Positions 1 to 59,551 of a stretch of DNA of 59,551 nucleotides are shown piece after piece (position 1 is the stretch's first letter; every line of letters begins with the position of its first letter). This DNA comes from Bacteroides sp. Lineage in GTDB: Bacteria > Bacteroidota > Bacteroidia > Bacteroidales > Muribaculaceae. The notes below the pieces were generated by a model. The model had not been told where the DNA came from and made no database searches. It worked only from the letters and a program-made list of their open reading frames with translations. Position numbers and translations under genes: made by a program. The stretch lies in NCBI GenBank assembly GCA_014801535.1, contig JAAVEA010000005.1, forward strand, positions 1 through 59,551, written 5' to 3'.

Positions 1-105
1 GAATCTATTCAGGTCAAAATTGTTCACCACGGAATTATCCACAGTCGGTTTGCTGCATCCTCCCAGTAGGCAAAGCAGCACGGATAAGGAAAAAATCTTT
101 TTCAT
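1..105 (-). CDS. Lipoprotein, N-terminal part only (runs off the window)
   Basis: The minus strand has an ATG at 105 followed by 35 open codons to the window edge. The translation starts MKKIFSLSVLLCLLGGCSKP, a textbook lipoprotein signal peptide with lipobox LGGC (Cys17). The mature protein is therefore anchored in the cell envelope. The rest lies outside the window, so family and function cannot be judged. Confidence 0.75.
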   Translation of the reverse strand, partial: MKKIFSLSVLLCLLGGCSKPTVDNSVVNNFDLNRF

Positions 106-396
106 GTTGCTTATTTTTTAATTGATTGTAATGGAGTCGTTTAGACTGAATTGATGTGTTCTGTCTTTTTAACAATCACTAAACTAAAAAAGTAAAGGTG
201 CAAAGAATATTTTAACTGTTTTTAAAATTTATTGCCAGACTCTTATGTCGCCGATTGCTATAGCAGGATTCGTTTATGCCTTAATAATACCTGGATTGCT
301 ACTGAGGGATGTTTGCCAAATATGGGTTGGTTTTATAAAAGGGGGTAGAACCGTTTAATTCATTCACGCGTTTAATTAATATATAAAGATATTACT
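106..396. other. Gene-free spacer between divergent genes
   Basis: AT-rich spacer between the divergent lipoprotein and the small acidic protein at 397. It should hold both promoters, but I see no exact TAnnTTTG element in it and no notable repeat. Confidence 0.5.
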
Positions 397-759
397 ATGA
401 CACGTAAAGAACTCACTGATATTATATCCGCTAAGGTGGCGGAAGTGATCGATAACCCCGGGTTCTGGGGAGAGGATCCGCAGATAAGTATAATTCCTAC
501 GACACTGTTGGTAGGAATTGAACGGCACGATGATGCCGATCGTGCGATTGCATTCAGCGACTATGCCATTGAGGAAGATGCTGTGGAGGATGGAGACTAT
601 TCCGAAGACGCCGCAGATTTTCAGTCGGCTTCCGATCCGAAACTTTATCCCGTGTGGACATTGATTGACAACGCTACCAAGAAACCTGATATGAAAAAGA
701 TTCATAAGCTGGTAGATGAATTCATTCCACAGCAGGAGGAGAATCTTTACGCTGAATAA
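397..759 (+). CDS. Small acidic hypothetical protein
   Basis: The protein has 120 residues, is strongly acidic, and has no signal peptide or membrane segment. It begins MTRKELTDIIS and ends EENLYAE. Residues 1-45 look like a short folded unit, the middle (55-80) is very Asp/Glu rich, and the C-terminal third resembles an amphipathic helix pair. I do not recognise the family. It stands alone and is followed by a clear hairpin terminator, which supports it as a real monocistronic gene. The start ATG follows an AT-rich leader without a clear Shine-Dalgarno sequence, as is usual in this window. Confidence 0.7.
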   Translation: MTRKELTDIISAKVAEVIDNPGFWGEDPQISIIPTTLLVGIERHDDADRAIAFSDYAIEEDAVEDGDYSEDAADFQSASDPKLYPVWTLIDNATKKPDMKKIHKLVDEFIPQQEENLYAE

Positions 760-795
760 AAAGGCAAATAATTTAATGTAGATTATTGAAAACAG

Positions 796-832
796 GACGG
801 TGTGTCAAATTTCCGTAATTTGACACACCGTC
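796..832 (+). terminator. Hairpin terminator, also copy 1 of a dispersed palindrome
   Basis: The 16-bp perfect arms GACGGTGTGTCAAATT (796-811) and their complement (817-832) enclose a 5-nt loop and are followed by TTTT. It sits 37 nt after the stop of the upstream gene. A close relative lies at 6734-6769, so this is also a repeated sequence. Confidence 0.8.
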
Positions 833-964
833 TTTTATTGTCGTCCTGCGTATGTGGTCTAAATCACGTTTTGCAATAGCGGAAATGAATTGCTTTGATT
901 CTTCAATTATACTACTATACTACGCTTGATTCATAGACCATTTAACGCATAAACTAAAAAATGC

Positions 965-972
965 TAAATTTG
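965..972 (+). promoter_or_regulatory. Bacteroidetes -7 promoter element TAAATTTG
   Basis: TAAATTTG matches TAnnTTTG. It places transcription start near 979 for the ORF6N gene, so the translation start must lie downstream of that and of the in-frame stop at 995-997. Confidence 0.5.
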
Positions 973-1039
973 CAGAATGGAGAAGAATCAGGGGTAAAAT
1001 CGACAAAATGAGGCACCAGTAATAAGTTATGATAGTGCA

Positions 1040-1888
1040 TTGCTTACTGTACGTATTGAATCGCTAATACACACAATTAGGGATCAGCCAGTGATGATTG
1101 ATCGTGATTTGGCTAGACTTTATGGTGTGGAGACGAAAGTATTAAACCAAGCAGTGAAACGCAATGTTCAACGTTTCCCCCAGGATTTTATGTTTCAACT
1201 GACAAAGGAGGAATGTTTAAGGTCACAAATTGTGACCTTAAAAGAAGGTCGCGGGCATCATCTAAAATATATGCCTTATGTCTTCACCGAAAATGGTGTG
1301 GCGATGCTCAGTAGTGTGTTGCGGTCGGAGAAAGCTATTGAGGTCAACATTCGTATTATGAGAGCTTTCTCTGCAATGCGTAATTTCCTTGTGAATAATG
1401 CAGCCATATTCCAACGTATGGATCAATTGGAAATGAAGCAACTTAAAACTGATGAAAAAGTCGATGCAATTCTTGATAGGCTTGGTGATAATGAGAAACC
1501 GAAGGAGGGAATATTTTTCAACGGCCAGATTTTTGATGCCTACGCTTTGGTTGCTGATCTTATCCGCCAAGCAAAAACTCATATTGTTGTTATTGATAAT
1601 TACCTTGATGATACGGTATTGGTTCAGCTTGCCAAACGTAAGCCGGGGGTGACGGTTGACATTTACGACGGACATATAACGAAGCAACTGCGTCAGGATG
1701 TTGAGAAACACAATGAGCAGTATCCGGGAGTTACATTGCATAAATACACCAAGGCTCATGACCGATTCCTGATAATCGATGAAGATGTTTATCATATCGG
1801 AGCCTCTCTCAAAGATCTCGGCAAGAAACTCTTCGCTTTTTCCAAGATGGAGGTGATGACAGGGTTGCAACTGTTGGCAAATCTATGA
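1040..1888 (+). CDS. ORF6N domain-containing DNA-binding protein
   Basis: About 282 residues. The N-terminal part (residues 5-95: IRDQPVMIDRDLARLYGVETKVLNQAVKRN..FPQDFMFQL..YVFTENGVAMLSSVL) is the ORF6N domain of phage and mobile-element antirepressor-like proteins. Residues 115-150 look coiled-coil. The C-terminal part (160-282) is the phospholipase-D-like extension often joined to ORF6N in Bacteroidetes, with HDRFLIID and HIGASLKDLGKK motifs. There is no in-frame ATG between the stop at 995 and the domain, so the start is TTG at 1040 or a weaker codon such as ATA at 1022. The last 4 bases overlap the next gene (ATGA). Probably a DNA-binding regulator; the target is unknown. Confidence 0.85.
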   Translation: MLTVRIESLIHTIRDQPVMIDRDLARLYGVETKVLNQAVKRNVQRFPQDFMFQLTKEECLRSQIVTLKEGRGHHLKYMPYVFTENGVAMLSSVLRSEKAIEVNIRIMRAFSAMRNFLVNNAAIFQRMDQLEMKQLKTDEKVDAILDRLGDNEKPKEGIFFNGQIFDAYALVADLIRQAKTHIVVIDNYLDDTVLVQLAKRKPGVTVDIYDGHITKQLRQDVEKHNEQYPGVTLHKYTKAHDRFLIIDEDVYHIGASLKDLGKKLFAFSKMEVMTGLQLLANL

Positions 1889-3507
1889 ATAATCCTTTTG
1901 ATTACATACCGAGTGCGGAGTGTGAGGAGGCTTTCAGTAAGTTGGTGGCTCGCGCGGAGACCTTGAAAGGGAGCAGTAGGCCTGAGGACATCAATTTCTG
2001 TCGCGAACTGGAGGAGGGGAAGATGCTCGGTGTGCTGATTGCAAAGGATAAGGAGGGAGCGAGTCATACTTTGTATGCCTTCTCCGGACAATTGGGCGAC
2101 CGGGGTTTTCATTTCCCGGGATTTGTGGAGCCTGTTTTCGATTACCTTCAGCCCACTGGATATTTCAAAACAAAGGAGAGAGAAATTTCTCAACAGAACA
2201 GAGATATTACCCTCTATGAGGAGGAGACCTTGGGCCGGATAAACGAGGAATATGAACAGGCAAAAAGGAGATATGATGCTGAATTATCGGAATATAGGGA
2301 GAAGTTTCGCCTGTCGAAATTGGAAAGAAAAGCACGTAGGGAGTCCGGATTGGCAGATGAAGCTGAGTTGGCTTCAATGATAAGGCAGAGTCAGTTTGAG
2401 AAAGCGGAACTCAACCGACATAAAAAGAGATTGAAAGCGGAACTCGAACCGTTTGAAAGCAAACTTAAGGAAGCTCAGTCTCATCTGGCCTCACTTAAAG
2501 AGAGACGCCGTTCCGATTCGGAAGCTCTGCAGGATTGGCTATTTATAAATTTCAGATTGCTCAACGCACGCGGAGAATGGAAGAGCCTTAAAGAGATCTT
2601 TGCTGAAACTTCCTTGAAGATACCACCATCGGGCGCAGGGGAATGTTGTGCTCCGAAATTGTTGCAGTCTGCCTATCTGCAGGACTGGCAACCGGTGGCA
2701 ATGGCTGAATATTGGTATGGAAAGCCGAAAGGAGGAGAGGTACGGAGGCACGGTGAATCTTATCCGGCGTGTCGTGGCAAATGTATCCCCGTGTTGAGCT
2801 GGATGCTTCAAGGTCTTCCCATTCATCCTCCGATTGAAAATGAAAGCCATTCGATTAAAACCCCTGAGCCGGAGATTATATATGAAAACCGCTGGTTTTG
2901 TGTAGTCAATAAACCGAGCGGGATGCTTTCCGTGCCGGGTAAAGGGCCTGCCATCTCCCTCCAGAAATGGCTTGAAGAGAAATATGGGCCTGAGAGGAGC
3001 GTAAAACTCGCTCACAGGCTCGACCAAGACACTTCAGGTTTGGTGGTGGCCACGTTCGGTGACCTCTCTTTCAAAGTGATGCAGTCTCTTTTTGCCCGAC
3101 GTAGAGTGAGGAAAACGTATATTGCTGACTTGGAAGGGGATTATGTATCCGGAGGCATCCCTGGAAAAGGACGTATCGAACTACCTCTTTCTCCCGATTG
3201 GCTCGACCGACCGCGTCAGCGGGTGGATCATGAAGGAGGGAAAGAGGCGGTGACGGAATATGAATTTGTAGCCGTCTCCGAAGGGCGTAGCCGGATAGAG
3301 TTTCATCCGCTCACAGGGCGAACCCATCAATTGCGTGTCCACTCAGCCTCAGAGTCAGGTCTTGGAATGCCGATAGTCGGCGACCGCCTTTATGGGAAAA
3401 GAGGAGGTAAAGCGACGGAACGGCTTCATCTTCACGCGAAGAAGATAGAATTTACCTTTCCGATAGATAATGAATATTATAGTTTTGAACTCCCTGTGCC
3501 GTTTTGA
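1885..3507 (+). CDS. RluA-family RNA pseudouridine synthase with long N-terminal extension
   Basis: The 540-residue protein converts uridine to pseudouridine in rRNA or tRNA. The C-terminal 210 residues are the catalytic domain. They carry the NKPSGMLSVPG strand, the AHRLDQDTSGLVV motif with catalytic Asp380, and the GRTHQLRVH motif near the end. Residues 100-220 are highly charged and predicted coiled coil; the first 330 residues are an extension seen in large Bacteroidetes members and not in E. coli RluA (about 220 residues). The start ATG overlaps the stop of the ORF6N gene by 4 bases, so the two are likely translationally coupled. The exact target nucleotide cannot be assigned. Confidence 0.88.
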   Translation: MNNPFDYIPSAECEEAFSKLVARAETLKGSSRPEDINFCRELEEGKMLGVLIAKDKEGASHTLYAFSGQLGDRGFHFPGFVEPVFDYLQPTGYFKTKEREISQQNRDITLYEEETLGRINEEYEQAKRRYDAELSEYREKFRLSKLERKARRESGLADEAELASMIRQSQFEKAELNRHKKRLKAELEPFESKLKEAQSHLASLKERRRSDSEALQDWLFINFRLLNARGEWKSLKEIFAETSLKIPPSGAGECCAPKLLQSAYLQDWQPVAMAEYWYGKPKGGEVRRHGESYPACRGKCIPVLSWMLQGLPIHPPIENESHSIKTPEPEIIYENRWFCVVNKPSGMLSVPGKGPAISLQKWLEEKYGPERSVKLAHRLDQDTSGLVVATFGDLSFKVMQSLFARRRVRKTYIADLEGDYVSGGIPGKGRIELPLSPDWLDRPRQRVDHEGGKEAVTEYEFVAVSEGRSRIEFHPLTGRTHQLRVHSASESGLGMPIVGDRLYGKRGGKATERLHLHAKKIEFTFPIDNEYYSFELPVPF

Positions 3508-3549
3508 ATGAAGAATTATTAATTTAAAAAATTTGCAGGTAAAGTCGGA

Positions 3550-4554
3550 TCAGATACCGAGAATCTCATCTATCTCCCTCAATTCTTCCTGAGAGAAAGA
3601 TAGGTTGTTCAGGCAGCCAAGGCTATCGCGAATCTGACCAACGGAACTGCTTCCGATAATCACTGAAGCCACACTGCAGTCTTTCAAAAGCCAGGCGAGC
3701 GACATCTGAGTCAAGGTCTGCCCGCGTTTGGAGGCCACTGCATTAAGCCGTTCCAGTTTAGCCACTAACTCAGGCGTAATCCTCTCCGGTTTGAGGAACT
3801 TGCCAATCGAAGCCCTCGAGCCCTCGGGAATGCCGTTAAGGTAACGGTCGGTCAAAATGCCCTGCTCAAGAGGGGAGAAGGCGGTGAATCCCACACCGTT
3901 CTCCTTAGCCTGACGCACGATTCCCTCCTTCTCTTTATTACGGTCCATCATATTGTAACGTCCCTGATATACAAGACAAGGGGTGTCGTGGGCTGCAAGA
4001 TAATCGTAAGCAAACTGAGATGCTTCGTAAGGCCACTGGGAGATTCCGACATATAAGGCCTTTCCCTGACGCACCATATCCACGAGAGCCTGAAGAGTTT
4101 CCTCCATCGGAGTTTCCGGGTCGAAACGGTGACTATAGAATATATCCACATACTCGAGATTCATTCTTTGCAGACTCTGGTTAAGGGAAGCCATGAGGTA
4201 TTTACGCGAACCCCAGTTGCCGTAAGGCCCGGGCCACATGTCATGACCGGCTTTCGTGGTGATCACCATCTCGTCACGATAAGGACGGAAAGAGCCGTGC
4301 ATTATGCGTCCGAAAGTTTCCTCGGCCGAGCCGTATGAAGGCCCGTAATTATTGGCAAGGTCAAAACAGGTGATTCCATTGTCGAAAGCGAAATGAAGCA
4401 TCTCGCGACTATTGGAAAGAGAGTTCACATCTCCGAAATTATGCCAGAGACCCAACGAGATGCGAGGAAGCAGAAGGCCGCTTCGGCCACAGCGTTCATA
4501 TTTCATTCCGTTGTTATAACGGCTGTCGGAGGCATAATAGGGAGGGTTAATCAT
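3550..4554 (-). CDS. Aldo/keto reductase (YghZ/Gpr-like)
   Basis: The 334-residue NADPH-dependent oxidoreductase most resembles E. coli YghZ (L-glyceraldehyde 3-phosphate reductase). The catalytic tetrad is visible: Asp65 and Tyr70 in CFDLANNYG, Lys101 in TTKAGHDMWPGPYG, and His142 in IFYSHRFDP. The C-terminal cofactor-binding end IIGSSSVGQIRDSL is intact. It is convergent with the pseudouridine synthase and divergent from the PAS gene, from which it is separated by a perfect 40-bp palindrome holding a promoter element for each. Cytosolic carbonyl or methylglyoxal detoxification is the usual role; the substrate here is an inference. Confidence 0.9.
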   Translation of the reverse strand: MINPPYYASDSRYNNGMKYERCGRSGLLLPRISLGLWHNFGDVNSLSNSREMLHFAFDNGITCFDLANNYGPSYGSAEETFGRIMHGSFRPYRDEMVITTKAGHDMWPGPYGNWGSRKYLMASLNQSLQRMNLEYVDIFYSHRFDPETPMEETLQALVDMVRQGKALYVGISQWPYEASQFAYDYLAAHDTPCLVYQGRYNMMDRNKEKEGIVRQAKENGVGFTAFSPLEQGILTDRYLNGIPEGSRASIGKFLKPERITPELVAKLERLNAVASKRGQTLTQMSLAWLLKDCSVASVIIGSSSVGQIRDSLGCLNNLSFSQEELREIDEILGI

Positions 4555-4609
4555 AATCGGAAAAAATTTAAAGTTACTGATCTTATATCTAATGATAGGT
4601 TATATACGG

Positions 4610-4649
4610 CAAAGGTACATAAAAAAATTCATTTTTTTATGTACCTTTG
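4610..4649. promoter_or_regulatory. Mirror-symmetric divergent promoter/operator palindrome
   Basis: Perfect inverted repeat with 19-bp arms (4610-4628 and 4631-4649) around a 2-bp centre. Each arm ends outward in TACCTTTG, a match to TAnnTTTG: on the plus strand at 4642-4649 toward the PAS gene, and on the minus strand at 4617-4610 toward the aldo/keto reductase. The two -7 elements thus lie back to back inside one palindrome. Confidence 0.7.
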
Positions 4650-4652
4650 CAT

Positions 4653-5006
4653 ATGGAAAATATAAATCTGCCCGAATGGGCTTTCGGAATGAATTGCGCG
4701 GTGACTGTGGTTGACACCGATTGCCGCATCATCTATATGAACGAACGTTCGCGCCAGACCTTTGCCAAGCGCGGGGGAGGTGAGCTTATCGGCCACAACA
4801 TAATGGATTATCACAACGATCGTTCCAAAGATATAATACGTCGCCTTCTGAGAGAGGGAGGATCGAATGCATACACCATCTGGAAAGAGGGCGTGAAAAA
4901 GATGATTTATCAGACCGTCTGGCATAAGGCCGATGGCAGCCTCGGTGGATTAGTGGAACTATCAATGATTATTCCCGAAGATATGCCTCATTATGTGAGG
5001 AAGTAG
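4653..5006 (+). CDS. Single PAS-domain protein
   Basis: About 117 residues from the ATG at 4653, comprising one PAS fold with nothing attached: WAFGMNCAVTVVDTDCRIIYMNERS, then ELIGHNIMDYH, then the C-terminal strands YQTVWHKADGSLGGLVELSMII. Stand-alone PAS proteins in Bacteroidetes are usually small cytosolic sensors that bind a ligand or partner. The -7 element ends only 4 bases before the ATG, so the mRNA would be leaderless or nearly so. An upstream TTG at 4647 lies inside the promoter element and is unlikely to be the start. It is tail-to-tail with mnmD, with 28 bases between. Confidence 0.8.
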   Translation: MENINLPEWAFGMNCAVTVVDTDCRIIYMNERSRQTFAKRGGGELIGHNIMDYHNDRSKDIIRRLLREGGSNAYTIWKEGVKKMIYQTVWHKADGSLGGLVELSMIIPEDMPHYVRK

Positions 5007-5034
5007 GCTTATTGATGAGGCAGGAGATGAGTAA

Positions 5035-5697
5035 TCAGGGTTTGACAGCCCTCAACACCTCCCTTTTTCCGGCAGGAGGCCCGGGAAGACGCTCGGTGAT
5101 GAAGCCTGTCTGCTGAAGCATACGACGGATTGAGCCTTTGGCGCAATAAGTGGTAAGTATTGCTCCCGGATTCATCACATCGTAAAGTTTGTGGAAGAGG
5201 GATTCATCCCACATCTCGGGTTGCTTCTCCGGGGCAAATGCATCGAAATATACCACATCGAGATTACCCGGAATATCCATGGTAAGAAGATTCTCTTGAA
5301 TCTTTATCAAGGTAAAGAATGGGTTAATACTTACGGGTTTATTCCATTCAGCATCATTAATTTCCTTAAACAAAAACCGATATTCTTCTGGCTGACAAGG
5401 CAGGAGTGTGTCGGTTATCTGTTTGGAAAGAGGGTATCGTTCAACGGAGTAATAATAGGTGTGTATCTTTGCATCGAGAGCTGCTTTTGCCGTTAGCACA
5501 GCATTGAGTCCGGTTCCAAAACCGACTTCAAACACTCTTACCCGGTCTCTGTTTTCCCAAGCCTTTCTCCATCCTAAATCCACATAAATATGTGTGCTTT
5601 CGGCCAAAGCTCCCTTCACTGAATGATAATGCTCGTCAATATCCTTGCGGTAAAGGGTAGGGGAGCCGTCGGCTGTTCTTTCAATCTCTACTTTCAT
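5035..5697 (-). CDS. mnmD: tRNA 5-methylaminomethyl-2-thiouridine methyltransferase MnmD
   Basis: This 220-residue stand-alone version of the MnmC methyltransferase domain (DUF752) carries out the final methylation of mnm5s2U at the wobble position of tRNAs. The SAM-binding loop VFEVGFGTGLNAVL is at residues 55-68. The family motif DVVYFDAFAPEKQPEMWDE lies near 168-186, and the end GFITERLPGPPAGKREVLRA is diagnostic. The FAD-dependent oxidase half of enterobacterial MnmC is absent, as usual in Bacteroidetes. It is divergent from msrAB. Confidence 0.9.
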   Translation of the reverse strand: MKVEIERTADGSPTLYRKDIDEHYHSVKGALAESTHIYVDLGWRKAWENRDRVRVFEVGFGTGLNAVLTAKAALDAKIHTYYYSVERYPLSKQITDTLLPCQPEEYRFLFKEINDAEWNKPVSINPFFTLIKIQENLLTMDIPGNLDVVYFDAFAPEKQPEMWDESLFHKLYDVMNPGAILTTYCAKGSIRRMLQQTGFITERLPGPPAGKREVLRAVKP

Positions 5698-5732
5698 AGT
5701 GCAAATGTAAGGAAAATATATGGAAATTTTAG

Positions 5733-5740
5733 TAAATTTG
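5733..5740 (+). promoter_or_regulatory. -7 promoter element TAAATTTG (msrAB)
   Basis: TAAATTTG lies 23 bases before the first possible msrAB start and 50 before the likelier one at 5791. Confidence 0.5.
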
Positions 5741-5763
5741 TAGCAGTTTACTTCGGTAAATAA

Positions 5764-6735
5764 ATGAATTCGATAATAAATGACTTGCTTATGGAAAAGA
5801 AAATATATTTAGCCGGGGGATGTTTCTGGGGAACGGACCATCTGTTCTCGCTCATTGAAGGAGTGAAAAAGACGGTTGCCGGATACGCGAACAGCGATAT
5901 CCCTTATCCTACTTACGAAATGGTATGTACCGGGCGCACCGGAGCAGCCGAGACAGTGGAGGTGGTTTATGATGATTCAAAGATCGGACTGACTGAGCTT
6001 CTCTCAATCTATTTCCGCAGTATCGACCCGACCACGCTTAACCGGCAGGGAAACGATATAGGCACTCAATACCGTACAGGTATCTATTACACCGACCCGC
6101 AGGACGTGGAGGTTATTGATGCTTTTGTGGCAGCCGTGCAGCGACGGTATGCACAACCTTTGGCAGTGGAGGTTGCACCCTTGCGTAACTTCTATCCTGC
6201 TGAAGTGTATCATCAGGAATATCTCTATAAGAATCCTAATGGTTATTGCCACATCAATCCTGCCCTTTTCGAGGAGGTGAAAACGAGGAAAGCTCCGAAG
6301 ACAGAAAAGGCCGAACTGAGGGAACGGCTCACCCCTCTGCAGTGGGAGGTGACGCAGAACGGAGCCACAGAGCGACCCTTTGTGAATGAATATGATCATG
6401 AATTTCGGAAAGGTATATATGTTGATATAACCGATGGAACGCCTCTTTTCATTTCGTCGAGGAAATATGATTCCGGATGCGGTTGGCCTGCATTTACACG
6501 CCCCATAGATTCCTCCTTGATTACGGAACATACCGACAAATCATTCGGCCGTGTAAGAACCGAAGTTCGTTCGGCCTCAAGTGGTTCGCATTTAGGCCAT
6601 GTCTTCCCCGACGGTCCGGCCTCAGAAGGAGGATTGCGCTACTGTATCAATTCCGCTTCCCTCCGCTTCATCCCCGTAGAGGATATGGAAAAAGAGGGAT
6701 ATGGGGAGTATATTGATATGATAGATAATAAATAA
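5764..6735 (+). CDS. msrAB: Bifunctional peptide methionine sulfoxide reductase MsrA/MsrB
   Basis: This fusion reduces both epimers of methionine sulfoxide in oxidised proteins. MsrA comes first (residues 13-165) with catalytic Cys20 in GGCFWG and the [13 protein letters not shown] motifs. MsrB follows (185-315) with [21 protein letters not shown] and catalytic Cys294 in LRYCINSAS. The CxxC zinc pairs of many MsrB proteins are missing (RSASSGS in their place), so this is the metal-free type. A second in-frame ATG at 5791 ([10 protein letters not shown]) fits the family N-terminus better than 5764. No signal peptide is seen with either start, so it is probably cytosolic. Confidence 0.93.
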
Positions 6736-6769
6736 CGGTGTGCCAAAATTTCACGTTTTGACACACCGT
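6734..6769. repeat. Dispersed palindrome, copy 2 (terminator-like)
   Basis: ACGGTGTGCCAAAA and its near-complement enclose a short loop, with one mismatch on the plus strand that becomes a G-U pair on the minus strand. Outer arms are the same as in the hairpin at 796-832. It begins just at the msrAB stop and lies between convergent genes, so it may terminate both. Confidence 0.65.
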
Positions 6770-6823
6770 CGGCATTGGAAGTCGTAGTATATTATAGGGT
6801 AAGTAGTGGTTTCGGTGATAATA

Positions 6824-7273
6824 TTACATCATAGAGCTGGCAAGTTTGGCTGCAATCTTATTCATGCGTGCAATCTGGGCAGTGGTCATTTCATTTTCAG
6901 CATTCTCCAGTTTGTTGCCGAGAGATTCGGCCTGCTCAACCAAAGATGCGTATTCAGTCATCGCACTCATGTCGCCTCCCATCACCTTTTTCGACAAAGA
7001 AGCGAGCTTATTGCAATAACTTTCATATTCATCAAGAATCTTATCCCAGTTTTCACTTGAAGAGGTTTTCTTTTCTTCTACCGGAGCCTCAGCTTCGACA
7101 ACCTCGGCCACCTCTGTTACCGCAACAGTGTCTGCAACAGTAGAAACGGAATCCGGCATATAGGATTCAGACACAGTCTCATCGCTGCTTGAGTCATCGG
7201 TTTTCTTATCGCCGCCGCAGGAAGTGAGGGCAAAAACTGTGGCTGAGATGCACAAATACTTGATAGTTTTCAT
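6824..7273 (-). CDS. Small lipoprotein, coiled-coil C-terminus
   Basis: The protein has 149 residues, with signal peptide MKTIKYLCISATVFALTSC and lipobox Cys19. Residues 20-70 are a disordered Asp/Glu/Val/Ser-rich linker. Residues 72-149 are predicted helical with two heptad-like stretches (WDKILDEYESYCNKLASLSKK and MTEYASLVEQAESLGNKLENAE), resembling the small DUF6591-type helical domain of Bacteroidetes lipoproteins. Function is unknown. It is preceded by its own promoter and appears monocistronic. Confidence 0.8.
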   Translation of the reverse strand: MKTIKYLCISATVFALTSCGGDKKTDDSSSDETVSESYMPDSVSTVADTVAVTEVAEVVEAEAPVEEKKTSSSENWDKILDEYESYCNKLASLSKKVMGGDMSAMTEYASLVEQAESLGNKLENAENEMTTAQIARMNKIAAKLASSMM

Positions 7274-7307
7274 TCTAAATCGTTGTTTAAGTTAATTTTG
7301 TATTTTG

Positions 7308-7315
7308 CAAAATTA
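7308..7315 (-). promoter_or_regulatory. -7 promoter element TAATTTTG (minus strand)
   Basis: Plus-strand CAAAATTA reads TAATTTTG on the minus strand, 35 bases upstream of the lipoprotein start at 7273. A second TAATTTTG lies on the plus strand at 7293-7300 in the same spacer. Confidence 0.5.
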
Positions 7316-7424
7316 ATATCGCATAGATAATAAAGCAAATTCCATTTTAGTCCAATTTTAATGAATGGATAGCGTGTGAACAGATTCAATTGAAGGGGCG
7401 TTCTTAAATATATATAGCTTAATT

Positions 7425-8714
7425 ATGGAAAACACAGATACTTCATCAACCCAAAAATCCTTACAGGGCGATTTACCGATGGGCGGCCCCGGTCCGTCGG
7501 GAGGATACTACGCCTTTCTTATAATCTATCTTGTATTGCTGAGTGCATTCGGTTCGTTTGTAAATGATATGTACCTGCCGACTCTTCCGGAGATGGTAAG
7601 ATCATTTCATACTACCCGCTCCACCGTTCAGCTCGGCTTGACCTTCGGAATGATAGGTCTCGGCTTCGGTGAGCTTATATTGGGACCACTGAGCGACAGA
7701 TTCGGAAGAAAGCCGATATTGATAGGAGCTCTCGTGGTCTTTGCCATCGGAGCGGCCTGCAGTGTATGGTCGAAAACAATACATGAATTTCTTTTCTGGC
7801 GACTAATTCAGGGTCTTGGGGCATCCGGCGGTTATTTTCTTGCGCGTACCATTCCGGCCGATCTTTATAAAGGACGAGCTTTAGCCAAGGTGATGGCGTT
7901 GGTTGGAGCCATAAATGGATTCGCGCCGGCCAGTGCCCCGGTTATCGGTGGATTGGTGGCACGTTCAGTAGGTTGGCAAGGGATCTTCTGGATTCTTTTC
8001 GGATTCAGTGTTTTGCTGCTCATTCTTACCCCTGCCTTTAAGGAATCGCTACCGAAATCGCGTCGTGTCACCGGACATTTTGGAGTGGCCTTCAAAAACT
8101 ATCTTGTTCTCGCGCACAACCGTCATTTCGTGGTGCATGTCATGCTTAAAGGCGCTGCACTTGGAGTGCTCTTCGCCTATATCTCCTCCGCACCATTCAT
8201 CATTCAGGATCACTACGGATTCACCCAGCTTCAGTTCGGACTCTTCATGGGTTTCAATGCGCTGTTTGTGGCGTGCGGAGCCACACTTGCCCTGCACTTC
8301 AAGCCGCTGAAACGCGCAGCTGTGTTCGGAGGACGAGGCTTGCTATTGGTGGCGATTGCCCAGTTCGTATGCTTTTATACGGTAAATAACGTATGGGTCT
8401 ATGAAGCCCTCAACCTCCCGATGCTTGTCTGCTTAGGAATGCTCTTCACCGTAGGCAACACCCTTGCAATGAACGAGGGGCGCGAATGTGCCGGCGATGC
8501 GTCAGCGCTCATAGGCCTGATGGGATATGTGTTCGGAGCCACCGTCAGTCCCTTGGTAGGACTCGGTGATATGCTTCATTCCACAGCAATCACCATTCTT
8601 ATCCTGTCGGTGTTGGTTTTGATTTTTACCCGTATGTCGCGCGTGCTTCCTGCGGATCTTGCGGCAACCCCACAAAGCGCAGGGCGTGCGGCCGCTCCCG
8701 AGCTTCCGAAATAA
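7425..8714 (+). CDS. MFS drug exporter, Bcr/CflA family
   Basis: The 429-residue inner-membrane protein has about 12 predicted membrane segments. After a 28-residue Gly/Pro-rich tail the first segment begins FLIIYLVLLSAFGSF. The family signatures are present: DMYLPTLPEM after TM1, GPLSDRFGRKPIL between TM2 and TM3, and RLIQGLGASGGYFLAR in TM4. Members export chloramphenicol, bicyclomycin, sulfonamides or cysteine by proton antiport; the substrate here is unknown. The last 25 residues are Ala/Pro-rich and disordered. It seems to be a single gene. Confidence 0.9.
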   Translation: MENTDTSSTQKSLQGDLPMGGPGPSGGYYAFLIIYLVLLSAFGSFVNDMYLPTLPEMVRSFHTTRSTVQLGLTFGMIGLGFGELILGPLSDRFGRKPILIGALVVFAIGAACSVWSKTIHEFLFWRLIQGLGASGGYFLARTIPADLYKGRALAKVMALVGAINGFAPASAPVIGGLVARSVGWQGIFWILFGFSVLLLILTPAFKESLPKSRRVTGHFGVAFKNYLVLAHNRHFVVHVMLKGAALGVLFAYISSAPFIIQDHYGFTQLQFGLFMGFNALFVACGATLALHFKPLKRAAVFGGRGLLLVAIAQFVCFYTVNNVWVYEALNLPMLVCLGMLFTVGNTLAMNEGRECAGDASALIGLMGYVFGATVSPLVGLGDMLHSTAITILILSVLVLIFTRMSRVLPADLAATPQSAGRAAAPELPK

Positions 8715-8761
8715 TATGGCAGGTAAAAATGACAGGTCTTTTAGATAAGGAGAATTTTTTC

Positions 8762-8769
8762 TAAATTTG
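8762..8769 (+). promoter_or_regulatory. -7 promoter element TAAATTTG
   Basis: TAAATTTG lies 22 bases before the ATG of the beta-propeller lipoprotein, giving a very short leader. Confidence 0.5.
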
Positions 8770-8791
8770 CATCCAATCTATATGACTTATC

Positions 8792-10390
8792 ATGAAAACT
8801 ATTCTTAAAAGAAAGACTTTTGCAATTTCTTTTTTAATACTTATTTCCGGCTCACTGCTATGTGGCTGTGGCTCAGGCAAGGAAAACAAAAAGGATACGG
8901 CTGTGACCGAAAGTGTTGCAAAGTTAGAAACGGGTATCATGAATAAAGACCCCCTTCTGGAGGCATGGCCTGATACGGCATATGCTTCGGCGGCCGATGT
9001 GAAGTTTAAAATCGAACGTCTCGACTCCATTTCCGGAGAACTGACATTACTCGATGATCTTTATTCCAGCGCGCCCGGAGTCTTCACTTTCAGAGGAGGA
9101 GAACGCCGCGATGCCGATTATGGCGGAAGTGTAGACAGTGTTCCTACCGGCTTTCAGGTGGAATGGGTGTTTCAGACCGCTCAGGACAATAATGAAACGC
9201 GCTTCGGCACATGGAGAGGAGGGACCGGGTGGACCGGACAGCCGCTTTATGTAGAATGGCCCGACAGTGTGCTTGAGCGTTTCAAAGCCTCAGGCATGAC
9301 CGCGAGCCGGCGTGAGATCCTTATCGGCTCTCTTTGTGGGGAAGTGTATTCCCTCGACTATGACACGGGGAGGCCAACACGTGCGGCCATTCCGACCGGC
9401 AATCCGATAAAGGGCACGATGAGTCTCGATCCGACGCTTAACGGTAATCTTTATGTCGGTCAGGGAGTGCCGTCGCAAAGCGAAATCAGCGCGTTGACAA
9501 TATCACTTTTTAAAAATTGCATTACACATTCTTTCGGTCCTGATGCAAAGGCACCGCGCTATTGGCACGCCTATGACTCATCAGCCATAAGGGTGGGACG
9601 TTTCCTTTTCCGTCCCGGAGAGAACGGCACGCTATATAAATGGCTCATAGAGGGGGATAAGCCTATTCTCCATTCTGCCGTGAGATATAGCGTAGGAGGA
9701 GCTTCTCCCGGAATGGAGGCATCTATGGCAGTGAGCCGGAATTACGGGTACATTGCTGATAATGGAGGAAATATAATATGCTTTAACTTAAACACCCTAC
9801 AGCCGGTGTGGCATTATAAACTTCCCGATGATATTGATTCCACTCCGGTTTTGTGTGAGGAATCCGGTAAGATATTTCTTTATACCGGATGTGAGGTTGA
9901 ACACACCGGAGTGACTAATGCGAGATACGTCAAGCTTGACGCTCTTACAGGCAATGAGATATGGATTAATGAGATTCCTGCAAAAAGAGCAGATGTAGGA
10001 AGCAAACATTTCGACGGTGGATATTATGCCTCCACACTTCCGGGAAGAGGCGATTGCAAGGATCTCCTGTTTATCAATGTGGTGAACAATGAGAAAAGAC
10101 AGAACGGTTCTTTCATAGCCATAGAGCGAACTACGGGGAAGATAAGATATACGGTTCCATTGAAGTATTATGCCTGGTCATCTCCTGTAGGATTCATGGT
10201 TTCAGGAGAACATCAGCTTGTTGTTACGTTCGATTGTGCCGGCAGGGGTTATATAATTAATGGAGTTGACGGAGAGGTGATAGCCGAACAGCGAATCGGA
10301 GCTAATTTCGAATCTTCACCGGTGGTGAATGGCCATAGTCTTGTTATCGGTTCAAGAGGTGACAAGATATATCGTCTCTCTTTAAGATAA
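8792..10390 (+). CDS. PQQ/BamB-like beta-propeller lipoprotein
   Basis: The protein has 532 residues with an unusually long n-region and lipobox LLCGC (Cys26, within SGSLLCGCGSG). The rest is a repeated beta-propeller: blades with Trp or Tyr anchors such as QVEWVFQTA, LQPVWHYKLPDDIDSTPVL, YVKLDALTGNEIWINEIP and IERTTGKIRYTVPLKYYAWSSP. These are typical of PQQ-like (PF13360) repeats as in BamB. Such proteins act as binding scaffolds in the envelope. True BamB is about 390 residues and Bacteroidetes usually lack it, so this is a relative rather than BamB itself. No enzyme residues are evident. Confidence 0.82.
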   Translation: MKTILKRKTFAISFLILISGSLLCGCGSGKENKKDTAVTESVAKLETGIMNKDPLLEAWPDTAYASAADVKFKIERLDSISGELTLLDDLYSSAPGVFTFRGGERRDADYGGSVDSVPTGFQVEWVFQTAQDNNETRFGTWRGGTGWTGQPLYVEWPDSVLERFKASGMTASRREILIGSLCGEVYSLDYDTGRPTRAAIPTGNPIKGTMSLDPTLNGNLYVGQGVPSQSEISALTISLFKNCITHSFGPDAKAPRYWHAYDSSAIRVGRFLFRPGENGTLYKWLIEGDKPILHSAVRYSVGGASPGMEASMAVSRNYGYIADNGGNIICFNLNTLQPVWHYKLPDDIDSTPVLCEESGKIFLYTGCEVEHTGVTNARYVKLDALTGNEIWINEIPAKRADVGSKHFDGGYYASTLPGRGDCKDLLFINVVNNEKRQNGSFIAIERTTGKIRYTVPLKYYAWSSPVGFMVSGEHQLVVTFDCAGRGYIINGVDGEVIAEQRIGANFESSPVVNGHSLVIGSRGDKIYRLSLR

Positions 10391-10414
10391 GATATCAATG
10401 GCCGATAGCTTATT

Positions 10415-10819
10415 TTACTTTTTTCTGGTCGTTGGTTTCTTAGTGCCTGATTTCTTGGCTGCGGTAGATTTAACCTGAGTGAGACGCATGGCTTCGTTGC
10501 CGAGAGAATCGTAACCGATCAATGCCACACCATCGCCATCCTCTTCAACTCCAAAGGCCATGAAATCTCCGGTGGAGGGCTCGTAGAAGTTAATATATTC
10601 TCCCGACTCTTCCCATAAAAGAGAAGCGGTCTCAGCGCGCTTGCCTGTCACGGAAAGTGTGGAGGTTGCCCTGTCTGACGAACGGAAAGCGAAAGTAATC
10701 GTAGCCTTGGCTCCATTGGGTAACACACTGGTGCCGCGGAATGTCTTCCCTGTGAAGTTGAAGGCAAAGGCCGAGATGGAGAGCAGAAAGGAGAGTGCGA
10801 TGGTGAACAAGCGAATCAT
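10415..10819 (-). CDS. Secreted small beta-rich protein of unknown function
   Basis: The protein has 134 residues. The signal peptide MIRLFTIALSFLLSISAFA is followed by about 95 residues of alternating beta-like sequence (FTGKTFRG..KATITFAF..TSTLSVTGKRAET) and a Lys/Thr/Ala-rich basic tail (KSGTKKPTTRKK). The shape suggests a small lipocalin-like or META-like barrel, but I cannot name a family. It is convergent with the propeller lipoprotein. The basic tail may contact lipopolysaccharide or nucleic acid; that is speculation. Confidence 0.75.
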   Translation of the reverse strand: MIRLFTIALSFLLSISAFAFNFTGKTFRGTSVLPNGAKATITFAFRSSDRATSTLSVTGKRAETASLLWEESGEYINFYEPSTGDFMAFGVEEDGDGVALIGYDSLGNEAMRLTQVKSTAAKKSGTKKPTTRKK

Positions 10820-10917
10820 AATTCTAAATATTATAGGTTACATATAAATCAAGGTAAAGTTATATATATTTCATGGAATAATAAGATTCCATTTTAGTCC
10901 ATTATTGATGACCGGAT

Positions 10918-11463
10918 TCAATCGATATGTCTCAGGGCACCGGTATAGCTGTCCATTACAAATCCCTGTACATTCACGCCGGTCGGAGGCATCAGAGGGT
11001 GACGCGCTATGAGATCGACCGTTTCACGTATGGCGACATCGGTGTCTTCGAAGCCATGGAGCCATTCTTTCAGGTTAATGCCGCAATGCTGCATGAGAGT
11101 TATATGCTCTTCGCTCACACCTCGCTCTTTCATGAGATGTAGCATTTCATCGGCATCCATACCCTGCACTCCGCAGCCTGTGTGACCTATCACCATGATC
11201 TCATTGACACCCAATTCATAAACGGCGACCAGGATGGAGCGCATGGTTGAGTCAAAAGGATTAACGATGGTGCCTCCTGCATTCTTTATAATCTTCACAT
11301 CGCCGTTGCGGAAACCAAGCGCAGCGGGAAGAAGCTCTATAAGGCGAGTGTCCATGCAGGTCACGATCGCAATCTTTTTATCAGGGTATTTGCTTGTGGC
11401 GAAACGCTCATATTCCTTGTTCTCTACAAATCGGCGGTTGAATTCCTTTATTTCCTGTATCAT
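10918..11463 (-). CDS. Beta-class carbonic anhydrase
   Basis: The 181-residue enzyme interconverts CO2 and bicarbonate in the cytosol. Zinc ligands and active-site residues are visible: Cys36, Asp38 and Arg40 in CMDTR, and His94 and Cys97 in GHTGCG. It is the short clade found in Gram-positives and Bacteroidetes (about 180 residues, against 220 for E. coli Can). No signal peptide is present. It stands alone, with the REP-containing spacer upstream of its start. Confidence 0.9.
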   Translation of the reverse strand: MIQEIKEFNRRFVENKEYERFATSKYPDKKIAIVTCMDTRLIELLPAALGFRNGDVKIIKNAGGTIVNPFDSTMRSILVAVYELGVNEIMVIGHTGCGVQGMDADEMLHLMKERGVSEEHITLMQHCGINLKEWLHGFEDTDVAIRETVDLIARHPLMPPTGVNVQGFVMDSYTGALRHID

Positions 11464-11766
11464 GATTCTAAGATTAATTGGTAATTGCTAATTTACTTGA
11501 TTGGAGAATAGACTTCATATCCTTTTCAAAGCTAATAAAAAAAGCGGAAACTTGCAAAATATTTGCAAAAGCGGAGCTTTTGAACCGGACAGCTCCGCGA
11601 GGGGGAGAGAGGGAGATGTGCTGGGCAAAAAAAGGACGCGAAGCTGTTCTGTTAAAAAGCAAAGCTTTTTAAGGGGAGAGAAGGGAGAGAGAAGGGAGCG
11701 AAAAGGGGAGCGAAAAGGGGAGAGCGAAAATAAGGGCAGAGGGAAATTAAATAGGAGCAAATAATC
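11464..11766. other. Spacer with REP-like copy A and purine-rich tract
   Basis: About 300 bases without a gene between the carbonic anhydrase and the transposase. It holds REP-like copy A (11566-11604), a 9-bp perfect hairpin TTAAAAAGC (11652-11672) and a strongly purine-rich plus strand (11599-11755) with short direct repeats of GGGGAGCGAAAA. Apparent reading frames here are products of the repeats. Confidence 0.6.
11566..11604 (+). repeat. REP-like palindrome, copy A
   Basis: The 39-bp unit contains two mutually exclusive hairpins: CAAAAGC-GGA-GCTTTTG, and GCGGAGC (11571-11577) with GCTCCGC (11592-11598). It ends in GAGGGG and is followed by purine-rich DNA. Copies B and C lie on the other side of the transposase gene in the same orientation; A and B differ at one position. 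Confidence 0.8.
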
Positions 11767-12774
11767 TTAATTAGGTTGAAGTTTAATAATTTTCCCTTCG
11801 GCGATAGATTTTGCAAGATCATTCATGCTTGTGCAGCTTTCTCGTGTTAAAATTGGTCGTGACTGACTAAAAGTCAGGGGGGCGACCAGGAGAAGGCGGC
11901 CTTGGGTGCAAAGGTCGTGTAGCTGTCCTTTAGGTGAGAACCGGGGACCAAAGCCGTTATTAAGAACAATTATTAACCTCCCATTATTTTCCATAGCCCA
12001 GTTCCGGACTTTCTTCTCATTCTCTGAAATAAACGGGGAAACCAAAACTCCACAATTTTCAATGGTTCTTAACCAGTTTAGCTTATGGTTCCGTAATTCG
12101 GCGGGGGTGTATCTCCTGCTTATTTTTACAGCTTCTATGTCGGGGTCATCAAGGAGAGTTAAATTTCCGTAAGTCTCATATTCTTTTCCGGTGGATGAAT
12201 CTAAAATTTTTACTCGGTGGTGAAACCCTGAATGTTGCATACGTTCCAATCTGCGCAAAGGATTATCACTTACGTATTTAAGCATTTTTTGTAGTTGATT
12301 CTTTTTTAATAGGATTCTGTCGTGATAGCCGTCCTCAAAAATTGATGGAAGATTTTGAGTGTTGGCTGAATTGTGCGTGGATAGAGATTTAGCCATCTCA
12401 TGATATCGGGAGGTGGAAGTAGATTTTAGTTGACGGATTATTTCTCCAAGATGATATTCAGTTTTTTCTGTAATAAAAATGACAAAGTGAATATGATCAG
12501 GCATTATTACCCTCCTTAAAATCTTTATGAAAGGGAAAGATTCTTTTAATGAGGAAATGGTGGAGGCAATTATTTTGCCGGTTTCTGTGGGAATTGCCCT
12601 TGGTTTGAAATCATGGTTGCCGGGAATGCCGGTCAGGTTGGAAAAGGGGGGTATATGTGGAGCTTTATTGAGAGTGACCATATAAATGGAACGGGAATAG
12701 TAGTCATGCCAAGGAGCCCTTCTTCGGCCATTGGGAATCAGCTGACGGTAAAATTCCTGAGGAAATGGATTCAT
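11767..12774 (-). CDS. REP-associated tyrosine transposase (RAYT, IS200-like) with C-terminal extension
   Basis: The 335-residue protein has an IS200/Y1-transposase domain at residues 25-185. The metal-binding HUH pair His94/His96 is in MPDHIHFVIF and the likely catalytic Tyr150 in EDGYHDRILL. It is flanked by three copies of one REP-like palindrome, as expected for a domesticated RAYT that moves or copies REP sequences. Typical RAYTs are 165-230 residues. The extra 130 C-terminal residues (210-335) look like a Rossmann-type unit: ENCGVLVSPFISENEKKVRNWA, GRLIIVLNNGFG, then DLCTQGRLLLVAPL, reminiscent of DprA/SLOG folds. The gene appears intact. Confidence 0.85.
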   Translation of the reverse strand: MNPFPQEFYRQLIPNGRRRAPWHDYYSRSIYMVTLNKAPHIPPFSNLTGIPGNHDFKPRAIPTETGKIIASTISSLKESFPFIKILRRVIMPDHIHFVIFITEKTEYHLGEIIRQLKSTSTSRYHEMAKSLSTHNSANTQNLPSIFEDGYHDRILLKKNQLQKMLKYVSDNPLRRLERMQHSGFHHRVKILDSSTGKEYETYGNLTLLDDPDIEAVKISRRYTPAELRNHKLNWLRTIENCGVLVSPFISENEKKVRNWAMENNGRLIIVLNNGFGPRFSPKGQLHDLCTQGRLLLVAPLTFSQSRPILTRESCTSMNDLAKSIAEGKIIKLQPN

Positions 12775-12795
12775 AATGCTTGATTTTTAATATTA

Positions 12796-12834
12796 CAAAA
12801 GCGGAGCTTTTGAACCGGACGGCTCCGCGAGGGG
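12796..12834 (+). repeat. REP-like palindrome, copy B
   Basis: Same unit as copy A with one substitution; the long hairpin arms are 12801-12807 and 12822-12828. It lies 22 bases beyond the transposase start codon, in the region that should hold its promoter. Confidence 0.8.
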
Positions 12835-12850
12835 AGGAGGAAGAGGGAGG

Positions 12851-12889
12851 CGAAAGCGGAGCTTTTGAACCGAACGGCTCCGCGAGGGG
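12851..12889 (+). repeat. REP-like palindrome, copy C
   Basis: Third copy, with arms 12856-12862 and 12877-12883 and two or three substitutions relative to B. It lies 41 bases beyond the transporter stop codon and could also act as its transcript end. Confidence 0.8.
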
Positions 12890-12929
12890 GAGGTGGAAGA
12901 GGATGAGGAAGAGGATGAGGAGGGGATGT

Positions 12930-14627
12930 TTATGTCAGGAAGAGGACGAGGAGGGAGGAGAATACCATGGAGATGTTGGCGACTGCGTAGGTGACGGTGT
13001 AGCCGAGGTTGGGGACATCGCTCTGCAATACGGATTGGATGGCTCCGATGGAGGCCACACTTAAACGGGCACCGGCTACACATCCGAGGGTGACTGGAGT
13101 GGAGAAGCGGAAGAGTTTGCGTGCGATCAAGATATTTATTATCAAACCTAAAATGGTCAGTATGGCTCCGACCAACAGAATTAACGGGCCGGCGGTCTTT
13201 AATCCTTGCATTAATGCGCCTCCTGCAGTGAGACCTAACACGGCAATAAACATATTGACTCCAAGGTTATTGAAGATCCATAGAGCAGAGGAAGGGATGT
13301 GTCCGAATACGGGGCGACGCGTGCGAAGCCACCCGAGTGAGAGGCCTGCGATCAATGCCCCTACGCTCATTCCCAATGACATGGGAATCCCTTTGATTTT
13401 AATTGATAAAGCTCCGATTATGCATCCGATGGCTATGCCAAGCCCAACGAAGACCATATCGGTGGCATCGGAATCCGGATCGGCATAGCCTATGACGGCT
13501 GCTGCCTGCGCCACATCCTGTGGCCAACCTACGAGGGTGAGTATGTCACCGGCATGAAGTTCAGTCTGTGCTTTTACGGGAATCGTCATACCTGTGCGTT
13601 TTATCGAGGCAACAATCACACGCTCCATTTCAGGGAAAGTGCGTAGTTTTTCTAATGTTATGCCATCGGCTTTCCCTTTGGAGATGGTGACGGGGGTGCG
13701 TTCGGCACCGAAGTTTAACAACTCCGGGTCATATACTTCCGGACCGGGAGCATTATTTAGTGCCACTAATACTTCCGAACGCCCTCCAAGCACTACTTCA
13801 TCACCTTTGGCTATGAGATTATATTTGGAGGGATTCATGACTTTACCGTTTATACGTGCCCGCTCCACCAATAATCTAACTCCGGCTTTTTGATAATAGT
13901 CGTGTATCTCCGATGCGGAACGCGGTGTATTGAAGAAATCGCTCTCAGCCTTGAAAGCGCGGAACACGACCGGGCGGCGTGCAGGAATAATACCGGGGTC
14001 TGTAGCAGCGCCTCCTTTATCCATAAGTTGTTCGATACGTGCCACATCCTCTTTCACCTTGTCGAGTCCGCCGAGCATTTTGGGTGCGATGGTGGATAGG
14101 AACCATGCTGATCCAACCGTGCCGAAAACATATGTCACCGCATAACAGGCCGGAATGAGGAGGAGCATCGATTCTCGGGTGTTGTCGGGAAGGGGCATTT
14201 CACGGACTGTATCACTCAACATCCCGAGACAAGCCGAGACTGTCTGTGAACCTGCATACAGTCCGGTCGCCACCGAGTTGTCATAACCCATAATGTAGGA
14301 AGCAGCGATTACGATTCCGGCACATATCGCAGCCCCTGTTATGGCAAACGCTGCCATCTTCAAGCCCGGTCCGCGCATGGAGCGGAAGAACTGAGGCCCC
14401 ACTCCATAGCCAATAGAGAACAGAAAGAATAGGAAAAAGACATTTTTCAGTATGTCGGGCACCGTTATTTTCATCTGGCCGATTATTATACCCACTATAA
14501 GAGTTGCTGCGACGGAGCCGAGCGCAAAGCCCTTAATCTTGACTTTGCCGAGCCAAAAACCGAATCCCAGTGTGAGAAAAACGGGGATGAGAGGATGCTG
14601 CTGAAAAAATGAGATTATCTCTGACAT
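12930..14627 (-). CDS. Putative transporter, AspT/YidE/YbjL duplication family with TrkA-C domains
   Basis: The 565-residue inner-membrane protein has two homologous membrane halves (residues 10-175 and 385-565) around a cytosolic insert of two TrkA-C/RCK_C domains (about 215-370, with VERARINGKVMNPSKYNLIAKGDEVVLGG and VIVASIKRTGMTIPVKAQTELHAGDILTLVG). The duplicated GYGVGPQFF and GLTAGGALM segments are family signatures. Characterised members (AspT) exchange aspartate for alanine. The substrate of the Bacteroidetes YidE-like branch is unknown, probably an organic anion. Its last bases lie 41 bp from REP copy C. A possible small RNA gene sits divergently upstream. Confidence 0.85.
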   Translation of the reverse strand: MSEIISFFQQHPLIPVFLTLGFGFWLGKVKIKGFALGSVAATLIVGIIIGQMKITVPDILKNVFFLFFLFSIGYGVGPQFFRSMRGPGLKMAAFAITGAAICAGIVIAASYIMGYDNSVATGLYAGSQTVSACLGMLSDTVREMPLPDNTRESMLLLIPACYAVTYVFGTVGSAWFLSTIAPKMLGGLDKVKEDVARIEQLMDKGGAATDPGIIPARRPVVFRAFKAESDFFNTPRSASEIHDYYQKAGVRLLVERARINGKVMNPSKYNLIAKGDEVVLGGRSEVLVALNNAPGPEVYDPELLNFGAERTPVTISKGKADGITLEKLRTFPEMERVIVASIKRTGMTIPVKAQTELHAGDILTLVGWPQDVAQAAAVIGYADPDSDATDMVFVGLGIAIGCIIGALSIKIKGIPMSLGMSVGALIAGLSLGWLRTRRPVFGHIPSSALWIFNNLGVNMFIAVLGLTAGGALMQGLKTAGPLILLVGAILTILGLIINILIARKLFRFSTPVTLGCVAGARLSVASIGAIQSVLQSDVPNLGYTVTYAVANISMVFSSLLVLFLT

Positions 14628-14640
14628 AGGTGGAATATTT

Positions 14641-14648
14641 TAATTTTG
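14641..14648 (+). promoter_or_regulatory. -7 promoter element TAATTTTG (for the candidate RNA)
   Basis: TAATTTTG on the plus strand lies 13 bases before the first base of the predicted closing stem of the RNA candidate. No protein gene follows for 450 bases. Confidence 0.4.
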
Positions 14649-14660
14649 CTTATATATGCT

Positions 14661-14840
14661 CAAGACTCTAAGCCAACAAAAAGCTCGCAGACTCTCATTC
14701 CATGAATTGAGGTCTGCGAGCTATAAGTTCCCTTGCCCGTCTTAAAATAGCCGACATCACCCTCCAAGGGCTCTGCAACGACTCAACAGACAAGGAGTTG
14801 AAAAATAAACGTTTCATTATGAAGGCTAAGAATTTTCTTG
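14661..14840 (+). ncRNA. Candidate structured small RNA, possibly 6S RNA
   Basis: The protein-free spacer 14628-15096 contains a 180-nt segment whose ends pair: CAAGACTCTAAGCC (14661-14674) with 14824-14840, about 13 pairs with small internal loops. Inside are an 11-bp hairpin (14682-14692 with 14712-14722) and the CCCTTG/CAAGGG pair (14730-14735 with 14765-14770) around CTTAAAATAGCCGACATCACC. This recalls the conserved CUUAAAA..CGACgACAC..CACC stretch of 6S RNA, and the length fits. Against 6S: the strong hairpin near the 5' end is not canonical. Alternatively the minus strand is a leader of the transporter, since the 11-bp hairpin is followed there by TTTTTG. Strand and identity are uncertain. 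Confidence 0.4.
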
Positions 14841-15096
14841 TCTGTTAGAGGAGAGAGATGACTGCAAAACTTTCTGTCTGCAGTTGGAGGAGTGAAGAAA
14901 ATATATAATTCCCTTTTACTAAGTAACGCCTCAATAAGTGAATGGTTCACAAAATTTGTAAATAAATTTAAAATTGAACTAAAGTTATAGGGGAGGGTTA
15001 ATATTATATAATCCCATAGCTTGAGCGTTAGCTGAGTCAGCAAGCGGATTTCGGATGCTCAAAGTTTAGAATATAATTTTATAAAAAAATGTCAAT
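14841..15096. other. Leader region upstream of the crcB pair
   Basis: AT-rich and gene-free. It holds a hairpin ACTGCA/TGCAGT (14861-14884), and near 15020-15064 a TTGAGC/GCTCAA stem that may belong to the crcB leader. It does not match the fluoride riboswitch consensus. Confidence 0.4.
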
Positions 15097-15495
15097 ATGT
15101 TCAAATCTACTATGATTGCAGGGATTGGTGGCCTATTAGGCACCTGTCTGCGTTTCCTTTCAGAAAAGCTGGGAGCGGCGATATGTCATCTCTCTTTCCC
15201 TTTAGGTACATTTATGGCGAACATGGTTGGATGTATCATCATAGGAATGCTGTATGGTTATCTAAATAAGACCGGTCGCTTGAGTAAAACTGCCAATCTC
15301 CTCTGGATTACAGGTTTTTGTGGAGGTTTAACCACATTCTCTTCTTTTTCCGACGAAATGGTATCGCTTATTGAGAAAGGAGATTGCGGAATGTTTGTGT
15401 TCTATATGGTTACGAGCCTCGTTTTCGGTATTGCGATGGTAGCCCTCGGAGCTGCGTGCATTCGTAAACCGGCTGCTAAAACCCAAAATGCTTAA
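15097..15495 (+). CDS. crcB: Fluoride channel CrcB/Fluc, first of a tandem pair
   Basis: The 132-residue small membrane protein has four predicted membrane helices and exports fluoride passively. Family motifs are GGLLGTCLRFL in helix 1, FPLGTFMANMVGCIIIG in helix 2, and the pore stretch GFCGGLTTFSSFS in helix 3. The next gene encodes a homologue 21 bases downstream. Paired crcB genes often make antiparallel heterodimers, in contrast to dual-topology single-gene versions. The C-terminal tail (IRKPAAKTQNA) is basic. Confidence 0.92.
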   Translation: MFKSTMIAGIGGLLGTCLRFLSEKLGAAICHLSFPLGTFMANMVGCIIIGMLYGYLNKTGRLSKTANLLWITGFCGGLTTFSSFSDEMVSLIEKGDCGMFVFYMVTSLVFGIAMVALGAACIRKPAAKTQNA

Positions 15496-15516
15496 CCTTT
15501 TAAATTATTTGAAATT

Positions 15517-15888
15517 ATGATTATCGTATATATGCTTATTGCCGGGTTAGGCGGTTTTGTCGGTACTTGCGGTCGTTATCTAACCGGAGTTGCGGGAAAG
15601 AAACTATTTGGTGACAAATATCCTGCCGGCACGTTTGCCGTCAATGTTTTAGGGTGTTTTATTATAGGACTCTTTTTTGGCATCTGGTATCGTCATGAGA
15701 TGAGCCCGCTCGTGAATGCGCTCCTTATATCCGGTTTCTGTGGTGGTTTCACAACGTTCTCCTCATTCAGCCACGATAGCTTCGCCATGATTCAGAAAGG
15801 GGAATGGTTGAAATTCATCTGCTACATAGTTCCATCAGTAGTCCTTGGCCTCCTGATGGTATGGTTAGGCTTAAAATGCACTGCCTGA
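15517..15888 (+). CDS. crcB: Fluoride channel CrcB/Fluc, second of a tandem pair
   Basis: The 123-residue protein has four membrane helices. It shares GGFVGTCGRYLTG, FPAGTFAVNVLGCFIIG-like helix 2 and GFCGGFTTFSSFS with its neighbour but is clearly diverged from it. It ends 5 bases before the convergent tex gene. It probably assembles with the upstream product into one double-barrelled fluoride channel; this is inferred from the pairing. Confidence 0.92.
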   Translation: MIIVYMLIAGLGGFVGTCGRYLTGVAGKKLFGDKYPAGTFAVNVLGCFIIGLFFGIWYRHEMSPLVNALLISGFCGGFTTFSSFSHDSFAMIQKGEWLKFICYIVPSVVLGLLMVWLGLKCTA

Positions 15889-15893
15889 TATGC

Positions 15894-18002
15894 CTACTTG
15901 GCTGATGATAATAATTCGAGGGAGATGCGCTTGCGAGCTGAATCGATATCGATCACTTTTACCTCGACCCTCTGGCCGAGTGAAAGAATCTCTGTCACTG
16001 CATTAACACGACGGCCGAGACGTGAGATATGAATAAGGCCATTCTCTTTGATCCCAAGATCAACGAAAGCACCGAATGCAGTGATATTATTAACTACACC
16101 CGGAAGAGTGCGTCCCACCGACAGTTGAGAGAAGTCGTCGATCTCCGGCACAAAGGCTCCGGAATTATCGTCAGTGCGTGGATCGCGTCCCGGCTTGCGA
16201 AGTTCCTTCACAATATCTGTCATTGTTTCGATTCCTCCGACTCCTGCATCTGCAAGCGCCCGAAGATCGAGACGGTTGAGCAACGAATCGTTTGCCGGAA
16301 GATCAGCCGGCTTTACATTCAGCGAACGAGCCATTCTGTCGACAATGCCATAGCTTTCCGGATGAATGCCTGTATTATCGAGCGGTTCCTTGCCTCCCGG
16401 GACGCGCAGGAAGCCTGCGCACAGTTCAAAAGCTTTATCCCCGAGGCGGGGCACCTTTTTAAGGTCGCGTCTTGATTTAAAATCCCCGTTGGCGGCTCGG
16501 TAAGCCACAATATTAGCAGCCAATGCCGGACCTATGCCTGAAACATACGACAGCAGTCGTTCGGAGGCGGTGTTGACATCAACCCCGACGGAATTTACAC
16601 AACTCATCACAGTGTAATCGAGAGCGTTTCTTAAAGCCGTCTGATCCACGTCATGCTGATACTGACCCACCCCGATCGATTTAGGATCGATCTTCACCAA
16701 TTCGGCCAGAGGATCGATCAGGCGGCGTCCGATTGACACGGCTCCGCGTACGGTTACGTCCTTATCGGGAAACTCCTTTCGTGCAAGTTCGGAGGCGGAG
16801 TATACGGAAGCGCCGTCCTCGCTAACTATAAATATTTTAGAAGGCTCTACAATAGATGCCGACTTCAGGAATCGCTCCGTTTCGCGCGATGCTGTGCCGT
16901 TGCCAAGCGACACCACTTCAAGGTGATGCTTCTTTATCAGTCTTTCAAGAATGCGTTTCGCTCCTTCAATATCATTTTTAGGAGGAGTAGGATAAATTAC
17001 TCCTTCATCAAGCAGATTCCCCTGCGCATCGAGAGCAACGACCTTACATCCCGTGCGATAACCGGGGTCGATGGCGAGCACTCTTTTCCCCTTTAGCGGA
17101 GAGGTAAGGAGAAGCTGGCGTAGATTGGCCGAGAATATATCGATCGCGACCTTGTCGGCATTCTCTTTAAGTGAGGCCGAGATTTCATTCTCCACAGATG
17201 GTTTCAGGAGGCGTTTCGAAGCATCCTCAACCGCTTCTTCAATAATTTCACGACATTCTCCGGAAGCCTGCCTCGGAACAAAAGCGCGGCAAAGCGAATC
17301 GTCAAGATTGTCGGCAGCCTCACCCAGAGAATATCTCACTTTCACCAGTCCTTCGCGTTCGGCACGCCTGAGTGCAAGATACTGATGCGATTGCATCCGT
17401 CTCACCGACTGTGAGAAATCGGCATATTGAGCCAGTGAAGAGGATGCAATCTCTTCCTCTTTCCCCTTGGCCACGGTGCAGAGCAGGGAGGCAGAACGGT
17501 TGAAAACGTTGCGTGTGATATTTCTCAATCGTGAGGATTCAGAAGCCCATTCCGCTATTATATCCATGGCACCTGCAATTTCATCATCGGAAGAAGGCGG
17601 GAGATGGCCCGACATGATTCTCTTTGCCAACGGTTCGAGTCCTTTTTCACGGGCGATAGTGGCCCGGGTGCGCTTTTTGGGTTTGAACGGTGCGTAAACA
17701 TCTTCCAGTTCTGTCATAGATGAGGCCTCGATGAGACGTTGGCGAATAGCGGGCGTCATGGCTTGGACCGACTCGATGGCACCGATTATAAATTCACGGC
17801 GGCCCTCAAGATCGCGCACCTGTTTGAGTGCGGTTTCGATTGAACGGATGCTCACTTCATCGAGCGAACCGGTGCGCTCCTTGCGGTAGCGAGAGATGAA
17901 AGGCACCGTGGCTCCTTCATCAAGAAGTTCGATCACGGCCGCAACTCCCTTTATGGGGAGAGCCGTGCGTTCCGCAACTGCGGAAGCTATATTTTTATTC
18001 AT
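15894..18002 (-). CDS. tex: Tex family transcription accessory protein
   Basis: The 702-residue RNA-binding protein is of the Tex/YhgF family, implicated in transcription and RNA quality control. The domain order is visible: N-terminal helical region with EGATVPFISRYRKERTGSLDE; a YqgF/RNase H-like fold near 315-450 (KRVLAIDPGYRTGCKVVALD); helix-hairpin-helix repeats near 490-560 (VSGIGPALAANIVAYRA); and a C-terminal S1 domain from about 628 (GRTLPGVVNNITAFGAFVDLGIKENGLIH). Length is normal, slightly shorter than E. coli YhgF (773). It starts 17 bases after the MBOAT stop, so it may be co-transcribed with the acetylation module. Confidence 0.93.
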   Translation of the reverse strand: MNKNIASAVAERTALPIKGVAAVIELLDEGATVPFISRYRKERTGSLDEVSIRSIETALKQVRDLEGRREFIIGAIESVQAMTPAIRQRLIEASSMTELEDVYAPFKPKKRTRATIAREKGLEPLAKRIMSGHLPPSSDDEIAGAMDIIAEWASESSRLRNITRNVFNRSASLLCTVAKGKEEEIASSSLAQYADFSQSVRRMQSHQYLALRRAEREGLVKVRYSLGEAADNLDDSLCRAFVPRQASGECREIIEEAVEDASKRLLKPSVENEISASLKENADKVAIDIFSANLRQLLLTSPLKGKRVLAIDPGYRTGCKVVALDAQGNLLDEGVIYPTPPKNDIEGAKRILERLIKKHHLEVVSLGNGTASRETERFLKSASIVEPSKIFIVSEDGASVYSASELARKEFPDKDVTVRGAVSIGRRLIDPLAELVKIDPKSIGVGQYQHDVDQTALRNALDYTVMSCVNSVGVDVNTASERLLSYVSGIGPALAANIVAYRAANGDFKSRRDLKKVPRLGDKAFELCAGFLRVPGGKEPLDNTGIHPESYGIVDRMARSLNVKPADLPANDSLLNRLDLRALADAGVGGIETMTDIVKELRKPGRDPRTDDNSGAFVPEIDDFSQLSVGRTLPGVVNNITAFGAFVDLGIKENGLIHISRLGRRVNAVTEILSLGQRVEVKVIDIDSARKRISLELLSSAK

Positions 18003-18019
18003 TATGATTCTTCTGTAGT

Positions 18020-19498
18020 TTAGAACTGTGCATATATGAAAGGCTGCACGCTTTCGAGTCTGAAATTGATAACCAATTGCACGCAGACCACAAAAATGAG
18101 GAGTTTAATTATCCATGGGGTTCTGACAAAGAGTGCCTGCATACGGTAGAAGCTCTTCTCTCTCACTGCGAGATGAACCAGAAACGCCACAGCCACGAAA
18201 ACCGACCATACCGGACGAGCATTGATGAAAGGGATGAAATAGTCGATACTGAAGTCAGTGCCGATGCGTGTGATGATATCTACGGCATTCTGCACGCTTG
18301 AAGCCCGGAAGAATATCCATGCGAATGCAACATAGCAGAATGTCACAAACCATGAAACAACCGAGACCACAACCCCTTTCCCGAGTTTGTCAAGCCATGG
18401 CTTATTGCTTTTATGAATCATCAGTCCCACGCCATGCACACCGCCCCATATTATAAACATCCAGGAGGCGCCATGCCACCATCCGGCGAACAGCATTGTA
18501 ATGAAATTATTGAGATAAGTGCGTATCTTCCCTTTCCGGTTGCCTCCCAAAGGGATATAGAGATAATCCCTGAACCATGTGGAGAGGGCGATATGCCATC
18601 TGTGCCAGAATTCGGAAAGGTTGAGCGACTGATAAGGACTGTTGAAGTTGGGGAGTAGTCTGAAGCCAAGCAACGCGGCGATACCGATACTCAGGTCGCT
18701 GTAGCCGGAGAAGTCGCAATATATCTGAATCGTATATCCGAGCACGCCCATCAGATTTTCAAAACCGGAGAACCCCGTGGGGTCATCGAAAATCCAGTTG
18801 TTATATTGGGCTATGTAGTCGGCTATGACCCCTTTCTTCAGGATACCTGTAATTATCAGGAAAAGTCCTGAATATATCAGTTCCTTATCTACCGGAGGGT
18901 TTTGTTTGAGCTGCGGTATAAGGGTCTGCGGGCGCGTTATAGGGCCTGCCATAAGGAGAGGGAAGAAAGTGAGGAAGAAGGTATATTCGAGAAGGGAGGT
19001 ATCGCCCGGAAATTTACGTTTATAGACATCCACCACATAACTTATAGCCTGAAACGTATAGAATGATATGCCGATGGGAAGAAAAATAGTCATCGGCGCG
19101 AAGTTAGACTCTATTATATTATTGAGGGTCTGAATTGCGAAATTGGTATATTTGAAATAGAGAAGAGGAGAGAGCACGATTATTACCGTAAAGGTGGCGA
19201 GTGTCTTGCGCTTGCCTCCGTCGGGAAGTTTCTGCATAATGCGTGTGAGCCACCATGATATGAGAGTGGTGGCCGGCAGCAGGAGCATGAACCATCCGTT
19301 GGCTTTATAGGCATAGAAGATGGAGAAAACGACCACATACCCCAGCATCGCTTCCCTTCTGCCGTTGCGCACAATAATATACACGGCATAGAATATGAGG
19401 AAAGTTATGAAGAAAGTGAGGGTGCAATACTGCAAACCGCCATCGTGAAGTGTGAAATACTCCTGCAGGCTCGATAATATTTGCTGAACTGTAATCAT
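18020..19498 (-). CDS. MBOAT family O-acyltransferase (AlgI-like)
   Basis: The 492-residue polytopic membrane protein has about 11 helices. It passes acetyl groups across the inner membrane for O-acetylation of an exported glycan. The MBOAT signatures are LSEFWHRWHIALSTWFRDYLYIPLGG and the catalytic His in AGWWHGASWMFIIWGGVHG. The next gene in the operon encodes an SGNH protein, the usual periplasmic partner that makes or completes the transfer (AlgX/AlgJ-like, PatB-like). The target polysaccharide is not identifiable here. Confidence 0.9.
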   Translation of the reverse strand: MITVQQILSSLQEYFTLHDGGLQYCTLTFFITFLIFYAVYIIVRNGRREAMLGYVVVFSIFYAYKANGWFMLLLPATTLISWWLTRIMQKLPDGGKRKTLATFTVIIVLSPLLYFKYTNFAIQTLNNIIESNFAPMTIFLPIGISFYTFQAISYVVDVYKRKFPGDTSLLEYTFFLTFFPLLMAGPITRPQTLIPQLKQNPPVDKELIYSGLFLIITGILKKGVIADYIAQYNNWIFDDPTGFSGFENLMGVLGYTIQIYCDFSGYSDLSIGIAALLGFRLLPNFNSPYQSLNLSEFWHRWHIALSTWFRDYLYIPLGGNRKGKIRTYLNNFITMLFAGWWHGASWMFIIWGGVHGVGLMIHKSNKPWLDKLGKGVVVSVVSWFVTFCYVAFAWIFFRASSVQNAVDIITRIGTDFSIDYFIPFINARPVWSVFVAVAFLVHLAVREKSFYRMQALFVRTPWIIKLLIFVVCVQLVINFRLESVQPFIYAQF

Positions 19499-19528
19499 GA
19501 TAATGTTATTTAAAGCAGCCCGGAGGGG

Positions 19529-20332
19529 TTATTTCTTTTTTCGCAGTTTGTAAGGTTTCAGCATCTGGAGGTGTGTCACCCTGACAGTCTCTTCAGGTTT
19601 CTCCATAATTATGGCATGTCGGTTAGCCTTGCTCTGCATCCACCGGGCCACGGTATCCATCCATCCCACAGCGGCTTCATATGTGGGATGCTTATGATCA
19701 GGCCCGCGTTCGAGGGTGAGATGAGAGCTCTCAAAATAACGGTTCGCTCCAACGGTTTCCCTGATCATGTTTGTGAAACCGTCCTCATCCGTCCAGTTGG
19801 GAGGACTTATCCATACATAAGGGAGGTCGCCGAGTTTATGTTGGATCTCCTGCACCCATTTTTGTCTCCTCTGTATGTCTCTGGCTTCAACTTCGTTACT
19901 TCCGAGACATATCACAATATATGTAGGGTCAAATTTACGAAGGAAATATTGCAGGGTATCGGTCTGGGCCCAATGCTGGGTGGTTGAGCTGAACCATACC
20001 ACACTTTCTATCTGATGTCCGTTTTTCGCCGCGTATGATTCAAAAGGGCGCCCGAGGTAATCCACCATAGAGTCGCCGAAGAAGAAGATTTTTTGCGATG
20101 TCGTGTCGGGGGCAAATGTCACCTCTTTTGCAGCCGATGCTAATGAATCGGCCGATGCCGCAAGAGCGACTGAATCGGGCACCGTCGTTTCAGCAGGAGT
20201 GGCGAGAGCTATGAAATCAGCTTTTCTGATTTCAGTATCCTCTTCACCAATGGTAACCGGTGATAAAGAATAAGTCAGGAAAATAACAAGTGCCGTTAAT
20301 CCCAACAGCAAAACTTTTACATCTGTCCTCAT
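19529..20332 (-). CDS. SGNH/GDSL acyltransferase or esterase, membrane-anchored
   Basis: The 267-residue protein has an N-terminal anchor (VLLLGLTALVIFLTYSL) and a periplasmic SGNH hydrolase domain. Block I is FFGDSMVDYLG, block III has CLGSNEVEARD, and the catalytic Asp-His pair is in RGPDHKHPTYEA. Between anchor and domain there is an Ala/Thr/Ser-rich linker. It is transcribed before the MBOAT gene (30-base gap) and overlaps the upstream lipoprotein stop by 4 bases. It is the likely acetyl-transferring partner of the MBOAT protein. Confidence 0.86.
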   Translation of the reverse strand: MRTDVKVLLLGLTALVIFLTYSLSPVTIGEEDTEIRKADFIALATPAETTVPDSVALAASADSLASAAKEVTFAPDTTSQKIFFFGDSMVDYLGRPFESYAAKNGHQIESVVWFSSTTQHWAQTDTLQYFLRKFDPTYIVICLGSNEVEARDIQRRQKWVQEIQHKLGDLPYVWISPPNWTDEDGFTNMIRETVGANRYFESSHLTLERGPDHKHPTYEAAVGWMDTVARWMQSKANRHAIIMEKPEETVRVTHLQMLKPYKLRKKK

Positions 20333-20763
20333 CTATTATCCTGGCTAAGCTTGTAAACGGTGTGGCTCTCCTCATCTTCTATCATTACTTCCGAATCGGT
20401 GACTTTAAGCAGATATTCACCCGACATATTCATCTTGGGGATGCTTATTCTGATAACGGCAGTCTTGTTATCTTTAACCGTAATATCGGTGGTGTCGAAA
20501 GACTCGCTGTCAAGAACGCCTCCTTTGCCGTTAAATGCGATATAGCTGTCGGCATTCACAAATTTCTTGAAATTTAGAAAATTCCTCACGTCTTCCGGAG
20601 TATTGAAAGAAACGGAGGTATAGTCGTTGGTGTTTTCTTCAATTGTCAGAGAGTCGGCAGCCGTGCTGTCGGCAGACTGGTTCGCTCCTTTGTCCGAACC
20701 GCATGATACATGCATTAGGCCGCAGATTAGAGAGAATGTTATGGTCAGAAATATTTTTTTCAT
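20329..20763 (-). CDS. Lipoprotein of the O-acetylation operon
   Basis: The protein has 144 residues with signal peptide MKKIFLTITFSLICGLMHVSC (lipobox Cys21), then a short acidic linker (QSADSTAADSLTIEENTND) and a 90-residue beta-rich domain (VRNFLNFKKFVNADSYIAFNG..TAVIRISIPKMNMSGEYLLKVTDSEVMIED). The family is not recognised. The ATGA overlap with the SGNH gene shows tight coupling, so it probably serves the acetylation machinery or its substrate. It is the first gene of the operon that runs to tex. Confidence 0.78.
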   Translation of the reverse strand: MKKIFLTITFSLICGLMHVSCGSDKGANQSADSTAADSLTIEENTNDYTSVSFNTPEDVRNFLNFKKFVNADSYIAFNGKGGVLDSESFDTTDITVKDNKTAVIRISIPKMNMSGEYLLKVTDSEVMIEDEESHTVYKLSQDNR

Positions 20764-20809
20764 CAGTAAGTGATTTTTTTCATGAAGATGTTCATGCTTG
20801 TATTCGGGG

Positions 20810-20817
20810 CAAAATTA
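20810..20817 (-). promoter_or_regulatory. -7 promoter element TAATTTTG (acetylation operon)
   Basis: Plus-strand CAAAATTA reads TAATTTTG on the minus strand, 47 bases upstream of the lipoprotein start. It likely drives the four genes 20763 to 15894. Confidence 0.5.
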
Positions 20818-20841
20818 TAGAAATGCAATGAGAATTGCAAA

Positions 20842-21894
20842 TCATTTTACAGGGATTAGCCTGGCTTTCTCATTATTATATGCCGAAGCAGTCGAACCGG
20901 CGGGGGCATAGAAGTAGGTAGCATCGCAGACAGTATATTTCTTTCCATTGTAAACGAGATAATCTCCTTTCTCCGAACCATCGGTGATGGCTACGGCTGC
21001 CGAAAGGTGCCCCGGATATGAGACAAGAGCTGTTTCGAGCCCGAGAATGTCTTTTACAAGATGAGAAAAATTTATGGCATGGTCCTCACAGTCGCTATAA
21101 GGGTAATACCAGCTTTCATCCATGAAGAAGGTGCGGTCTTTACCCCAGATCACATCGTCATATTCATACGGGAAGCTTTGAGCCACACGCAACATGAGGT
21201 CGACGGCTTCATATTGCGTCAGCCCCTTCGCAGCCTCACGCAACGTCGGATATACCTCCTTTCTTATCTCCTCGCTTGTGGGAATCTCCGCATGAGCCGA
21301 CCAGCGCGAATCTTCTGATTCTCCGACAGCCGCGTTCGGATAATCTCCGAAAAAGACGACCAGATTCTGATTGGTTGTGACATTCAGAGTCAGTCCGGGA
21401 TGGTTGTAAACCTCGACCGTACGTTTCTTTCCCGGTTTGAAATCAAGATTTGGGAGACGATCAATTGCAAGACTCATGCGTTTCTCTCCGGGGGTGCTGA
21501 AATCACATATTGAAACAAGGCCTTTCGGTCGGGTGTAGGCATAATACCAGCCGTTGTCGAGTTTATAGCGGGCACGGGCATAGAAAGTGCCGGTGCTGCT
21601 GAAGGCCAGATGCAGCTTGCCTCCCTCCTGTTCATAAACAAACCTGATGTCATAGCCCGATTGATTGAGAAGATATCCCATAAGAAGGGTCTGCTCATTG
21701 GAGCCGGGTGATGTAAGAGCCGTGGCAACGGCGTCTACATATAGAATGTAATGCCAATCCGGCAGGTTGAGCTGATCGCGCACTTTAAGGCATCCGTTGA
21801 TCAGATTGTTAGTATTTTTCCCGGATAAGGTTCTCCATCCTTGGGCAAAGCCTTGTGAGTTACGTGAGGTGATTCTGAATGTGTATTTAATCAC
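20842..21894 (-). CDS. Transglutaminase-like cysteine-protease-fold protein, cytosolic form
   Basis: The protein has 350 residues. The C-terminal part carries a transglutaminase-like triad: Cys269 in YSDCEDHAINFSHL, His296 in SYPGHLSAAV and Asp324 in VCDATYF. The same DCED..PGH..D layout occurs in the secreted protein at 35019-36518, so the two are paralogues. The N-terminal 200 residues are a beta-rich region with no family I recognise. The start is a GTG at 21894 with AAAGGA about 12 bases upstream. An in-frame TGA lies just before that, so no signal peptide can be added. Function unknown; peptidase or cross-linking activity is inferred from the fold. Confidence 0.78.
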   Translation of the reverse strand: MIKYTFRITSRNSQGFAQGWRTLSGKNTNNLINGCLKVRDQLNLPDWHYILYVDAVATALTSPGSNEQTLLMGYLLNQSGYDIRFVYEQEGGKLHLAFSSTGTFYARARYKLDNGWYYAYTRPKGLVSICDFSTPGEKRMSLAIDRLPNLDFKPGKKRTVEVYNHPGLTLNVTTNQNLVVFFGDYPNAAVGESEDSRWSAHAEIPTSEEIRKEVYPTLREAAKGLTQYEAVDLMLRVAQSFPYEYDDVIWGKDRTFFMDESWYYPYSDCEDHAINFSHLVKDILGLETALVSYPGHLSAAVAITDGSEKGDYLVYNGKKYTVCDATYFYAPAGSTASAYNNEKARLIPVK

Positions 21895-21948
21895 AATACT
21901 TATGTTGTCCTTTGCAAGTCACCGTTTGAAGCGGCCTGATATTGGGCG

Positions 21949-21956
21949 CAAAATTA
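21949..21956 (-). promoter_or_regulatory. -7 promoter element TAATTTTG (minus strand)
   Basis: Plus-strand CAAAATTA, 55 bases upstream of the GTG start at 21894. Confidence 0.5.
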
Positions 21957-22072
21957 AATATTTTTTTTGAAAAATCAATATTATTAACATAAATTCGAGC
22001 GCATCAGGATTAGCACTTCTTTCCTGAGTCAGAAATTGTAAAAAAGATATTGCAGAATAAGAGAAATTTTTA

Positions 22073-22080
22073 TAAATTTG
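22073..22080 (+). promoter_or_regulatory. -7 promoter element TAAATTTG (metK)
   Basis: TAAATTTG gives transcription start near 22087, about 30 bases before the SAM-II aptamer and 205 before metK. Confidence 0.6.
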
Positions 22081-22117
22081 CGGTGCAATTCTGCGGACCG
22101 CCACGGCGGGAGACGGA

Positions 22118-22166
22118 AGTGGAGAAATTTGGCTGCTTGCAACCACTCAAAAAAATGCTAAAACTG
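22118..22166 (+). promoter_or_regulatory. SAM-II (SAM-alpha) riboswitch
   Basis: The element matches the SAM-II consensus closely. Stem P1 is AGTGG (22118-22122) with CCACT (22143-22147), the conserved CTTGCAACCACT follows, then an A-run and ATGCTAAAA. The pseudoknot P2 is complete: TTTGGC (22128-22133) pairs with GCTAAA (22157-22162). It precedes metK, whose product makes SAM, giving feedback control. A hairpin CCCTTT/AAAGGG and a terminator follow before metK. Confidence 0.9.
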
Positions 22167-22277
22167 CAACTCAAATCCCTTTTGTGGAAAGGGAAACCGG
22201 TATGTCAGATTTTTCATTCGCATATTGAGCGGAAGCAGGGTATAGCCTTGTTTCCGCAATTTTTATGCGATAAATAA
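22155..22277 (+). CDS. Possible 40-residue leader peptide inside the metK leader
   Basis: The AUG of the conserved AUGCUAAA pseudoknot strand opens a frame of 40 codons (MLKLQLKSLLWKGKPVCQIF onward) that ends at TAA 22275-22277, 15 bases before metK. The terminator hairpin 22229-22257 lies inside it. Whether it is translated is unknown. The AUG is part of the conserved aptamer, so the frame could be coincidence; the continuation for 40 codons is the only support. Confidence 0.25.
   Translation: MLKLQLKSLLWKGKPVCQIFHSHIERKQGIALFPQFLCDK
22229..22264 (+). terminator. Intrinsic terminator between SAM-II riboswitch and metK
   Basis: GCGGAAGCAGGG (22229-22240) and CCTTGTTTCCGC (22246-22257) form a 12-bp stem with two G-U pairs, followed by AATTTTT. 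Its position between aptamer and gene suggests transcriptional attenuation. Confidence 0.7.
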
Positions 22278-22292
22278 AGATACAGATATAAT

Positions 22293-23642
22293 ATGAATTA
22301 TCTATTTACATCAGAGTCGGTGTCGGAAGGACATCCCGATAAAGTTTCAGACCAGATAAGCGATTCACTTCTCGATGAATTTCTTGCGCAAGATCCTGAA
22401 AGTCATGTTGCCATTGAGACGCTCTGCACTACCGGGCAGGTGGTTGTGGCAGGAGAAGTGACATCGGATGCGTATGTAGACATCCCCAAAATCACCCGAC
22501 AGGTTATACTCGATATAGGTTACAACCGTGGCGCGTACCGTTTCGACGGGGATGCCTGCGGAATATTTTCGGCTATACACGAACAGTCGCAGGATATAAA
22601 CCGAGGTGTGAAGCGTGTCGAAAACGAAGGAGCCGACGACAACGATCTTCAGGGAGCCGGCGACCAGGGCATGATGTTCGGTTATGCCGTTGACGAAACT
22701 GAGAATTTTATGCCGTTGACTCTTGACCTGTCACACCTTATCTTGCGTGAATTGGCCGATATACGTCGAGAGGGGAAAGAGATGACCTACTATCGCAAAG
22801 GTAAAAGAACCAGTTATCTGCGTCCCGATGCCAAAAGTCAGGTGACTGTGGAATACGACAGCAATAACAAACCTGTGAGAATCCACACTATTGTTGTTTC
22901 CACGCAACATGATGAATTTGTGGCTCCGTTGGCCGACACGGCTCTGGCTCAGGCTAAAGCCGACGAAGAGATGCTTTCGCAGATAAGGAAAGATGTGGAA
23001 GAGATTCTGCTTCCGAGAGTTAAATCTAAACTTCCTGCAAAGATACAGGCTCTGTTCGACGACAAACTTATTCTTCATGTGAATCCGACAGGAAAGTTCG
23101 TTCTCGGGGGTCCGCACGCCGACACCGGACTTACAGGCAGAAAGATAATCGTAGACACATATGGTGGCCGCGGAGCGCATGGAGGGGGAGCCTTTTCAGG
23201 CAAGGATCCTTCGAAAGTGGATCGTTCGGCAGCTTATGCATGTCGCCATATAGCTAAAAACCTTGTGGCCGCCGGAGTGGCCGGAGAAGTGCTTGTGCAG
23301 GTTGCCTATGCTATCGGTAAATCAGAGCCGGTGAGCCTGTATATAAATACGTTCGGCACCTCTAAAGTAAATCTAACCGATTCGGAAATAGCGGAAAAAG
23401 TTAAGAAACTCTTCGACCTTCGTCCCAAAGCGATAGAGAAGAGGCTGAAATTACGCAATCCCATCTATCGTGAAACTGCAAGCTACGGACATATGGGACG
23501 CACGCCGCAAACTGTAAGAAAAGAGTTTGAAGTGGCCGGAATGAAAGAACCGTTGGTTCGCGAAGTTGAACTCTTCACATGGGAGAAACTTGATGCTGTG
23601 GAGGAAATTAGAAAGGAATTTGCGCAAAACTTTGGCAAATAA
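22293..23642 (+). CDS. metK: S-adenosylmethionine synthetase
   Basis: The 449-residue cytosolic enzyme makes SAM from methionine and ATP. Signatures are [16 protein letters not shown] at the N-terminus, the [12 protein letters not shown] loop near 129-140, [21 protein letters not shown] and the phosphate-binding [19 protein letters not shown]. It is longer than E. coli MetK (384) through an insertion around residues 165-200, typical of the Bacteroidetes type. The start ATG follows a 200-nt leader with a SAM-II riboswitch and a terminator, so expression should fall when SAM is high. Confidence 0.97.
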
Positions 23643-23654
23643 TTGAAAAATAAT

Positions 23655-23662
23655 TATCTTTG
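23655..23662 (+). promoter_or_regulatory. -7 promoter element TATCTTTG (ppiD-like gene)
   Basis: TATCTTTG lies 13 bases beyond the metK stop. The resulting leader (about 23669-23809) has a GC-rich stretch at 23714-23757, bounded by GCGCC and GGCGC, that is unlike its AT-rich surroundings. Confidence 0.5.
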
Positions 23663-23809
23663 CGCGTTAAAATGCCTAATCATAGATTTTTTATAGGTAA
23701 TTATTCATGATAAGGCGCCGCTCCGGGGGGTGGAATGGTTCGGCTTCACGGGGCGCATAGGTAAAGATACTCATTTTATCCACAGCCAATTAAAACAGCA
23801 ACATAAAGA

Positions 23810-25945
23810 ATGGCAACATTAGAGAAAATCAGAAGCAAATCGGGCTTGCTGATCGTGGTGATAGGCTTGGCACTCCTTGCCTTCATCGTCGGTGACGCCC
23901 TGACCAACAGCCGTAATATCTTCGGCGACCACACTACGGTTGCGAAGGCCGGCTCTGCTAAAATCGACATTACCGAATATCAGCAGAAACGAGAGGAACT
24001 CAACCGCCAGCTTGAGGAGGCACGTCGCCAGAATCCGGCAAGCGTGGCAAATTTTGACACTCAGACTCTTCCGGAGATGGCTATACAGCAGCTCATTCAG
24101 GAAACTCTTCTCCTGAATGCGGCAGACAAGGCTGGAATTCAGGTTACAGGCAACCTGCTCCGTTATTATATGCTTGAGAATCCTGGCAATCAGGATGTGA
24201 TGCGTCTGGTGCAGCAGCTCAATCAGGCAGGTCTCGCAGTGCAGACTCCGCAGCAGGCGTATGAGTTGATTTTCAATCCCAAACGCAATGGTATGACCGA
24301 TGCGCAGATGGAACCCTATCAGCGCCTCTGGCTCTCTGTAGAGAACAGCTCTAAAGATGATATAGCCCGCCAGATATACGCGCGTCTTCTCCAGAAGAGC
24401 GTGAAGGCTAACGAACTTGACAAGAAAGCTCTTTATAACGATTATGTAAACACAGCTCAGGTTGAGTTGGCATTCCTTCCTTACGGAACACTCGATGCAA
24501 AGGAATATCCTGTGAGCGAGGCCGACCTCAAGAAGATCTACGATGAGAAGAAGAACGATTTCAAGGTTTATGAAGATACCAAAGATGTAAGCTTCATAGC
24601 AGTGAGTATCGCCCCTTCCAAGAAAGATCAGGACGATTGCCGGGCTCTTGCGGAGAAAACTGTAAAGGCTCTTTCCGACAGTGCTTCGCAGCTTAGCAAA
24701 GATCTGAAGAAAGATGGCGTGATTCTCACTCACCACGCTCTCCGCGGATCTGATCTTCCGGCAGGAGCGATGAAAGAGTTTATTCTTAACGGAGCCAAAG
24801 ACAGCGTGAAGCTTGTAAGCCAGAACATGCAGGGCTTCACTGCGGTGCGCGTGACCGGTCGTGAATCTCAGGTAGATTCAATTCAGGTGAATGTAGTGAT
24901 GGCAGCAACCGTAGACCTTGGTAAGAAGGTTCTTTCTCAGCTTAACTCCGGTCTGCCCGCTGATTCTATCACTGTACGTTTCTCACCCGACAGCGTTGTT
25001 CCCCAGCTTAACCAGTGGATACCTCTTTACACAGCGCAGGGCGCAACCAACGCTCTCCCCAAAGAGACTCTTGACAGCCTGGTGAATGCAGGTGGTAAAT
25101 TTATCTCCATCAACGAAGGCGCACAGGGTATGGTGATGGCTTCTCTGGTGAAGCAGAATGCTCCCGTCACCATCTATGAATATGACGAGGTTAATTATGT
25201 TCTCGGTCCGAGCACAAAGACAGTAAGCGATGAGCGCACTAAACTTGAGAAATTCCTTGCCTCCAACACTAATGCGAAAGACTTTGCCAAGAATGCGGAA
25301 AAGGCCGGTTATACAGTTCAGCGCTATAGCCTCACCCAGAGCAGCCCGGCAGTTCCCCGCATGGCTGGCATGAACGCTTATTATCCTGAAAGCCGTCAGG
25401 TGGTGCGCTGGGTAATGATCGATGGCAAACCCGGAGAGGTAAGCCACATCTATGAGGCAAAGAGTGCGACCAACCCCGTGCTTTATGCAGCGGCAGTTGA
25501 AAGCGCATACGATGACTACACTCCCCTCAGCAATCCCGACGTGAACGAATATCTTACCGAGTATGTTCGCCGTTCAAAAGCAGGTGATAAGCTCGTGGCG
25601 AAATACAGCAAGAACACTCAGAGCATCCAGACAGCCGCACAGGCTATGGGCGTTGAGGTGAAAACCATAGATAACTTCCGGTTCGGTCAGGCGGCAGGTG
25701 TGGCCGATGCAGCTATCATGGGTAAAATCAACGGTACAAAAGCTGACAAGAAGGTGATGATTGTGAAGGGTGAAGGCGGTGTATATGTTTATCAGGTTAT
25801 GGGTAAGAAGAAAGAGAACTTCCCCTATAACGAGGAGCAGTATGCACAGCAGTATATGCAGCAGATCAATCCTAATCTGATTCAGATGCTCATGGGCAAT
25901 TCAAGAATCAAGAATAATATCTATAAGTTCGAAGCCGGCGATTGA
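23810..25945 (+). CDS. ppiD: PpiD/SurA-like peptidylprolyl isomerase, membrane-anchored
   Basis: The 711-residue chaperone or isomerase has a single N-terminal membrane anchor (GLLIVVIGLALLAFIVGDAL) and a periplasmic body. Residues 35-200 form the SurA_N-type helical chaperone region (TEYQQKREELNRQLEEARRQ and following). The central part should hold the parvulin-like segment, though its sequence is diverged. Bacteroidetes have one such long protein. It probably folds outer-membrane and secreted proteins. Codon use is more biased than in the neighbours, suggesting high expression. A strong terminator follows. Confidence 0.82.
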   Translation: MATLEKIRSKSGLLIVVIGLALLAFIVGDALTNSRNIFGDHTTVAKAGSAKIDITEYQQKREELNRQLEEARRQNPASVANFDTQTLPEMAIQQLIQETLLLNAADKAGIQVTGNLLRYYMLENPGNQDVMRLVQQLNQAGLAVQTPQQAYELIFNPKRNGMTDAQMEPYQRLWLSVENSSKDDIARQIYARLLQKSVKANELDKKALYNDYVNTAQVELAFLPYGTLDAKEYPVSEADLKKIYDEKKNDFKVYEDTKDVSFIAVSIAPSKKDQDDCRALAEKTVKALSDSASQLSKDLKKDGVILTHHALRGSDLPAGAMKEFILNGAKDSVKLVSQNMQGFTAVRVTGRESQVDSIQVNVVMAATVDLGKKVLSQLNSGLPADSITVRFSPDSVVPQLNQWIPLYTAQGATNALPKETLDSLVNAGGKFISINEGAQGMVMASLVKQNAPVTIYEYDEVNYVLGPSTKTVSDERTKLEKFLASNTNAKDFAKNAEKAGYTVQRYSLTQSSPAVPRMAGMNAYYPESRQVVRWVMIDGKPGEVSHIYEAKSATNPVLYAAAVESAYDDYTPLSNPDVNEYLTEYVRRSKAGDKLVAKYSKNTQSIQTAAQAMGVEVKTIDNFRFGQAAGVADAAIMGKINGTKADKKVMIVKGEGGVYVYQVMGKKKENFPYNEEQYAQQYMQQINPNLIQMLMGNSRIKNNIYKFEAGD

Positions 25946-25978
25946 TAGATTTTTTCAAAAAGATTGATGATATATAGA

Positions 25979-26012
25979 CAGGGAGCAACGATACAAGTAT
26001 CGTTGCTCCCTG
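25979..26012 (+). terminator. Strong hairpin terminator after ppiD
   Basis: Perfect 15-bp arms CAGGGAGCAACGATA (25979-25993) and complement (25998-26012) enclose a 4-nt loop, with CCTCTTTATAA after. It separates the isomerase from the CHASE2 operon. Confidence 0.8.
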
Positions 26013-26107
26013 CCTCTTTATAATAAATACTTTTTATGGTGCAAAAAGATTAGATGTTAAAAATAATCCGAAGTTTGCTAAAATTATGAAATATAGAAAT
26101 TTTTGAC

Positions 26108-26115
26108 TATTTTTG
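26108..26115 (+). promoter_or_regulatory. -7 promoter element TATTTTTG (CHASE2-caspase operon)
   Basis: TATTTTTG fits TAnnTTTG and lies 98 bases before the ATG at 26214. It supports that ATG, not the downstream TTG, as the start of the operon's first gene. Confidence 0.45.
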
Positions 26116-26213
26116 CGGATTATTGAGCAGAACATTTATGGTGTATTGAAATTAATCTGATAAAACAGCTCTACACTATGTGCCGGCTCGCTTACTTGAG
26201 ACTATAACCACCA

Positions 26214-26459
26214 ATGAAACGCCGCTCCCGACATAATTCAACCTCATCATTCTTAGATGCCGGAATGACTACCGGAATTAAGGAGGAAGGAAATGGTGTG
26301 AATTACTGTGAAAATGTGAAAAGTGATTTTGGGGAAGCAGGTGAGAAGGCAAAAGAAAATATATATCCTAATAACACTAACTTGCAAAGTATTGGTAATA
26401 AGGTAATTACCCCCCCCCCGAAAATGATAAGTCGCGTAAGCGGAAAGCAATCTTACTGA
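26214..26459 (+). CDS. 5' segment of the CHASE2 gene, out of frame with the rest
   Basis: An 81-codon frame starts MKRRSRHNSTSSFLDAG after a promoter and a 90-nt leader. The segment is polar and disordered, as a cytosolic tail would be. It runs into a run of ten C (26410-26419) and stops 40 bases later. One extra C, or two fewer, would join residue 67 to the frame that continues ENDKSRKRKAILLILTKSLG into the CHASE2 protein, supplying the basic anchor before its first membrane helix. I read it as the true N-terminus of that gene in an off state, or a sequencing slip in the homopolymer. Confidence 0.6.
   Translation: MKRRSRHNSTSSFLDAGMTTGIKEEGNGVNYCENVKSDFGEAGEKAKENIYPNNTNLQSIGNKVITPPPKMISRVSGKQSY
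26410..26419 (+). repeat. C10 homopolymer tract
   Basis: Ten consecutive C bases inside the coding segment. It is the classic sequence for slipped-strand mispairing. With C10 the two halves of the gene are out of frame; C11 or C8 would fuse them. Confidence 0.8.
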
Positions 26460-26461
26460 TT

Positions 26462-27589
26462 TTGACCAAATCCTTAGGAATAACCGGTCTTGCTTTTTTA
26501 CTATCATTTCTTATTTCCTCACCCTTCGCGGCTACAATATCGACTCTTTTTTCATCATCTGAAAAGAGCGACTTCGTCATGTCAGATCTCTTCTATCAGA
26601 TAGCCGACAACCGTCCGGTGCGCGTCTTTGATGACCGGATGGTGATTCTTGACATAGGCAATTCCAAACGGGAGGAGATAGCAGAAGTGTTATCGGTCGT
26701 GTCGCTATGCGGACCGAAAGCCGTGGCGATAGATGTGAATTTTGAATTGCCGGGGGAAAGCGATTCACTATTGCTCGAATCCCTTTCATCCCTCCCTGCA
26801 CTCGTGCTTCCGTTAGGTGTGAGGCAGGAGGGAGAAAGATTCGCTGTTGCCGACAAACCCTTCTTTTATGATGAACTTAAGAATGTGAGCTACGGAGTGG
26901 TCAACTTTCCCACCGATCATCCGGGAGCCACAGTCAGGGAATATGCCAGATCTTTTCCAATGAAGGAAGGAGGGCGCTTACTGTCGTTTCCGGAAGCTGT
27001 TGCAAAACAGGCCGGATATAAAGTAGATCTGTCTGACGATACCCGTGGTGTGCCGACAGGAATCATCAGCTATCATTCCAAGGAAATCATGACAATCCCA
27101 TTCGATCAGCTTATTGATAGAGCTGAGGAACTTACTGATAAAATTGTCCTGGTCGGTACAACTGTAGAAGCCGGGGATGTTTATTCCATTCCTCTGCGCC
27201 GGGGAGTGTCGGGCCTTGAAATACATGCTTACTCACTCAGCACTATTCTCGACGGAGTGGAACTTGAACGGTTGCCCGGATATATAGCCACAATCATTGC
27301 TGTGGTGATATGTTTCCTTATGGTTCTTGGAGCCGTAACAATTAAATCCGGCATGAGGGGACTTATATTGAGGATAGCTCAGGTGTTGACACTTTATCTG
27401 CTTGTCAGAGTTGGTTATTCCATGTTTGTGGATCATAACATAGTCAGTGATTTTTCTCAGGCCATATTGATGATCGCCTTCGGTCTGTTTTCTGTGGATC
27501 TATGGAATGGCACTGTCGCCCTTATCGACATGATAAGGAAAAAAGTCATATCCCATAAAGAAAAGAGATTGGCTATGAAGAGAATATAA
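26462..27589 (+). CDS. CHASE2 domain sensor protein (main part)
   Basis: The protein has 375 residues if read from TTG 26462; the same frame is open back to 26402. A first membrane helix (residues 3-25) is followed by a periplasmic CHASE2 domain (about 40-265: DDRMVILDIGN, GPKAVAIDVNFELPG, DRAEELTDKIVLVGTTVEAGD, RRGVSGLEIHAYSLSTILDG). Three C-terminal membrane helices (275-360) and a short basic tail complete it. CHASE2 is an extracytosolic sensory domain usually joined to kinases, cyclases or CHAT proteases; here no output domain is attached. The TTG start would remove the RKRK anchor and part of helix 1, so the intact protein probably begins at 26214 through the C tract. First gene of the caspase operon. 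Confidence 0.82.
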   Translation: MTKSLGITGLAFLLSFLISSPFAATISTLFSSSEKSDFVMSDLFYQIADNRPVRVFDDRMVILDIGNSKREEIAEVLSVVSLCGPKAVAIDVNFELPGESDSLLLESLSSLPALVLPLGVRQEGERFAVADKPFFYDELKNVSYGVVNFPTDHPGATVREYARSFPMKEGGRLLSFPEAVAKQAGYKVDLSDDTRGVPTGIISYHSKEIMTIPFDQLIDRAEELTDKIVLVGTTVEAGDVYSIPLRRGVSGLEIHAYSLSTILDGVELERLPGYIATIIAVVICFLMVLGAVTIKSGMRGLILRIAQVLTLYLLVRVGYSMFVDHNIVSDFSQAILMIAFGLFSVDLWNGTVALIDMIRKKVISHKEKRLAMKRI

Positions 27590-27753
27590 ACATAAGTAGC
27601 ATAAATAAAATAGTTAGTGGATTCGGGAATCTGCAGACGCCACATGCGAACATCCATGCATCGACCGATAATATAGATTATTCTATGAGTGATACTTAAG
27701 AGGAAATATGAAACTATATAATCAAACTGTCAATAATAGTAAAAGAAAATAAT

Positions 27754-28629
27754 ATGAGAATCGTGAAAGGAATAAAGATAATGAAACAACTACTGTTGAT
27801 CATTGTGTTAATGGCATCCGGCATTAACACTGCGATGGCCCACTACAGTCTTTTTACAGTTTCGGGAGATGTGCGTGTGGAGAGTGGCGGTAAGACAGTA
27901 AAAGCCACCAAGGGACAAGCTGTAAAGGCCACAGACCTTATTATTATTCCACAAGGAGGAAAGGTTGAGATTTTGAATGATCTTGACAAGAGGGTCTATA
28001 CTTCAATAAAGCCTGGTAAGATCTCCGTGACTAAGCTCATGATAGAGGCTCGTGGTGTGGCTGCCGATAATGGAGCCAACGTTGCATCCAGAATGAATCT
28101 CGGCCGCAAGACTCCAAAAGGATCGGAAAAGGTATATGTAGAAAAAGGGATGGTGCGCCGTTCGCTCGCAACGTATGATCCTGAAGGAGAGAATATGGAG
28201 ATGAATGCCGAGACCTTAGGGAGATATGTGGCGTCGAGAATTTCAGAAGGTTCTCTTTCGTCAGGAGAAGATGCACCGGTTCCTGTGGAGAGCAAACGTC
28301 TGCCGGAAGGTGGACTCAGTTTCAAGATGGAGAATACATTGCAGTTTCCGATATATTTCAATATCATAAAAATCACCAGGGGGAGCAAGGATGATGTTAA
28401 TATCTCTCCCCTGGGCCAGCCGGCAGGAAGTTATGTTGTGCTTCCATCGCAGACACTATCAAGAGAACATTTCCCTATGCTCGATGAGAGCGAAGAGCAG
28501 ATTCTGGTTATGACCAATTGCCAGTATGATGTGGATAAGGTGATTGAGGAGATAGTGAAGGCACTTAATGATCCGGCCCTATCCATAAGCAAAGACTCAT
28601 CATTGCCGGTATATATTCATAAAATCTGA
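27754..28629 (+). CDS. Secreted FecR-like / DUF4384-like protein
   Basis: About 291 residues; the signal peptide MKQLLLIIVLMASGINTAMA begins at Met10 (27781), which is the likelier start. Residues 33-95 resemble a FecR-type beta domain (VSGDVRVESGGKTVKATKGQAVKATDLIIIPQGGKVEIL). Residues 190-270 resemble DUF4384 (LSFKMENTLQFPIYFNIIKI..PAGSYVVLPSQTLSREHFPM), a domain often found beside bacterial caspases and kinases. Periplasmic. The 164-base gap after the CHASE2 gene holds no clear promoter. Exact function unknown; a scaffold or adaptor is my guess. Confidence 0.72.
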   Translation: MRIVKGIKIMKQLLLIIVLMASGINTAMAHYSLFTVSGDVRVESGGKTVKATKGQAVKATDLIIIPQGGKVEILNDLDKRVYTSIKPGKISVTKLMIEARGVAADNGANVASRMNLGRKTPKGSEKVYVEKGMVRRSLATYDPEGENMEMNAETLGRYVASRISEGSLSSGEDAPVPVESKRLPEGGLSFKMENTLQFPIYFNIIKITRGSKDDVNISPLGQPAGSYVVLPSQTLSREHFPMLDESEEQILVMTNCQYDVDKVIEEIVKALNDPALSISKDSSLPVYIHKI

Positions 28630-28690
28630 CAAAGGGGGAATCTAAATTGATTTTGAACACTTACTTAGCTAAAAATTTAAATAACATATT

Positions 28691-30784
28691 ATGAATGGCA
28701 AACGATTACTATTTGGTCTGATGTTCGGAGGGCTGATGCTTTCCGGAACCGTATTCTCCTTTGCACAAGAGGAAGATGTGGAAGAAGGCAATACGTCATA
28801 CATATTCAAACGTTCACAACCGGTCCGCTCCATAGAGACGTATCTTACCACTGTTTATTCTACCGATGGAGTTAATGTGAATACATTTCGCGGGGACATA
28901 CTGCATAAAGGTAAAGACAGTGTCACATATTTCAAAGTAAACCCGGCCGGGGTGAATTTCGGGATTGTTACAAAGAATAAAAAGGGGGAACGTTCTGCTA
29001 ACATTTATCATGCCTATAAAGATGAAATTCATCTGAATAAATTCGATACCAAACGTTATGGCACACCGACAGCCCTCGATTACACACCGGATGCCAGATT
29101 TATCGTGGTAGCCACCGACAGAGGCATCTTTTTTGTAGAGCCAAAGAAGTATCAGCCTGTGTTCCATATACAGAGTGTTCCTTTCGCTGTTGAGGAGATG
29201 GCATTCAGTCCCAACGGATATTTCCTCGCCGTGAAAAGCGGAGAAGAGGTGATTATCTATAATATTGATGAAAAGAAAATAAGGAAACGCATGAATGTGG
29301 GCGAGAAGATTAACGGAATGGCCTTCAGCCCGGACAGCAACGATTTCGCAGTTCTTACCGATGATGGTATCCTAACGCTTTACAACACCCGTTCTTTCGA
29401 ACTCCGCAAAATGATCGATGATCTTGGCGAGGGAAAATCTTTCGCCTATAACTTCGACGGTAAGTATGTGGCTGTAGTGAAAGACGACTCCGATATTGTC
29501 TTGGTGAATCTCCTTCGCGATTCTGACCGTGAATTATATTCAAGTCATAGAGGCGGAATCCGCGATGTTGAATTCATACTTGACAGCGAGGATAATACAA
29601 TCATTGTGATCCCGACCAATGATGCAGTGATTGCAAAAAGGCTACCCCACCTCAAACCGTTCTATAATAAGTTGATTTCAGATGAGGTGGAACGCAAGAT
29701 GGATGAATGGCTGAAGATGATGCCGGGCGAGACAATGGAACAGTATCGAGCCCGTGTCACCGACGAGAGCCGAGCCCGTCAGCGCCGCCTGTTCGAGGAT
29801 GAGATTGCCACCGGTTTTGCCGGAGATATGCTTGCCGGCGCCACAATGAGCCTCGGTAGCTATGACCGTGCAAACGAAGTGCTTGCATTGAACTTCGACA
29901 GTATGCCAACAATTTATCTGCCAGTGCCTGAAGCTGATGTGACCTCATTCCACAATGCCGGCGATCTGAAACTCTCTGATGTAATGTATGGAATCCTGCC
30001 CGACGACAGTTTCGAGATTGTGTATGCGAAAGTGACAAATAATGCAGACGGCAAGAGCTATATATACGACAACCTGATGCGCGCCGACCTGCAATATATG
30101 GCAGCCGACGATGCAATCTCCCTTGAGATGCTGCAGCAACAGCAGATGGAAGAGATGAAGCTTCAGGAACTGCGCCAGAAAGTGATGGATGAAGCCAAGA
30201 AAATGAATGTTATCTCCGACCACACCCAGATAGCTGTCGATTCGAAGGTTGTACCTGAATATGATGCCAACGGCGAAAAGATATTGAATTATCAGGTAAG
30301 CGTGACATATACGGTGGATCCTGAATTCTCTGCTCAGGAAGACTTTGGTCCCGGCAAATATCATATAAATGAATCGGGAGCCGCATCCTCAATGCTTAAC
30401 ATTGTCAAGGAAGCGTTTGAAGGAGAATTCAAGCAATATCTCAAGCCCGGGAAGAAGATAAAAGTGCGTCTGCTCGGAGCTGCAGATGCTACACCGATTA
30501 TGCGTGGAATCCCATATGACGGGGCATACGGTGAGTATGAGGAGGAGCCTGTGCGTATCGATAACCGTCTGAGCACGATCACAGTCACTACCAAGAATGG
30601 AATCAAGGAGAATGAACAGCTTGCCTTTGTGCGTGCGCTTGGAGTGAAAGACTATCTCAACCGCAATATAGCCGGCTTCAAAGATATGGACACAGACTAT
30701 GTGTATGAGGTGAACGTGAGCAAGGATAAAGGTAGCCAGCATCGCCGTATCACTCTTGAACTTACATTTATTGATGCATACTGA
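28691..30784 (+). CDS. Secreted beta-propeller protein with OmpA-like C-terminus
   Basis: The protein has 697 residues with signal peptide MNGKRLLFGLMFGGLMLSGTVFSFA. Residues 90-330 are WD40-like blades (TALDYTPDARFIVVATDRGIFFVE, EEMAFSPNGYFLAVKSGEEVIIY, NGMAFSPDSNDFAVLTDDGILTLY, FAYNFDGKYVAVVKDDSDIVLV). A helical stretch near 478-505 is rich in Gln/Glu/Met. The last 170 residues look OmpA-like (KIKVRLLGAADATPI.. NEQLAFVRALGVKDYL), so the protein may grip peptidoglycan. It ends 6 bases before the caspase gene. Likely a scaffold for the caspase in the periplasm; the domain reading of the C-terminus is an inference. Confidence 0.75.
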   Translation: MNGKRLLFGLMFGGLMLSGTVFSFAQEEDVEEGNTSYIFKRSQPVRSIETYLTTVYSTDGVNVNTFRGDILHKGKDSVTYFKVNPAGVNFGIVTKNKKGERSANIYHAYKDEIHLNKFDTKRYGTPTALDYTPDARFIVVATDRGIFFVEPKKYQPVFHIQSVPFAVEEMAFSPNGYFLAVKSGEEVIIYNIDEKKIRKRMNVGEKINGMAFSPDSNDFAVLTDDGILTLYNTRSFELRKMIDDLGEGKSFAYNFDGKYVAVVKDDSDIVLVNLLRDSDRELYSSHRGGIRDVEFILDSEDNTIIVIPTNDAVIAKRLPHLKPFYNKLISDEVERKMDEWLKMMPGETMEQYRARVTDESRARQRRLFEDEIATGFAGDMLAGATMSLGSYDRANEVLALNFDSMPTIYLPVPEADVTSFHNAGDLKLSDVMYGILPDDSFEIVYAKVTNNADGKSYIYDNLMRADLQYMAADDAISLEMLQQQQMEEMKLQELRQKVMDEAKKMNVISDHTQIAVDSKVVPEYDANGEKILNYQVSVTYTVDPEFSAQEDFGPGKYHINESGAASSMLNIVKEAFEGEFKQYLKPGKKIKVRLLGAADATPIMRGIPYDGAYGEYEEEPVRIDNRLSTITVTTKNGIKENEQLAFVRALGVKDYLNRNIAGFKDMDTDYVYEVNVSKDKGSQHRRITLELTFIDAY

Positions 30785-30789
30785 TACTA

Positions 30790-33411
30790 TTGGAGAGGAC
30801 TGAAATGAAAAAGGAGATTAGAAAGATAGTATTGATATTCTGTGTGCTGCTGTCGGTGATATTGTTGCCGGCCGTAGTGGCTTCTTCAATGCCGCAGGAT
30901 GTGGCTGAAGAAAATAACAGTGCTTCTGTCGATTCGCTTGCTATTGCCGAAACGGCACGACTGGTGGAAAAAGCTTCGGGAAGCTATAAGAACTTGAAAT
31001 TTATTCAATATGATGGTGTGACGGAAGAGGAACTATACCCACAGGTCATGACCGTATATGAAGATGTGCGCGATGCCTTGGCAGCACCGGCTCTTGAATC
31101 CTCCGACATGACACGCTTCAAAGGGATATTGCTCGACCTCAGCGATTTGATCCGTAAAGGCTCAATATATTATTCCAATAAAGGGGACATGGGAGAGATG
31201 ACCCGTTACGCCACGGTCTATGTGGATTTGCGCACAGATCCGATGATGAAGGATATGGCTTTCGGGAACACCGATGCCGGTCTGTATCCCTCGCTGGTGT
31301 ATTGTGCCGCTTCAGGAGCATACAACAGTGGTGATTTTGAAAAAGCTGTCGGCTATCTTGAGGAATATCTTAACACCGGGGCTACCGACCGACGGGAGCA
31401 GGTGTCGCTCTTCCTTGCACAGGCTTGTCTTAATGCTAAATGTCCGGAAAGAGGACTCAATAAGGTGATTTCAGCAACCGAACAATATCCGGCCAACTTC
31501 AATCTCCTGATGCTTGCTCTTCAGAATTGTCTGGAAAGTGGAGAGACAGACAAGATGCAGCCACTTCTCACGAGAGCATTGACAATGCGACCCGACGATG
31601 AACAGCTGCTTATGGCGCAGGGACGGCTTTTTGAGGATCAAGGAAATTACTCCTCAGCAATCGACATTTATCAGAGGCTTTATGAGCAGAAGCCCAATAG
31701 TCTGGTTGTGAACCAGCACCTGGCGCTTTGTTATTATAATCTCGGCGCCGATTATTACAACAGGTCTTTGATGGAGAATGATGAGAAAGTGTCAAAACGC
31801 TATTCCCGTCAGGCACAGGCATATTTCTCAAGTGCAGTGAGCAAGCTGGAAACCGTTGTAGAGAACGATCCCGCAAATCCAAAATATCTCAAAGCTCTTG
31901 CCATAACATACGGGTGTCTTGGCAATAAGCCACGTCTTGACGAACTGAACTTGCGCATGCAGGCGCTTGGAATGCCGGCTATGCCGATGAACGGCATGCC
32001 GGAGTCAATTGCCTATGCCGAGCAGAAGAGCGCCGGAGCGGCCAGTGCGTCAGGAGCAAACGTGCCGGATTTTCAGGAATTTGCAAGAGGATATGTGGAG
32101 AAAGAACTCGCCTCTTGGTCAAAGAGAGGAGAGTTTGAGAAAACGGAAGACTATGAGAAGCGTGTCAATAAAGACAATGTGTATCAGCAGTATCAGATGC
32201 TCTGTAAGAAAGCGGAAAAAGATTATCTACAGAAATATGCGGGGCGCTTAAGGATCAACGACCTCTCTCTTGAGCCCTACGATGTGGATAACGAAAGCTA
32301 TAAGATCAATTCCGCGATGGGACCGATTGTTGTGAAGGTGCCTTTGAAGAACAAAGAAGCAGAGGTTTTCAAGTCATCCTGGAGTTCCATTCAGGTTCGT
32401 AATCCTAAATATTTCATCAAGGACAATCACGTTGCCATAGCCTCGGTTGAACTTGTCACCTCCGGAGGAAAGACATACCGTTATGATGCTTCGCAGGCAG
32501 CAAACTATGATTTCACCGATGTGGCGATAGACATGCAGTCGTTCATCGCTCAAGGCAATTCCCGGCGCGACCGCACGGAATCGGCTCAAGGTTCCGGTTC
32601 AGGGAAATCTAAGGTGTTAAGGGCAAAGAGCGACGTGGACGAGAATATACCTCTTACAAGCAGGAAGGCAGAAAAGACCATAGCCCTCATAATCGCCAAT
32701 GAAAACTACAAGCAGGTGACTGATGTGGAATCGGCCCTCAACGACGGCGAGACATTTGCCAAGTATTGCACAATGACACTTGGTATTCCGGAGAGTCAGG
32801 TGATGCTCTATGAGAACGTGACATATGCTGAGATGGTGGGAGCTCTCCGCAAACTGCGGCAGCTCACAGATGCCCTTGGCGATGGTGTTGACGTGATTTT
32901 ATATTATGCCGGTCACGGATTCCCGGATGAGGGTAACAAAGAGGCTTATCTCCTTCCTGTCGACGGCGATGGTTTTACCTCAGCCACATCCTTCTCCCTA
33001 AAGAAACTCTATTCCGATTTAGGGTCGATGGGTGCGGATAACGTTATGGTGTTCCTCGATGCCTGCTTCAGCGGTGCTACGCGCGAAGGAGGTATGCTTG
33101 CCGAGGCACGCGGCGTGGCATTGAAACCCCGCGTATCCGATCCGGAAGGAAATATGTTCGTGCTGAGTGCGGCGAGCGATCAGGAGACCGCCCTTCCTTA
33201 TCGTGAAAAGAATCACGGACTCTTCACCTACTTCCTTCTCAAAAAACTTCAGGATACGAAGGGGAACGTAACCCTTAAGGAGCTCAGCCAGTATGTGGAG
33301 GAGATGGTCAAGAAAAACTCATTGACAGTGAATCAGAAGCTTCAGACTCCTCGCACAAGCGTATCGGGCCGTATGCGCGACACGTGGACAAGTAAACGCA
33401 TGCGCCCCTAA
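30790..33411 (+). CDS. Secreted TPR-caspase (peptidase C14 family)
   Basis: The protein has 873 residues: signal peptide in the first 35 residues (IVLIFCVLLSVILLPAVVASS), TPR-like helical repeats at about 150-400 (SLVYCAASGAYNSGDFEKAVGYLEEYL, LLMAQGRLFEDQGNYSSAIDIYQRLYEQ), a middle domain at 420-590 that includes EFEKTEDYEKRVN, then a caspase-fold protease from 628 (EKTIALIIANENYKQV). The catalytic dyad is His709 in LYYAGHGFPD and Cys759 in FLDACFSGAT. Later strands MFVLSAASDQETA and HGLFTYFLLKKLQD are also intact. Prokaryotic caspase relatives of this kind usually cut after Arg or Lys. Secretion and the tight operon imply an envelope process. Substrate unknown. Confidence 0.88.
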   Translation: MERTEMKKEIRKIVLIFCVLLSVILLPAVVASSMPQDVAEENNSASVDSLAIAETARLVEKASGSYKNLKFIQYDGVTEEELYPQVMTVYEDVRDALAAPALESSDMTRFKGILLDLSDLIRKGSIYYSNKGDMGEMTRYATVYVDLRTDPMMKDMAFGNTDAGLYPSLVYCAASGAYNSGDFEKAVGYLEEYLNTGATDRREQVSLFLAQACLNAKCPERGLNKVISATEQYPANFNLLMLALQNCLESGETDKMQPLLTRALTMRPDDEQLLMAQGRLFEDQGNYSSAIDIYQRLYEQKPNSLVVNQHLALCYYNLGADYYNRSLMENDEKVSKRYSRQAQAYFSSAVSKLETVVENDPANPKYLKALAITYGCLGNKPRLDELNLRMQALGMPAMPMNGMPESIAYAEQKSAGAASASGANVPDFQEFARGYVEKELASWSKRGEFEKTEDYEKRVNKDNVYQQYQMLCKKAEKDYLQKYAGRLRINDLSLEPYDVDNESYKINSAMGPIVVKVPLKNKEAEVFKSSWSSIQVRNPKYFIKDNHVAIASVELVTSGGKTYRYDASQAANYDFTDVAIDMQSFIAQGNSRRDRTESAQGSGSGKSKVLRAKSDVDENIPLTSRKAEKTIALIIANENYKQVTDVESALNDGETFAKYCTMTLGIPESQVMLYENVTYAEMVGALRKLRQLTDALGDGVDVILYYAGHGFPDEGNKEAYLLPVDGDGFTSATSFSLKKLYSDLGSMGADNVMVFLDACFSGATREGGMLAEARGVALKPRVSDPEGNMFVLSAASDQETALPYREKNHGLFTYFLLKKLQDTKGNVTLKELSQYVEEMVKKNSLTVNQKLQTPRTSVSGRMRDTWTSKRMRP

Positions 33412-33425
33412 AATAGTATCAACCA

Positions 33426-34295
33426 ATGAGAAAACTATTATTTCTATTGTTATCGCTGGCTCCGCTGTTCTGCCAGGGCGCCGATATTGTCGGTGTGACA
33501 GGTGAGGCCACATATTATGACGATGGCACAAAATCAAAAGTGGAATGTATGAGGCTTGCAGCCGAGCAGGCACGTATAGATGCTTTGGCGCGCAAGTTCG
33601 GCACCATAGTGTCGCAGGATATTCTTCAGACCGACCGTATCTCCGGAAACAAGGAGACCAACGATTTCCTTGCTCTCTCTTCAACAGAGGTCAAGGGTGA
33701 GTGGGTAGCTGATGATGGCGAACCTCAGTATGAGTTCTCACATGATGCCCACGATAATCTCATAGTGAAATGTAGTGTGAAAGGTAAAGCCAAGGAGATT
33801 TCCAACGAAGCTTCGGCATTTGAGTCAAGTGTGCTCCGCAACGGCACAGATCTCCGTCATGCCGACAATCTCTTTCGCGATGGAGATGATATGTATCTAT
33901 ATTTCAGAGGCTCGGTTGACGGGTTCATAAATGTGTTTCTTCAGGATGAACAGGGAGATGTGTATCTGCTGTTGCCATATCCCCGAGACACCAAGACACG
34001 TGTGCCGGTGAGCAAGGACCGCGACTACGTATTCTTCAGCCGTGAGCTTGATAAGGCAGGAGATAAATATGGAACTCCTGTTGAGGAGATGATTATGACG
34101 GCACCCGATAAGGCGGAATATAACAGGATGTATGTTATCTTTTCTCCCGACTATTTTTCACGCCCTGTAATGAATGCCAGTGCCGGACTTCCGGTGATGA
34201 AAAGCGATGACTTCAACAAATGGCTGGTCAAGACCCGGCGCAATGATCCTAAAATGGGAGTAAAGGTGATGAATCTCCAGATCGCTCCCAGATAA
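33426..34295 (+). CDS. Secreted LPP20/DUF4384 protein
   Basis: The 289-residue protein has signal peptide MRKLLFLLLSLAPLFCQGA. Residues 22-130 resemble LPP20-type domains (VTGEATYYDDGTKSKVECMRLAAEQARIDALARKFG). Residues 145-245 match DUF4384 (FRDGDDMYLYFRGSVDGFINVFLQDEQGDVYLLLPYPRD), which is associated with bacterial caspases. It begins 14 bases after the caspase stop. Probably a periplasmic partner or regulator of the caspase. Confidence 0.75.
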   Translation: MRKLLFLLLSLAPLFCQGADIVGVTGEATYYDDGTKSKVECMRLAAEQARIDALARKFGTIVSQDILQTDRISGNKETNDFLALSSTEVKGEWVADDGEPQYEFSHDAHDNLIVKCSVKGKAKEISNEASAFESSVLRNGTDLRHADNLFRDGDDMYLYFRGSVDGFINVFLQDEQGDVYLLLPYPRDTKTRVPVSKDRDYVFFSRELDKAGDKYGTPVEEMIMTAPDKAEYNRMYVIFSPDYFSRPVMNASAGLPVMKSDDFNKWLVKTRRNDPKMGVKVMNLQIAPR

Positions 34296-34314
34296 AACGG
34301 ACACATACTTTCAA

Positions 34315-34336
34315 TGAAGTTGTTTAAACAACTTCA
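34315..34336. repeat. Perfect 22-bp palindrome within the operon
   Basis: TGAAGTTGTTT followed directly by its complement, between two operon genes and followed by ATTATAACTTTAT. It may be an attenuating hairpin or an mRNA processing site. Confidence 0.5.
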
Positions 34337-34362
34337 ATTATAACTTTATAAAATTAAACAAA

Positions 34363-34989
34363 ATGAAAAGATTTATTGTGGGCCTCCTGGCCATTGTGAT
34401 GTTGCTTCCCCTCTATTCTGAGGCTGCAAACAAACAGCTTGAAAAAGCACGCAAGAAAGAGCTGAGTCAGAAACTTAAAGAGTATAAGAAAGGGAAATGG
34501 GAGATTATGGGCAGCCATACTCTCGACTATGCACTTGCCAACCATTTCGACCGTCTCAACACACTCGGTGACGACGCTCATGAAGTGGAAGGGATATCAA
34601 CACGCACAAAATCAAAAAATACCGGCAAGCAGGCCGCTATTAACAATGCAGTCGTAACATACGCACAGGAAGCAGGAAGCACCCTTCAGGGCCGTGTGGT
34701 GAGTGATATGAATGCCAACGGTGTTAATGTGGATGGCGAATTCGATAACTTCTATGCCGCTTACGAGCGTCTTGTTGAGAAAGAGATTCGTGGTGAGATG
34801 GAGCCTTCCTACACAATTATCCGCACTAATCCTGATGGAACATTTGAAATTCGCACCTATTTCATCATCTGTGAGAGCGCGGCAAGCAAAGCTCGTATGC
34901 GCGCGCTTGAAGAAGCTATGAAAAACTCGGAAGCGGCTCAGAAATATGCAGGGAAAATTTCCGGTTTCGTGAAAGAGGGTTTTGAATAA
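34363..34989 (+). CDS. Secreted small LPP20-like protein
   Basis: The 208-residue protein has signal peptide MKRFIVGLLAIVMLLPLYSEA, a Lys-rich helical stretch (residues 22-50), then an LPP20-like core (TRTKSKNTGKQAAINNAVVTYAQEAGSTLQGRVVSD.. FEIRTYFIICESAASKARMRALEEAM). Part of the caspase operon. Family membership is inferred from the alternating AA..NA helix and FEIRTYF strand; function unknown. Confidence 0.7.
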   Translation: MKRFIVGLLAIVMLLPLYSEAANKQLEKARKKELSQKLKEYKKGKWEIMGSHTLDYALANHFDRLNTLGDDAHEVEGISTRTKSKNTGKQAAINNAVVTYAQEAGSTLQGRVVSDMNANGVNVDGEFDNFYAAYERLVEKEIRGEMEPSYTIIRTNPDGTFEIRTYFIICESAASKARMRALEEAMKNSEAAQKYAGKISGFVKEGFE

Positions 34990-35018
34990 TCAATAATAAA
35001 AGGAGAGGAGAAACAGGC

Positions 35019-36518
35019 ATGAAGAGAGAAGTTATAATAGTATCAATTATGGCGGTAATGTTGACATCATCGGCCGCTATGGCGCAGGAAAAAAGAAAAT
35101 CGTTTGATGAGTTCCGTAAAGAGATACTTAACGGTTATTCCGATTTCCGCAAAACAATACTTGATCATTATGCCGACTTTCTCAACGGGGAATGGCACGA
35201 ATATGAAAGTCTCAATGGAGAACGTAGAGACAAGACCCCTAAGCCATCGAGGGTTCCGAGTGTGGAGCCCTCGACTCCCGCTCCTTCTCAACCGGTCCTT
35301 CCGCAACCCACGGTGCCGGACCACGGCAAACACACGCAGGAACCCAAGAACCCCTCTCCGCTTCCCGAATCCTCGGCAAAGCCGGCCCCTGCGGTGGCGC
35401 GACAAGGAGAGGAAACATTTGAGTTTTACGGCCTTCCGATGACCCTTCCCCAAGTGGATTTCAATATATCCTATATGTTATCCTCCCCGTCCGACTATGC
35501 ATCGCAGTGGAAGGCACTCGACAAAGCAGGAACAGCAAAACGACTCACTCCTGCAGTGAAGAAATTAGTCGAAAAGACGGGGTTGAACGATTACCTTACA
35601 TATGAGTTGATAAAGGCATATATAGATGCCAAATTCCCGCAGGCCGACGCTTCCTCAAGACTGTCGGCAATACATTATCTCCTTGCGAATATGGGCTATG
35701 ATGCCCGAATAGCCATGTCGGGCAACAGCACCCCTCTTCTGCTCCTTCCCTTCAAACAGACTATATATGCCCGTAACTATTTGATTATAAACGGAGATAA
35801 ATATTATGTTTTCGCTCCGGAAGGGTTTGATTATAACCGACTTGGAAGAGAGGGTATCCGCACATGCACACTCCCCAAGGATGCTGAGAAAGGGAATAGA
35901 TTCGACCTTGTCCTGGGAGAACTGAAGATACCCTTCAGTCCCAAAAGCTTTAATTTTGAATACGGACCGCTCAAACTTACAGGCGAGGTGAATGAGAACC
36001 TTATGCCCATCCTGTATCATTATCCTCAGATGCCTATTGGTGATTATGCCGTCTCATCTCCCGACCCCCGGCTTCGTCATCATCTTGTGGAGCAAGTGAA
36101 AAGCCAGATCGGGTCGATGGATGGAGATGAAGGTGTTGAAACGTTGCTTAACTTTATGCACAATGTGTTTGAATATGCCACAGATGATGAATTCCACGGC
36201 TTCGAGAAACCATATTTCCTGGAAGAAACACTCTATTACCCTAAGAATGATTGTGAGGATCGCGCTATATTTTACACCTATTTCCTATGGTATGCCTTGG
36301 GGAAAGAAGCCCAGTTAATATCATTTCCCGGTCATGAGGCAGCTACTGTAAAGCTTGATAAACCGGTGGATGGAACGTCTTATAATTTTTCGGGGAAGAC
36401 ATTTTTCATCTCCGACCCCACGTTCATAGGTTCGCATACGGGAATGGTTATGCCGATGTATAAGATGGAGAAGCCGAAAGTGGACTATACTTTTTCTAAA
36501 TCCGCGAATAATGATTAA
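35019..36518 (+). CDS. Secreted transglutaminase-like protein
   Basis: The protein has 499 residues with signal peptide through MLTSSAAMA (residue 22). After a helical segment there is a Pro/Ser-rich linker (residues 70-130). The C-terminal domain has the triad Cys412 in KNDCEDRAIFYTYFLW, His439 in SFPGHEAATV and Asp466 in ISDPTF. It is a paralogue of the cytosolic protein at 20842-21894. Transglutaminase-like folds in bacteria are mostly peptidases; a periplasmic peptidase or cross-linker acting with the caspase is plausible. It is the last gene of the operon, and its stop codon TAA is part of the next promoter element. Confidence 0.78.
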   Translation: MKREVIIVSIMAVMLTSSAAMAQEKRKSFDEFRKEILNGYSDFRKTILDHYADFLNGEWHEYESLNGERRDKTPKPSRVPSVEPSTPAPSQPVLPQPTVPDHGKHTQEPKNPSPLPESSAKPAPAVARQGEETFEFYGLPMTLPQVDFNISYMLSSPSDYASQWKALDKAGTAKRLTPAVKKLVEKTGLNDYLTYELIKAYIDAKFPQADASSRLSAIHYLLANMGYDARIAMSGNSTPLLLLPFKQTIYARNYLIINGDKYYVFAPEGFDYNRLGREGIRTCTLPKDAEKGNRFDLVLGELKIPFSPKSFNFEYGPLKLTGEVNENLMPILYHYPQMPIGDYAVSSPDPRLRHHLVEQVKSQIGSMDGDEGVETLLNFMHNVFEYATDDEFHGFEKPYFLEETLYYPKNDCEDRAIFYTYFLWYALGKEAQLISFPGHEAATVKLDKPVDGTSYNFSGKTFFISDPTFIGSHTGMVMPMYKMEKPKVDYTFSKSANND

Positions 36519-36523
36519 CTTTG
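36516..36523 (+). promoter_or_regulatory. -7 promoter element TAACTTTG (rlmN operon)
   Basis: TAACTTTG; its first three bases are the stop codon of the upstream gene. It lies 86 bases before rlmN. Confidence 0.5.
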
Positions 36524-36608
36524 CAAATGAAGCCCTGCCTTATCCTTTGATTTAAATATTTTATTGAAAATCGGGGAAAACGGCGGCTTTCGTTAACAAA
36601 GTTACTCA

Positions 36609-37658
36609 ATGGAAAAACAAGATAGCAAGCCGAAGCTAATCGGCATGACATTGGCCGAGCTTCAGGATGTGGCTTTCAGAGGCAAGATGCCTAAATTTGT
36701 CGGAAAGCAGTTGGCTGAATGGCTTTACGATAAGAAAGTGACTGACTTCGAGTCAATGGCCAATATATCTAAAAAAAACAAGGAATGGTTGGCAGCCAAC
36801 TATGAAATAGGAAGGACAATGCCGTCGCGCCAGTCGAAATCAAGCGACGGAACAGTAAAATATCTCTTCAATGTCGGCAACGGAAATGCGATTGAGTCGG
36901 TTTATATCCCGGATAAGGAACGGGCCACGCTTTGCGTGTCGAGTCAGGTGGGATGTAAAATGAACTGCTATTTCTGTGCCACAGGTAAACTCGGCTTTAA
37001 AGCCAACCTCACGTCTGCCCAGATAATTAACCAGATATTGTCGATTCCACCGGCTCCCGGCAAGGGAGAGGAACCGATGAATCCCCTCACCAATGTCGTG
37101 TTTATGGGGATGGGCGAACCTCTTGATAATTTCAAGGAGGTGGAGAAGGTGATCGAAATCATGACCGCACCATGGGGAATGGCCTGGAGTCCGAAACGGA
37201 TCACCGTCTCAACCGTGGGTAAACTGCCGCAGCTGAAAGAACTTCTCGACCGCACTCAGGTGCATGTAGCCATCAGTGTTCACACCGCCGACACTCCTCA
37301 GCGCGAGTCGATGATGCCGGCCCAGCGTGCCTTCCCGATTTCAAGCGTGATGAAGACTCTTTCAGGATATGATTTCTCACATCAGAGAAGGCTATCGCTC
37401 GAATATATAATGTGGCGCGGAGTGAATGATGATATAGCTCATGCCGATATGCTTGTCAAACTTATAGGTAATATCCCTTGTCGTGTGAATCTTATCAGAT
37501 TTCATGCCATCCCCGGTGTCGATCTTAAGCCATGCAGCGAGGAGAGAATGCTGATGTTCAGGAATCATCTCAATTCCAAAGGGATCACCGCAACGATAAG
37601 GGCATCGAGGGGAGAGGATATTGAGGCAGCCTGCGGAATGCTCGCAGCAAAAAAATAG
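36609..37658 (+). CDS. rlmN: 23S rRNA/tRNA adenine-C2 methyltransferase RlmN
   Basis: The 349-residue radical-SAM enzyme methylates A2503 of 23S rRNA and A37 of some tRNAs. The iron-sulfur motif CxxxCxxC is Cys116, Cys120 and Cys123 in QVGCKMNCYFCATG. Also visible are GMGEPLDNF and the C-terminal region ATIRASRGEDIEAACGML, which bears the catalytic Cys near the end. Normal length. It is first in a string of same-strand genes running to 42116. Confidence 0.95.
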   Translation: MEKQDSKPKLIGMTLAELQDVAFRGKMPKFVGKQLAEWLYDKKVTDFESMANISKKNKEWLAANYEIGRTMPSRQSKSSDGTVKYLFNVGNGNAIESVYIPDKERATLCVSSQVGCKMNCYFCATGKLGFKANLTSAQIINQILSIPPAPGKGEEPMNPLTNVVFMGMGEPLDNFKEVEKVIEIMTAPWGMAWSPKRITVSTVGKLPQLKELLDRTQVHVAISVHTADTPQRESMMPAQRAFPISSVMKTLSGYDFSHQRRLSLEYIMWRGVNDDIAHADMLVKLIGNIPCRVNLIRFHAIPGVDLKPCSEERMLMFRNHLNSKGITATIRASRGEDIEAACGMLAAKK

Positions 37659-37667
37659 GAAAATATT

Positions 37668-38807
37668 ATGGCAAAGAATATGAGGGTGGGAATAACCCAC
37701 GGAGATTATAACGGAGTGGGTTATGAGGTGATTGTAAAGGCTCTTGAAGATGAAAAGATCACCGAATTGTTCACTCCGGTGGTTTTCGGAGTACAAAAGC
37801 TTTTTGAGAAAGCACGTAAGGATTTTGCTCCCGAGATGACAGGGGTGGAATATATAAGGAATGTTTCTCAGATCAAAGACGGCAGAATCAATGTGGTTGA
37901 ATTGCCAACCGGAGAGGTTGCCTTTTCTCCCGGAGAGCCGACCAAGGAATCGGGAGAATCGGCTGTCGAGTCTCTTGAAACGGCAGTTGAAGCAATATGG
38001 GATGGATCGGTTGATGTGCTTGTAACAGCTCCGATCTGCAAGACGGCCGTGCAGAGTGACCGTTTCCATTTTCCCGGCCACACGGAATATCTTGAGGCCA
38101 AAAGCAATGATGGTGATTCCCCCTCGGAAGAAAAGAATACCGATGCTTCCGGAGCGGTTCCCTACAGGTCGCAGATGATTCTTTTCGATGATTTCATTAG
38201 AGTGGCATTGGTTACAACACATCTTCCGGTGAGCGAAATTGCAGACGCCATCACAAAAGACCGTGTGCTTGATTCGATTGAAAGACTCGACAAAGTGTTG
38301 CGTTCCGACTTCGGATGCGAGCGCCCCCGGATAGCAGTGCTTTCTCTTAATCCTCATTGCGGTGATAACGGATTGTTGGGCAACGATGAAGGGGATAAAA
38401 TAATCCCTGCCATAGAAGAAGCCGACCAGAAGGGACTGCTTGCATTCGGACCATATGCCGCTGACGGTTTCTTCGCTACGGGGGCATACCGTAACTTTGA
38501 TGGTGTGTTGGCAATGTATCACGATCAGGGACTTGCACCGTTCAAGGCTCTTGCCGGAGAACATGGAGTGAATTTCACGGCCGGCCTTCCTTTCGTAAGG
38601 ACATCGCCCGATCATGGCACAGCCTTTGATATTGCCTGGAAAGGTGAGGCCGATCCCACATCAATGAGAGAGGCCATATATAAGGCTATCGACCTTTGCA
38701 GGAACAGGGAGAGATACCTTCGTGCCTCGCGCAATCCATTGAGAAAGGCAAGAATAGAGAAAGCAGGACAGGACAAGACGGTAGATTTGACTAAAGAGAC
38801 AATATAA
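37668..38807 (+). CDS. pdxA: 4-hydroxythreonine-4-phosphate dehydrogenase PdxA
   Basis: The 379-residue NAD-dependent enzyme belongs to the DXP-dependent pyridoxal 5'-phosphate pathway. Motifs: ITHGDYNGVGYEV at the start, VTAPICKTAVQ, the metal His in FPGHTEYL, SLNPHCGDNGLLGNDE, AMYHDQGLAPFKAL and RTSPDHGTAFDIAWKG. It is slightly longer than E. coli PdxA (329) because of an insertion around residues 145-165 (NDGDSPSEEKNTDASG). It starts 9 bases after rlmN. Confidence 0.95.
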   Translation: MAKNMRVGITHGDYNGVGYEVIVKALEDEKITELFTPVVFGVQKLFEKARKDFAPEMTGVEYIRNVSQIKDGRINVVELPTGEVAFSPGEPTKESGESAVESLETAVEAIWDGSVDVLVTAPICKTAVQSDRFHFPGHTEYLEAKSNDGDSPSEEKNTDASGAVPYRSQMILFDDFIRVALVTTHLPVSEIADAITKDRVLDSIERLDKVLRSDFGCERPRIAVLSLNPHCGDNGLLGNDEGDKIIPAIEEADQKGLLAFGPYAADGFFATGAYRNFDGVLAMYHDQGLAPFKALAGEHGVNFTAGLPFVRTSPDHGTAFDIAWKGEADPTSMREAIYKAIDLCRNRERYLRASRNPLRKARIEKAGQDKTVDLTKETI

Positions 38808-38811
38808 TAAA

Positions 38812-39519
38812 ATGAATTTCGGAATAATAGCGGCCGGAGAAGGGTCGCGGTTAGTGGAAGAAGGGGTGGCTTATCCCAAGCCACTCGTGCCTCTTGGCGG
38901 CAGACCTATGATCGGACGTCTCATTGACATTTTCATTAAGAATGGAGCCGAAAGAATAGCGGTGATAGTCAATGAGCATATGACCGAAGTGCGTGAATAC
39001 CTTTTCTCCCTCAAGGAAAGCCTCGGTGTAGAATTGGATGTTGTGGTAAAAAGCACCCCCTCATCGATGCATAGTTTCTATGAGGTGGCACATCTTCTCG
39101 ATGGTCACGGACGTTTTATTGCCACCACTGTCGATACGATCTTTCATGAGGATGATTTCAGCCGTTATGTGGCTGCATATGCATCGGCTCCTGAAGATGT
39201 TGACGGTATGATGGCTCTCACGCGTTTCGTGGATGATGAAAAACCGCTTTATGTGGAGGTGGGAGAAGATGGCTTTATAAAGGCCTTTCTCGACAAAGCG
39301 TCTCCAGCTGCCGACTTCGTATCGGGAGGGATCTACGGTCTCAATTCCTCTGCCGTGAGGGTGCTCGACGGATGTATGGAAAGAGGAGTGAGCAGGATGC
39401 GTAACTTTCAACGTGAGCTTATAACGGCCGGCCTGCATATAAAGGGATATGATATGGGGAAGATTATTGACGTGGATCATGCCGGCGATATACGTAAGGC
39501 GGAAGAATTTATAAAATAA
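38812..39519 (+). CDS. Sugar-phosphate nucleotidyltransferase-like protein
   Basis: The 235-residue NTP-transferase fold has the N-terminal GIIAAGEGSRLVEEGVAYPKPLVPLGGRPM (nucleotide-binding G-x-G-x-R plus Lys). It is the size of a catalytic domain without a hexapeptide-repeat tail. By position, next to an ATP-grasp protein, a CDP-alcohol phosphatidyltransferase and inositol-phosphate synthase, it probably activates a polyol or sugar phosphate for lipid head-group assembly. It begins 4 bases after pdxA. The substrate is an inference. Confidence 0.82.
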   Translation: MNFGIIAAGEGSRLVEEGVAYPKPLVPLGGRPMIGRLIDIFIKNGAERIAVIVNEHMTEVREYLFSLKESLGVELDVVVKSTPSSMHSFYEVAHLLDGHGRFIATTVDTIFHEDDFSRYVAAYASAPEDVDGMMALTRFVDDEKPLYVEVGEDGFIKAFLDKASPAADFVSGGIYGLNSSAVRVLDGCMERGVSRMRNFQRELITAGLHIKGYDMGKIIDVDHAGDIRKAEEFIK

Positions 39520-39546
39520 GGCGATAGAATACATATAATAAGTATT

Positions 39547-40422
39547 ATGGAAATCAAGATAGCCGGAGTGTTGCGTGCAGGAGCCTATTCCCCCAACCAT
39601 ATCGGAAATGATGCGGCCATACTCAACGCGGCTGCCGATGCGCTGAGAAAAAGAGGCTGCAAGGTAAATATATATAGTGAAGAACAGTTCCTCAACATCG
39701 ATCTTGAAGAGGATGTGATACTCAACATGTGTCGCGGACAGCAGTCGATCGAAAAACTGCAGGCTCTTGAGGAATCAGGCAAGCTGGTGATCAATTCCGG
39801 ATTCGGAATCGAGAACTGTACCAGGGAGCGTATGACCCGTATACTTCTGGGTAACAATATCCCTTATCCTGATTCATTAATTGTGAATACCAATGAGGAC
39901 GTGCGCCCGGAGCTTGAGAAGAAGGGTTTCACCTCCTGCTGGATAAAGCGTGGCGACTTCCATGCCATGCATAAGGAAGATGTGAGCTACTGCCGACATA
40001 TCGAGGAAGCTCAGGAGGTGTTGCATGAATATTTCTACCGGGGGATAAAGCGCGCGGTGATCAACGTTCATCTTGTCGGCGACCTGATAAAGTTCTATGC
40101 CGTGCAGGGGCAGCCTTTCTTCTACTGGTTCTATCCCTACGACGCTCATTACAGCAAATTCGGCGACGAGGCGATCAACGGCAAGCCGCATCATACCAAT
40201 TTCGATCCTGATAAGCTTCACGAGATGTGTGAACATGCGAGTCGCCTGATGGATGTCAAGGTGTATGGAGGCGACTGCATAATAGATGCCGACGGCACGG
40301 TGCGTATAATAGACTTCAACGACTGGCCAAGCTTTGCGCCTTGTCGCATGGAGGCCGCTCCGTATATCGCCAAATGTGTTTTGCAGTCGATAAAGGAATG
40401 GCGTAAAGGAAAGGAGGAATAA
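39547..40422 (+). CDS. ATP-grasp family protein of the inositol-lipid cluster
   Basis: The 291-residue protein has an N-terminal Rossmann-like lobe and ATP-grasp features: SGFGIENCTRERMTRIL, a basic strand SCWIKRGDFHAMH, and the metal-binding end GGDCIIDADGTVRIIDFNDWPSFAPC (Asp/Asn ligands). It resembles glutathione-synthase or RimK-like ligases. Its substrate is unknown, but its close linkage (3-base gap) to the CDP-alcohol phosphatidyltransferase suggests a lipid or head-group modification. Confidence 0.78.
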   Translation: MEIKIAGVLRAGAYSPNHIGNDAAILNAAADALRKRGCKVNIYSEEQFLNIDLEEDVILNMCRGQQSIEKLQALEESGKLVINSGFGIENCTRERMTRILLGNNIPYPDSLIVNTNEDVRPELEKKGFTSCWIKRGDFHAMHKEDVSYCRHIEEAQEVLHEYFYRGIKRAVINVHLVGDLIKFYAVQGQPFFYWFYPYDAHYSKFGDEAINGKPHHTNFDPDKLHEMCEHASRLMDVKVYGGDCIIDADGTVRIIDFNDWPSFAPCRMEAAPYIAKCVLQSIKEWRKGKEE

Positions 40423-40424
40423 AG

Positions 40425-41369
40425 ATGTCGGATAACAAAGAGAAAAAGAGCGGATTCAAGGATTCCCTGAAATCGATGGATACGGAAGAGACTTTCGACC
40501 TCATATTCTATCGTCCGATCGGCTATGCATGGGCATGTATGGCCAAAAAACTGGGTGTGACTCCCAATGCCATAACGATCGCTTCAATCTTCCTTGGAGT
40601 GGGCGCCGGAGTGTGTTTCTATTTTAACGATCTATGGATAAATATCCTCGGAGTCTTCCTGCTTGTCTGGGCCGACAGTTTCGACAGTGCCGACGGTCAG
40701 CTTGCACGAATGACCAAACAGTATTCCCGAATAGGACGTATCCTTGACGGACTCAGCGGTGATTTCTGGTTTGCCGCGATATATATAGCGATCTGTCTGC
40801 GGGAAAATGTGACGAGCGATTTCTTTATGGCTCATAAGTGGGTTATATGGGTGGTGGCCGTCGCAACCGGATTCGTGCATGGAATACAAGCTGCCATGGC
40901 CGACTATTACCGCCAGTTCCACCTTTATTTCCTTAAAGGGGAGGATGGGAGCGAACTGGAGAACGCCGCCAATCTGTGGGATCGCTTCCATGCCTTGAGC
41001 TGGAAGCAGGATTTCTGGAAGAAGCTGGTGCTTATGTTCTATACAAACTATACTGTTGGTCAGGAGAAACGCACTCCGTGGATGCAGCGGCTGCGCAGGA
41101 TATTGCGGGAGAAATATAACGGAAATATTCCGCAGAGCTTCCGTGATGCTTTCCGTGCGAAAAGCAAGCCCCTGATGAAATATACCAACATACTTTCATT
41201 CAACACCCGTACTTTCGCGCTATTCGCCGCAATACTCATATTCCGGATGCCGTGGCTATACTTCGCTTTTGAACTTACGGTGCTCAATTTCATTTTAATA
41301 TATATGATGGTTCGTCACGAACGCATCTGCCGGGGTTTCTGTGAGGAGCTTTCGGGCGATAACAAGTGA
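40425..41369 (+). CDS. CDP-alcohol phosphatidyltransferase, probable phosphatidylinositol-phosphate synthase
   Basis: The 314-residue membrane enzyme joins CDP-diacylglycerol to an alcohol. The signature D-x2-D-G-x2-A-R is seen in DSFDSADGQLAR, then YSRIGRILDGLSGD. The two final aspartates are separated by four residues rather than the usual three. Membrane helices lie near 45-85, 120-160 and 250-295. It sits in a run with an HAD phosphatase and inositol-3-phosphate synthase, so the alcohol is probably inositol phosphate, as described for Bacteroides inositol-lipid clusters. Confidence 0.82.
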   Translation: MSDNKEKKSGFKDSLKSMDTEETFDLIFYRPIGYAWACMAKKLGVTPNAITIASIFLGVGAGVCFYFNDLWINILGVFLLVWADSFDSADGQLARMTKQYSRIGRILDGLSGDFWFAAIYIAICLRENVTSDFFMAHKWVIWVVAVATGFVHGIQAAMADYYRQFHLYFLKGEDGSELENAANLWDRFHALSWKQDFWKKLVLMFYTNYTVGQEKRTPWMQRLRRILREKYNGNIPQSFRDAFRAKSKPLMKYTNILSFNTRTFALFAAILIFRMPWLYFAFELTVLNFILIYMMVRHERICRGFCEELSGDNK

Positions 41370-41396
41370 GAATAACATAATATAGATACAGGCGAT

Positions 41397-42116
41397 ATGA
41401 AACTGGATATATCAAAAGTAAAAGGTATAATATTCGATTACGGCGGCACTCTCGACACGGGTGGCGACCATTGGAGTGTGGTGATATGGGGGGCTTATCA
41501 GAAAGCCGGTGTGGCCGTTGATGAGGCGCAGTTCAGGGAAGCGTATGTTTTTGCCGAACGTGAACTTGCCAAAACACGCCATATCCTCCCCGAACATGAT
41601 TTTTCAGACCTTCTCGATATAAAGATGAAGCTCGAACTTCAGTGGCTTTCCGAAAACGGGCATTTTCCTCCTGCACAAGTGGATGAGAAGGCGAAGGAAG
41701 TGGCCGGTTACTGTTACGAAGCGGCGAAAAACAAAGTTGCGGAAGCAAAGCCTGTGTTGGAGACCCTTATGAAGAAATATCCGTTGGTTCTGGTGTCTAA
41801 CTTCTATGGCAACATTGAGAATGTGCTTAAAGATTTTGGAATCGACAAATGTTTCAAGAAGATTGTGGAGAGCGCCGTGGTAGGTGTGAGAAAACCCGAT
41901 CCCAAGATATTTGAACTCGGTGTAAAGGCACTCGGTCTCATTCCCGAAGAAACCCTTGTTGTGGGTGACAGTTACGGAAAGGATATTGTTCCGGCTGAGA
42001 AGATAGGCTGTCAGGTGCTCTGGATAAAAGGGAAGGGCTGGACGGCCGCCGACGATGCACAGACACATGATAATATAATATCCGACATCAAAGAGGTGGC
42101 AGAGCTTTTGGGATAA
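41397..42116 (+). CDS. HAD family hydrolase
   Basis: The 239-residue haloacid-dehalogenase phosphatase has motif I IIFDYGGTLDTGG (the usual second Asp is replaced by Gly), motif II LVSNFYGN, the Lys of motif III in GVRKPDPKIFE, and motif IV VVGDSYGKDI. The cap is helical (residues 20-100). It is last of the rlmN-headed run. Given that the PgpA-like phosphatase downstream is a pseudogene, this enzyme might take over dephosphorylation of the inositol lipid or its precursor; that is speculation. Confidence 0.83.
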   Translation: MKLDISKVKGIIFDYGGTLDTGGDHWSVVIWGAYQKAGVAVDEAQFREAYVFAERELAKTRHILPEHDFSDLLDIKMKLELQWLSENGHFPPAQVDEKAKEVAGYCYEAAKNKVAEAKPVLETLMKKYPLVLVSNFYGNIENVLKDFGIDKCFKKIVESAVVGVRKPDPKIFELGVKALGLIPEETLVVGDSYGKDIVPAEKIGCQVLWIKGKGWTAADDAQTHDNIISDIKEVAELLG

Positions 42117-42186
42117 TCCCGCTTTTGGAGCAGATTTTCTTAAAATTGCCCGGAAATACACTTTTTGAAGTGAAAAACGGCTTGTA

Positions 42187-42243
42187 AAACCGAATGCTTT
42201 ATTAGAGTTTTTTAACTAAAAACTCTAATAAAGCATTCGGTTT
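42187..42243. terminator. 57-nt hairpin with 26-bp perfect arms
   Basis: Arms 42187-42212 and 42218-42243 are exactly complementary (AAACCGAATGCTTTATTAGA and so on) around a 5-nt loop. It lies between the HAD gene and the ino1 promoter, so transcription termination or mRNA end protection is likely. There is no U-run outside the stem. Confidence 0.55.
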
Positions 42244-42247
42244 AACA

Positions 42248-42255
42248 TATATTTG
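42248..42255 (+). promoter_or_regulatory. -7 promoter element TATATTTG (ino1)
   Basis: TATATTTG lies 5 bases after the hairpin; the leader to the ATG at 42463 is about 200 nt. Confidence 0.55.
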
Positions 42256-42462
42256 CATAATTGAGGTGTAATTAAACATATTTAATAAACAAAAGAGATA
42301 AATTTTAGTTAAAATCTTTTGTAGAATGTAAAATAGAATATAATTTTACATGCTCAAAACAATCAGGGCATGAAAAAAGCCGGAAAACAAGGGTTGAAAA
42401 CACTTGAAATATCCGGTAAAAGTAAGATTAAAAATAACATAACAACGAATATTTAGACAACT

Positions 42463-43788
42463 ATGGCAAAGAAAGCAGAAGCACCCAAAGGTAAACTTGG
42501 TGTTTTGGTAGTAGGACTCGGTGCAGTTACGAGTACTTTCATGACCGGTGTTCTTATGGCACGCAAAGGTCTTGCAAAGCCTGTAGGCTCAATGACTCAG
42601 TATGACAAGATTCGTGTAGGCAAAGGCGCAGACAAGAAATATCTCCATTATAAAGACATAGTTCCTATCGCCGAACTCGATGATATAGTATTCGGCGCAT
42701 GGGATGTTTATCCTGCAAACGCATATGAATCAGCGATCAATGCAGAGGTTCTCAAGGAAAAGGATATCAATCCCGTGAAAGATGAGTTGGAGGCTATCAA
42801 GCCTATGAAGGCAGCTTTCGACAAGAACTATGCAAAACGTCTCGATGGTGACAACGTTAAAGATGTGAAAGACCGTTGGGATATGGTGGAGCAGCTTCGC
42901 GAAGATATCCGCAACTTCAAGAAAGAGACCGGTGTTGAGCGCGTGGTAGTTCTCTGGGCAGCTTCAACCGAGGTTTATGTTCCGGTAGACGAAGAGGTTC
43001 ATGGTTCTCTTGCAGCTCTTGAAGCAGCAATGAAGGCTGACGATAAAGAGCGCATCGCTCCCTCTATGTGCTACGCTTATGCAGCTCTTTCTGAAGGATG
43101 TCCCTTCATCATGGGTGCCCCCAACACAACAGTCGACATCCCGGCTATGTGGGAACTTTCAGAGAAGACAGGCATGCCTATCGCCGGTAAGGACTTCAAG
43201 ACCGGACAGACTCTCGTTAAGTCAGGTTTCGCACCTATCATCGGTACACGTATGCTCGGTCTGAGTGGTTGGTTCTCTACCAACATCCTCGGCAACCGCG
43301 ACGGTCTTGTGCTTGATGAACCCGCCAACTTCCGCACCAAAGAGGTTTCCAAGCTTTCTACACTCGAGAGCATTCTCGTGCCGGAGGAACAGCCCGATCT
43401 CTATGGTCATGGCAACGATGAGGATACTCAGTATTATCACAAGGTACGTATCAACTACTATCCTCCCCGCAACGATAATAAAGAGGGCTGGGACAACATC
43501 GATATCTTCGGCTGGATGGGCTATCCGATGCAGATCAAGATCAACTTCCTCTGCCGCGATTCAATCCTTGCCGCTCCTCTTTGCCTTGACCTCGTGCTTC
43601 TCAGCGACCTTGCCGCACGTGCAGGCCGTCACGGCATACAGCGCTTCCTGAGCTTCTTCCTCAAGAGCCCGATGCACGACTACACCAAGGGTGAGGTTCC
43701 TGTAAACCACCTCTTCCAGCAGTACACAATGCTGAAGAATGCTATCCGCGAGATGGGTGGTTACGAAGCCGATGAAGAAATCGATTAA
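42463..43788 (+). CDS. ino1: Inositol-3-phosphate synthase (MIPS)
   Basis: The 441-residue NAD-dependent enzyme turns glucose 6-phosphate into 1L-myo-inositol 3-phosphate, the head-group precursor of inositol lipids. The Rossmann motif is LGVLVVGLGAVTSTFMTGVL. The Ino1 family motifs include KDFKTGQTLVKSGFAPI and GWSTNILGNRDGLVL-like LSGWFSTNILGNRDG. The C-terminal NFLCRDSILAAPLCLDLV is also typical. Codon use is strongly biased, indicating high expression. It has its own promoter and long leader and a UUCG-loop terminator. Confidence 0.93.
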   Translation: MAKKAEAPKGKLGVLVVGLGAVTSTFMTGVLMARKGLAKPVGSMTQYDKIRVGKGADKKYLHYKDIVPIAELDDIVFGAWDVYPANAYESAINAEVLKEKDINPVKDELEAIKPMKAAFDKNYAKRLDGDNVKDVKDRWDMVEQLREDIRNFKKETGVERVVVLWAASTEVYVPVDEEVHGSLAALEAAMKADDKERIAPSMCYAYAALSEGCPFIMGAPNTTVDIPAMWELSEKTGMPIAGKDFKTGQTLVKSGFAPIIGTRMLGLSGWFSTNILGNRDGLVLDEPANFRTKEVSKLSTLESILVPEEQPDLYGHGNDEDTQYYHKVRINYYPPRNDNKEGWDNIDIFGWMGYPMQIKINFLCRDSILAAPLCLDLVLLSDLAARAGRHGIQRFLSFFLKSPMHDYTKGEVPVNHLFQQYTMLKNAIREMGGYEADEEID

Positions 43789-43819
43789 TATAGCTACAAC
43801 TCTTTTTATAATAAGTCAA

Positions 43820-43852
43820 GGGGACGCTTCCTTCGGGAAACGTTCCCTTTTT
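43820..43852 (+). terminator. Terminator with UUCG tetraloop after ino1
   Basis: GGGGACGCTTCC, loop TTCG closed by a C-G pair, then GGAAACGTTCCC and TTTTT. It is a very stable rho-independent terminator 31 bases after the stop codon. Confidence 0.85.
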
Positions 43853-43920
43853 CTTATTCAGAGACGGAACAAAGGATTTGTATTTTTCAGCTATGATTTT
43901 GAAATTTAGGAGGTAAGTAT

Positions 43921-43928
43921 TATATTTG
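43921..43928 (+). promoter_or_regulatory. -7 promoter element TATATTTG (CHAT operon)
   Basis: TATATTTG lies 31 bases before the ATG at 43960, the first gene of the three-gene CHAT operon. Confidence 0.55.
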
Positions 43929-43959
43929 TGCGATAAAACAGGATTAAGATAAAGAGACT

Positions 43960-45387
43960 ATGAGGAGGAATTTACTTTTAATGATGGCTCTCGTTTTTGC
44001 GCAATTGTTGGGATGGAGTCAGCCACCGTCAAAAGGTAAGGCTGAGAGCGGAAAAACTATGCAGGGACAAAGAGAGTATTCTGTAATCGTGAACCAGACA
44101 AATGATACGCTGAAGTTAAATTCCAAGTTGAGGGGTGTGTCCCAAAACCGAGGATTATTGACCGATCTTGTTTCAGGCTATATGAACATGGGCACCACAA
44201 CTCTTCTAAGCGCCTCTTCAGGCCTGCTGAATATGGGAGTCTCCCTCATTAAGGAGGCGACCCGTGACAAACGTCCTGACTGGGAGAATGCCGTCAGGGA
44301 GGAATCTGTGTTCGTTAAATATCTTCCGATGCAGATGCAGGTGCTGGATTTCTATGGAGAGCCGTCACCAAATGGTGCCCTTGATCCGATGAATATGAAA
44401 TTCAATGGGTTCGGATGCAAACAAGTGATAAACATAAAGGATGAGAACGGGAAGGATGAGGAGAAGGAAGTTTTCTACATGACATGCTCTTTACGCGCGG
44501 ATACGGTAGGGGTGGCGCGAATGCTGAACCATTCAAAGTTTGAGGTGGTGATTGATGAACTCTGTTTTAATCCCTACCTGTGTAACTTGCCTAACGACTC
44601 CGTAAATCCCAACCCGGCAACCAGAGTGCCTTTCTCATTCGACCGTAGGAAAAATCTGATGTTCAATGTTGACGCGGTGATTACCTCTTCCTGGATTAAT
44701 GAGGCAATACAGGTGTTCAATGATGTTGAATTGGGGAGATTTCATATTCAGGCGGCGATCCGTCCCGATCAACTTGACGAAGACGGAGTGTTCCGGTATG
44801 ATAGAAACAAGGAAGAGGATAAAGCCAAACAGGTGAGTGTGACAGGTGAAAGCTTCATCGTGCCACGTTCATATATCGGCACTTCCGATATGCAGACTGC
44901 CGAAGACAGCTGGGGAACAGGCCAATATAAAGTGAATATGATTATCTCTGAGAGTTGTCAGATAAATGACGATTTTTACAAATCAGAGGATAAGGGGAAG
45001 AAGAAATGGGATAAAAATGTATGGGGTGAAGAGTGGAAAATAATGAAGAAAAGAATGCCTCGTGCCAATATGTGGACTCAGATTAAGAATACGGTATTCC
45101 CTCAATTTTCCGGTGAGACATGGATTTCCACCCTCACGGAGCCATTTGTCACTACACTTGTGAAGCATGAAGGTCTGCTTATGAATGCCGGAGTGAGTAA
45201 GCTCCTTCCGGGAGTTGCTTCCGGCACTCAGGCAACAACCGGAATGGCCACCCAAGGAGGCGCAAAAGGAGGACAGGCCACCCAAGGAGCAGGCCAAGGA
45301 ACACAGGGAGGCCAAGGAAGCCAAGGAGGACAGGGCGTGCCGCAAGGTGGGCAGGGATCCCATGGAGGAAAAGGAGGAAAACAGTAA
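43960..45387 (+). CDS. Secreted protein with Gly/Gln-rich tail, first gene of the CHAT operon
   Basis: The protein has 475 residues with signal peptide MRRNLLLMMALVFAQLLGWS. The body (residues 40-415) has mixed beta strands and charged stretches and matches no family I know. The last 60 residues are low complexity, made of QGG, TQGG and QGSQGG units (from GTQATTGMATQGGAKGG on), as in flexible or aggregating tails. It is 16 bases before the next secreted protein and upstream of a CHAT protease. It may be a substrate or anchor for that protease. Confidence 0.72.
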   Translation: MRRNLLLMMALVFAQLLGWSQPPSKGKAESGKTMQGQREYSVIVNQTNDTLKLNSKLRGVSQNRGLLTDLVSGYMNMGTTTLLSASSGLLNMGVSLIKEATRDKRPDWENAVREESVFVKYLPMQMQVLDFYGEPSPNGALDPMNMKFNGFGCKQVINIKDENGKDEEKEVFYMTCSLRADTVGVARMLNHSKFEVVIDELCFNPYLCNLPNDSVNPNPATRVPFSFDRRKNLMFNVDAVITSSWINEAIQVFNDVELGRFHIQAAIRPDQLDEDGVFRYDRNKEEDKAKQVSVTGESFIVPRSYIGTSDMQTAEDSWGTGQYKVNMIISESCQINDDFYKSEDKGKKKWDKNVWGEEWKIMKKRMPRANMWTQIKNTVFPQFSGETWISTLTEPFVTTLVKHEGLLMNAGVSKLLPGVASGTQATTGMATQGGAKGGQATQGAGQGTQGGQGSQGGQGVPQGGQGSHGGKGGKQ

Positions 45388-45402
45388 CAACAGGAAGAAT
45401 TT

Positions 45403-46029
45403 ATGAAAAGAATGATCCTAACAGCTTCGATGCTATTGACCGGAGCCTCCTTATGTGTTGAGGCGTATGGGGAGACTAAGATTTCGGAGGAACTCGAACT
45501 CCTTAAGAAAGCTGCATTGCTCGAACGCCAGGCAGTAAGGGAGAAGAATCAGTATGCCATTATCGATGCCATTGAGACATACGGCAAACTTAGCATCGAT
45601 CCGCTGATTGCGAAGACCGTGGAGGAAACAGTCACCGGTGCGCTCGGAGAACCTGTGTGGCAGTTCAACGAGAAATATTGCGAATATCTTCTGGATACTG
45701 ATTTTGAGGTTGTGAAATTGAAAGACCTGTCGGCAATGAGGGGATTTCCGACGATAATGGGTCGCTCATACTCGCTTGCTCCCGGTTCATCCGCCACCGT
45801 TATGCTTGAAGGGATGGGTGAATGCGAGATACTTGTGGTAACGGAAGACAACTCAACCATGAATGTCTCTGTCTCCTCTGATTCCGGGGCGTTCCCTGTG
45901 GAAACAGAAGAGGAGGGCACCGTTAGTTGGTCAGTAATAAGTCTTCCTCAGGATGAGATCGTGCCTGTAAATATAAAATTCGAGAATCCGTCTGACAAGA
46001 ACGTTTCCTTTGTAATTGGAATAAAGTGA
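45403..46029 (+). CDS. Secreted protein of unknown function, CHAT operon
   Basis: The 208-residue protein has a signal peptide (MKRMILTASMLLTGASLCVEAYG), a helical segment (residues 25-75, ISEELELLKKAALLERQAVREK) and a C-terminal beta-sandwich-like region (105-208: YSLAPGSSATVMLEGMGECEILVVTED..). Its stop overlaps the start of the CHAT protease gene (GTGA), which indicates translational coupling. No known family is evident; a dedicated partner or substrate of the protease is likely. Confidence 0.72.
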   Translation: MKRMILTASMLLTGASLCVEAYGETKISEELELLKKAALLERQAVREKNQYAIIDAIETYGKLSIDPLIAKTVEETVTGALGEPVWQFNEKYCEYLLDTDFEVVKLKDLSAMRGFPTIMGRSYSLAPGSSATVMLEGMGECEILVVTEDNSTMNVSVSSDSGAFPVETEEEGTVSWSVISLPQDEIVPVNIKFENPSDKNVSFVIGIK

Positions 46030-48389
46030 AGAAAACACTACTCTTTTTTCTCCTGTTCTGGAATTTTATGATTTCAGCACGCGTGCCTGCAGGCGATTTA
46101 ATGCGACAGGCCGACAGCTTGTATAATGCAGGGTTAATGAAAGAATGTGGTGAAATCTATGGTCGGGTATTCAACGATACAGCTGTTAATATTCTTGTGC
46201 GCCTGCGTGCTGCCAATAGTTTGGGTGAGGCTTTGCTTGATATGGGCCGTTTCCAAAAAAGTTTTGATACTTTTGAGAAGGCTATTGAGATTGGAGAAGA
46301 ATCCAAAAAGGGATTTTCGGCCACCGACCGTCTGCGCCTGAATACAGCAGACTTATATTCGCAGTTTGGAAAATATGAAGATGCGCGGCGTCTGCTTGAT
46401 GGTATTCGGCCCGATGCTCCCCGGGATATTCATATTCGGAGAGCGGCTTTGTCGGGAACGATCTATGGCCGAATGAAAGAATATGAGAAAGCGTTGGAAG
46501 CTATAGATGAAGCGGTGGCGTCTATGAGTAATGACTCCGCAAATTATGGCGTTCTTCTTCAGAACCGTGGTTACATCTGTATGGATGCCGGGAGATATGA
46601 TGAAGCAAGCCACAACCTGGAGGACGCCGTAAGTTATCTTAATGGGGTTAACCGTTATGTGGCGCTTTCTAATCTCGCTCTGGTGGAATCTAAATGTGGA
46701 AAGCATGAGAAAGCACTTGAGGATATAGAGACTGTTGTTTCATATTTCAAAGGAAGAGAGGAGGATGGAAAAGTCTCAATACGTGATTATCTTATAGCTT
46801 TGCGTAAGAAGGGAGAGATATTGGCGAATGCCGGTGATAATGGCACGGCTCACCGGGTTTTTCAGGAATATTTCAAGTTGGAGAAGGATAACATATTCCG
46901 AACTCTACCTTCCATGAATGTCAACACGAGGTTGAACTATTGGACATCCGTTAAGCCGGGACTGTCGAAAATCTTTTTGACAGGAGGAGAGGGAGGAGAC
47001 TTTATTGCCGATGTGGCTCTTTTCCGACATCAGACATCGCTGATGGGAATGAATGACACGTCCCGCCTTCGTGAAAACCTGAGTTTGGATGCCGAAAAAC
47101 TCAAGAATATCTTGCCTCCTAAGAGTGTGGCGGTGCAACTTATTGAATATGAAGGCGGGGATGAAGGGAGATGTTATGCGGCCGTGGTTACTCCCAAGAA
47201 AGGAGAAAGCCGTTTTGTGCCGTTATTCTCTGAAAAATTTATTAAAGAGCCGGGTCCGGTCAGGGGTGAATCGATTCTTAACGCCGTAGCCAAAGAGAAT
47301 CCCACACTCATAGATGCATTATATTCTTCCGTAGAGTTAGGCGACAGGGTCTGGCAGCCTATTCTTTCCCTGCTTCCCGATGATACCGAGGATATCTTTT
47401 TCACTCCTGAGGGTGTGTTCCATCTTTGGGGCATAGAGAACATGCCGTCGAAGGCACTGGAGGGGAAACGTCTTCATCGGTTGTCGGCCATGGCTAATGT
47501 TAAGGATAAGAGCCGGACAAAGGGATTGCTTTCCGGGAAGTCGATGATAGTAGGAGGGCTGGAGTACTCCTTACGTTCCGGAGAAAGCATCTGGAATGGA
47601 GATGTTTCAAAAAATGATGCAGCGGCCGGAGAAAGAGGAGGTGACTTCACAGCTTTTATATTGCTCAAGGAGTATTATCCGAATGCCCGCGAGATATTCC
47701 GTTACTTGCCGGCCACACGCACCGAAGCTGATACAATCACCGCACTCTTGGGAAGAAAAGCAACTTTATTCCATGAGCTGATGGAGGATAATTGTAAAGA
47801 GATATTGCCGGGATTCAATCACGTGCATATAGCAAGCCATGGATATTGTCTTGTGAGCGGTCTGGAAGGAACGCCGGTCTCTCTTAGCGACAGCGTGATG
47901 ATTGACCGGTCGCTGTTATACTCGGGGATAGCACTTACGGGAGCCAACAATATGGAAGGAATCGAAGCCATGGATGACGGAATACTCAGTGCAAGGGAAA
48001 TTTGCGACCTTGACATGAAAGATGTTAACCTTGTGGTGCTCTCCGCGTGTCAGACGGCAAAGGGTGAAATTACAGATGAAGGAGTCTCCGGATTGGTGAG
48101 AGCATTGAAGATGGCAGGTGCCGGCACAATTGTTGCTTCATTGTGGGAAGTGGATGATAATTCCACAAGGCTTTTTATGGAGGGATTCTATGAGGGGTTG
48201 CAGAAAGGATTGCCGGTGGTAGACGCCTATTCCTCGGCGCGTTCGAGATTGAAGGAATATACACGCACAGTGGAGAAAAGAAAATTCTCTCCCTCCAGGA
48301 TGAAAAGAGAGAAGAGAGAAGGAGAGGTGAAAGAGGTCAGGCCATATACCACTCCATTCTATACCTCTCCTTTCATACTCATTGATTAG
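46026..48389 (+). CDS. Secreted TPR-CHAT protease
   Basis: The 787-residue protein is read from GTG 46026. Signal peptide MKKTLLFFLLFWNFMISA; TPR repeats at about 20-290 (ADSLYNAGLMKECGEIYGRVF, LLQNRGYICMDAGRYDEASHNLEDAV); CHAT caspase-like domain at about 430-787. The catalytic dyad is His605 in HIASHGY and Cys675 in VVLSACQTAKG, followed by GAGTIVASLWEVDDNSTRLFM. A basic insertion (KRKFSPSRMKREKREGEVKE) breaks the last helix-strand step, which the sister protein lacks. CHAT proteases cut specific partners; secretion is atypical of the cytosolic CHAT effectors in defence. Convergent with the 1555-residue CHAT gene, with 30 bases between. Confidence 0.87.
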   Translation: MKKTLLFFLLFWNFMISARVPAGDLMRQADSLYNAGLMKECGEIYGRVFNDTAVNILVRLRAANSLGEALLDMGRFQKSFDTFEKAIEIGEESKKGFSATDRLRLNTADLYSQFGKYEDARRLLDGIRPDAPRDIHIRRAALSGTIYGRMKEYEKALEAIDEAVASMSNDSANYGVLLQNRGYICMDAGRYDEASHNLEDAVSYLNGVNRYVALSNLALVESKCGKHEKALEDIETVVSYFKGREEDGKVSIRDYLIALRKKGEILANAGDNGTAHRVFQEYFKLEKDNIFRTLPSMNVNTRLNYWTSVKPGLSKIFLTGGEGGDFIADVALFRHQTSLMGMNDTSRLRENLSLDAEKLKNILPPKSVAVQLIEYEGGDEGRCYAAVVTPKKGESRFVPLFSEKFIKEPGPVRGESILNAVAKENPTLIDALYSSVELGDRVWQPILSLLPDDTEDIFFTPEGVFHLWGIENMPSKALEGKRLHRLSAMANVKDKSRTKGLLSGKSMIVGGLEYSLRSGESIWNGDVSKNDAAAGERGGDFTAFILLKEYYPNAREIFRYLPATRTEADTITALLGRKATLFHELMEDNCKEILPGFNHVHIASHGYCLVSGLEGTPVSLSDSVMIDRSLLYSGIALTGANNMEGIEAMDDGILSAREICDLDMKDVNLVVLSACQTAKGEITDEGVSGLVRALKMAGAGTIVASLWEVDDNSTRLFMEGFYEGLQKGLPVVDAYSSARSRLKEYTRTVEKRKFSPSRMKREKREGEVKEVRPYTTPFYTSPFILID

Positions 48390-48419
48390 ACAATATCCTT
48401 GGTCTTATCAAAACCTGTC

Positions 48420-51400
48420 TCAGTCCATTGCATCAAGCAGAATGAATGCCGCCCAATATTGGGGAGAATTCCATTCGGGCCTTTCTTTCACAGCCTTTTT
48501 CGCTTTATCGAGCGCCTTCTGCTTTGAATCCCCTTTGAGCAACCAGTTCTGATAGAATTCTTTCATGAGGAAAGAGGTTGCTGCGTCATCCACTTTCCAT
48601 AAAGACATGAGGAGGGATTCTGCACCGGCTTTCTTGAAACCGCGCTGCAAACCGAACACACCGTCAGCACTCACTTTCCCTAATGCTGTCTCACAGGCAG
48701 ACAATACAATCAGATCAAGTCCTTCAAGGTTGAGCGATGCAATTTCAGCGGCCGACAAAACGCCGTCATCTACACCTGTATTGTTTCCACCGTTTCCGTA
48801 AAGAGATGGATTGGCTCCGGCAAAAAGCAGTCCGGAACGTTCCATGGCAATTTCTTCAGGTGATTTGTCGGCATTTGAAGTGCGCTGGAAATATGACAAT
48901 ACTTTCGACTGGGTTTCATCGAAATAGAAACCATGAGTCCCGATATGCAGCAGGGCAGGGGCTTTGCCGCTTAAAGCCTTAACCGAGGTCTCGGTTCCTT
49001 TGTCGGCAAGCAGAAGGCGGGATGAGCGATTCAGACTGTCTTTCAGGAGAGAGGAGAGATAGATTGCCTCCTCCTCTGTACCAGGGAGCAGAGGGGCTTT
49101 CTTGATAAATTCACGTCCCTGTGCATCTTTCTCCTGCATGAAAGAGAAATCGGTAAGAGAGCGTGTCGGCTTCACTTCCGGATAATTCATGGCATCAGCG
49201 GCCAGTGTTTCCTGGGGTGTGTCATAATTTATACCTCCATAAATAACGGTGCCGTTACCTTTGGCTTTGGAACGATCAAGCGCGAGTTGGCGCGTGGAGG
49301 TGAGGCGGCGGAAATTGATCGGCTGTCCGTCGCCTATCTTATCGATTCCCGGAAGAGATTCCAGAGGAGTCACGGCCAATCGACCTTGCGGTGCAAACCA
49401 GATGGTGTGAACCCCATCGAGGAGATTCCCCCAGCTTCCCCAGATCTTGTCAGCTAATTTTTCATTCTCAGCGGCATTCTCATAAGGGCTCGAATGGTTG
49501 TACTGATATACAAGATCGCGGAGCACCGGAGTTTCCGAATCATGGCGTAACAGCACCCCGACTCCCACTGCTAAAGAATCAGAGAAAACAATGTCAAGCA
49601 ATTCCATGGCGGCTTCCCCGGGTTTCAGTGCGTTTTTAACCTGTTTCCAGTCAACTGTGAGCTGACGGTTATATTGTCCCGTGCGTTCCTTCAGGGCAAG
49701 CAGAAGGTTGCGTTCGGAATCGTGAGCCTCCTTTCTGAGTTTCTCGAGGGCATTTTGATATTCCCGGCTCTCGCGGTCGGCCAATTCGGAGTTATTGTTC
49801 TTGGCTCTTTCATATAGAGATTTGGAGCGTTTGAAATCGTCGTAAAGCTTGTTTATCTTGCGGTTCTTTGTCTGATTGACGGCTGCTTCCACGGTCTGAT
49901 CGGAAGAGAGGAGGAGGGAATTGGAGAAGAGTGCGGCATCGTAGGCAAGAGCATCAAACTCCGGCACGTCGTTTGCCGTGCGGGCAGCCTGTGGAAGGGT
50001 GTTCTTATAGAATGGGAGGATAATGTTCCAAAGCGAAGTCCTTTCCTGATTCGACATTGTGAGGAAATTATTGAGCACGAAATCGCGCGACATAGTGAAT
50101 GCGTCACGGAAAGAGGAGAGAGCCTTCTGATAGTCACGGTTTCCAAGATAACAGTCGCCATAGGCCGCCAAAAGCTGAAATTCTTCTGTCACATTCGCAG
50201 TCGATTTCGACTGCGATATTTCGTCAAGAAGGTTGAGGGCATAATCGAAGTCACCGGCTTTGTTGGCAGCGGATGCAATCACCATCTTAAGCGGAGGGAG
50301 AATCATTACAGCGCCTTCCTTCGAAAGGAAGCTGTAAATCTCCATACCCTTTGTATATGCGTCGGTTGCTTCTCCGGCAGCAATAAGGATTTGCAGGTAA
50401 CTCTGAAGAACGTGTTGTGTCAGCATTGCCGTAGCACCAAATTTTTGGGTGAAATCATCTATTTCCCCTTCAAAGAAATCCACTATACCGGGAACTCCAT
50501 TATCCAAGTATGCATTGTAGGCCATTTCGGGAATTTTCAACAGTTCGGAATGTTCCTCATCAAAAAGAACGGAATTCCCTAATCTGGCGGTATATATAGA
50601 GGAAATCTCCACACTTTTCTCTTTCTCACCGCACATTTCAAGCAATTGACCATACGTCCCCATTTCACGGAACACGCGGATAATGGCATCGTCTGTTTCT
50701 AATGATTTGAAATAGGGATAGGCTTTGTCGAAAGTGTCTTTGGCTTTCGGAAAGTCTCCGGCAGAATAATAGGTGTAAGCGGCGCGTACCAGCCCAAGCA
50801 TCGAGTAATTGGAATTGTATTTATTCCTTGCAACATCATTTTCAAGATCCTGTGCCATTTCTACGGCCTCTTCAAATCTGTTTAAAGCTGTTAGATTGCA
50901 AGTCTTGTCAATTCTCCACCATAGATAAAGTTCTTTATTTTTTTTGAGATCTGGGTAAGATGCCAATATATCATTCAGGAGCTTATCGGCTTCTTCATAT
51001 TTGGCAAATGTATAGAAACCTTCCACTACATCCAATAGATGAGAAGTTACCTCGAGTTTAGAGAATTTATCCCACGATTCCATCAGGATGCTTTTTTCTT
51101 TCTCATGGGTTCTCAGAGCATCTTCTAACTGAAGATTCATACCGTAATTGCCTGCAAGCTCATGAAGGGCCATGACATATTCAAGAGATCGTTCTCCAGA
51201 GACTTCCTCAAGAGTCTCCACCCTCTTTTTAACGACGGCCAGTGAATTACGTTTATCTCCTAAATGTGCATATATTTCTTGCTGGGTCTGATAAAGTTCA
51301 ACTGGCACCTGATTGCCGGAGTCAGAGAAAAAAGCTATGGCTTGTGAGTTATATTTCAATGCTTCCTCTGTATTTCCTGCCCTTATCTGTTCCTGGGCAT

Positions 51401-53087
51401 GAATGTCGGCAAGCCACCCCTTCATCATTCCGATAGACGGATTGGAGGGATTGCGCCTTATAATCTCATCTAACTCTTCATAAACCTCATTAAGGGCTGA
51501 AGGCTCAGAATTGAAAAAGGATGAAGCCCATTGGGTCTTGAAATAATTGGGGGTGGCGATGCAATCATCACCAAAACTTCTGAAAATTCCAATTGTTTTG
51601 TTGAGCCACTTCTTGCTTTCTTCAATATCTGACTTATCAGAGAAAAATGATAAGAAACCGCAAATCTTCAGTGCGAATGCGGCGACATCAGGGAAGGTGG
51701 ATGAGTATTTCTCTATTTTTGAGAACTTGTTTTTTGCATATTCCAACGCAGCCCGTTTGTCTCCGTTCGTGCTGATCATATCGGTTTTAGTCATATATGC
51801 TCCGATAAGATGATATGCACCGTCATCTCCCTTGCGTTCGAGCACAGAGATCGCACGGTCAATCCAATCCTCGCTTTCGGCGTTGCGTTTAAGAGAGTAT
51901 AGGGCATTTCCATATATTGCCATCAGGTCAGAGTAATCATCTGGACTGATTTCCGGATTCTCGTTCAAAATGCCGAAAGTCTCTTTTGCATATTTTGCCG
52001 TACCCTCAGGATCATTTTTAAAGTGGTTGACAAAGGCTCGTTGCTTAAGCATCCTTGCCTTCGCTTCGTAGGGGTATGGTTCATCAGGGTGAAGTGAGCT
52101 GTAATGATCTATTATCGAAAGGTCTTCGTCAATAAGGGACTCGGTTTTATCAAAATCGATGTCGCGCAGTTGGAGCATCCCCATGATTATCCCCTCAAGT
52201 GCATTGGAAGAATTGACTTTTTTCTCTTTGGGAAGGGTATCCCATTCAACAGCGGCCTCCGAAAGTATGGTGGAATATATGTCGTCACGGTTCATCCGTA
52301 GATAAACTCCTCCGAGGAGATCCATAAGCACGGAATGCATATAGCCGTTACATTCCATATAACCTTTCAGTTGTTCGCGAGCTTTCTCTCCTAATTCAAT
52401 TGCAGTGGCATAGGCAGTGGCATAATGCTCGGGAGGGTATGTCTTGGAGGGATTATCCTTTTTCATTTGGTTTAGAAAAACATCCAATGCCCTGACAGTA
52501 TTCACAGCGCCCATGAAAAAAGTGGGTTCCGGTTTGAGCACCTTGATTAATTCCTCAATCTCCTCCGCGTACCGGAGAGCCTTAGGAACATCCTGAGTGA
52601 TCAGATAAAAATCCACAAGATTATACAGCCCGGCAAGATAAGCGGGATGGTCAGTGCCAAATGTGGATTTCAAGGCTTCGAGTGAACGGTTGATCTTGAG
52701 TTCGGCAAGAAACCCCATCCCGTTTCGAAATTCAGTGGATGCCTCCTCCAAAATGGAATCCGCTTCCACGGTTAGCCTGCGGTCTACCGGTTCAAGGTTA
52801 TAGGAGAGCTTTGAGGTTTTCATTGCTCGTTCCTTATCCCCTTTCTTAAAAAGCGCCGCGGCCAGCCAATCCTCTCCGTATGATCGTCGTGTCGATGTTT
52901 CGGGGAGCGTGACGCTGTCGATCTGCCACACCTGTTCAAAAACCGGGATAGCCTCTTTATATTTCCCTTTGTTATAGAGTTCCACACCAATGCTGAAGAG
53001 TGAATCAGACTCTGCTGTCTGCGAAAGGAGAGGCTCGGAGAGAAATATCAGGGATAAAAGTATAAGTAAGGATGATAGAAGGCGCAT
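48420..53087 (-). CDS. Giant secreted TPR-CHAT protease
   Basis: The protein has 1555 residues. Signal peptide MRLLSSLLILLSLIFLSEPL; more than 1000 residues of TPR-like helical repeats (for example FSIGVELYNKGKYKEAIPVFEQVW, ALSSFRDAFTMSRDF); a helical linker (FKRSKSLYERAKNNNSELAD); and a CHAT domain from about 1190. The catalytic dyad is His1385 in LHIGTHGFYFD and Cys1465 in LIVLSACETALGKV, then ESLLMSLWKVDDAATSFLM and NSPQYWAAFILLDAMD. TPR-CHAT proteins sense or bind partners with the TPR array and then cleave. The long array plus secretion suggests a periplasmic partner. Own promoter at 53130; not in the same transcription unit as the smaller CHAT gene. Confidence 0.88.
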   Translation of the reverse strand: MRLLSSLLILLSLIFLSEPLLSQTAESDSLFSIGVELYNKGKYKEAIPVFEQVWQIDSVTLPETSTRRSYGEDWLAAALFKKGDKERAMKTSKLSYNLEPVDRRLTVEADSILEEASTEFRNGMGFLAELKINRSLEALKSTFGTDHPAYLAGLYNLVDFYLITQDVPKALRYAEEIEELIKVLKPEPTFFMGAVNTVRALDVFLNQMKKDNPSKTYPPEHYATAYATAIELGEKAREQLKGYMECNGYMHSVLMDLLGGVYLRMNRDDIYSTILSEAAVEWDTLPKEKKVNSSNALEGIIMGMLQLRDIDFDKTESLIDEDLSIIDHYSSLHPDEPYPYEAKARMLKQRAFVNHFKNDPEGTAKYAKETFGILNENPEISPDDYSDLMAIYGNALYSLKRNAESEDWIDRAISVLERKGDDGAYHLIGAYMTKTDMISTNGDKRAALEYAKNKFSKIEKYSSTFPDVAAFALKICGFLSFFSDKSDIEESKKWLNKTIGIFRSFGDDCIATPNYFKTQWASSFFNSEPSALNEVYEELDEIIRRNPSNPSIGMMKGWLADIHAQEQIRAGNTEEALKYNSQAIAFFSDSGNQVPVELYQTQQEIYAHLGDKRNSLAVVKKRVETLEEVSGERSLEYVMALHELAGNYGMNLQLEDALRTHEKEKSILMESWDKFSKLEVTSHLLDVVEGFYTFAKYEEADKLLNDILASYPDLKKNKELYLWWRIDKTCNLTALNRFEEAVEMAQDLENDVARNKYNSNYSMLGLVRAAYTYYSAGDFPKAKDTFDKAYPYFKSLETDDAIIRVFREMGTYGQLLEMCGEKEKSVEISSIYTARLGNSVLFDEEHSELLKIPEMAYNAYLDNGVPGIVDFFEGEIDDFTQKFGATAMLTQHVLQSYLQILIAAGEATDAYTKGMEIYSFLSKEGAVMILPPLKMVIASAANKAGDFDYALNLLDEISQSKSTANVTEEFQLLAAYGDCYLGNRDYQKALSSFRDAFTMSRDFVLNNFLTMSNQERTSLWNIILPFYKNTLPQAARTANDVPEFDALAYDAALFSNSLLLSSDQTVEAAVNQTKNRKINKLYDDFKRSKSLYERAKNNNSELADRESREYQNALEKLRKEAHDSERNLLLALKERTGQYNRQLTVDWKQVKNALKPGEAAMELLDIVFSDSLAVGVGVLLRHDSETPVLRDLVYQYNHSSPYENAAENEKLADKIWGSWGNLLDGVHTIWFAPQGRLAVTPLESLPGIDKIGDGQPINFRRLTSTRQLALDRSKAKGNGTVIYGGINYDTPQETLAADAMNYPEVKPTRSLTDFSFMQEKDAQGREFIKKAPLLPGTEEEAIYLSSLLKDSLNRSSRLLLADKGTETSVKALSGKAPALLHIGTHGFYFDETQSKVLSYFQRTSNADKSPEEIAMERSGLLFAGANPSLYGNGGNNTGVDDGVLSAAEIASLNLEGLDLIVLSACETALGKVSADGVFGLQRGFKKAGAESLLMSLWKVDDAATSFLMKEFYQNWLLKGDSKQKALDKAKKAVKERPEWNSPQYWAAFILLDAMD

Positions 53088-53122
53088 GAGTTTGAGTATA
53101 AGTATTTAAAAATCAATATATG

Positions 53123-53130
53123 CAAAATTA
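53123..53130 (-). promoter_or_regulatory. -7 promoter element TAATTTTG (giant CHAT gene)
   Basis: Plus-strand CAAAATTA reads TAATTTTG on the minus strand, 36 bases before the ATG at 53087. Confidence 0.55.
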
Positions 53131-53216
53131 TTAAAAAAATTGTGATTAAGTAAGAATGATAATTATTAAAGCTTTACTTTTTGTGTTAAAATTAATGGAA
53201 TTATGTAAATATTTTG

Positions 53217-53224
53217 TAACTTTG
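53217..53224 (+). promoter_or_regulatory. -7 promoter element TAACTTTG
   Basis: TAACTTTG is followed by GCAAG and lies 38 bases before the start of the pgpA remnant. It probably now serves GtrA and downstream genes. Confidence 0.55.
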
Positions 53225-53261
53225 CAAGATTAATAACCTATTCTGCACTGAACCCGGAAAG

Positions 53262-53538
53262 ATGAAATCACGACGTCCGGTGAATATTGCAGGAAAGCCA
53301 TTTCCTCTACTGCCTAAGTTGATAGCTACTTCTTTCGGAGCCGGTTTCCTTCCGGTGGCTCCCGGCACATGGGGCGCGTTGATGGCCATATTTTTATGGT
53401 TGCTTTGATATATTCAAGCCGTTAGGGATAAGGAATATGGAAAAACTGCCCGGAGGCTACGGAATGATGGCTGACGACATTCTCGCCGGCATATACACCG
53501 TGATCATCCTTCTGGGGCTAAACTTCCTGATATTATGA
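53262..53538 (+). pseudogene. pgpA: Phosphatidylglycerophosphatase A-like gene, internal deletion
   Basis: The first 48 codons match the PgpA N-terminus (LIATSFGAGFLPVAPGTWGALMAIFLWLL) and end in TGA at 53406. In another frame from 53404 the PgpA C-terminus follows at once: FDIFKPLGIRNMEKLPGGYG, then MMADDILAGIY up to the stop at 53538. About 60 central residues, including the usual DE(M/V)VG catalytic stretch, are missing. The stop still overlaps the GtrA start by 4 bases, as in an intact operon. PgpA-like phosphatases in Bacteroides inositol-lipid clusters dephosphorylate phosphatidylinositol phosphate; this copy cannot. Confidence 0.85.
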
Positions 53539-54119
53539 TTGAAGATCAGAACGAACATATAGAAGATCATTCAGAAGACCGGAAACGGGGAAAGCGGGTC
53601 GCAGCAAAGATGATGAAAAGCGATTCGCTTGTATATACATTTCTTCGCTCTATTGTTTCTTCCCAATGTTCTTCCTGGACCGATATGGCGATAAGTTTCG
53701 CACTCTTCGCATGGGTGCATCTCTCACCGTTTCTTTCAACGGCCATAGGTGCTTTTGTGGGGGGTGTGGTGAACTGCATTATCAATTATCGCTTCACATT
53801 CCATGCCACGGGGATGTCGTGGAAAGCGGTTGTGGTGAAATTCGCCTTGGTGTGGGCCGGATCATTACTACTCAATTCATACGGCACACATGCTCTTTAT
53901 TATCTTTTCACCAGATGGGACTGGCTTATAGATATGGGTTTCCGTCCTGATGGATTTTTCGCTGCGGCGCGTCTGCTTACCTCTTTGATCGTATCCATAG
54001 TGTGGAATTTCCTGTTACAGAAATATTTTGTGTTCCGCACCACTGGTTTTGATCAGAAAATAGTTGAATTCATGGATCGGCTTCCGTTTCTTTCTCAAGC
54101 TGAGAAACAGGGTGAGTGA
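53535..54119 (+). CDS. GtrA family membrane protein
   Basis: The 194-residue protein has a charged 30-residue N-terminal tail and four membrane helices: SWTDMAISFALFAWVHLSPFLSTAIGAFVGGVVNCIINYRFTF, with the N-Y-x-x-x-F signature of GtrA, then VVKFALVWAGSLLLN and LLTSLIVSIVWNFLLQKYFVF. GtrA proteins are thought to move polyprenyl-linked sugars across the inner membrane. It is intact although both flanking genes are decayed. The extra loop DWLIDMGFRPDGFF is typical of the Bacteroidetes type. Confidence 0.87.
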   Translation: MIEDQNEHIEDHSEDRKRGKRVAAKMMKSDSLVYTFLRSIVSSQCSSWTDMAISFALFAWVHLSPFLSTAIGAFVGGVVNCIINYRFTFHATGMSWKAVVVKFALVWAGSLLLNSYGTHALYYLFTRWDWLIDMGFRPDGFFAAARLLTSLIVSIVWNFLLQKYFVFRTTGFDQKIVEFMDRLPFLSQAEKQGE

Positions 54120-54120
54120 C

Positions 54121-54472
54121 ATGTCGGTACGCGAGAAAATTATCAATAAATGAGTGTAAACTCAACAGCTAAAATAATGCGTGATGCCCTGCAACAGGGG
54201 ATCTATCATATTATCAATCTCTATATGCACGTAATTCCAACGTATTTGCCGCAATGCCGTCTCTTCATTCGGCATATACGCTTGTAGCGTTTATCTATTC
54301 CATCAGGATAAACAGCTCCGCGGCATGGAAGGTATCACATCATTATATTCTTGATGTGTTGGAAGGAACAGGATGTGCGTTGGCGGGATTTTTAATTTTT
54401 GAGTATGTCTTGATGAAGATTCCCTCTTTCCGACGTTTTATAGATAGTTATGTCATTTATATAAGTAAATAA
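54121..54472 (+). pseudogene. PAP2 superfamily phosphatase/transferase remnant (AUR1-like)
   Basis: ATG 54121 starts MSVREKIINK and stops at once (TGA). After unrelated-looking sequence another frame (from 54185) encodes LSYYQSLYARNSNVFAAMPSLHSAY, the second PAP2 motif. Part of the third motif follows in SHHYILDVLEG, but the roughly 20 residues that should separate them are lost, along with nearly all of the N-terminal half and the first motif. In Bacteroides a PAP2/AUR1-like protein near pgpA and MIPS is proposed to transfer phosphoinositol to ceramide; this copy is dead. The fragment 54254-54472 could still be translated. Confidence 0.78.
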
Positions 54473-54475
54473 ATT

Positions 54476-55381
54476 ATGGAAGATGACAAGGAAAATATCA
54501 CTGCCGGTGATAAAAAAACGGTAGATAGTAAATATAAAGACTATGATATCCGTCCCGATGTGCTGAATAGCGATGACATCATAAAGATGGTGCCTAAACT
54601 GAAAGGACATGAGAAATTGGTAAAAAAGATAATGCATCTTTTCATGTTTGATGAAGTTAACAGGGTTCACGGGGCATGGTGTCATGATCCGGGTCCGGCA
54701 TTTGCTCGTCATCTTATTGAAGATGAATTTAAAGTGCCGTTGCGCGTTGATAATGAAGAGGTGCTGTCAGAATTCAAAGAAGGACCATTCATTACTGTCA
54801 GCAATCATCCTTTCGGCTCTATCGACGGAATAGCCCTCATAGCGCTGGTGACAAAATACAGACCGGAATATAAGGTTATGGTTAACATGATTTTGGGTAA
54901 GATTACTGCAATGGGGCCCAATTTCATTACGGTTGACCAATCCGCATCGGCGGAGGCCGACAAACGTAAAGTTTCGGTTAATGGTATCCGCGCCGCTCTG
55001 CGTCAGCTTAAAGAGGGAGAACCAATCGGTTTTTTCCCTGCAGGAGCAATGAGCAAAAGCAATCTGCATAACTTCCTTGTCGATAGAGAGTGGCAGCCTT
55101 CCGTGCTTCAGATCATAGCGCGTGCCCATGTGCCTGTAATACCGATATATTTCCACGGAAACAACAGCTGGTGGTTTAATTTCTGGGGGCATGCCTGTTG
55201 GCCGCTCCGTTCGCTGCTTCTCCCCAGAGAGTTGTTTCATCATAAGAAATATAAGGAGATGCATATATCAATCGGCGACCCGATCATGCCCGAGGAGCAG
55301 GCCGCGTTTAAGGGAGACTTCGTGGCGTTAGGGAAATATCTCCGGGAAAGAACCTACGAATTGGCCGAAAAATATAAGTAA
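54476..55381 (+). CDS. Lysophospholipid acyltransferase family protein (PlsC-like)
   Basis: The 301-residue protein has the acyltransferase motif NHPFGSIDG (His111, Asp117: H-x5-D instead of H-x4-D) and later FFPAGAMSKS. The spacing and the HPFG form match the hemolysin-like or OlsA-type branch that acylates lyso-lipids, including ornithine and glycine lipids. The N-terminal 60 residues are acidic and helical. It follows the PAP2 remnant by 3 bases and shares its operon. Confidence 0.85.
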   Translation: MEDDKENITAGDKKTVDSKYKDYDIRPDVLNSDDIIKMVPKLKGHEKLVKKIMHLFMFDEVNRVHGAWCHDPGPAFARHLIEDEFKVPLRVDNEEVLSEFKEGPFITVSNHPFGSIDGIALIALVTKYRPEYKVMVNMILGKITAMGPNFITVDQSASAEADKRKVSVNGIRAALRQLKEGEPIGFFPAGAMSKSNLHNFLVDREWQPSVLQIIARAHVPVIPIYFHGNNSWWFNFWGHACWPLRSLLLPRELFHHKKYKEMHISIGDPIMPEEQAAFKGDFVALGKYLRERTYELAEKYK

Positions 55382-55417
55382 GTATCTAACACTTTAAGCC
55401 TGATTATGTCGGTGAGC

Positions 55418-56410
55418 CTATTTTCTGAATAGGTTCACTATTTTATAACCCATATCCTGCATTGTGAGGATAAAAGGAGACAGGAAAGGGATTTGAGGAG
55501 AAAGAAGAGCCCTGTAATGAGATTTTCTTGCTGTTGTGAACAGGAGTAGTTCGCCGGGATGACAAATCACCTCAATGTGGTCGGTCATATTGGCAGGTTC
55601 TCCGTCGAGATGTGCAGGCCCGGATTCCTTACGTGTGATTGTAACATTCTGAGCGCGGAAGGTTGTGGCGTTGGCAGTCTTTCCCACTAATCCTGCCAGC
55701 ATGTCGATTCCTGCAAGAGCTAATTTCAACGGAGATCCTTTGTGGATGATAGTGATGTCAAGCAGACCGTCTTTGATAGACGCTGTGGGAGCGATGTAGG
55801 CATTGTTGCCATATTGCGAGGCATTGCAGCATGCCACTAACAGAGCCTCCTCCGTGATGGTCTTTCCGTTGGCTATGATGGTATATTCTTCCGAACGATA
55901 TTTCACAAATTCGTCGAGAGTGGTCTGTAGATAGGTTGTAAGTCCTCGTTTCCCCTTCTCGCTGAATTTATAGGTCACTTTGGCATCGAAGCCCATTCCG
56001 AAGGTGCAGAAAAAAGGCTCACCGTTGGCTGTCGCATAGTCGCATGGTATTACCCGGTCTTCCGCAATGACATGCATGGCTCCTTTCACGGTCATAGGAA
56101 TATTGAGGTGACGGGCAAGTCCATTTCCCGAGCCCATCGGGATAATTCCTAAGGCCACACCCGATCCGCACAGAGCGCGTGCTGTTTCGTTCACAGTGCC
56201 GTCTCCTCCGCAGACAATAACTCCATAATAGCCTTTATCGATAGCCTCCTTTGCAAGCCTGGTGGCATCACGGGGACCTATAGTGAAACGTATGTCGGTA
56301 GCAAGACTGTAGCGTGTGGCCTCGTGTCGGATAATCTCGTCAATCCCCCTTTTTGAAGCGGTGCCGGAAATAGGATTTATGATAACCATCAGCTGTTTAA
56401 CTAATCGCAT
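55418..56410 (-). CDS. Diacylglycerol kinase-family lipid kinase (YegS/DgkB-like)
   Basis: The 330-residue soluble lipid kinase has the nucleotide-binding GGDGTVNE (residues 68-75), PISGTASKRG at the N-terminus, GSGNGLARHL and the C-terminal LDGEPANMTDHIEVI strand. It phosphorylates diacylglycerol or a sphingoid base. Length is slightly above the average of 300, with an extra helical end (LTMQDMGYKIVNLF). Convergent with the acyltransferase, 36 bases between. Confidence 0.88.
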   Translation of the reverse strand: MRLVKQLMVIINPISGTASKRGIDEIIRHEATRYSLATDIRFTIGPRDATRLAKEAIDKGYYGVIVCGGDGTVNETARALCGSGVALGIIPMGSGNGLARHLNIPMTVKGAMHVIAEDRVIPCDYATANGEPFFCTFGMGFDAKVTYKFSEKGKRGLTTYLQTTLDEFVKYRSEEYTIIANGKTITEEALLVACCNASQYGNNAYIAPTASIKDGLLDITIIHKGSPLKLALAGIDMLAGLVGKTANATTFRAQNVTITRKESGPAHLDGEPANMTDHIEVICHPGELLLFTTARKSHYRALLSPQIPFLSPFILTMQDMGYKIVNLFRK

Positions 56411-56450
56411 ATCTCTATGAATTGATTTGGAAGACCTACTTTTAATAGTG

Positions 56451-56610
56451 ACTATTCAGCGAATGAATCTCTTGAATTAAGGCAAATTGTAGGGATGCAC
56501 TCCGGTGTGTCCGCATAATTCAAGTATAATATTCACTATCTACGGACGCATCGTGGTGCGTTCCTACAGTGGTTCTCAATATTTTCTGACAGTGATAGTA
56601 GCTGAATAGT
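56451..56610. repeat. Inverted REP pair (BIME-like element)
   Basis: Two related palindromes face each other: 56489-56515 on the plus strand (starts GTAGGGATGCAC) and 56541-56567 on the minus strand (starts GTAGGAACGCACCACG). Both open with GTAG, the tetranucleotide typical of RAYT-recognised REPs. The unit is flanked by a perfect 10-bp inverted repeat, ACTATTCAGC (56451-56460) and GCTGAATAGT (56601-56610). The remaining spacer holds nothing else. This family differs from the repeats at 11.5-12.9 kb. Confidence 0.75.
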
Positions 56611-56659
56611 TATCTTTGAATACAAAATTAGTTAAAAAAAGTAAAAGCAGCAAATTAGG

Positions 56660-57172
56660 TTACAGACAGTTTAGACCCTCCAATATATCCTGGGCTGAGG
56701 GGATAGGATTGTCATCCCACGACCGTGTGATGGTAAGGTCGGGAGAGAGAATAAAGATGCGCGGAATAACTGATGATGCGAAAAGATTATATACTGTCTT
56801 GTCTTGCTGCGCTGAATATGGAAGGGTAAGATTGTTTTCTTTCCAGAATGTTTCGATAGATTCCGCCTTCTCGGCTCGTGATATGCAAATAAGGCGTATC
56901 GGGAGATTCTCTGTCATGATGTGATCATATACGACCTGTAGCTGAGGGAGTTCCCTGCGGCAGTCGTTGCATGAGGTATTGAAGAAAACGATTATGCTTC
57001 TCTCTCCTATAAGATCGGAAGAGGCAACTATTGAACCATCGTTCATTTTAACTGAAAATTCCGGACATTTGTCGCCCGGTTGCAAAGCTTCGGCCGCGGG
57101 TTCATCCTCATTGACACATGAAGAAGCGAGAATAAGAAAAAAAAGAGTTATAAGCGTAATCAGACGGTTCAT
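56660..57172 (-). CDS. TlpA-like thioredoxin-fold lipoprotein
   Basis: The 170-residue protein has signal peptide MNRLITLITLFFLILASSC (lipobox Cys19) and a redoxin domain with CxxC active site Cys68-Cys71 in NTSCNDCRRELPQL and cis-Pro in SSVIPRIFIL. It is attached to the envelope by lipid and probably reduces disulfides or cytochrome c precursors. It is on the minus strand, head to head with trmD with a TAnnTTTG element for each. Confidence 0.88.
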   Translation of the reverse strand: MNRLITLITLFFLILASSCVNEDEPAAEALQPGDKCPEFSVKMNDGSIVASSDLIGERSIIVFFNTSCNDCRRELPQLQVVYDHIMTENLPIRLICISRAEKAESIETFWKENNLTLPYSAQQDKTVYNLFASSVIPRIFILSPDLTITRSWDDNPIPSAQDILEGLNCL

Positions 57173-57199
57173 TCGGTGAAGTTTTCAACGGTTGAATTG

Positions 57200-57207
57200 C
57201 AAAGATA
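57200..57207 (-). promoter_or_regulatory. -7 promoter element TATCTTTG (TlpA-like gene)
   Basis: Plus-strand CAAAGATA reads TATCTTTG on the minus strand, 27 bases before the start at 57172. Confidence 0.55.
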
Positions 57208-57230
57208 GCGATAAATCAATAATTAATGAC

Positions 57231-57238
57231 TAAATTTG
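57231..57238 (+). promoter_or_regulatory. -7 promoter element TAAATTTG (trmD)
   Basis: TAAATTTG is followed by GCA and lies 37 bases before the trmD ATG. Confidence 0.6.
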
Positions 57239-57275
57239 CAACAGAAAATAAATATCTGAAGAAAATAATTAACCG

Positions 57276-57956
57276 ATGAGAATAGATATAATCACAGTCA
57301 TGCCCGAAATGCTGGAACCATTTTTTCAGTGTTCGATTCTTAAACGGGCACAAGATAAGGGCTTGGCGGAGATTGTGGTGCATAATCTCCGAGACTATAC
57401 CGTCAATAAACATCGTAAGGTTGATGACTATCCTTTCGGTGGAGAAGCCGGGATGGTGATGACCATACAGCCGATCGATGCCTGCATTTCAGCATTGAAG
57501 GCCGAGCGTGATTATGACGAGGTGATTTTCACATCTCCCGATGGGGAAACTTTTGATCAGCCGATGGCCAATCAATTGTCATTGCTGAATAATGTGATTA
57601 TCCTTTGCGGACATTATAAGGGGATTGACTGGCGCGTGCGCGAGCATCTCATCACCAAAGAGATTTCGATAGGTGATTACGTGCTCACGGGAGGTGAGTT
57701 GCCGGCGGCCGTTATAGCCGATGCCATGGTGAGGTTGATCCCCGGTGTGATAGGAGATGAACAATCGGCTCTTTCCGATTCGTTTCAGGATAATCTGCTT
57801 GCTCCGCCTGTTTACTCCCGTCCGGCGGAATATAAAGGGTTGCGCGTGCCAGATATATTGCTTTCCGGCCATGAAGCCAAGATAGCTGAATGGCGTTATG
57901 AGCAGGCATTGGAGCGTACACGTCGGTTGCGCCCCGACTTGTTGGAAAAAAAATAA
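57276..57956 (+). CDS. trmD: tRNA (guanine37-N1)-methyltransferase TrmD
   Basis: The 226-residue SPOUT-class enzyme methylates G37 next to the anticodon of Leu, Pro and Arg tRNAs and thereby prevents frameshifts. The knot motifs are visible: [28 protein letters not shown] and [22 protein letters not shown]. The C-terminal domain ends [15 protein letters not shown]. Here it is not joined to rplS/rimM as in E. coli. tRNA-Thr lies 92 bases downstream. Confidence 0.96.
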
Positions 57957-57990
57957 TAGGGAATATACTCTGAGAGTAAAATTTTTTTAT

Positions 57991-57998
57991 TAACTTTG
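57991..57998 (+). promoter_or_regulatory. -7 promoter element TAACTTTG (tRNA-Thr)
   Basis: TAACTTTG lies 49 bases before the tRNA. Confidence 0.55.
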
Positions 57999-58047
57999 CA
58001 AAAGTGAAGGGAAAAGTTTAACGTTCTCTTTGTTCTTTTGACAATTA

Positions 58048-58120
58048 GCCGCAATAGCTCAGTTGGTAGAGCATTTCATTCGTAACGAAAAGGTCATGGG
58101 TTCGAGTCCCATTCGCGGCT
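58048..58120 (+). tRNA. tRNA-Thr (anticodon CGT)
   Basis: The 73-nt cloverleaf reads ACG codons: acceptor GCCGCAA with TCGCGGC and discriminator T; D arm GCTC..GAGC; anticodon loop TTCGTAA with anticodon CGT; T arm ATGGG-TTCGAGT-CCCAT. Positions 6-67 and 31-39 are A-C mismatches. CCA is not encoded. Confidence 0.95.
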
Positions 58121-58137
58121 CAAAGCTAATAATATTG

Positions 58138-58166
58138 AAAGTCAGCCTTTTAAAGGCTGACTTTTT
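58138..58166 (+). terminator. tRNA-Thr terminator
   Basis: GTCAGCC and GGCTGAC form the stem around TTTTAAA and are followed by TTTTT; it lies 17 bases after the tRNA. Confidence 0.85.
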
Positions 58167-58251
58167 GCTTATATTTAAATCTGTTCAAATTTTTCATAGA
58201 GGAATGTGGAATGGTTATGAATTGATTTTTGTCTAATTAAACGGAATATGC

Positions 58252-58259
58252 TAAATTTG
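58252..58259 (+). promoter_or_regulatory. -7 promoter element TAAATTTG with -33 TTG (ridA)
   Basis: TAAATTTG at 58252 with TTG at 58229-58231, 20 bases between: close to the full Bacteroides promoter consensus. Confidence 0.65.
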
Positions 58260-58315
58260 TAGATGAAACCTTTTCTGAAGATAGGAAAGGAATGTATTGA
58301 AAAATAGAATATATC

Positions 58316-58696
58316 ATGAAAAAAGAGATTATTACAGAGAAGGCTCCGGGCGCAATCGGTCCCTACAGCCAGGCAGTGAAGGCAGGTAACCTTATATTCG
58401 TTTCCGGTCAGCTTCCGATCAATCCCGCGACTGGCGAAATGCCGGCTGAAATCAAGGAGCAGACCCGTCAGAGCATCGCCAATATCAAGGCTATCCTTGA
58501 GGCTGAGGGTGCTACTCTCGACAATGTGGTTAAGACTACTTGCCTCTTGGCCGACATGTCGCTTTTCGGTCCGATGAATGAGGTTTATGCCGAAGAGTTT
58601 AAGAAGGTTTATCCGGCCCGCGCCGCTTTTGCAGTGAAGGAGTTGCCGAAGCAGGCTTTGGTGGAGATCGAGGTCATCGCTTTTGTCGGCGCGTGA
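58316..58696 (+). CDS. ridA: RidA family reactive-imine deaminase
   Basis: The 126-residue trimeric enzyme hydrolyses reactive enamine/imine intermediates such as 2-aminoacrylate. Signature: GAIGPYSQAVKAGNLIFVSGQLPINPATGE, the Arg of YPARAAFAVKELPK that binds the substrate carboxylate, and the C-terminal ALVEIEVIAFVGA. Length and sequence are typical. The last four codons and the stop (TGTCGGCGCGTGA) are repeated twice just downstream. Confidence 0.95.
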   Translation: MKKEIITEKAPGAIGPYSQAVKAGNLIFVSGQLPINPATGEMPAEIKEQTRQSIANIKAILEAEGATLDNVVKTTCLLADMSLFGPMNEVYAEEFKKVYPARAAFAVKELPKQALVEIEVIAFVGA

Positions 58697-58790
58697 ATAT
58701 CTGTCGGCGCGTGATAAGGCAGCGTCTGCGGGCTCAATCGAGGGATTCATATTCGATCTCTGTCGGCGCGTGATAAGGCAGCGTCTGCGG
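58684..58790 (+). repeat. Direct repeats derived from the ridA 3' end
   Basis: TGTCGGCGCGTGA, the end of ridA, recurs at 58702 and 58761. The last two copies share a further run to 58731 and 58790 (GATAAGGCAGCGTCTGCGG), with a period of 59 bases. The region to the next gene is otherwise non-coding. Confidence 0.75.
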
Positions 58791-59057
58791 CCTCTTTCGG
58801 AGGATTCGGTTTCGGTCACATACGTGAGTATGCTCCCTCAACCTCACCTCCGAAAGAGACCACATCCACTACCTTCTGCCACGCCGACGGCTCCGCGCTC
58901 GGGCATGCCGATTTTCACAGCTCCGGCATATCCATGTTTCTAATCAAGGTTATCGCGAAGCTGTTTCTGCATGAAGCTGTGCTTCGTTAATTTAAATTCC
59001 TCCTCAAAAGGCTAATTTAAATTCCTTCTCAAGGCTAATTAAATCTTCTTCAAAGAA
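58697..59057. other. Repeat-rich spacer between ridA and the ABC-F gene
   Basis: 361 bases without a gene. Apart from the 59-base direct repeat it holds a 12-bp inverted repeat CTCTTTCGGAGG (58792-58803) with 58847-58858, an inner CATAC/GTATG stem, and three tandem degenerate copies of a 21- to 25-base AT-rich unit (CTAATTTAAATTCCTTCTCA type; 58987-59055) just before the next start codon. Confidence 0.65.
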
Positions 59058-59551
59058 ATGGAAAGTTATCTTCAGATAGAAAAACTGACAAAATCGTATG
59101 GCGATCGTATCCTTTTTGAGGATGTGACACTCGGTATCTTCCAAGGCGATAAGATCGGTATAATCGCCCCTAATGGAGCAGGAAAGACTACTTTTCTAAA
59201 TATCATAGCCGGAAAAGAGGATTATGATTCGGGAAATGTGGTTTTTCGCAACGGTCTCCGTGTAGGCTATCTTGAACAACTTCCCCCAATGGATGGAGAT
59301 ATGACTGTTCTGGAGTATGTAGCTTCAGGAGTTGATAAAGAGGAGGAGTGGAATGGCCCCGACCTTGCCCGTCAGTTGCTTTATCAGTTCCGCATCACGG
59401 ATATGGATGCTCCGATTGGTCAGCTGTCGGGTGGGCAGGCTAAGCGGGTGGCATTGGCAAAAGTCCTGATGGGGAAGCCTGATATGCTTATCCTCGATGA
59501 GCCGACCAACCACCTGGATATATGGATGATCGAATGGCTCGAAAATTATCT
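59058..59551 (+). CDS. ABC-F family ATPase, 5' part (runs off the window)
   Basis: The first 164 codons of an ABC-F protein: Walker A IIAPNGAGKTTF, signature LSGGQAKRVALAKVL and Walker B MLILDEPTNHLD, all in the first ATPase domain, with no membrane segments. ABC-F proteins (Uup, EttA and relatives) act on the ribosome in the cytosol. The N-terminus MESYLQIEKLTKSYGDRILFEDV resembles Uup of Bacteroidetes. The second domain lies outside the window. Confidence 0.88.
   Translation, partial: MESYLQIEKLTKSYGDRILFEDVTLGIFQGDKIGIIAPNGAGKTTFLNIIAGKEDYDSGNVVFRNGLRVGYLEQLPPMDGDMTVLEYVASGVDKEEEWNGPDLARQLLYQFRITDMDAPIGQLSGGQAKRVALAKVLMGKPDMLILDEPTNHLDIWMIEWLENY

Follow-up and report, generated by a model that had tools for sequence, protein, structure and literature searches.

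An accessory Bacteroidales operon encoding a putative envelope caspase module, with a poly-C tract best read as phase variation of its CHASE2 sensor

Bacterial caspases have been studied mostly as cytosolic enzymes. In the window analysed here (the whole stretch of 59,551 nucleotides from a Muribaculaceae contig), a TPR-caspase gene lies among genes whose products appear to be exported, which raises the question of whether these genes form one device in the cell envelope. The initial annotation had described seven genes on the same strand, and this was confirmed; they are designated p1 to p7 below and all lie on the forward strand. From their sequences one may fairly infer a sensor, a scaffold, a protease and an effector. 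A promoter-like site of the Bacteroidetes type, whose consensus is TTTG, about 19 nt and TAnnTTTG, was found on the same strand at 26085..26115 (TATG, 19 nt, TATTTTTG; one mismatch, in the first part). By promoter scan, the same arrangement could be identified 5' of CHASE2 at L104, L105 and L106, and TTTG-N20-TAnnTTTG at L111 and L116; the scan did not find it at L107, and the correct stretch of L108 lay outside the scan. A sigma-70 scan was uninformative (28 sites vs 21.2 in shuffled sequences).

To what extent the seven genes belong together was judged from a gene-neighbourhood search over 43 loci with a strong p4 (the window and 42 others), with partners counted on the same strand within 11 kb. 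p3 was present at all 43 loci, p5 and p6 at 41 each, p7 at 36, and p1 and p2 at 17 each; the exact p1–p7 order was observed at 14. Chance as the cause of this linkage is excluded. Across the genus (111 genomes), strong matches to both p3 and p4 were present in 43 genomes and to neither in 66; in the two with one alone, the partner was cut or fragmented. A wider set of 71 loci contained p3 at 69, p5 at 55, p6 and p7 at 46 each, p1 (CHASE2) at 20 and p2 at 18. The p3–p7 set recurs across Bacteroidales; among isolates, Odoribacter lunatus DSM 112344 has p3–p7 and Xylanibacter rodentium has p3, p4, p5 and p7. The idea of one device of seven therefore holds in part: p3–p7 as one device is well supported, because the neighbourhood is conserved, the co-occurrence of p3 and p4 is near-perfect and these two proteins share a domain, whereas CHASE2 and p2 constitute an optional front module of that set. 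An empty site was found in near relatives and the operon was located elsewhere in others; thus, it is an accessory, horizontally moving Bacteroidales module. A 711-aa gene adjoins rlmN in 21 of 30 loci, and p7 adjoins rlmN in 4.

The TPR-caspase assignment of p4 (30805..33411) was borne out: TPRs precede a caspase domain (PF00656, 81.4 bits vs a cut-off of 21.4) with the dyad His704/Cys754 counted from ATG 30805, which had been numbered 709/759 from TTG 30790. The dyad was invariant in 13 p4 sequences, and in 82 frames of at least 800 aa the His motif was present in 81 and the Cys motif in 79. Metacaspases prefer arginine or lysine, a preference that p4 may share. The EACC1-associated caspase family (NF047832) was rejected for p4, which scored 74.1 bits against a curated cut-off of 140. 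The partner protein p3 (28691..30784) comprises a WD40 propeller (residues 34–320), which agrees with the earlier label and is supported by a profile match, followed by a domain (residues ~322–470) in common with p4 (residues ~415–575; hhalign probability 98.0%, E 2.5e-13) and an OmpA-like end (residues ~520–697). This end is divergent: at E up to 1, C-terminal pieces from the family matched PF00691 in 8 of 30 cases (best 1.1e-4), and the window's own piece was not among them. Profile comparison of the p3 end with OmpA domains from the same genome (the best 5 of 8 OmpA loci) gave an hhalign probability of only 7.6%, with the correct motif aligned, and the D/NxxLxxxR motif was invariant in 62 sequences. 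When the end was compared with PDB sequences, OmpA was not among the matches. It should be noted that all matches in the p3 fold search were taken up by the propeller, so this result covers the propeller, not the middle or the end.

The remaining products fared unevenly with respect to their initial labels. In p7 (35019..36518), a LapG/transglutaminase-like fold at residues ~304–499 and a conserved triad, Cys412-His439-Asp466, were both supported (the earlier label had named a transglutaminase-like protein with such a triad), and a sequence search of solved structures gave nothing useful. For p5 (33426..34295), previously called LPP20/DUF4384, only the second half of the name could be retained: at E up to 0.1 in Pfam, DUF4384 was found in 31 of 32 family members (the window's p5 scores 2 bits below its cut-off) and LPP20 in none of the 32. 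The same search found LPP20 in none of 26 members of the p6 family, and p6 (34363..34989) loses its LPP20-like label and is left with no known family. p2 (27781..28629), the companion of CHASE2, is likewise without a family; the FecR label was abandoned (in Pfam, none of the 19 members matched at an E of 0.1 or less), and the DUF4384-like one came down to a weak match in 1 of the 19. A LapA-like retention module was rejected for p2 (E of 0.14 only). Each of p2–p7 has exactly one hydrophobic segment, at its N-terminus, and none elsewhere, and p1 has four. Signal-peptide-like N-termini thus occur in six of the seven products, in line with the signal peptides previously noted on all but the sensor; by a crude count across the families, N-terminal hydrophobicity was seen in 25/38 (p1), 32/36 (p2), 79/88 (p3), 95/110 (p4), 82/86 (p5), 63/64 (p6) and 89/94 (p7) sequences. 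Judged solely from these N-termini, the products of p2–p7 would be periplasmic.

The sensor gene raises a question of its own. Its CHASE2 domain was confirmed (Pfam, 69.7 bits vs a cut-off of 26.3), whereas the start assigned to it at ATG 26214 was wrong, as this codon does not share a reading frame with CHASE2. Between the two sits a C10 tract (26410..26419) that had been overlooked and is presumably a phase-variation switch. The frame from ATG 26214 (26214..26459, 81 codons) reads through the tract and then stops; the open CHASE2 frame (p1, 26402..27589) encodes four hydrophobic segments, with no output domain seen, and TTG 26462 is its sole ATG, GTG or TTG 5' of the first membrane segment. 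An upstream-frame N-terminus of like kind, M[KR]RxSRH..., occurs at L104, L105, L107 and L108. C7–C9 were found at the equivalent place in six related copies, and all seven genome copies (C7–C10, with C9 in four) are out of phase as assembled. Five of the seven have no ATG, GTG or TTG in the CHASE2 frame 5' of the first membrane segment; the exceptions are TTG 26462 in the window and an ATG in L105, with which some CHASE2 could be made in any phase.

Tract lengths were read at 30 of 37 CHASE2 places, and eight additional proteins with PP or PPP at a like place (P0002, P0006, P0010, P0021, P0026, P0028, P0031 and P0032) were left uncounted. One relative species has C7 (P0098), an in-phase C8 (P0011, 458 aa) and C9 (L107/L138), that is, one length for each frame, and the two pieces of L138 are identical to P0011 at 64 of 65 and 390 of 391 residues. 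The species of the window has C10, plus C7 in P0097; the lengths of P0011, P0097 and P0098 (three of five) were deduced from peptides. Such a coding tract, with both in-phase and out-of-phase lengths in one species, is one feature of a phase-variable contingency locus. Among 96 database CHASE2 proteins, none was an in-phase form from the window's own species, and in that species' cluster (P0001, 33 members) the start lies after the tract. The 5' ends of p1 (9.4 kb in total) contained 8 C/G runs of eight or more, vs 6 in the 1,277 kb outside (28 of 161 loci having been dropped beforehand as duplicates), and 5 were counted in the 2.09-Mb genome; the tract copies have common ancestry, so these counts are not independent. 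In other relatives, G/C tracts interrupt WD40, CHASE2 or caspase genes. A putatively phase-variable tract also lies in a gene of the window's genome that we take to be restriction-specificity-like.

Since lengths differ between strains and all three frames occur in one species, the poly-C tract is best read as phase variation, by which the CHASE2 sensor would be randomly turned on and off. That none of the seven genome copies is in phase, for which the chance is (2/3)^7 = 0.06, would fit decay or recoding as well. Programmed frameshifting, in which ribosome or polymerase slippage at the tract gives a fixed low sensor output with no switching, would account for that pattern and for C9 in four of the seven, but it is improbable, as C9 requires a shift of a different sense from C10 and C7, and the in-phase length of P0011 occurs beside two out-of-phase lengths in one species. 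Assembly errors deserve mention because the genomes are metagenome drafts and homopolymers are prone to error. However, an artefact or a dying sensor gene appears very improbable, given a tract present in seven species-level genomes, a CHASE2 frame unbroken over 375 codons and ends of predicted short proteins that are consistent with whole-frame shifts. In addition, changes in the 54 nt 3' of the tract favoured the third codon position in three pairs (5,2,9; 3,1,6; 2,1,6 by position); such an excess was not seen in the 66 codons 5' of the tract (18,18,19) or 3' of it in L107/L108, the only more distant pair compared (12,13,10). Control of the whole operon family by the tract was ruled out, since CHASE2 is missing from most loci (26 of 43; 51 of 71).

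On the basis of these results, it is probable that this accessory mobile operon builds an envelope protease module whose membrane sensor is randomly switched in this group. The OmpA-like end of p3 would hold the complex at the cell wall, p4 would dock onto p3 via the domain carried by both, and CHASE2 in the inner membrane, together with p2, would report a periplasmic signal, upon which the caspase and the LapG-like p7 would cleave envelope proteins. In the ON phase the full sensor would be made; in the OFF phase it would be shortened or missing, and polarity may lower downstream expression. Random switching of this kind would suit a role that is beneficial only on occasion, such as surface processing or a defence directed at phage or neighbours. 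Defence, in which a sensed envelope attack would lead p4 and p7 to kill or disable either the attacker or the cell itself, with switching to limit the cost, is a tentative reading: the operon is accessory, patchy and mobile, and its tract would be phase-variable as in the restriction-specificity-like gene, but PADLOC yielded a generic caspase model (E 1.1e-10) and weak repeat matches (HEAT-ARM, 1.8e-4; PDC-M16B, 0.008) and nothing else, the seven genes include no pore or nuclease gene and, to our knowledge, caspase defence systems act in the cytosol. Equally tentative is signal-driven trimming or release of surface or periplasmic proteins, comparable to LapG and its adhesin, with phase variation diversifying the surface. 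Somewhat more doubtful is the reading that gut Bacteroidales have a caspase cascade in the periplasm, anchored to the wall, and that poly-C slippage arms its trigger in only a random share of cells. The same doubt attaches to its use, as a bet hedge, for self-destruction upon a signal or for extracytoplasmic envelope defence, and to lineages placing tracts variously at the CHASE2 start, in the CHASE2 domain, in the WD40 scaffold or in a second caspase.

Parts of the proposed module resemble known systems. LapG is a transglutaminase-like cysteine protease that acts with the LapD receptor and releases an adhesin. p7 shares its fold and Cys-His-Asp triad but carries additional domains at its N-terminus and is partnered with a caspase, and neither a LapD-type receptor nor a LapA-type substrate is among the seven genes. 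WD40, TPR, CHASE2 and DUF4384 have been reported with prokaryotic metacaspases/orthocaspases (PMC3501461, PMC7475262); OmpA was reported for 14 of 217 operons with a metacaspase, and helices at the N-terminus were noted as potential signal peptides (PMC3501461). Like these enzymes (Peptidase C14), p4 has a caspase domain, a His/Cys dyad and DACxSG; unlike them, it has a predicted export signal at its N-terminus and belongs to a defined group of Bacteroidales genes that also encodes a putative WD40/OmpA-like scaffold as a separate protein, another protein with a cysteine triad and a putatively phase-variable sensor. As a predicted exported propeller protein with a divergent OmpA-like end, p3 resembles PG1058, an exported beta-propeller protein of type IX secretion that has an OmpA_C-like end and has been proposed as an outer-membrane scaffold; PG1058 is, however, a lipoprotein with TPR and a CRD domain, features that p3 lacks, and p3 has the caspase-shared domain instead (PMC5053529). 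Poly-C/G contingency loci of Campylobacter, Neisseria and other bacteria likewise have a 5' coding homopolymer with lengths covering all frames in a species, whereas here the tract belongs to the sensor gene of an operon with a caspase; for Bacteroides, DNA inversions are named (PMC11868660). No description of such an operon was found in the titles and abstract openings of the papers listed by searches of the open-licence literature.

An envelope role for a bacterial caspase becomes testable with this conserved set, which encodes putative export signals, a putative scaffold of its own and another protein with a cysteine triad. The length of the tract provides a simple read-out from existing gut metagenomes. 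If the sensor is under a poly-C switch, selection would at times favour populations that have it and at times those that lack it, which may be a hint on the function of the module.

The initial annotation had read the seven genes of the operon (p1-p7) as one system and proposed a gene-neighbourhood search as a check. Here, we built profiles for all seven and fetched 80 DNA stretches (79 from relatives and 1 from the operon's own genome), and conserved linkage was found: the WD40/OmpA-like gene p3 adjoined a strong match to the TPR-caspase p4 in all 43 loci with such a match, including the window, and p5, p6 and p7 were neighbours in 41, 41 and 36 loci, respectively. The front genes, CHASE2 sensor p1 and p2, each stood beside strong p4 in 17 out of 43. 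The exact p1-to-p7 order occurred in 14 of these 43 loci; one more was cut by a contig end after p6, and one had p2-p3 repeated. Among 111 genomes of the genus, p4 matches at E 1e-100 or better were present in 44, p3 matches of this strength in 44 and both in 43, the exceptions being G035 (p3 cut by a contig end at locus L074) and G237 (caspase in pieces). At a looser E (1e-20), some p4 relative could be identified in 55 of the 111. A wider scan used one genome per species and the best 80 loci of a longer list, 28 of which repeated earlier contigs; strong p4 was present in 71, with p3 (69), p5 (55), p6 (46), p7 (46), p1 (20) and p2 (18) beside it. Some loci had p6 ahead of p3 and p7 doubled, with the p7 pair in tandem at the operon end in L073, L161, L164 and L165. 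In L169, L170 and L175, a p7-like gene is followed by CHASE2-p2 with no caspase within the fetched stretch, and the CHASE2-p2 front module thus appears to travel alone as well. A search of 198 genomes from the order gave p7 relatives in 46, and 16 of 19 stretches around p7-like genes (L084-L102) had no caspase of the p4 kind.

In the window, p1-p7 lie on the + strand between a 711-aa gene (23810-25945; no NCBIfam match), which by its look we take to be PpiD-like, on the 5' side and rlmN (36609-37658; TIGR00048) on the 3' side. The successive intergenic gaps are 194, 61, 23, 14, 67 and 29 nt, the first being counted to the third-codon start of p2 (3 nt less from ATG 27781). Domain matches were CHASE2 in p1, WD40 in p3 and TPR plus caspase in p4, with DUF4384 in p5 slightly below the cut-off; no output domain of p1 was among them. 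Each of p2-p7 has a single N-terminal hydrophobic segment of signal-peptide type and none further along, whereas p1 has four hydrophobic segments. The draft of the own genome has 2.09 Mb and is 65.6% complete; the closest named proteins come from 'Muribaculaceae bacterium', and contigs of near relatives are labelled Muribaculaceae, Porphyromonadaceae or Bacteroides sp. The own genome also carries a second caspase (L083, G000:C10, 8009-9490) with the caspase domain at the frame start and without the TPR part. A p7-like gene (20842-21894, - strand; no match in a Pfam search) lies 4.5 kb ahead of the operon and is 27% identical to p7 across the second half.

Comparison of genomes indicates that the operon is an accessory, moving block. 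We compared 30 loci with rlmN across the genus: the 711-aa gene was directly beside rlmN in 21 (84-258 nt between), p7 adjoined rlmN in four (window, G290, G305 and G003) and neither arrangement was seen in five. Three genomes with an rlmN 92-95% identical to that of the window (G031, G244 and G010) had an empty site and no strong p3; G010 has a caspase of another kind. In G009, G001 and G025, the site by rlmN was empty and the operon was located elsewhere. In G019, p4 was 82% identical to the window's vs only 73% for rlmN, with the reverse in others, and this mismatch suggests transfer, although the G019 draft is only 60% complete.

The CHASE2 frame of p1 is not that of ATG 26214, which has a promoter-like site about 100 nt upstream; the two frames meet at a C10 tract (26410-26419), and translation from this ATG as assembled gives 81 residues. 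A tract of C7 or longer was present in 7 of 30 CHASE2 loci examined (C10 in the window; C9 in G290, G305, G252 and G009; C8 in G001; C7 in G025), and all seven were out of phase, that is, of a length that does not join the upstream-ATG frame to the CHASE2 frame. The remaining loci had no tract; for example, the CHASE2 frame is open from ATG in L106, L109, L110 and L118. Five of the seven copies have no ATG, GTG or TTG in the CHASE2 frame between its last stop and a point 75 nt past the tract, and a complete protein would therefore require a frame change; possible in-frame starts are TTG 26462 in the window and three such codons in L105. In the 54 nt 3' of the tract, substitutions by codon position were 5,2,9 (window/L104), 3,1,6 (window/L105) and 2,1,6 (L104/L105), a third-position bias with P of 0.05 for window/L104 and 0.001 for the summed pairs, which are non-independent. 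For the more distant pair L107/L108, the 54 nt were unbiased (12,13,10) and 360 nt were biased (25,13,61). The 198 nt 5' of the tract, of the same length and open in the window, L104 and L105, had changes spread evenly across codon positions (18,18,19).

Tract lengths also differed within species. The two pieces of the G252 gene match P0011 (458 aa) at 64/65 and 390/391 residues, and P0011 has PP between the matching parts, which corresponds to C8, in phase. P0098, a 71-aa protein with four members (MAG HDS71_04925), shares the N-terminus and ends as C7 yields. With C9 in G252, C7, C8 and C9, one per frame, would therefore occur in one species as judged by identity, C7 and C8 being read from proteins. 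P0097, whose N-terminus is 97% identical to the window's, has the ending of C7 (read from protein) vs C10 in the window; no in-phase form from the window's species was among 96 CHASE2 proteins.

We also counted C or G runs at least 8 nt long across 2.08 Mb of DNA from 133 non-redundant loci. There were 8 in 9.4 kb of p1 5' ends, 1 in the remaining 38 kb of p1, 3 in the other genes of the system (751 kb) and 6 in 1,277 kb outside. Runs at p1 5' ends are not due to chance, and the Poisson value (4e-16) is far too small because tract copies share descent. Among these 8, the L254 run is within the CHASE2 domain and the L206 run is ahead of a promoter-like site spotted by eye, and therefore six represent the tract at issue; the G025 C7 falls below the eight-letter limit. 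Some C9 run was found in most genomes of the genus (104 of 111), which speaks against a special meaning of the tract; G277, G293 and G016, with 270, 298 and 299 overlapping C9 matches, far more than relatives, are either rich in tracts or show assembly effects. Tracts in other members of the system, three of the four out of phase as assembled, were C10 in a WD40 gene of an Alistipes draft (L222 5614-5623, directly behind the signal peptide; out), G8 in a CHASE2 domain (L254 3975-3982; out), G8 in a CHASE2 gene (L227 3969-3976; in phase) and C9 in a second caspase gene (L210 19585-19593; out). A non-coding C11 run also lies 5' of the L254 operon (3163-3173). The own genome has five runs of at least eight: two non-coding, the C10 tract in p1 and two coding G tracts (L270, G000:C24, and L271, G000:C27, at about 1501), both in phase. 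The first is in a gene presumably restriction-specificity-like, and the second is behind the signal peptide of an exported protein of an unfamiliar family with no Pfam match.

The accessible part of PMC3501461 reports OmpA in 14 of 217 metacaspase operons and N-terminal helices, possibly signal peptides, in metacaspases; thus, exported metacaspases near OmpA are an idea already known there. It lists Bacteroidetes as one of four groups with several metacaspases per operon, and this part contains no description of the p1-p7 operon. In the sections available, CHASE2 or DUF4384 is mentioned with caspase systems (PMC8195603 and PMC7475262), PG1058 (PMC5053529) is the closest scaffold to that of the module, and inversions are named for phase variation in Bacteroides (PMC11868660). 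The sequences themselves establish the linkage, the domains, the tract, its differing lengths and the presence or absence of the operon; we infer that export, anchoring, docking, sensing and proteolysis would all belong to the module. As for its role, defence is a tentative reading and surface processing an equally tentative one, the two being rated level.
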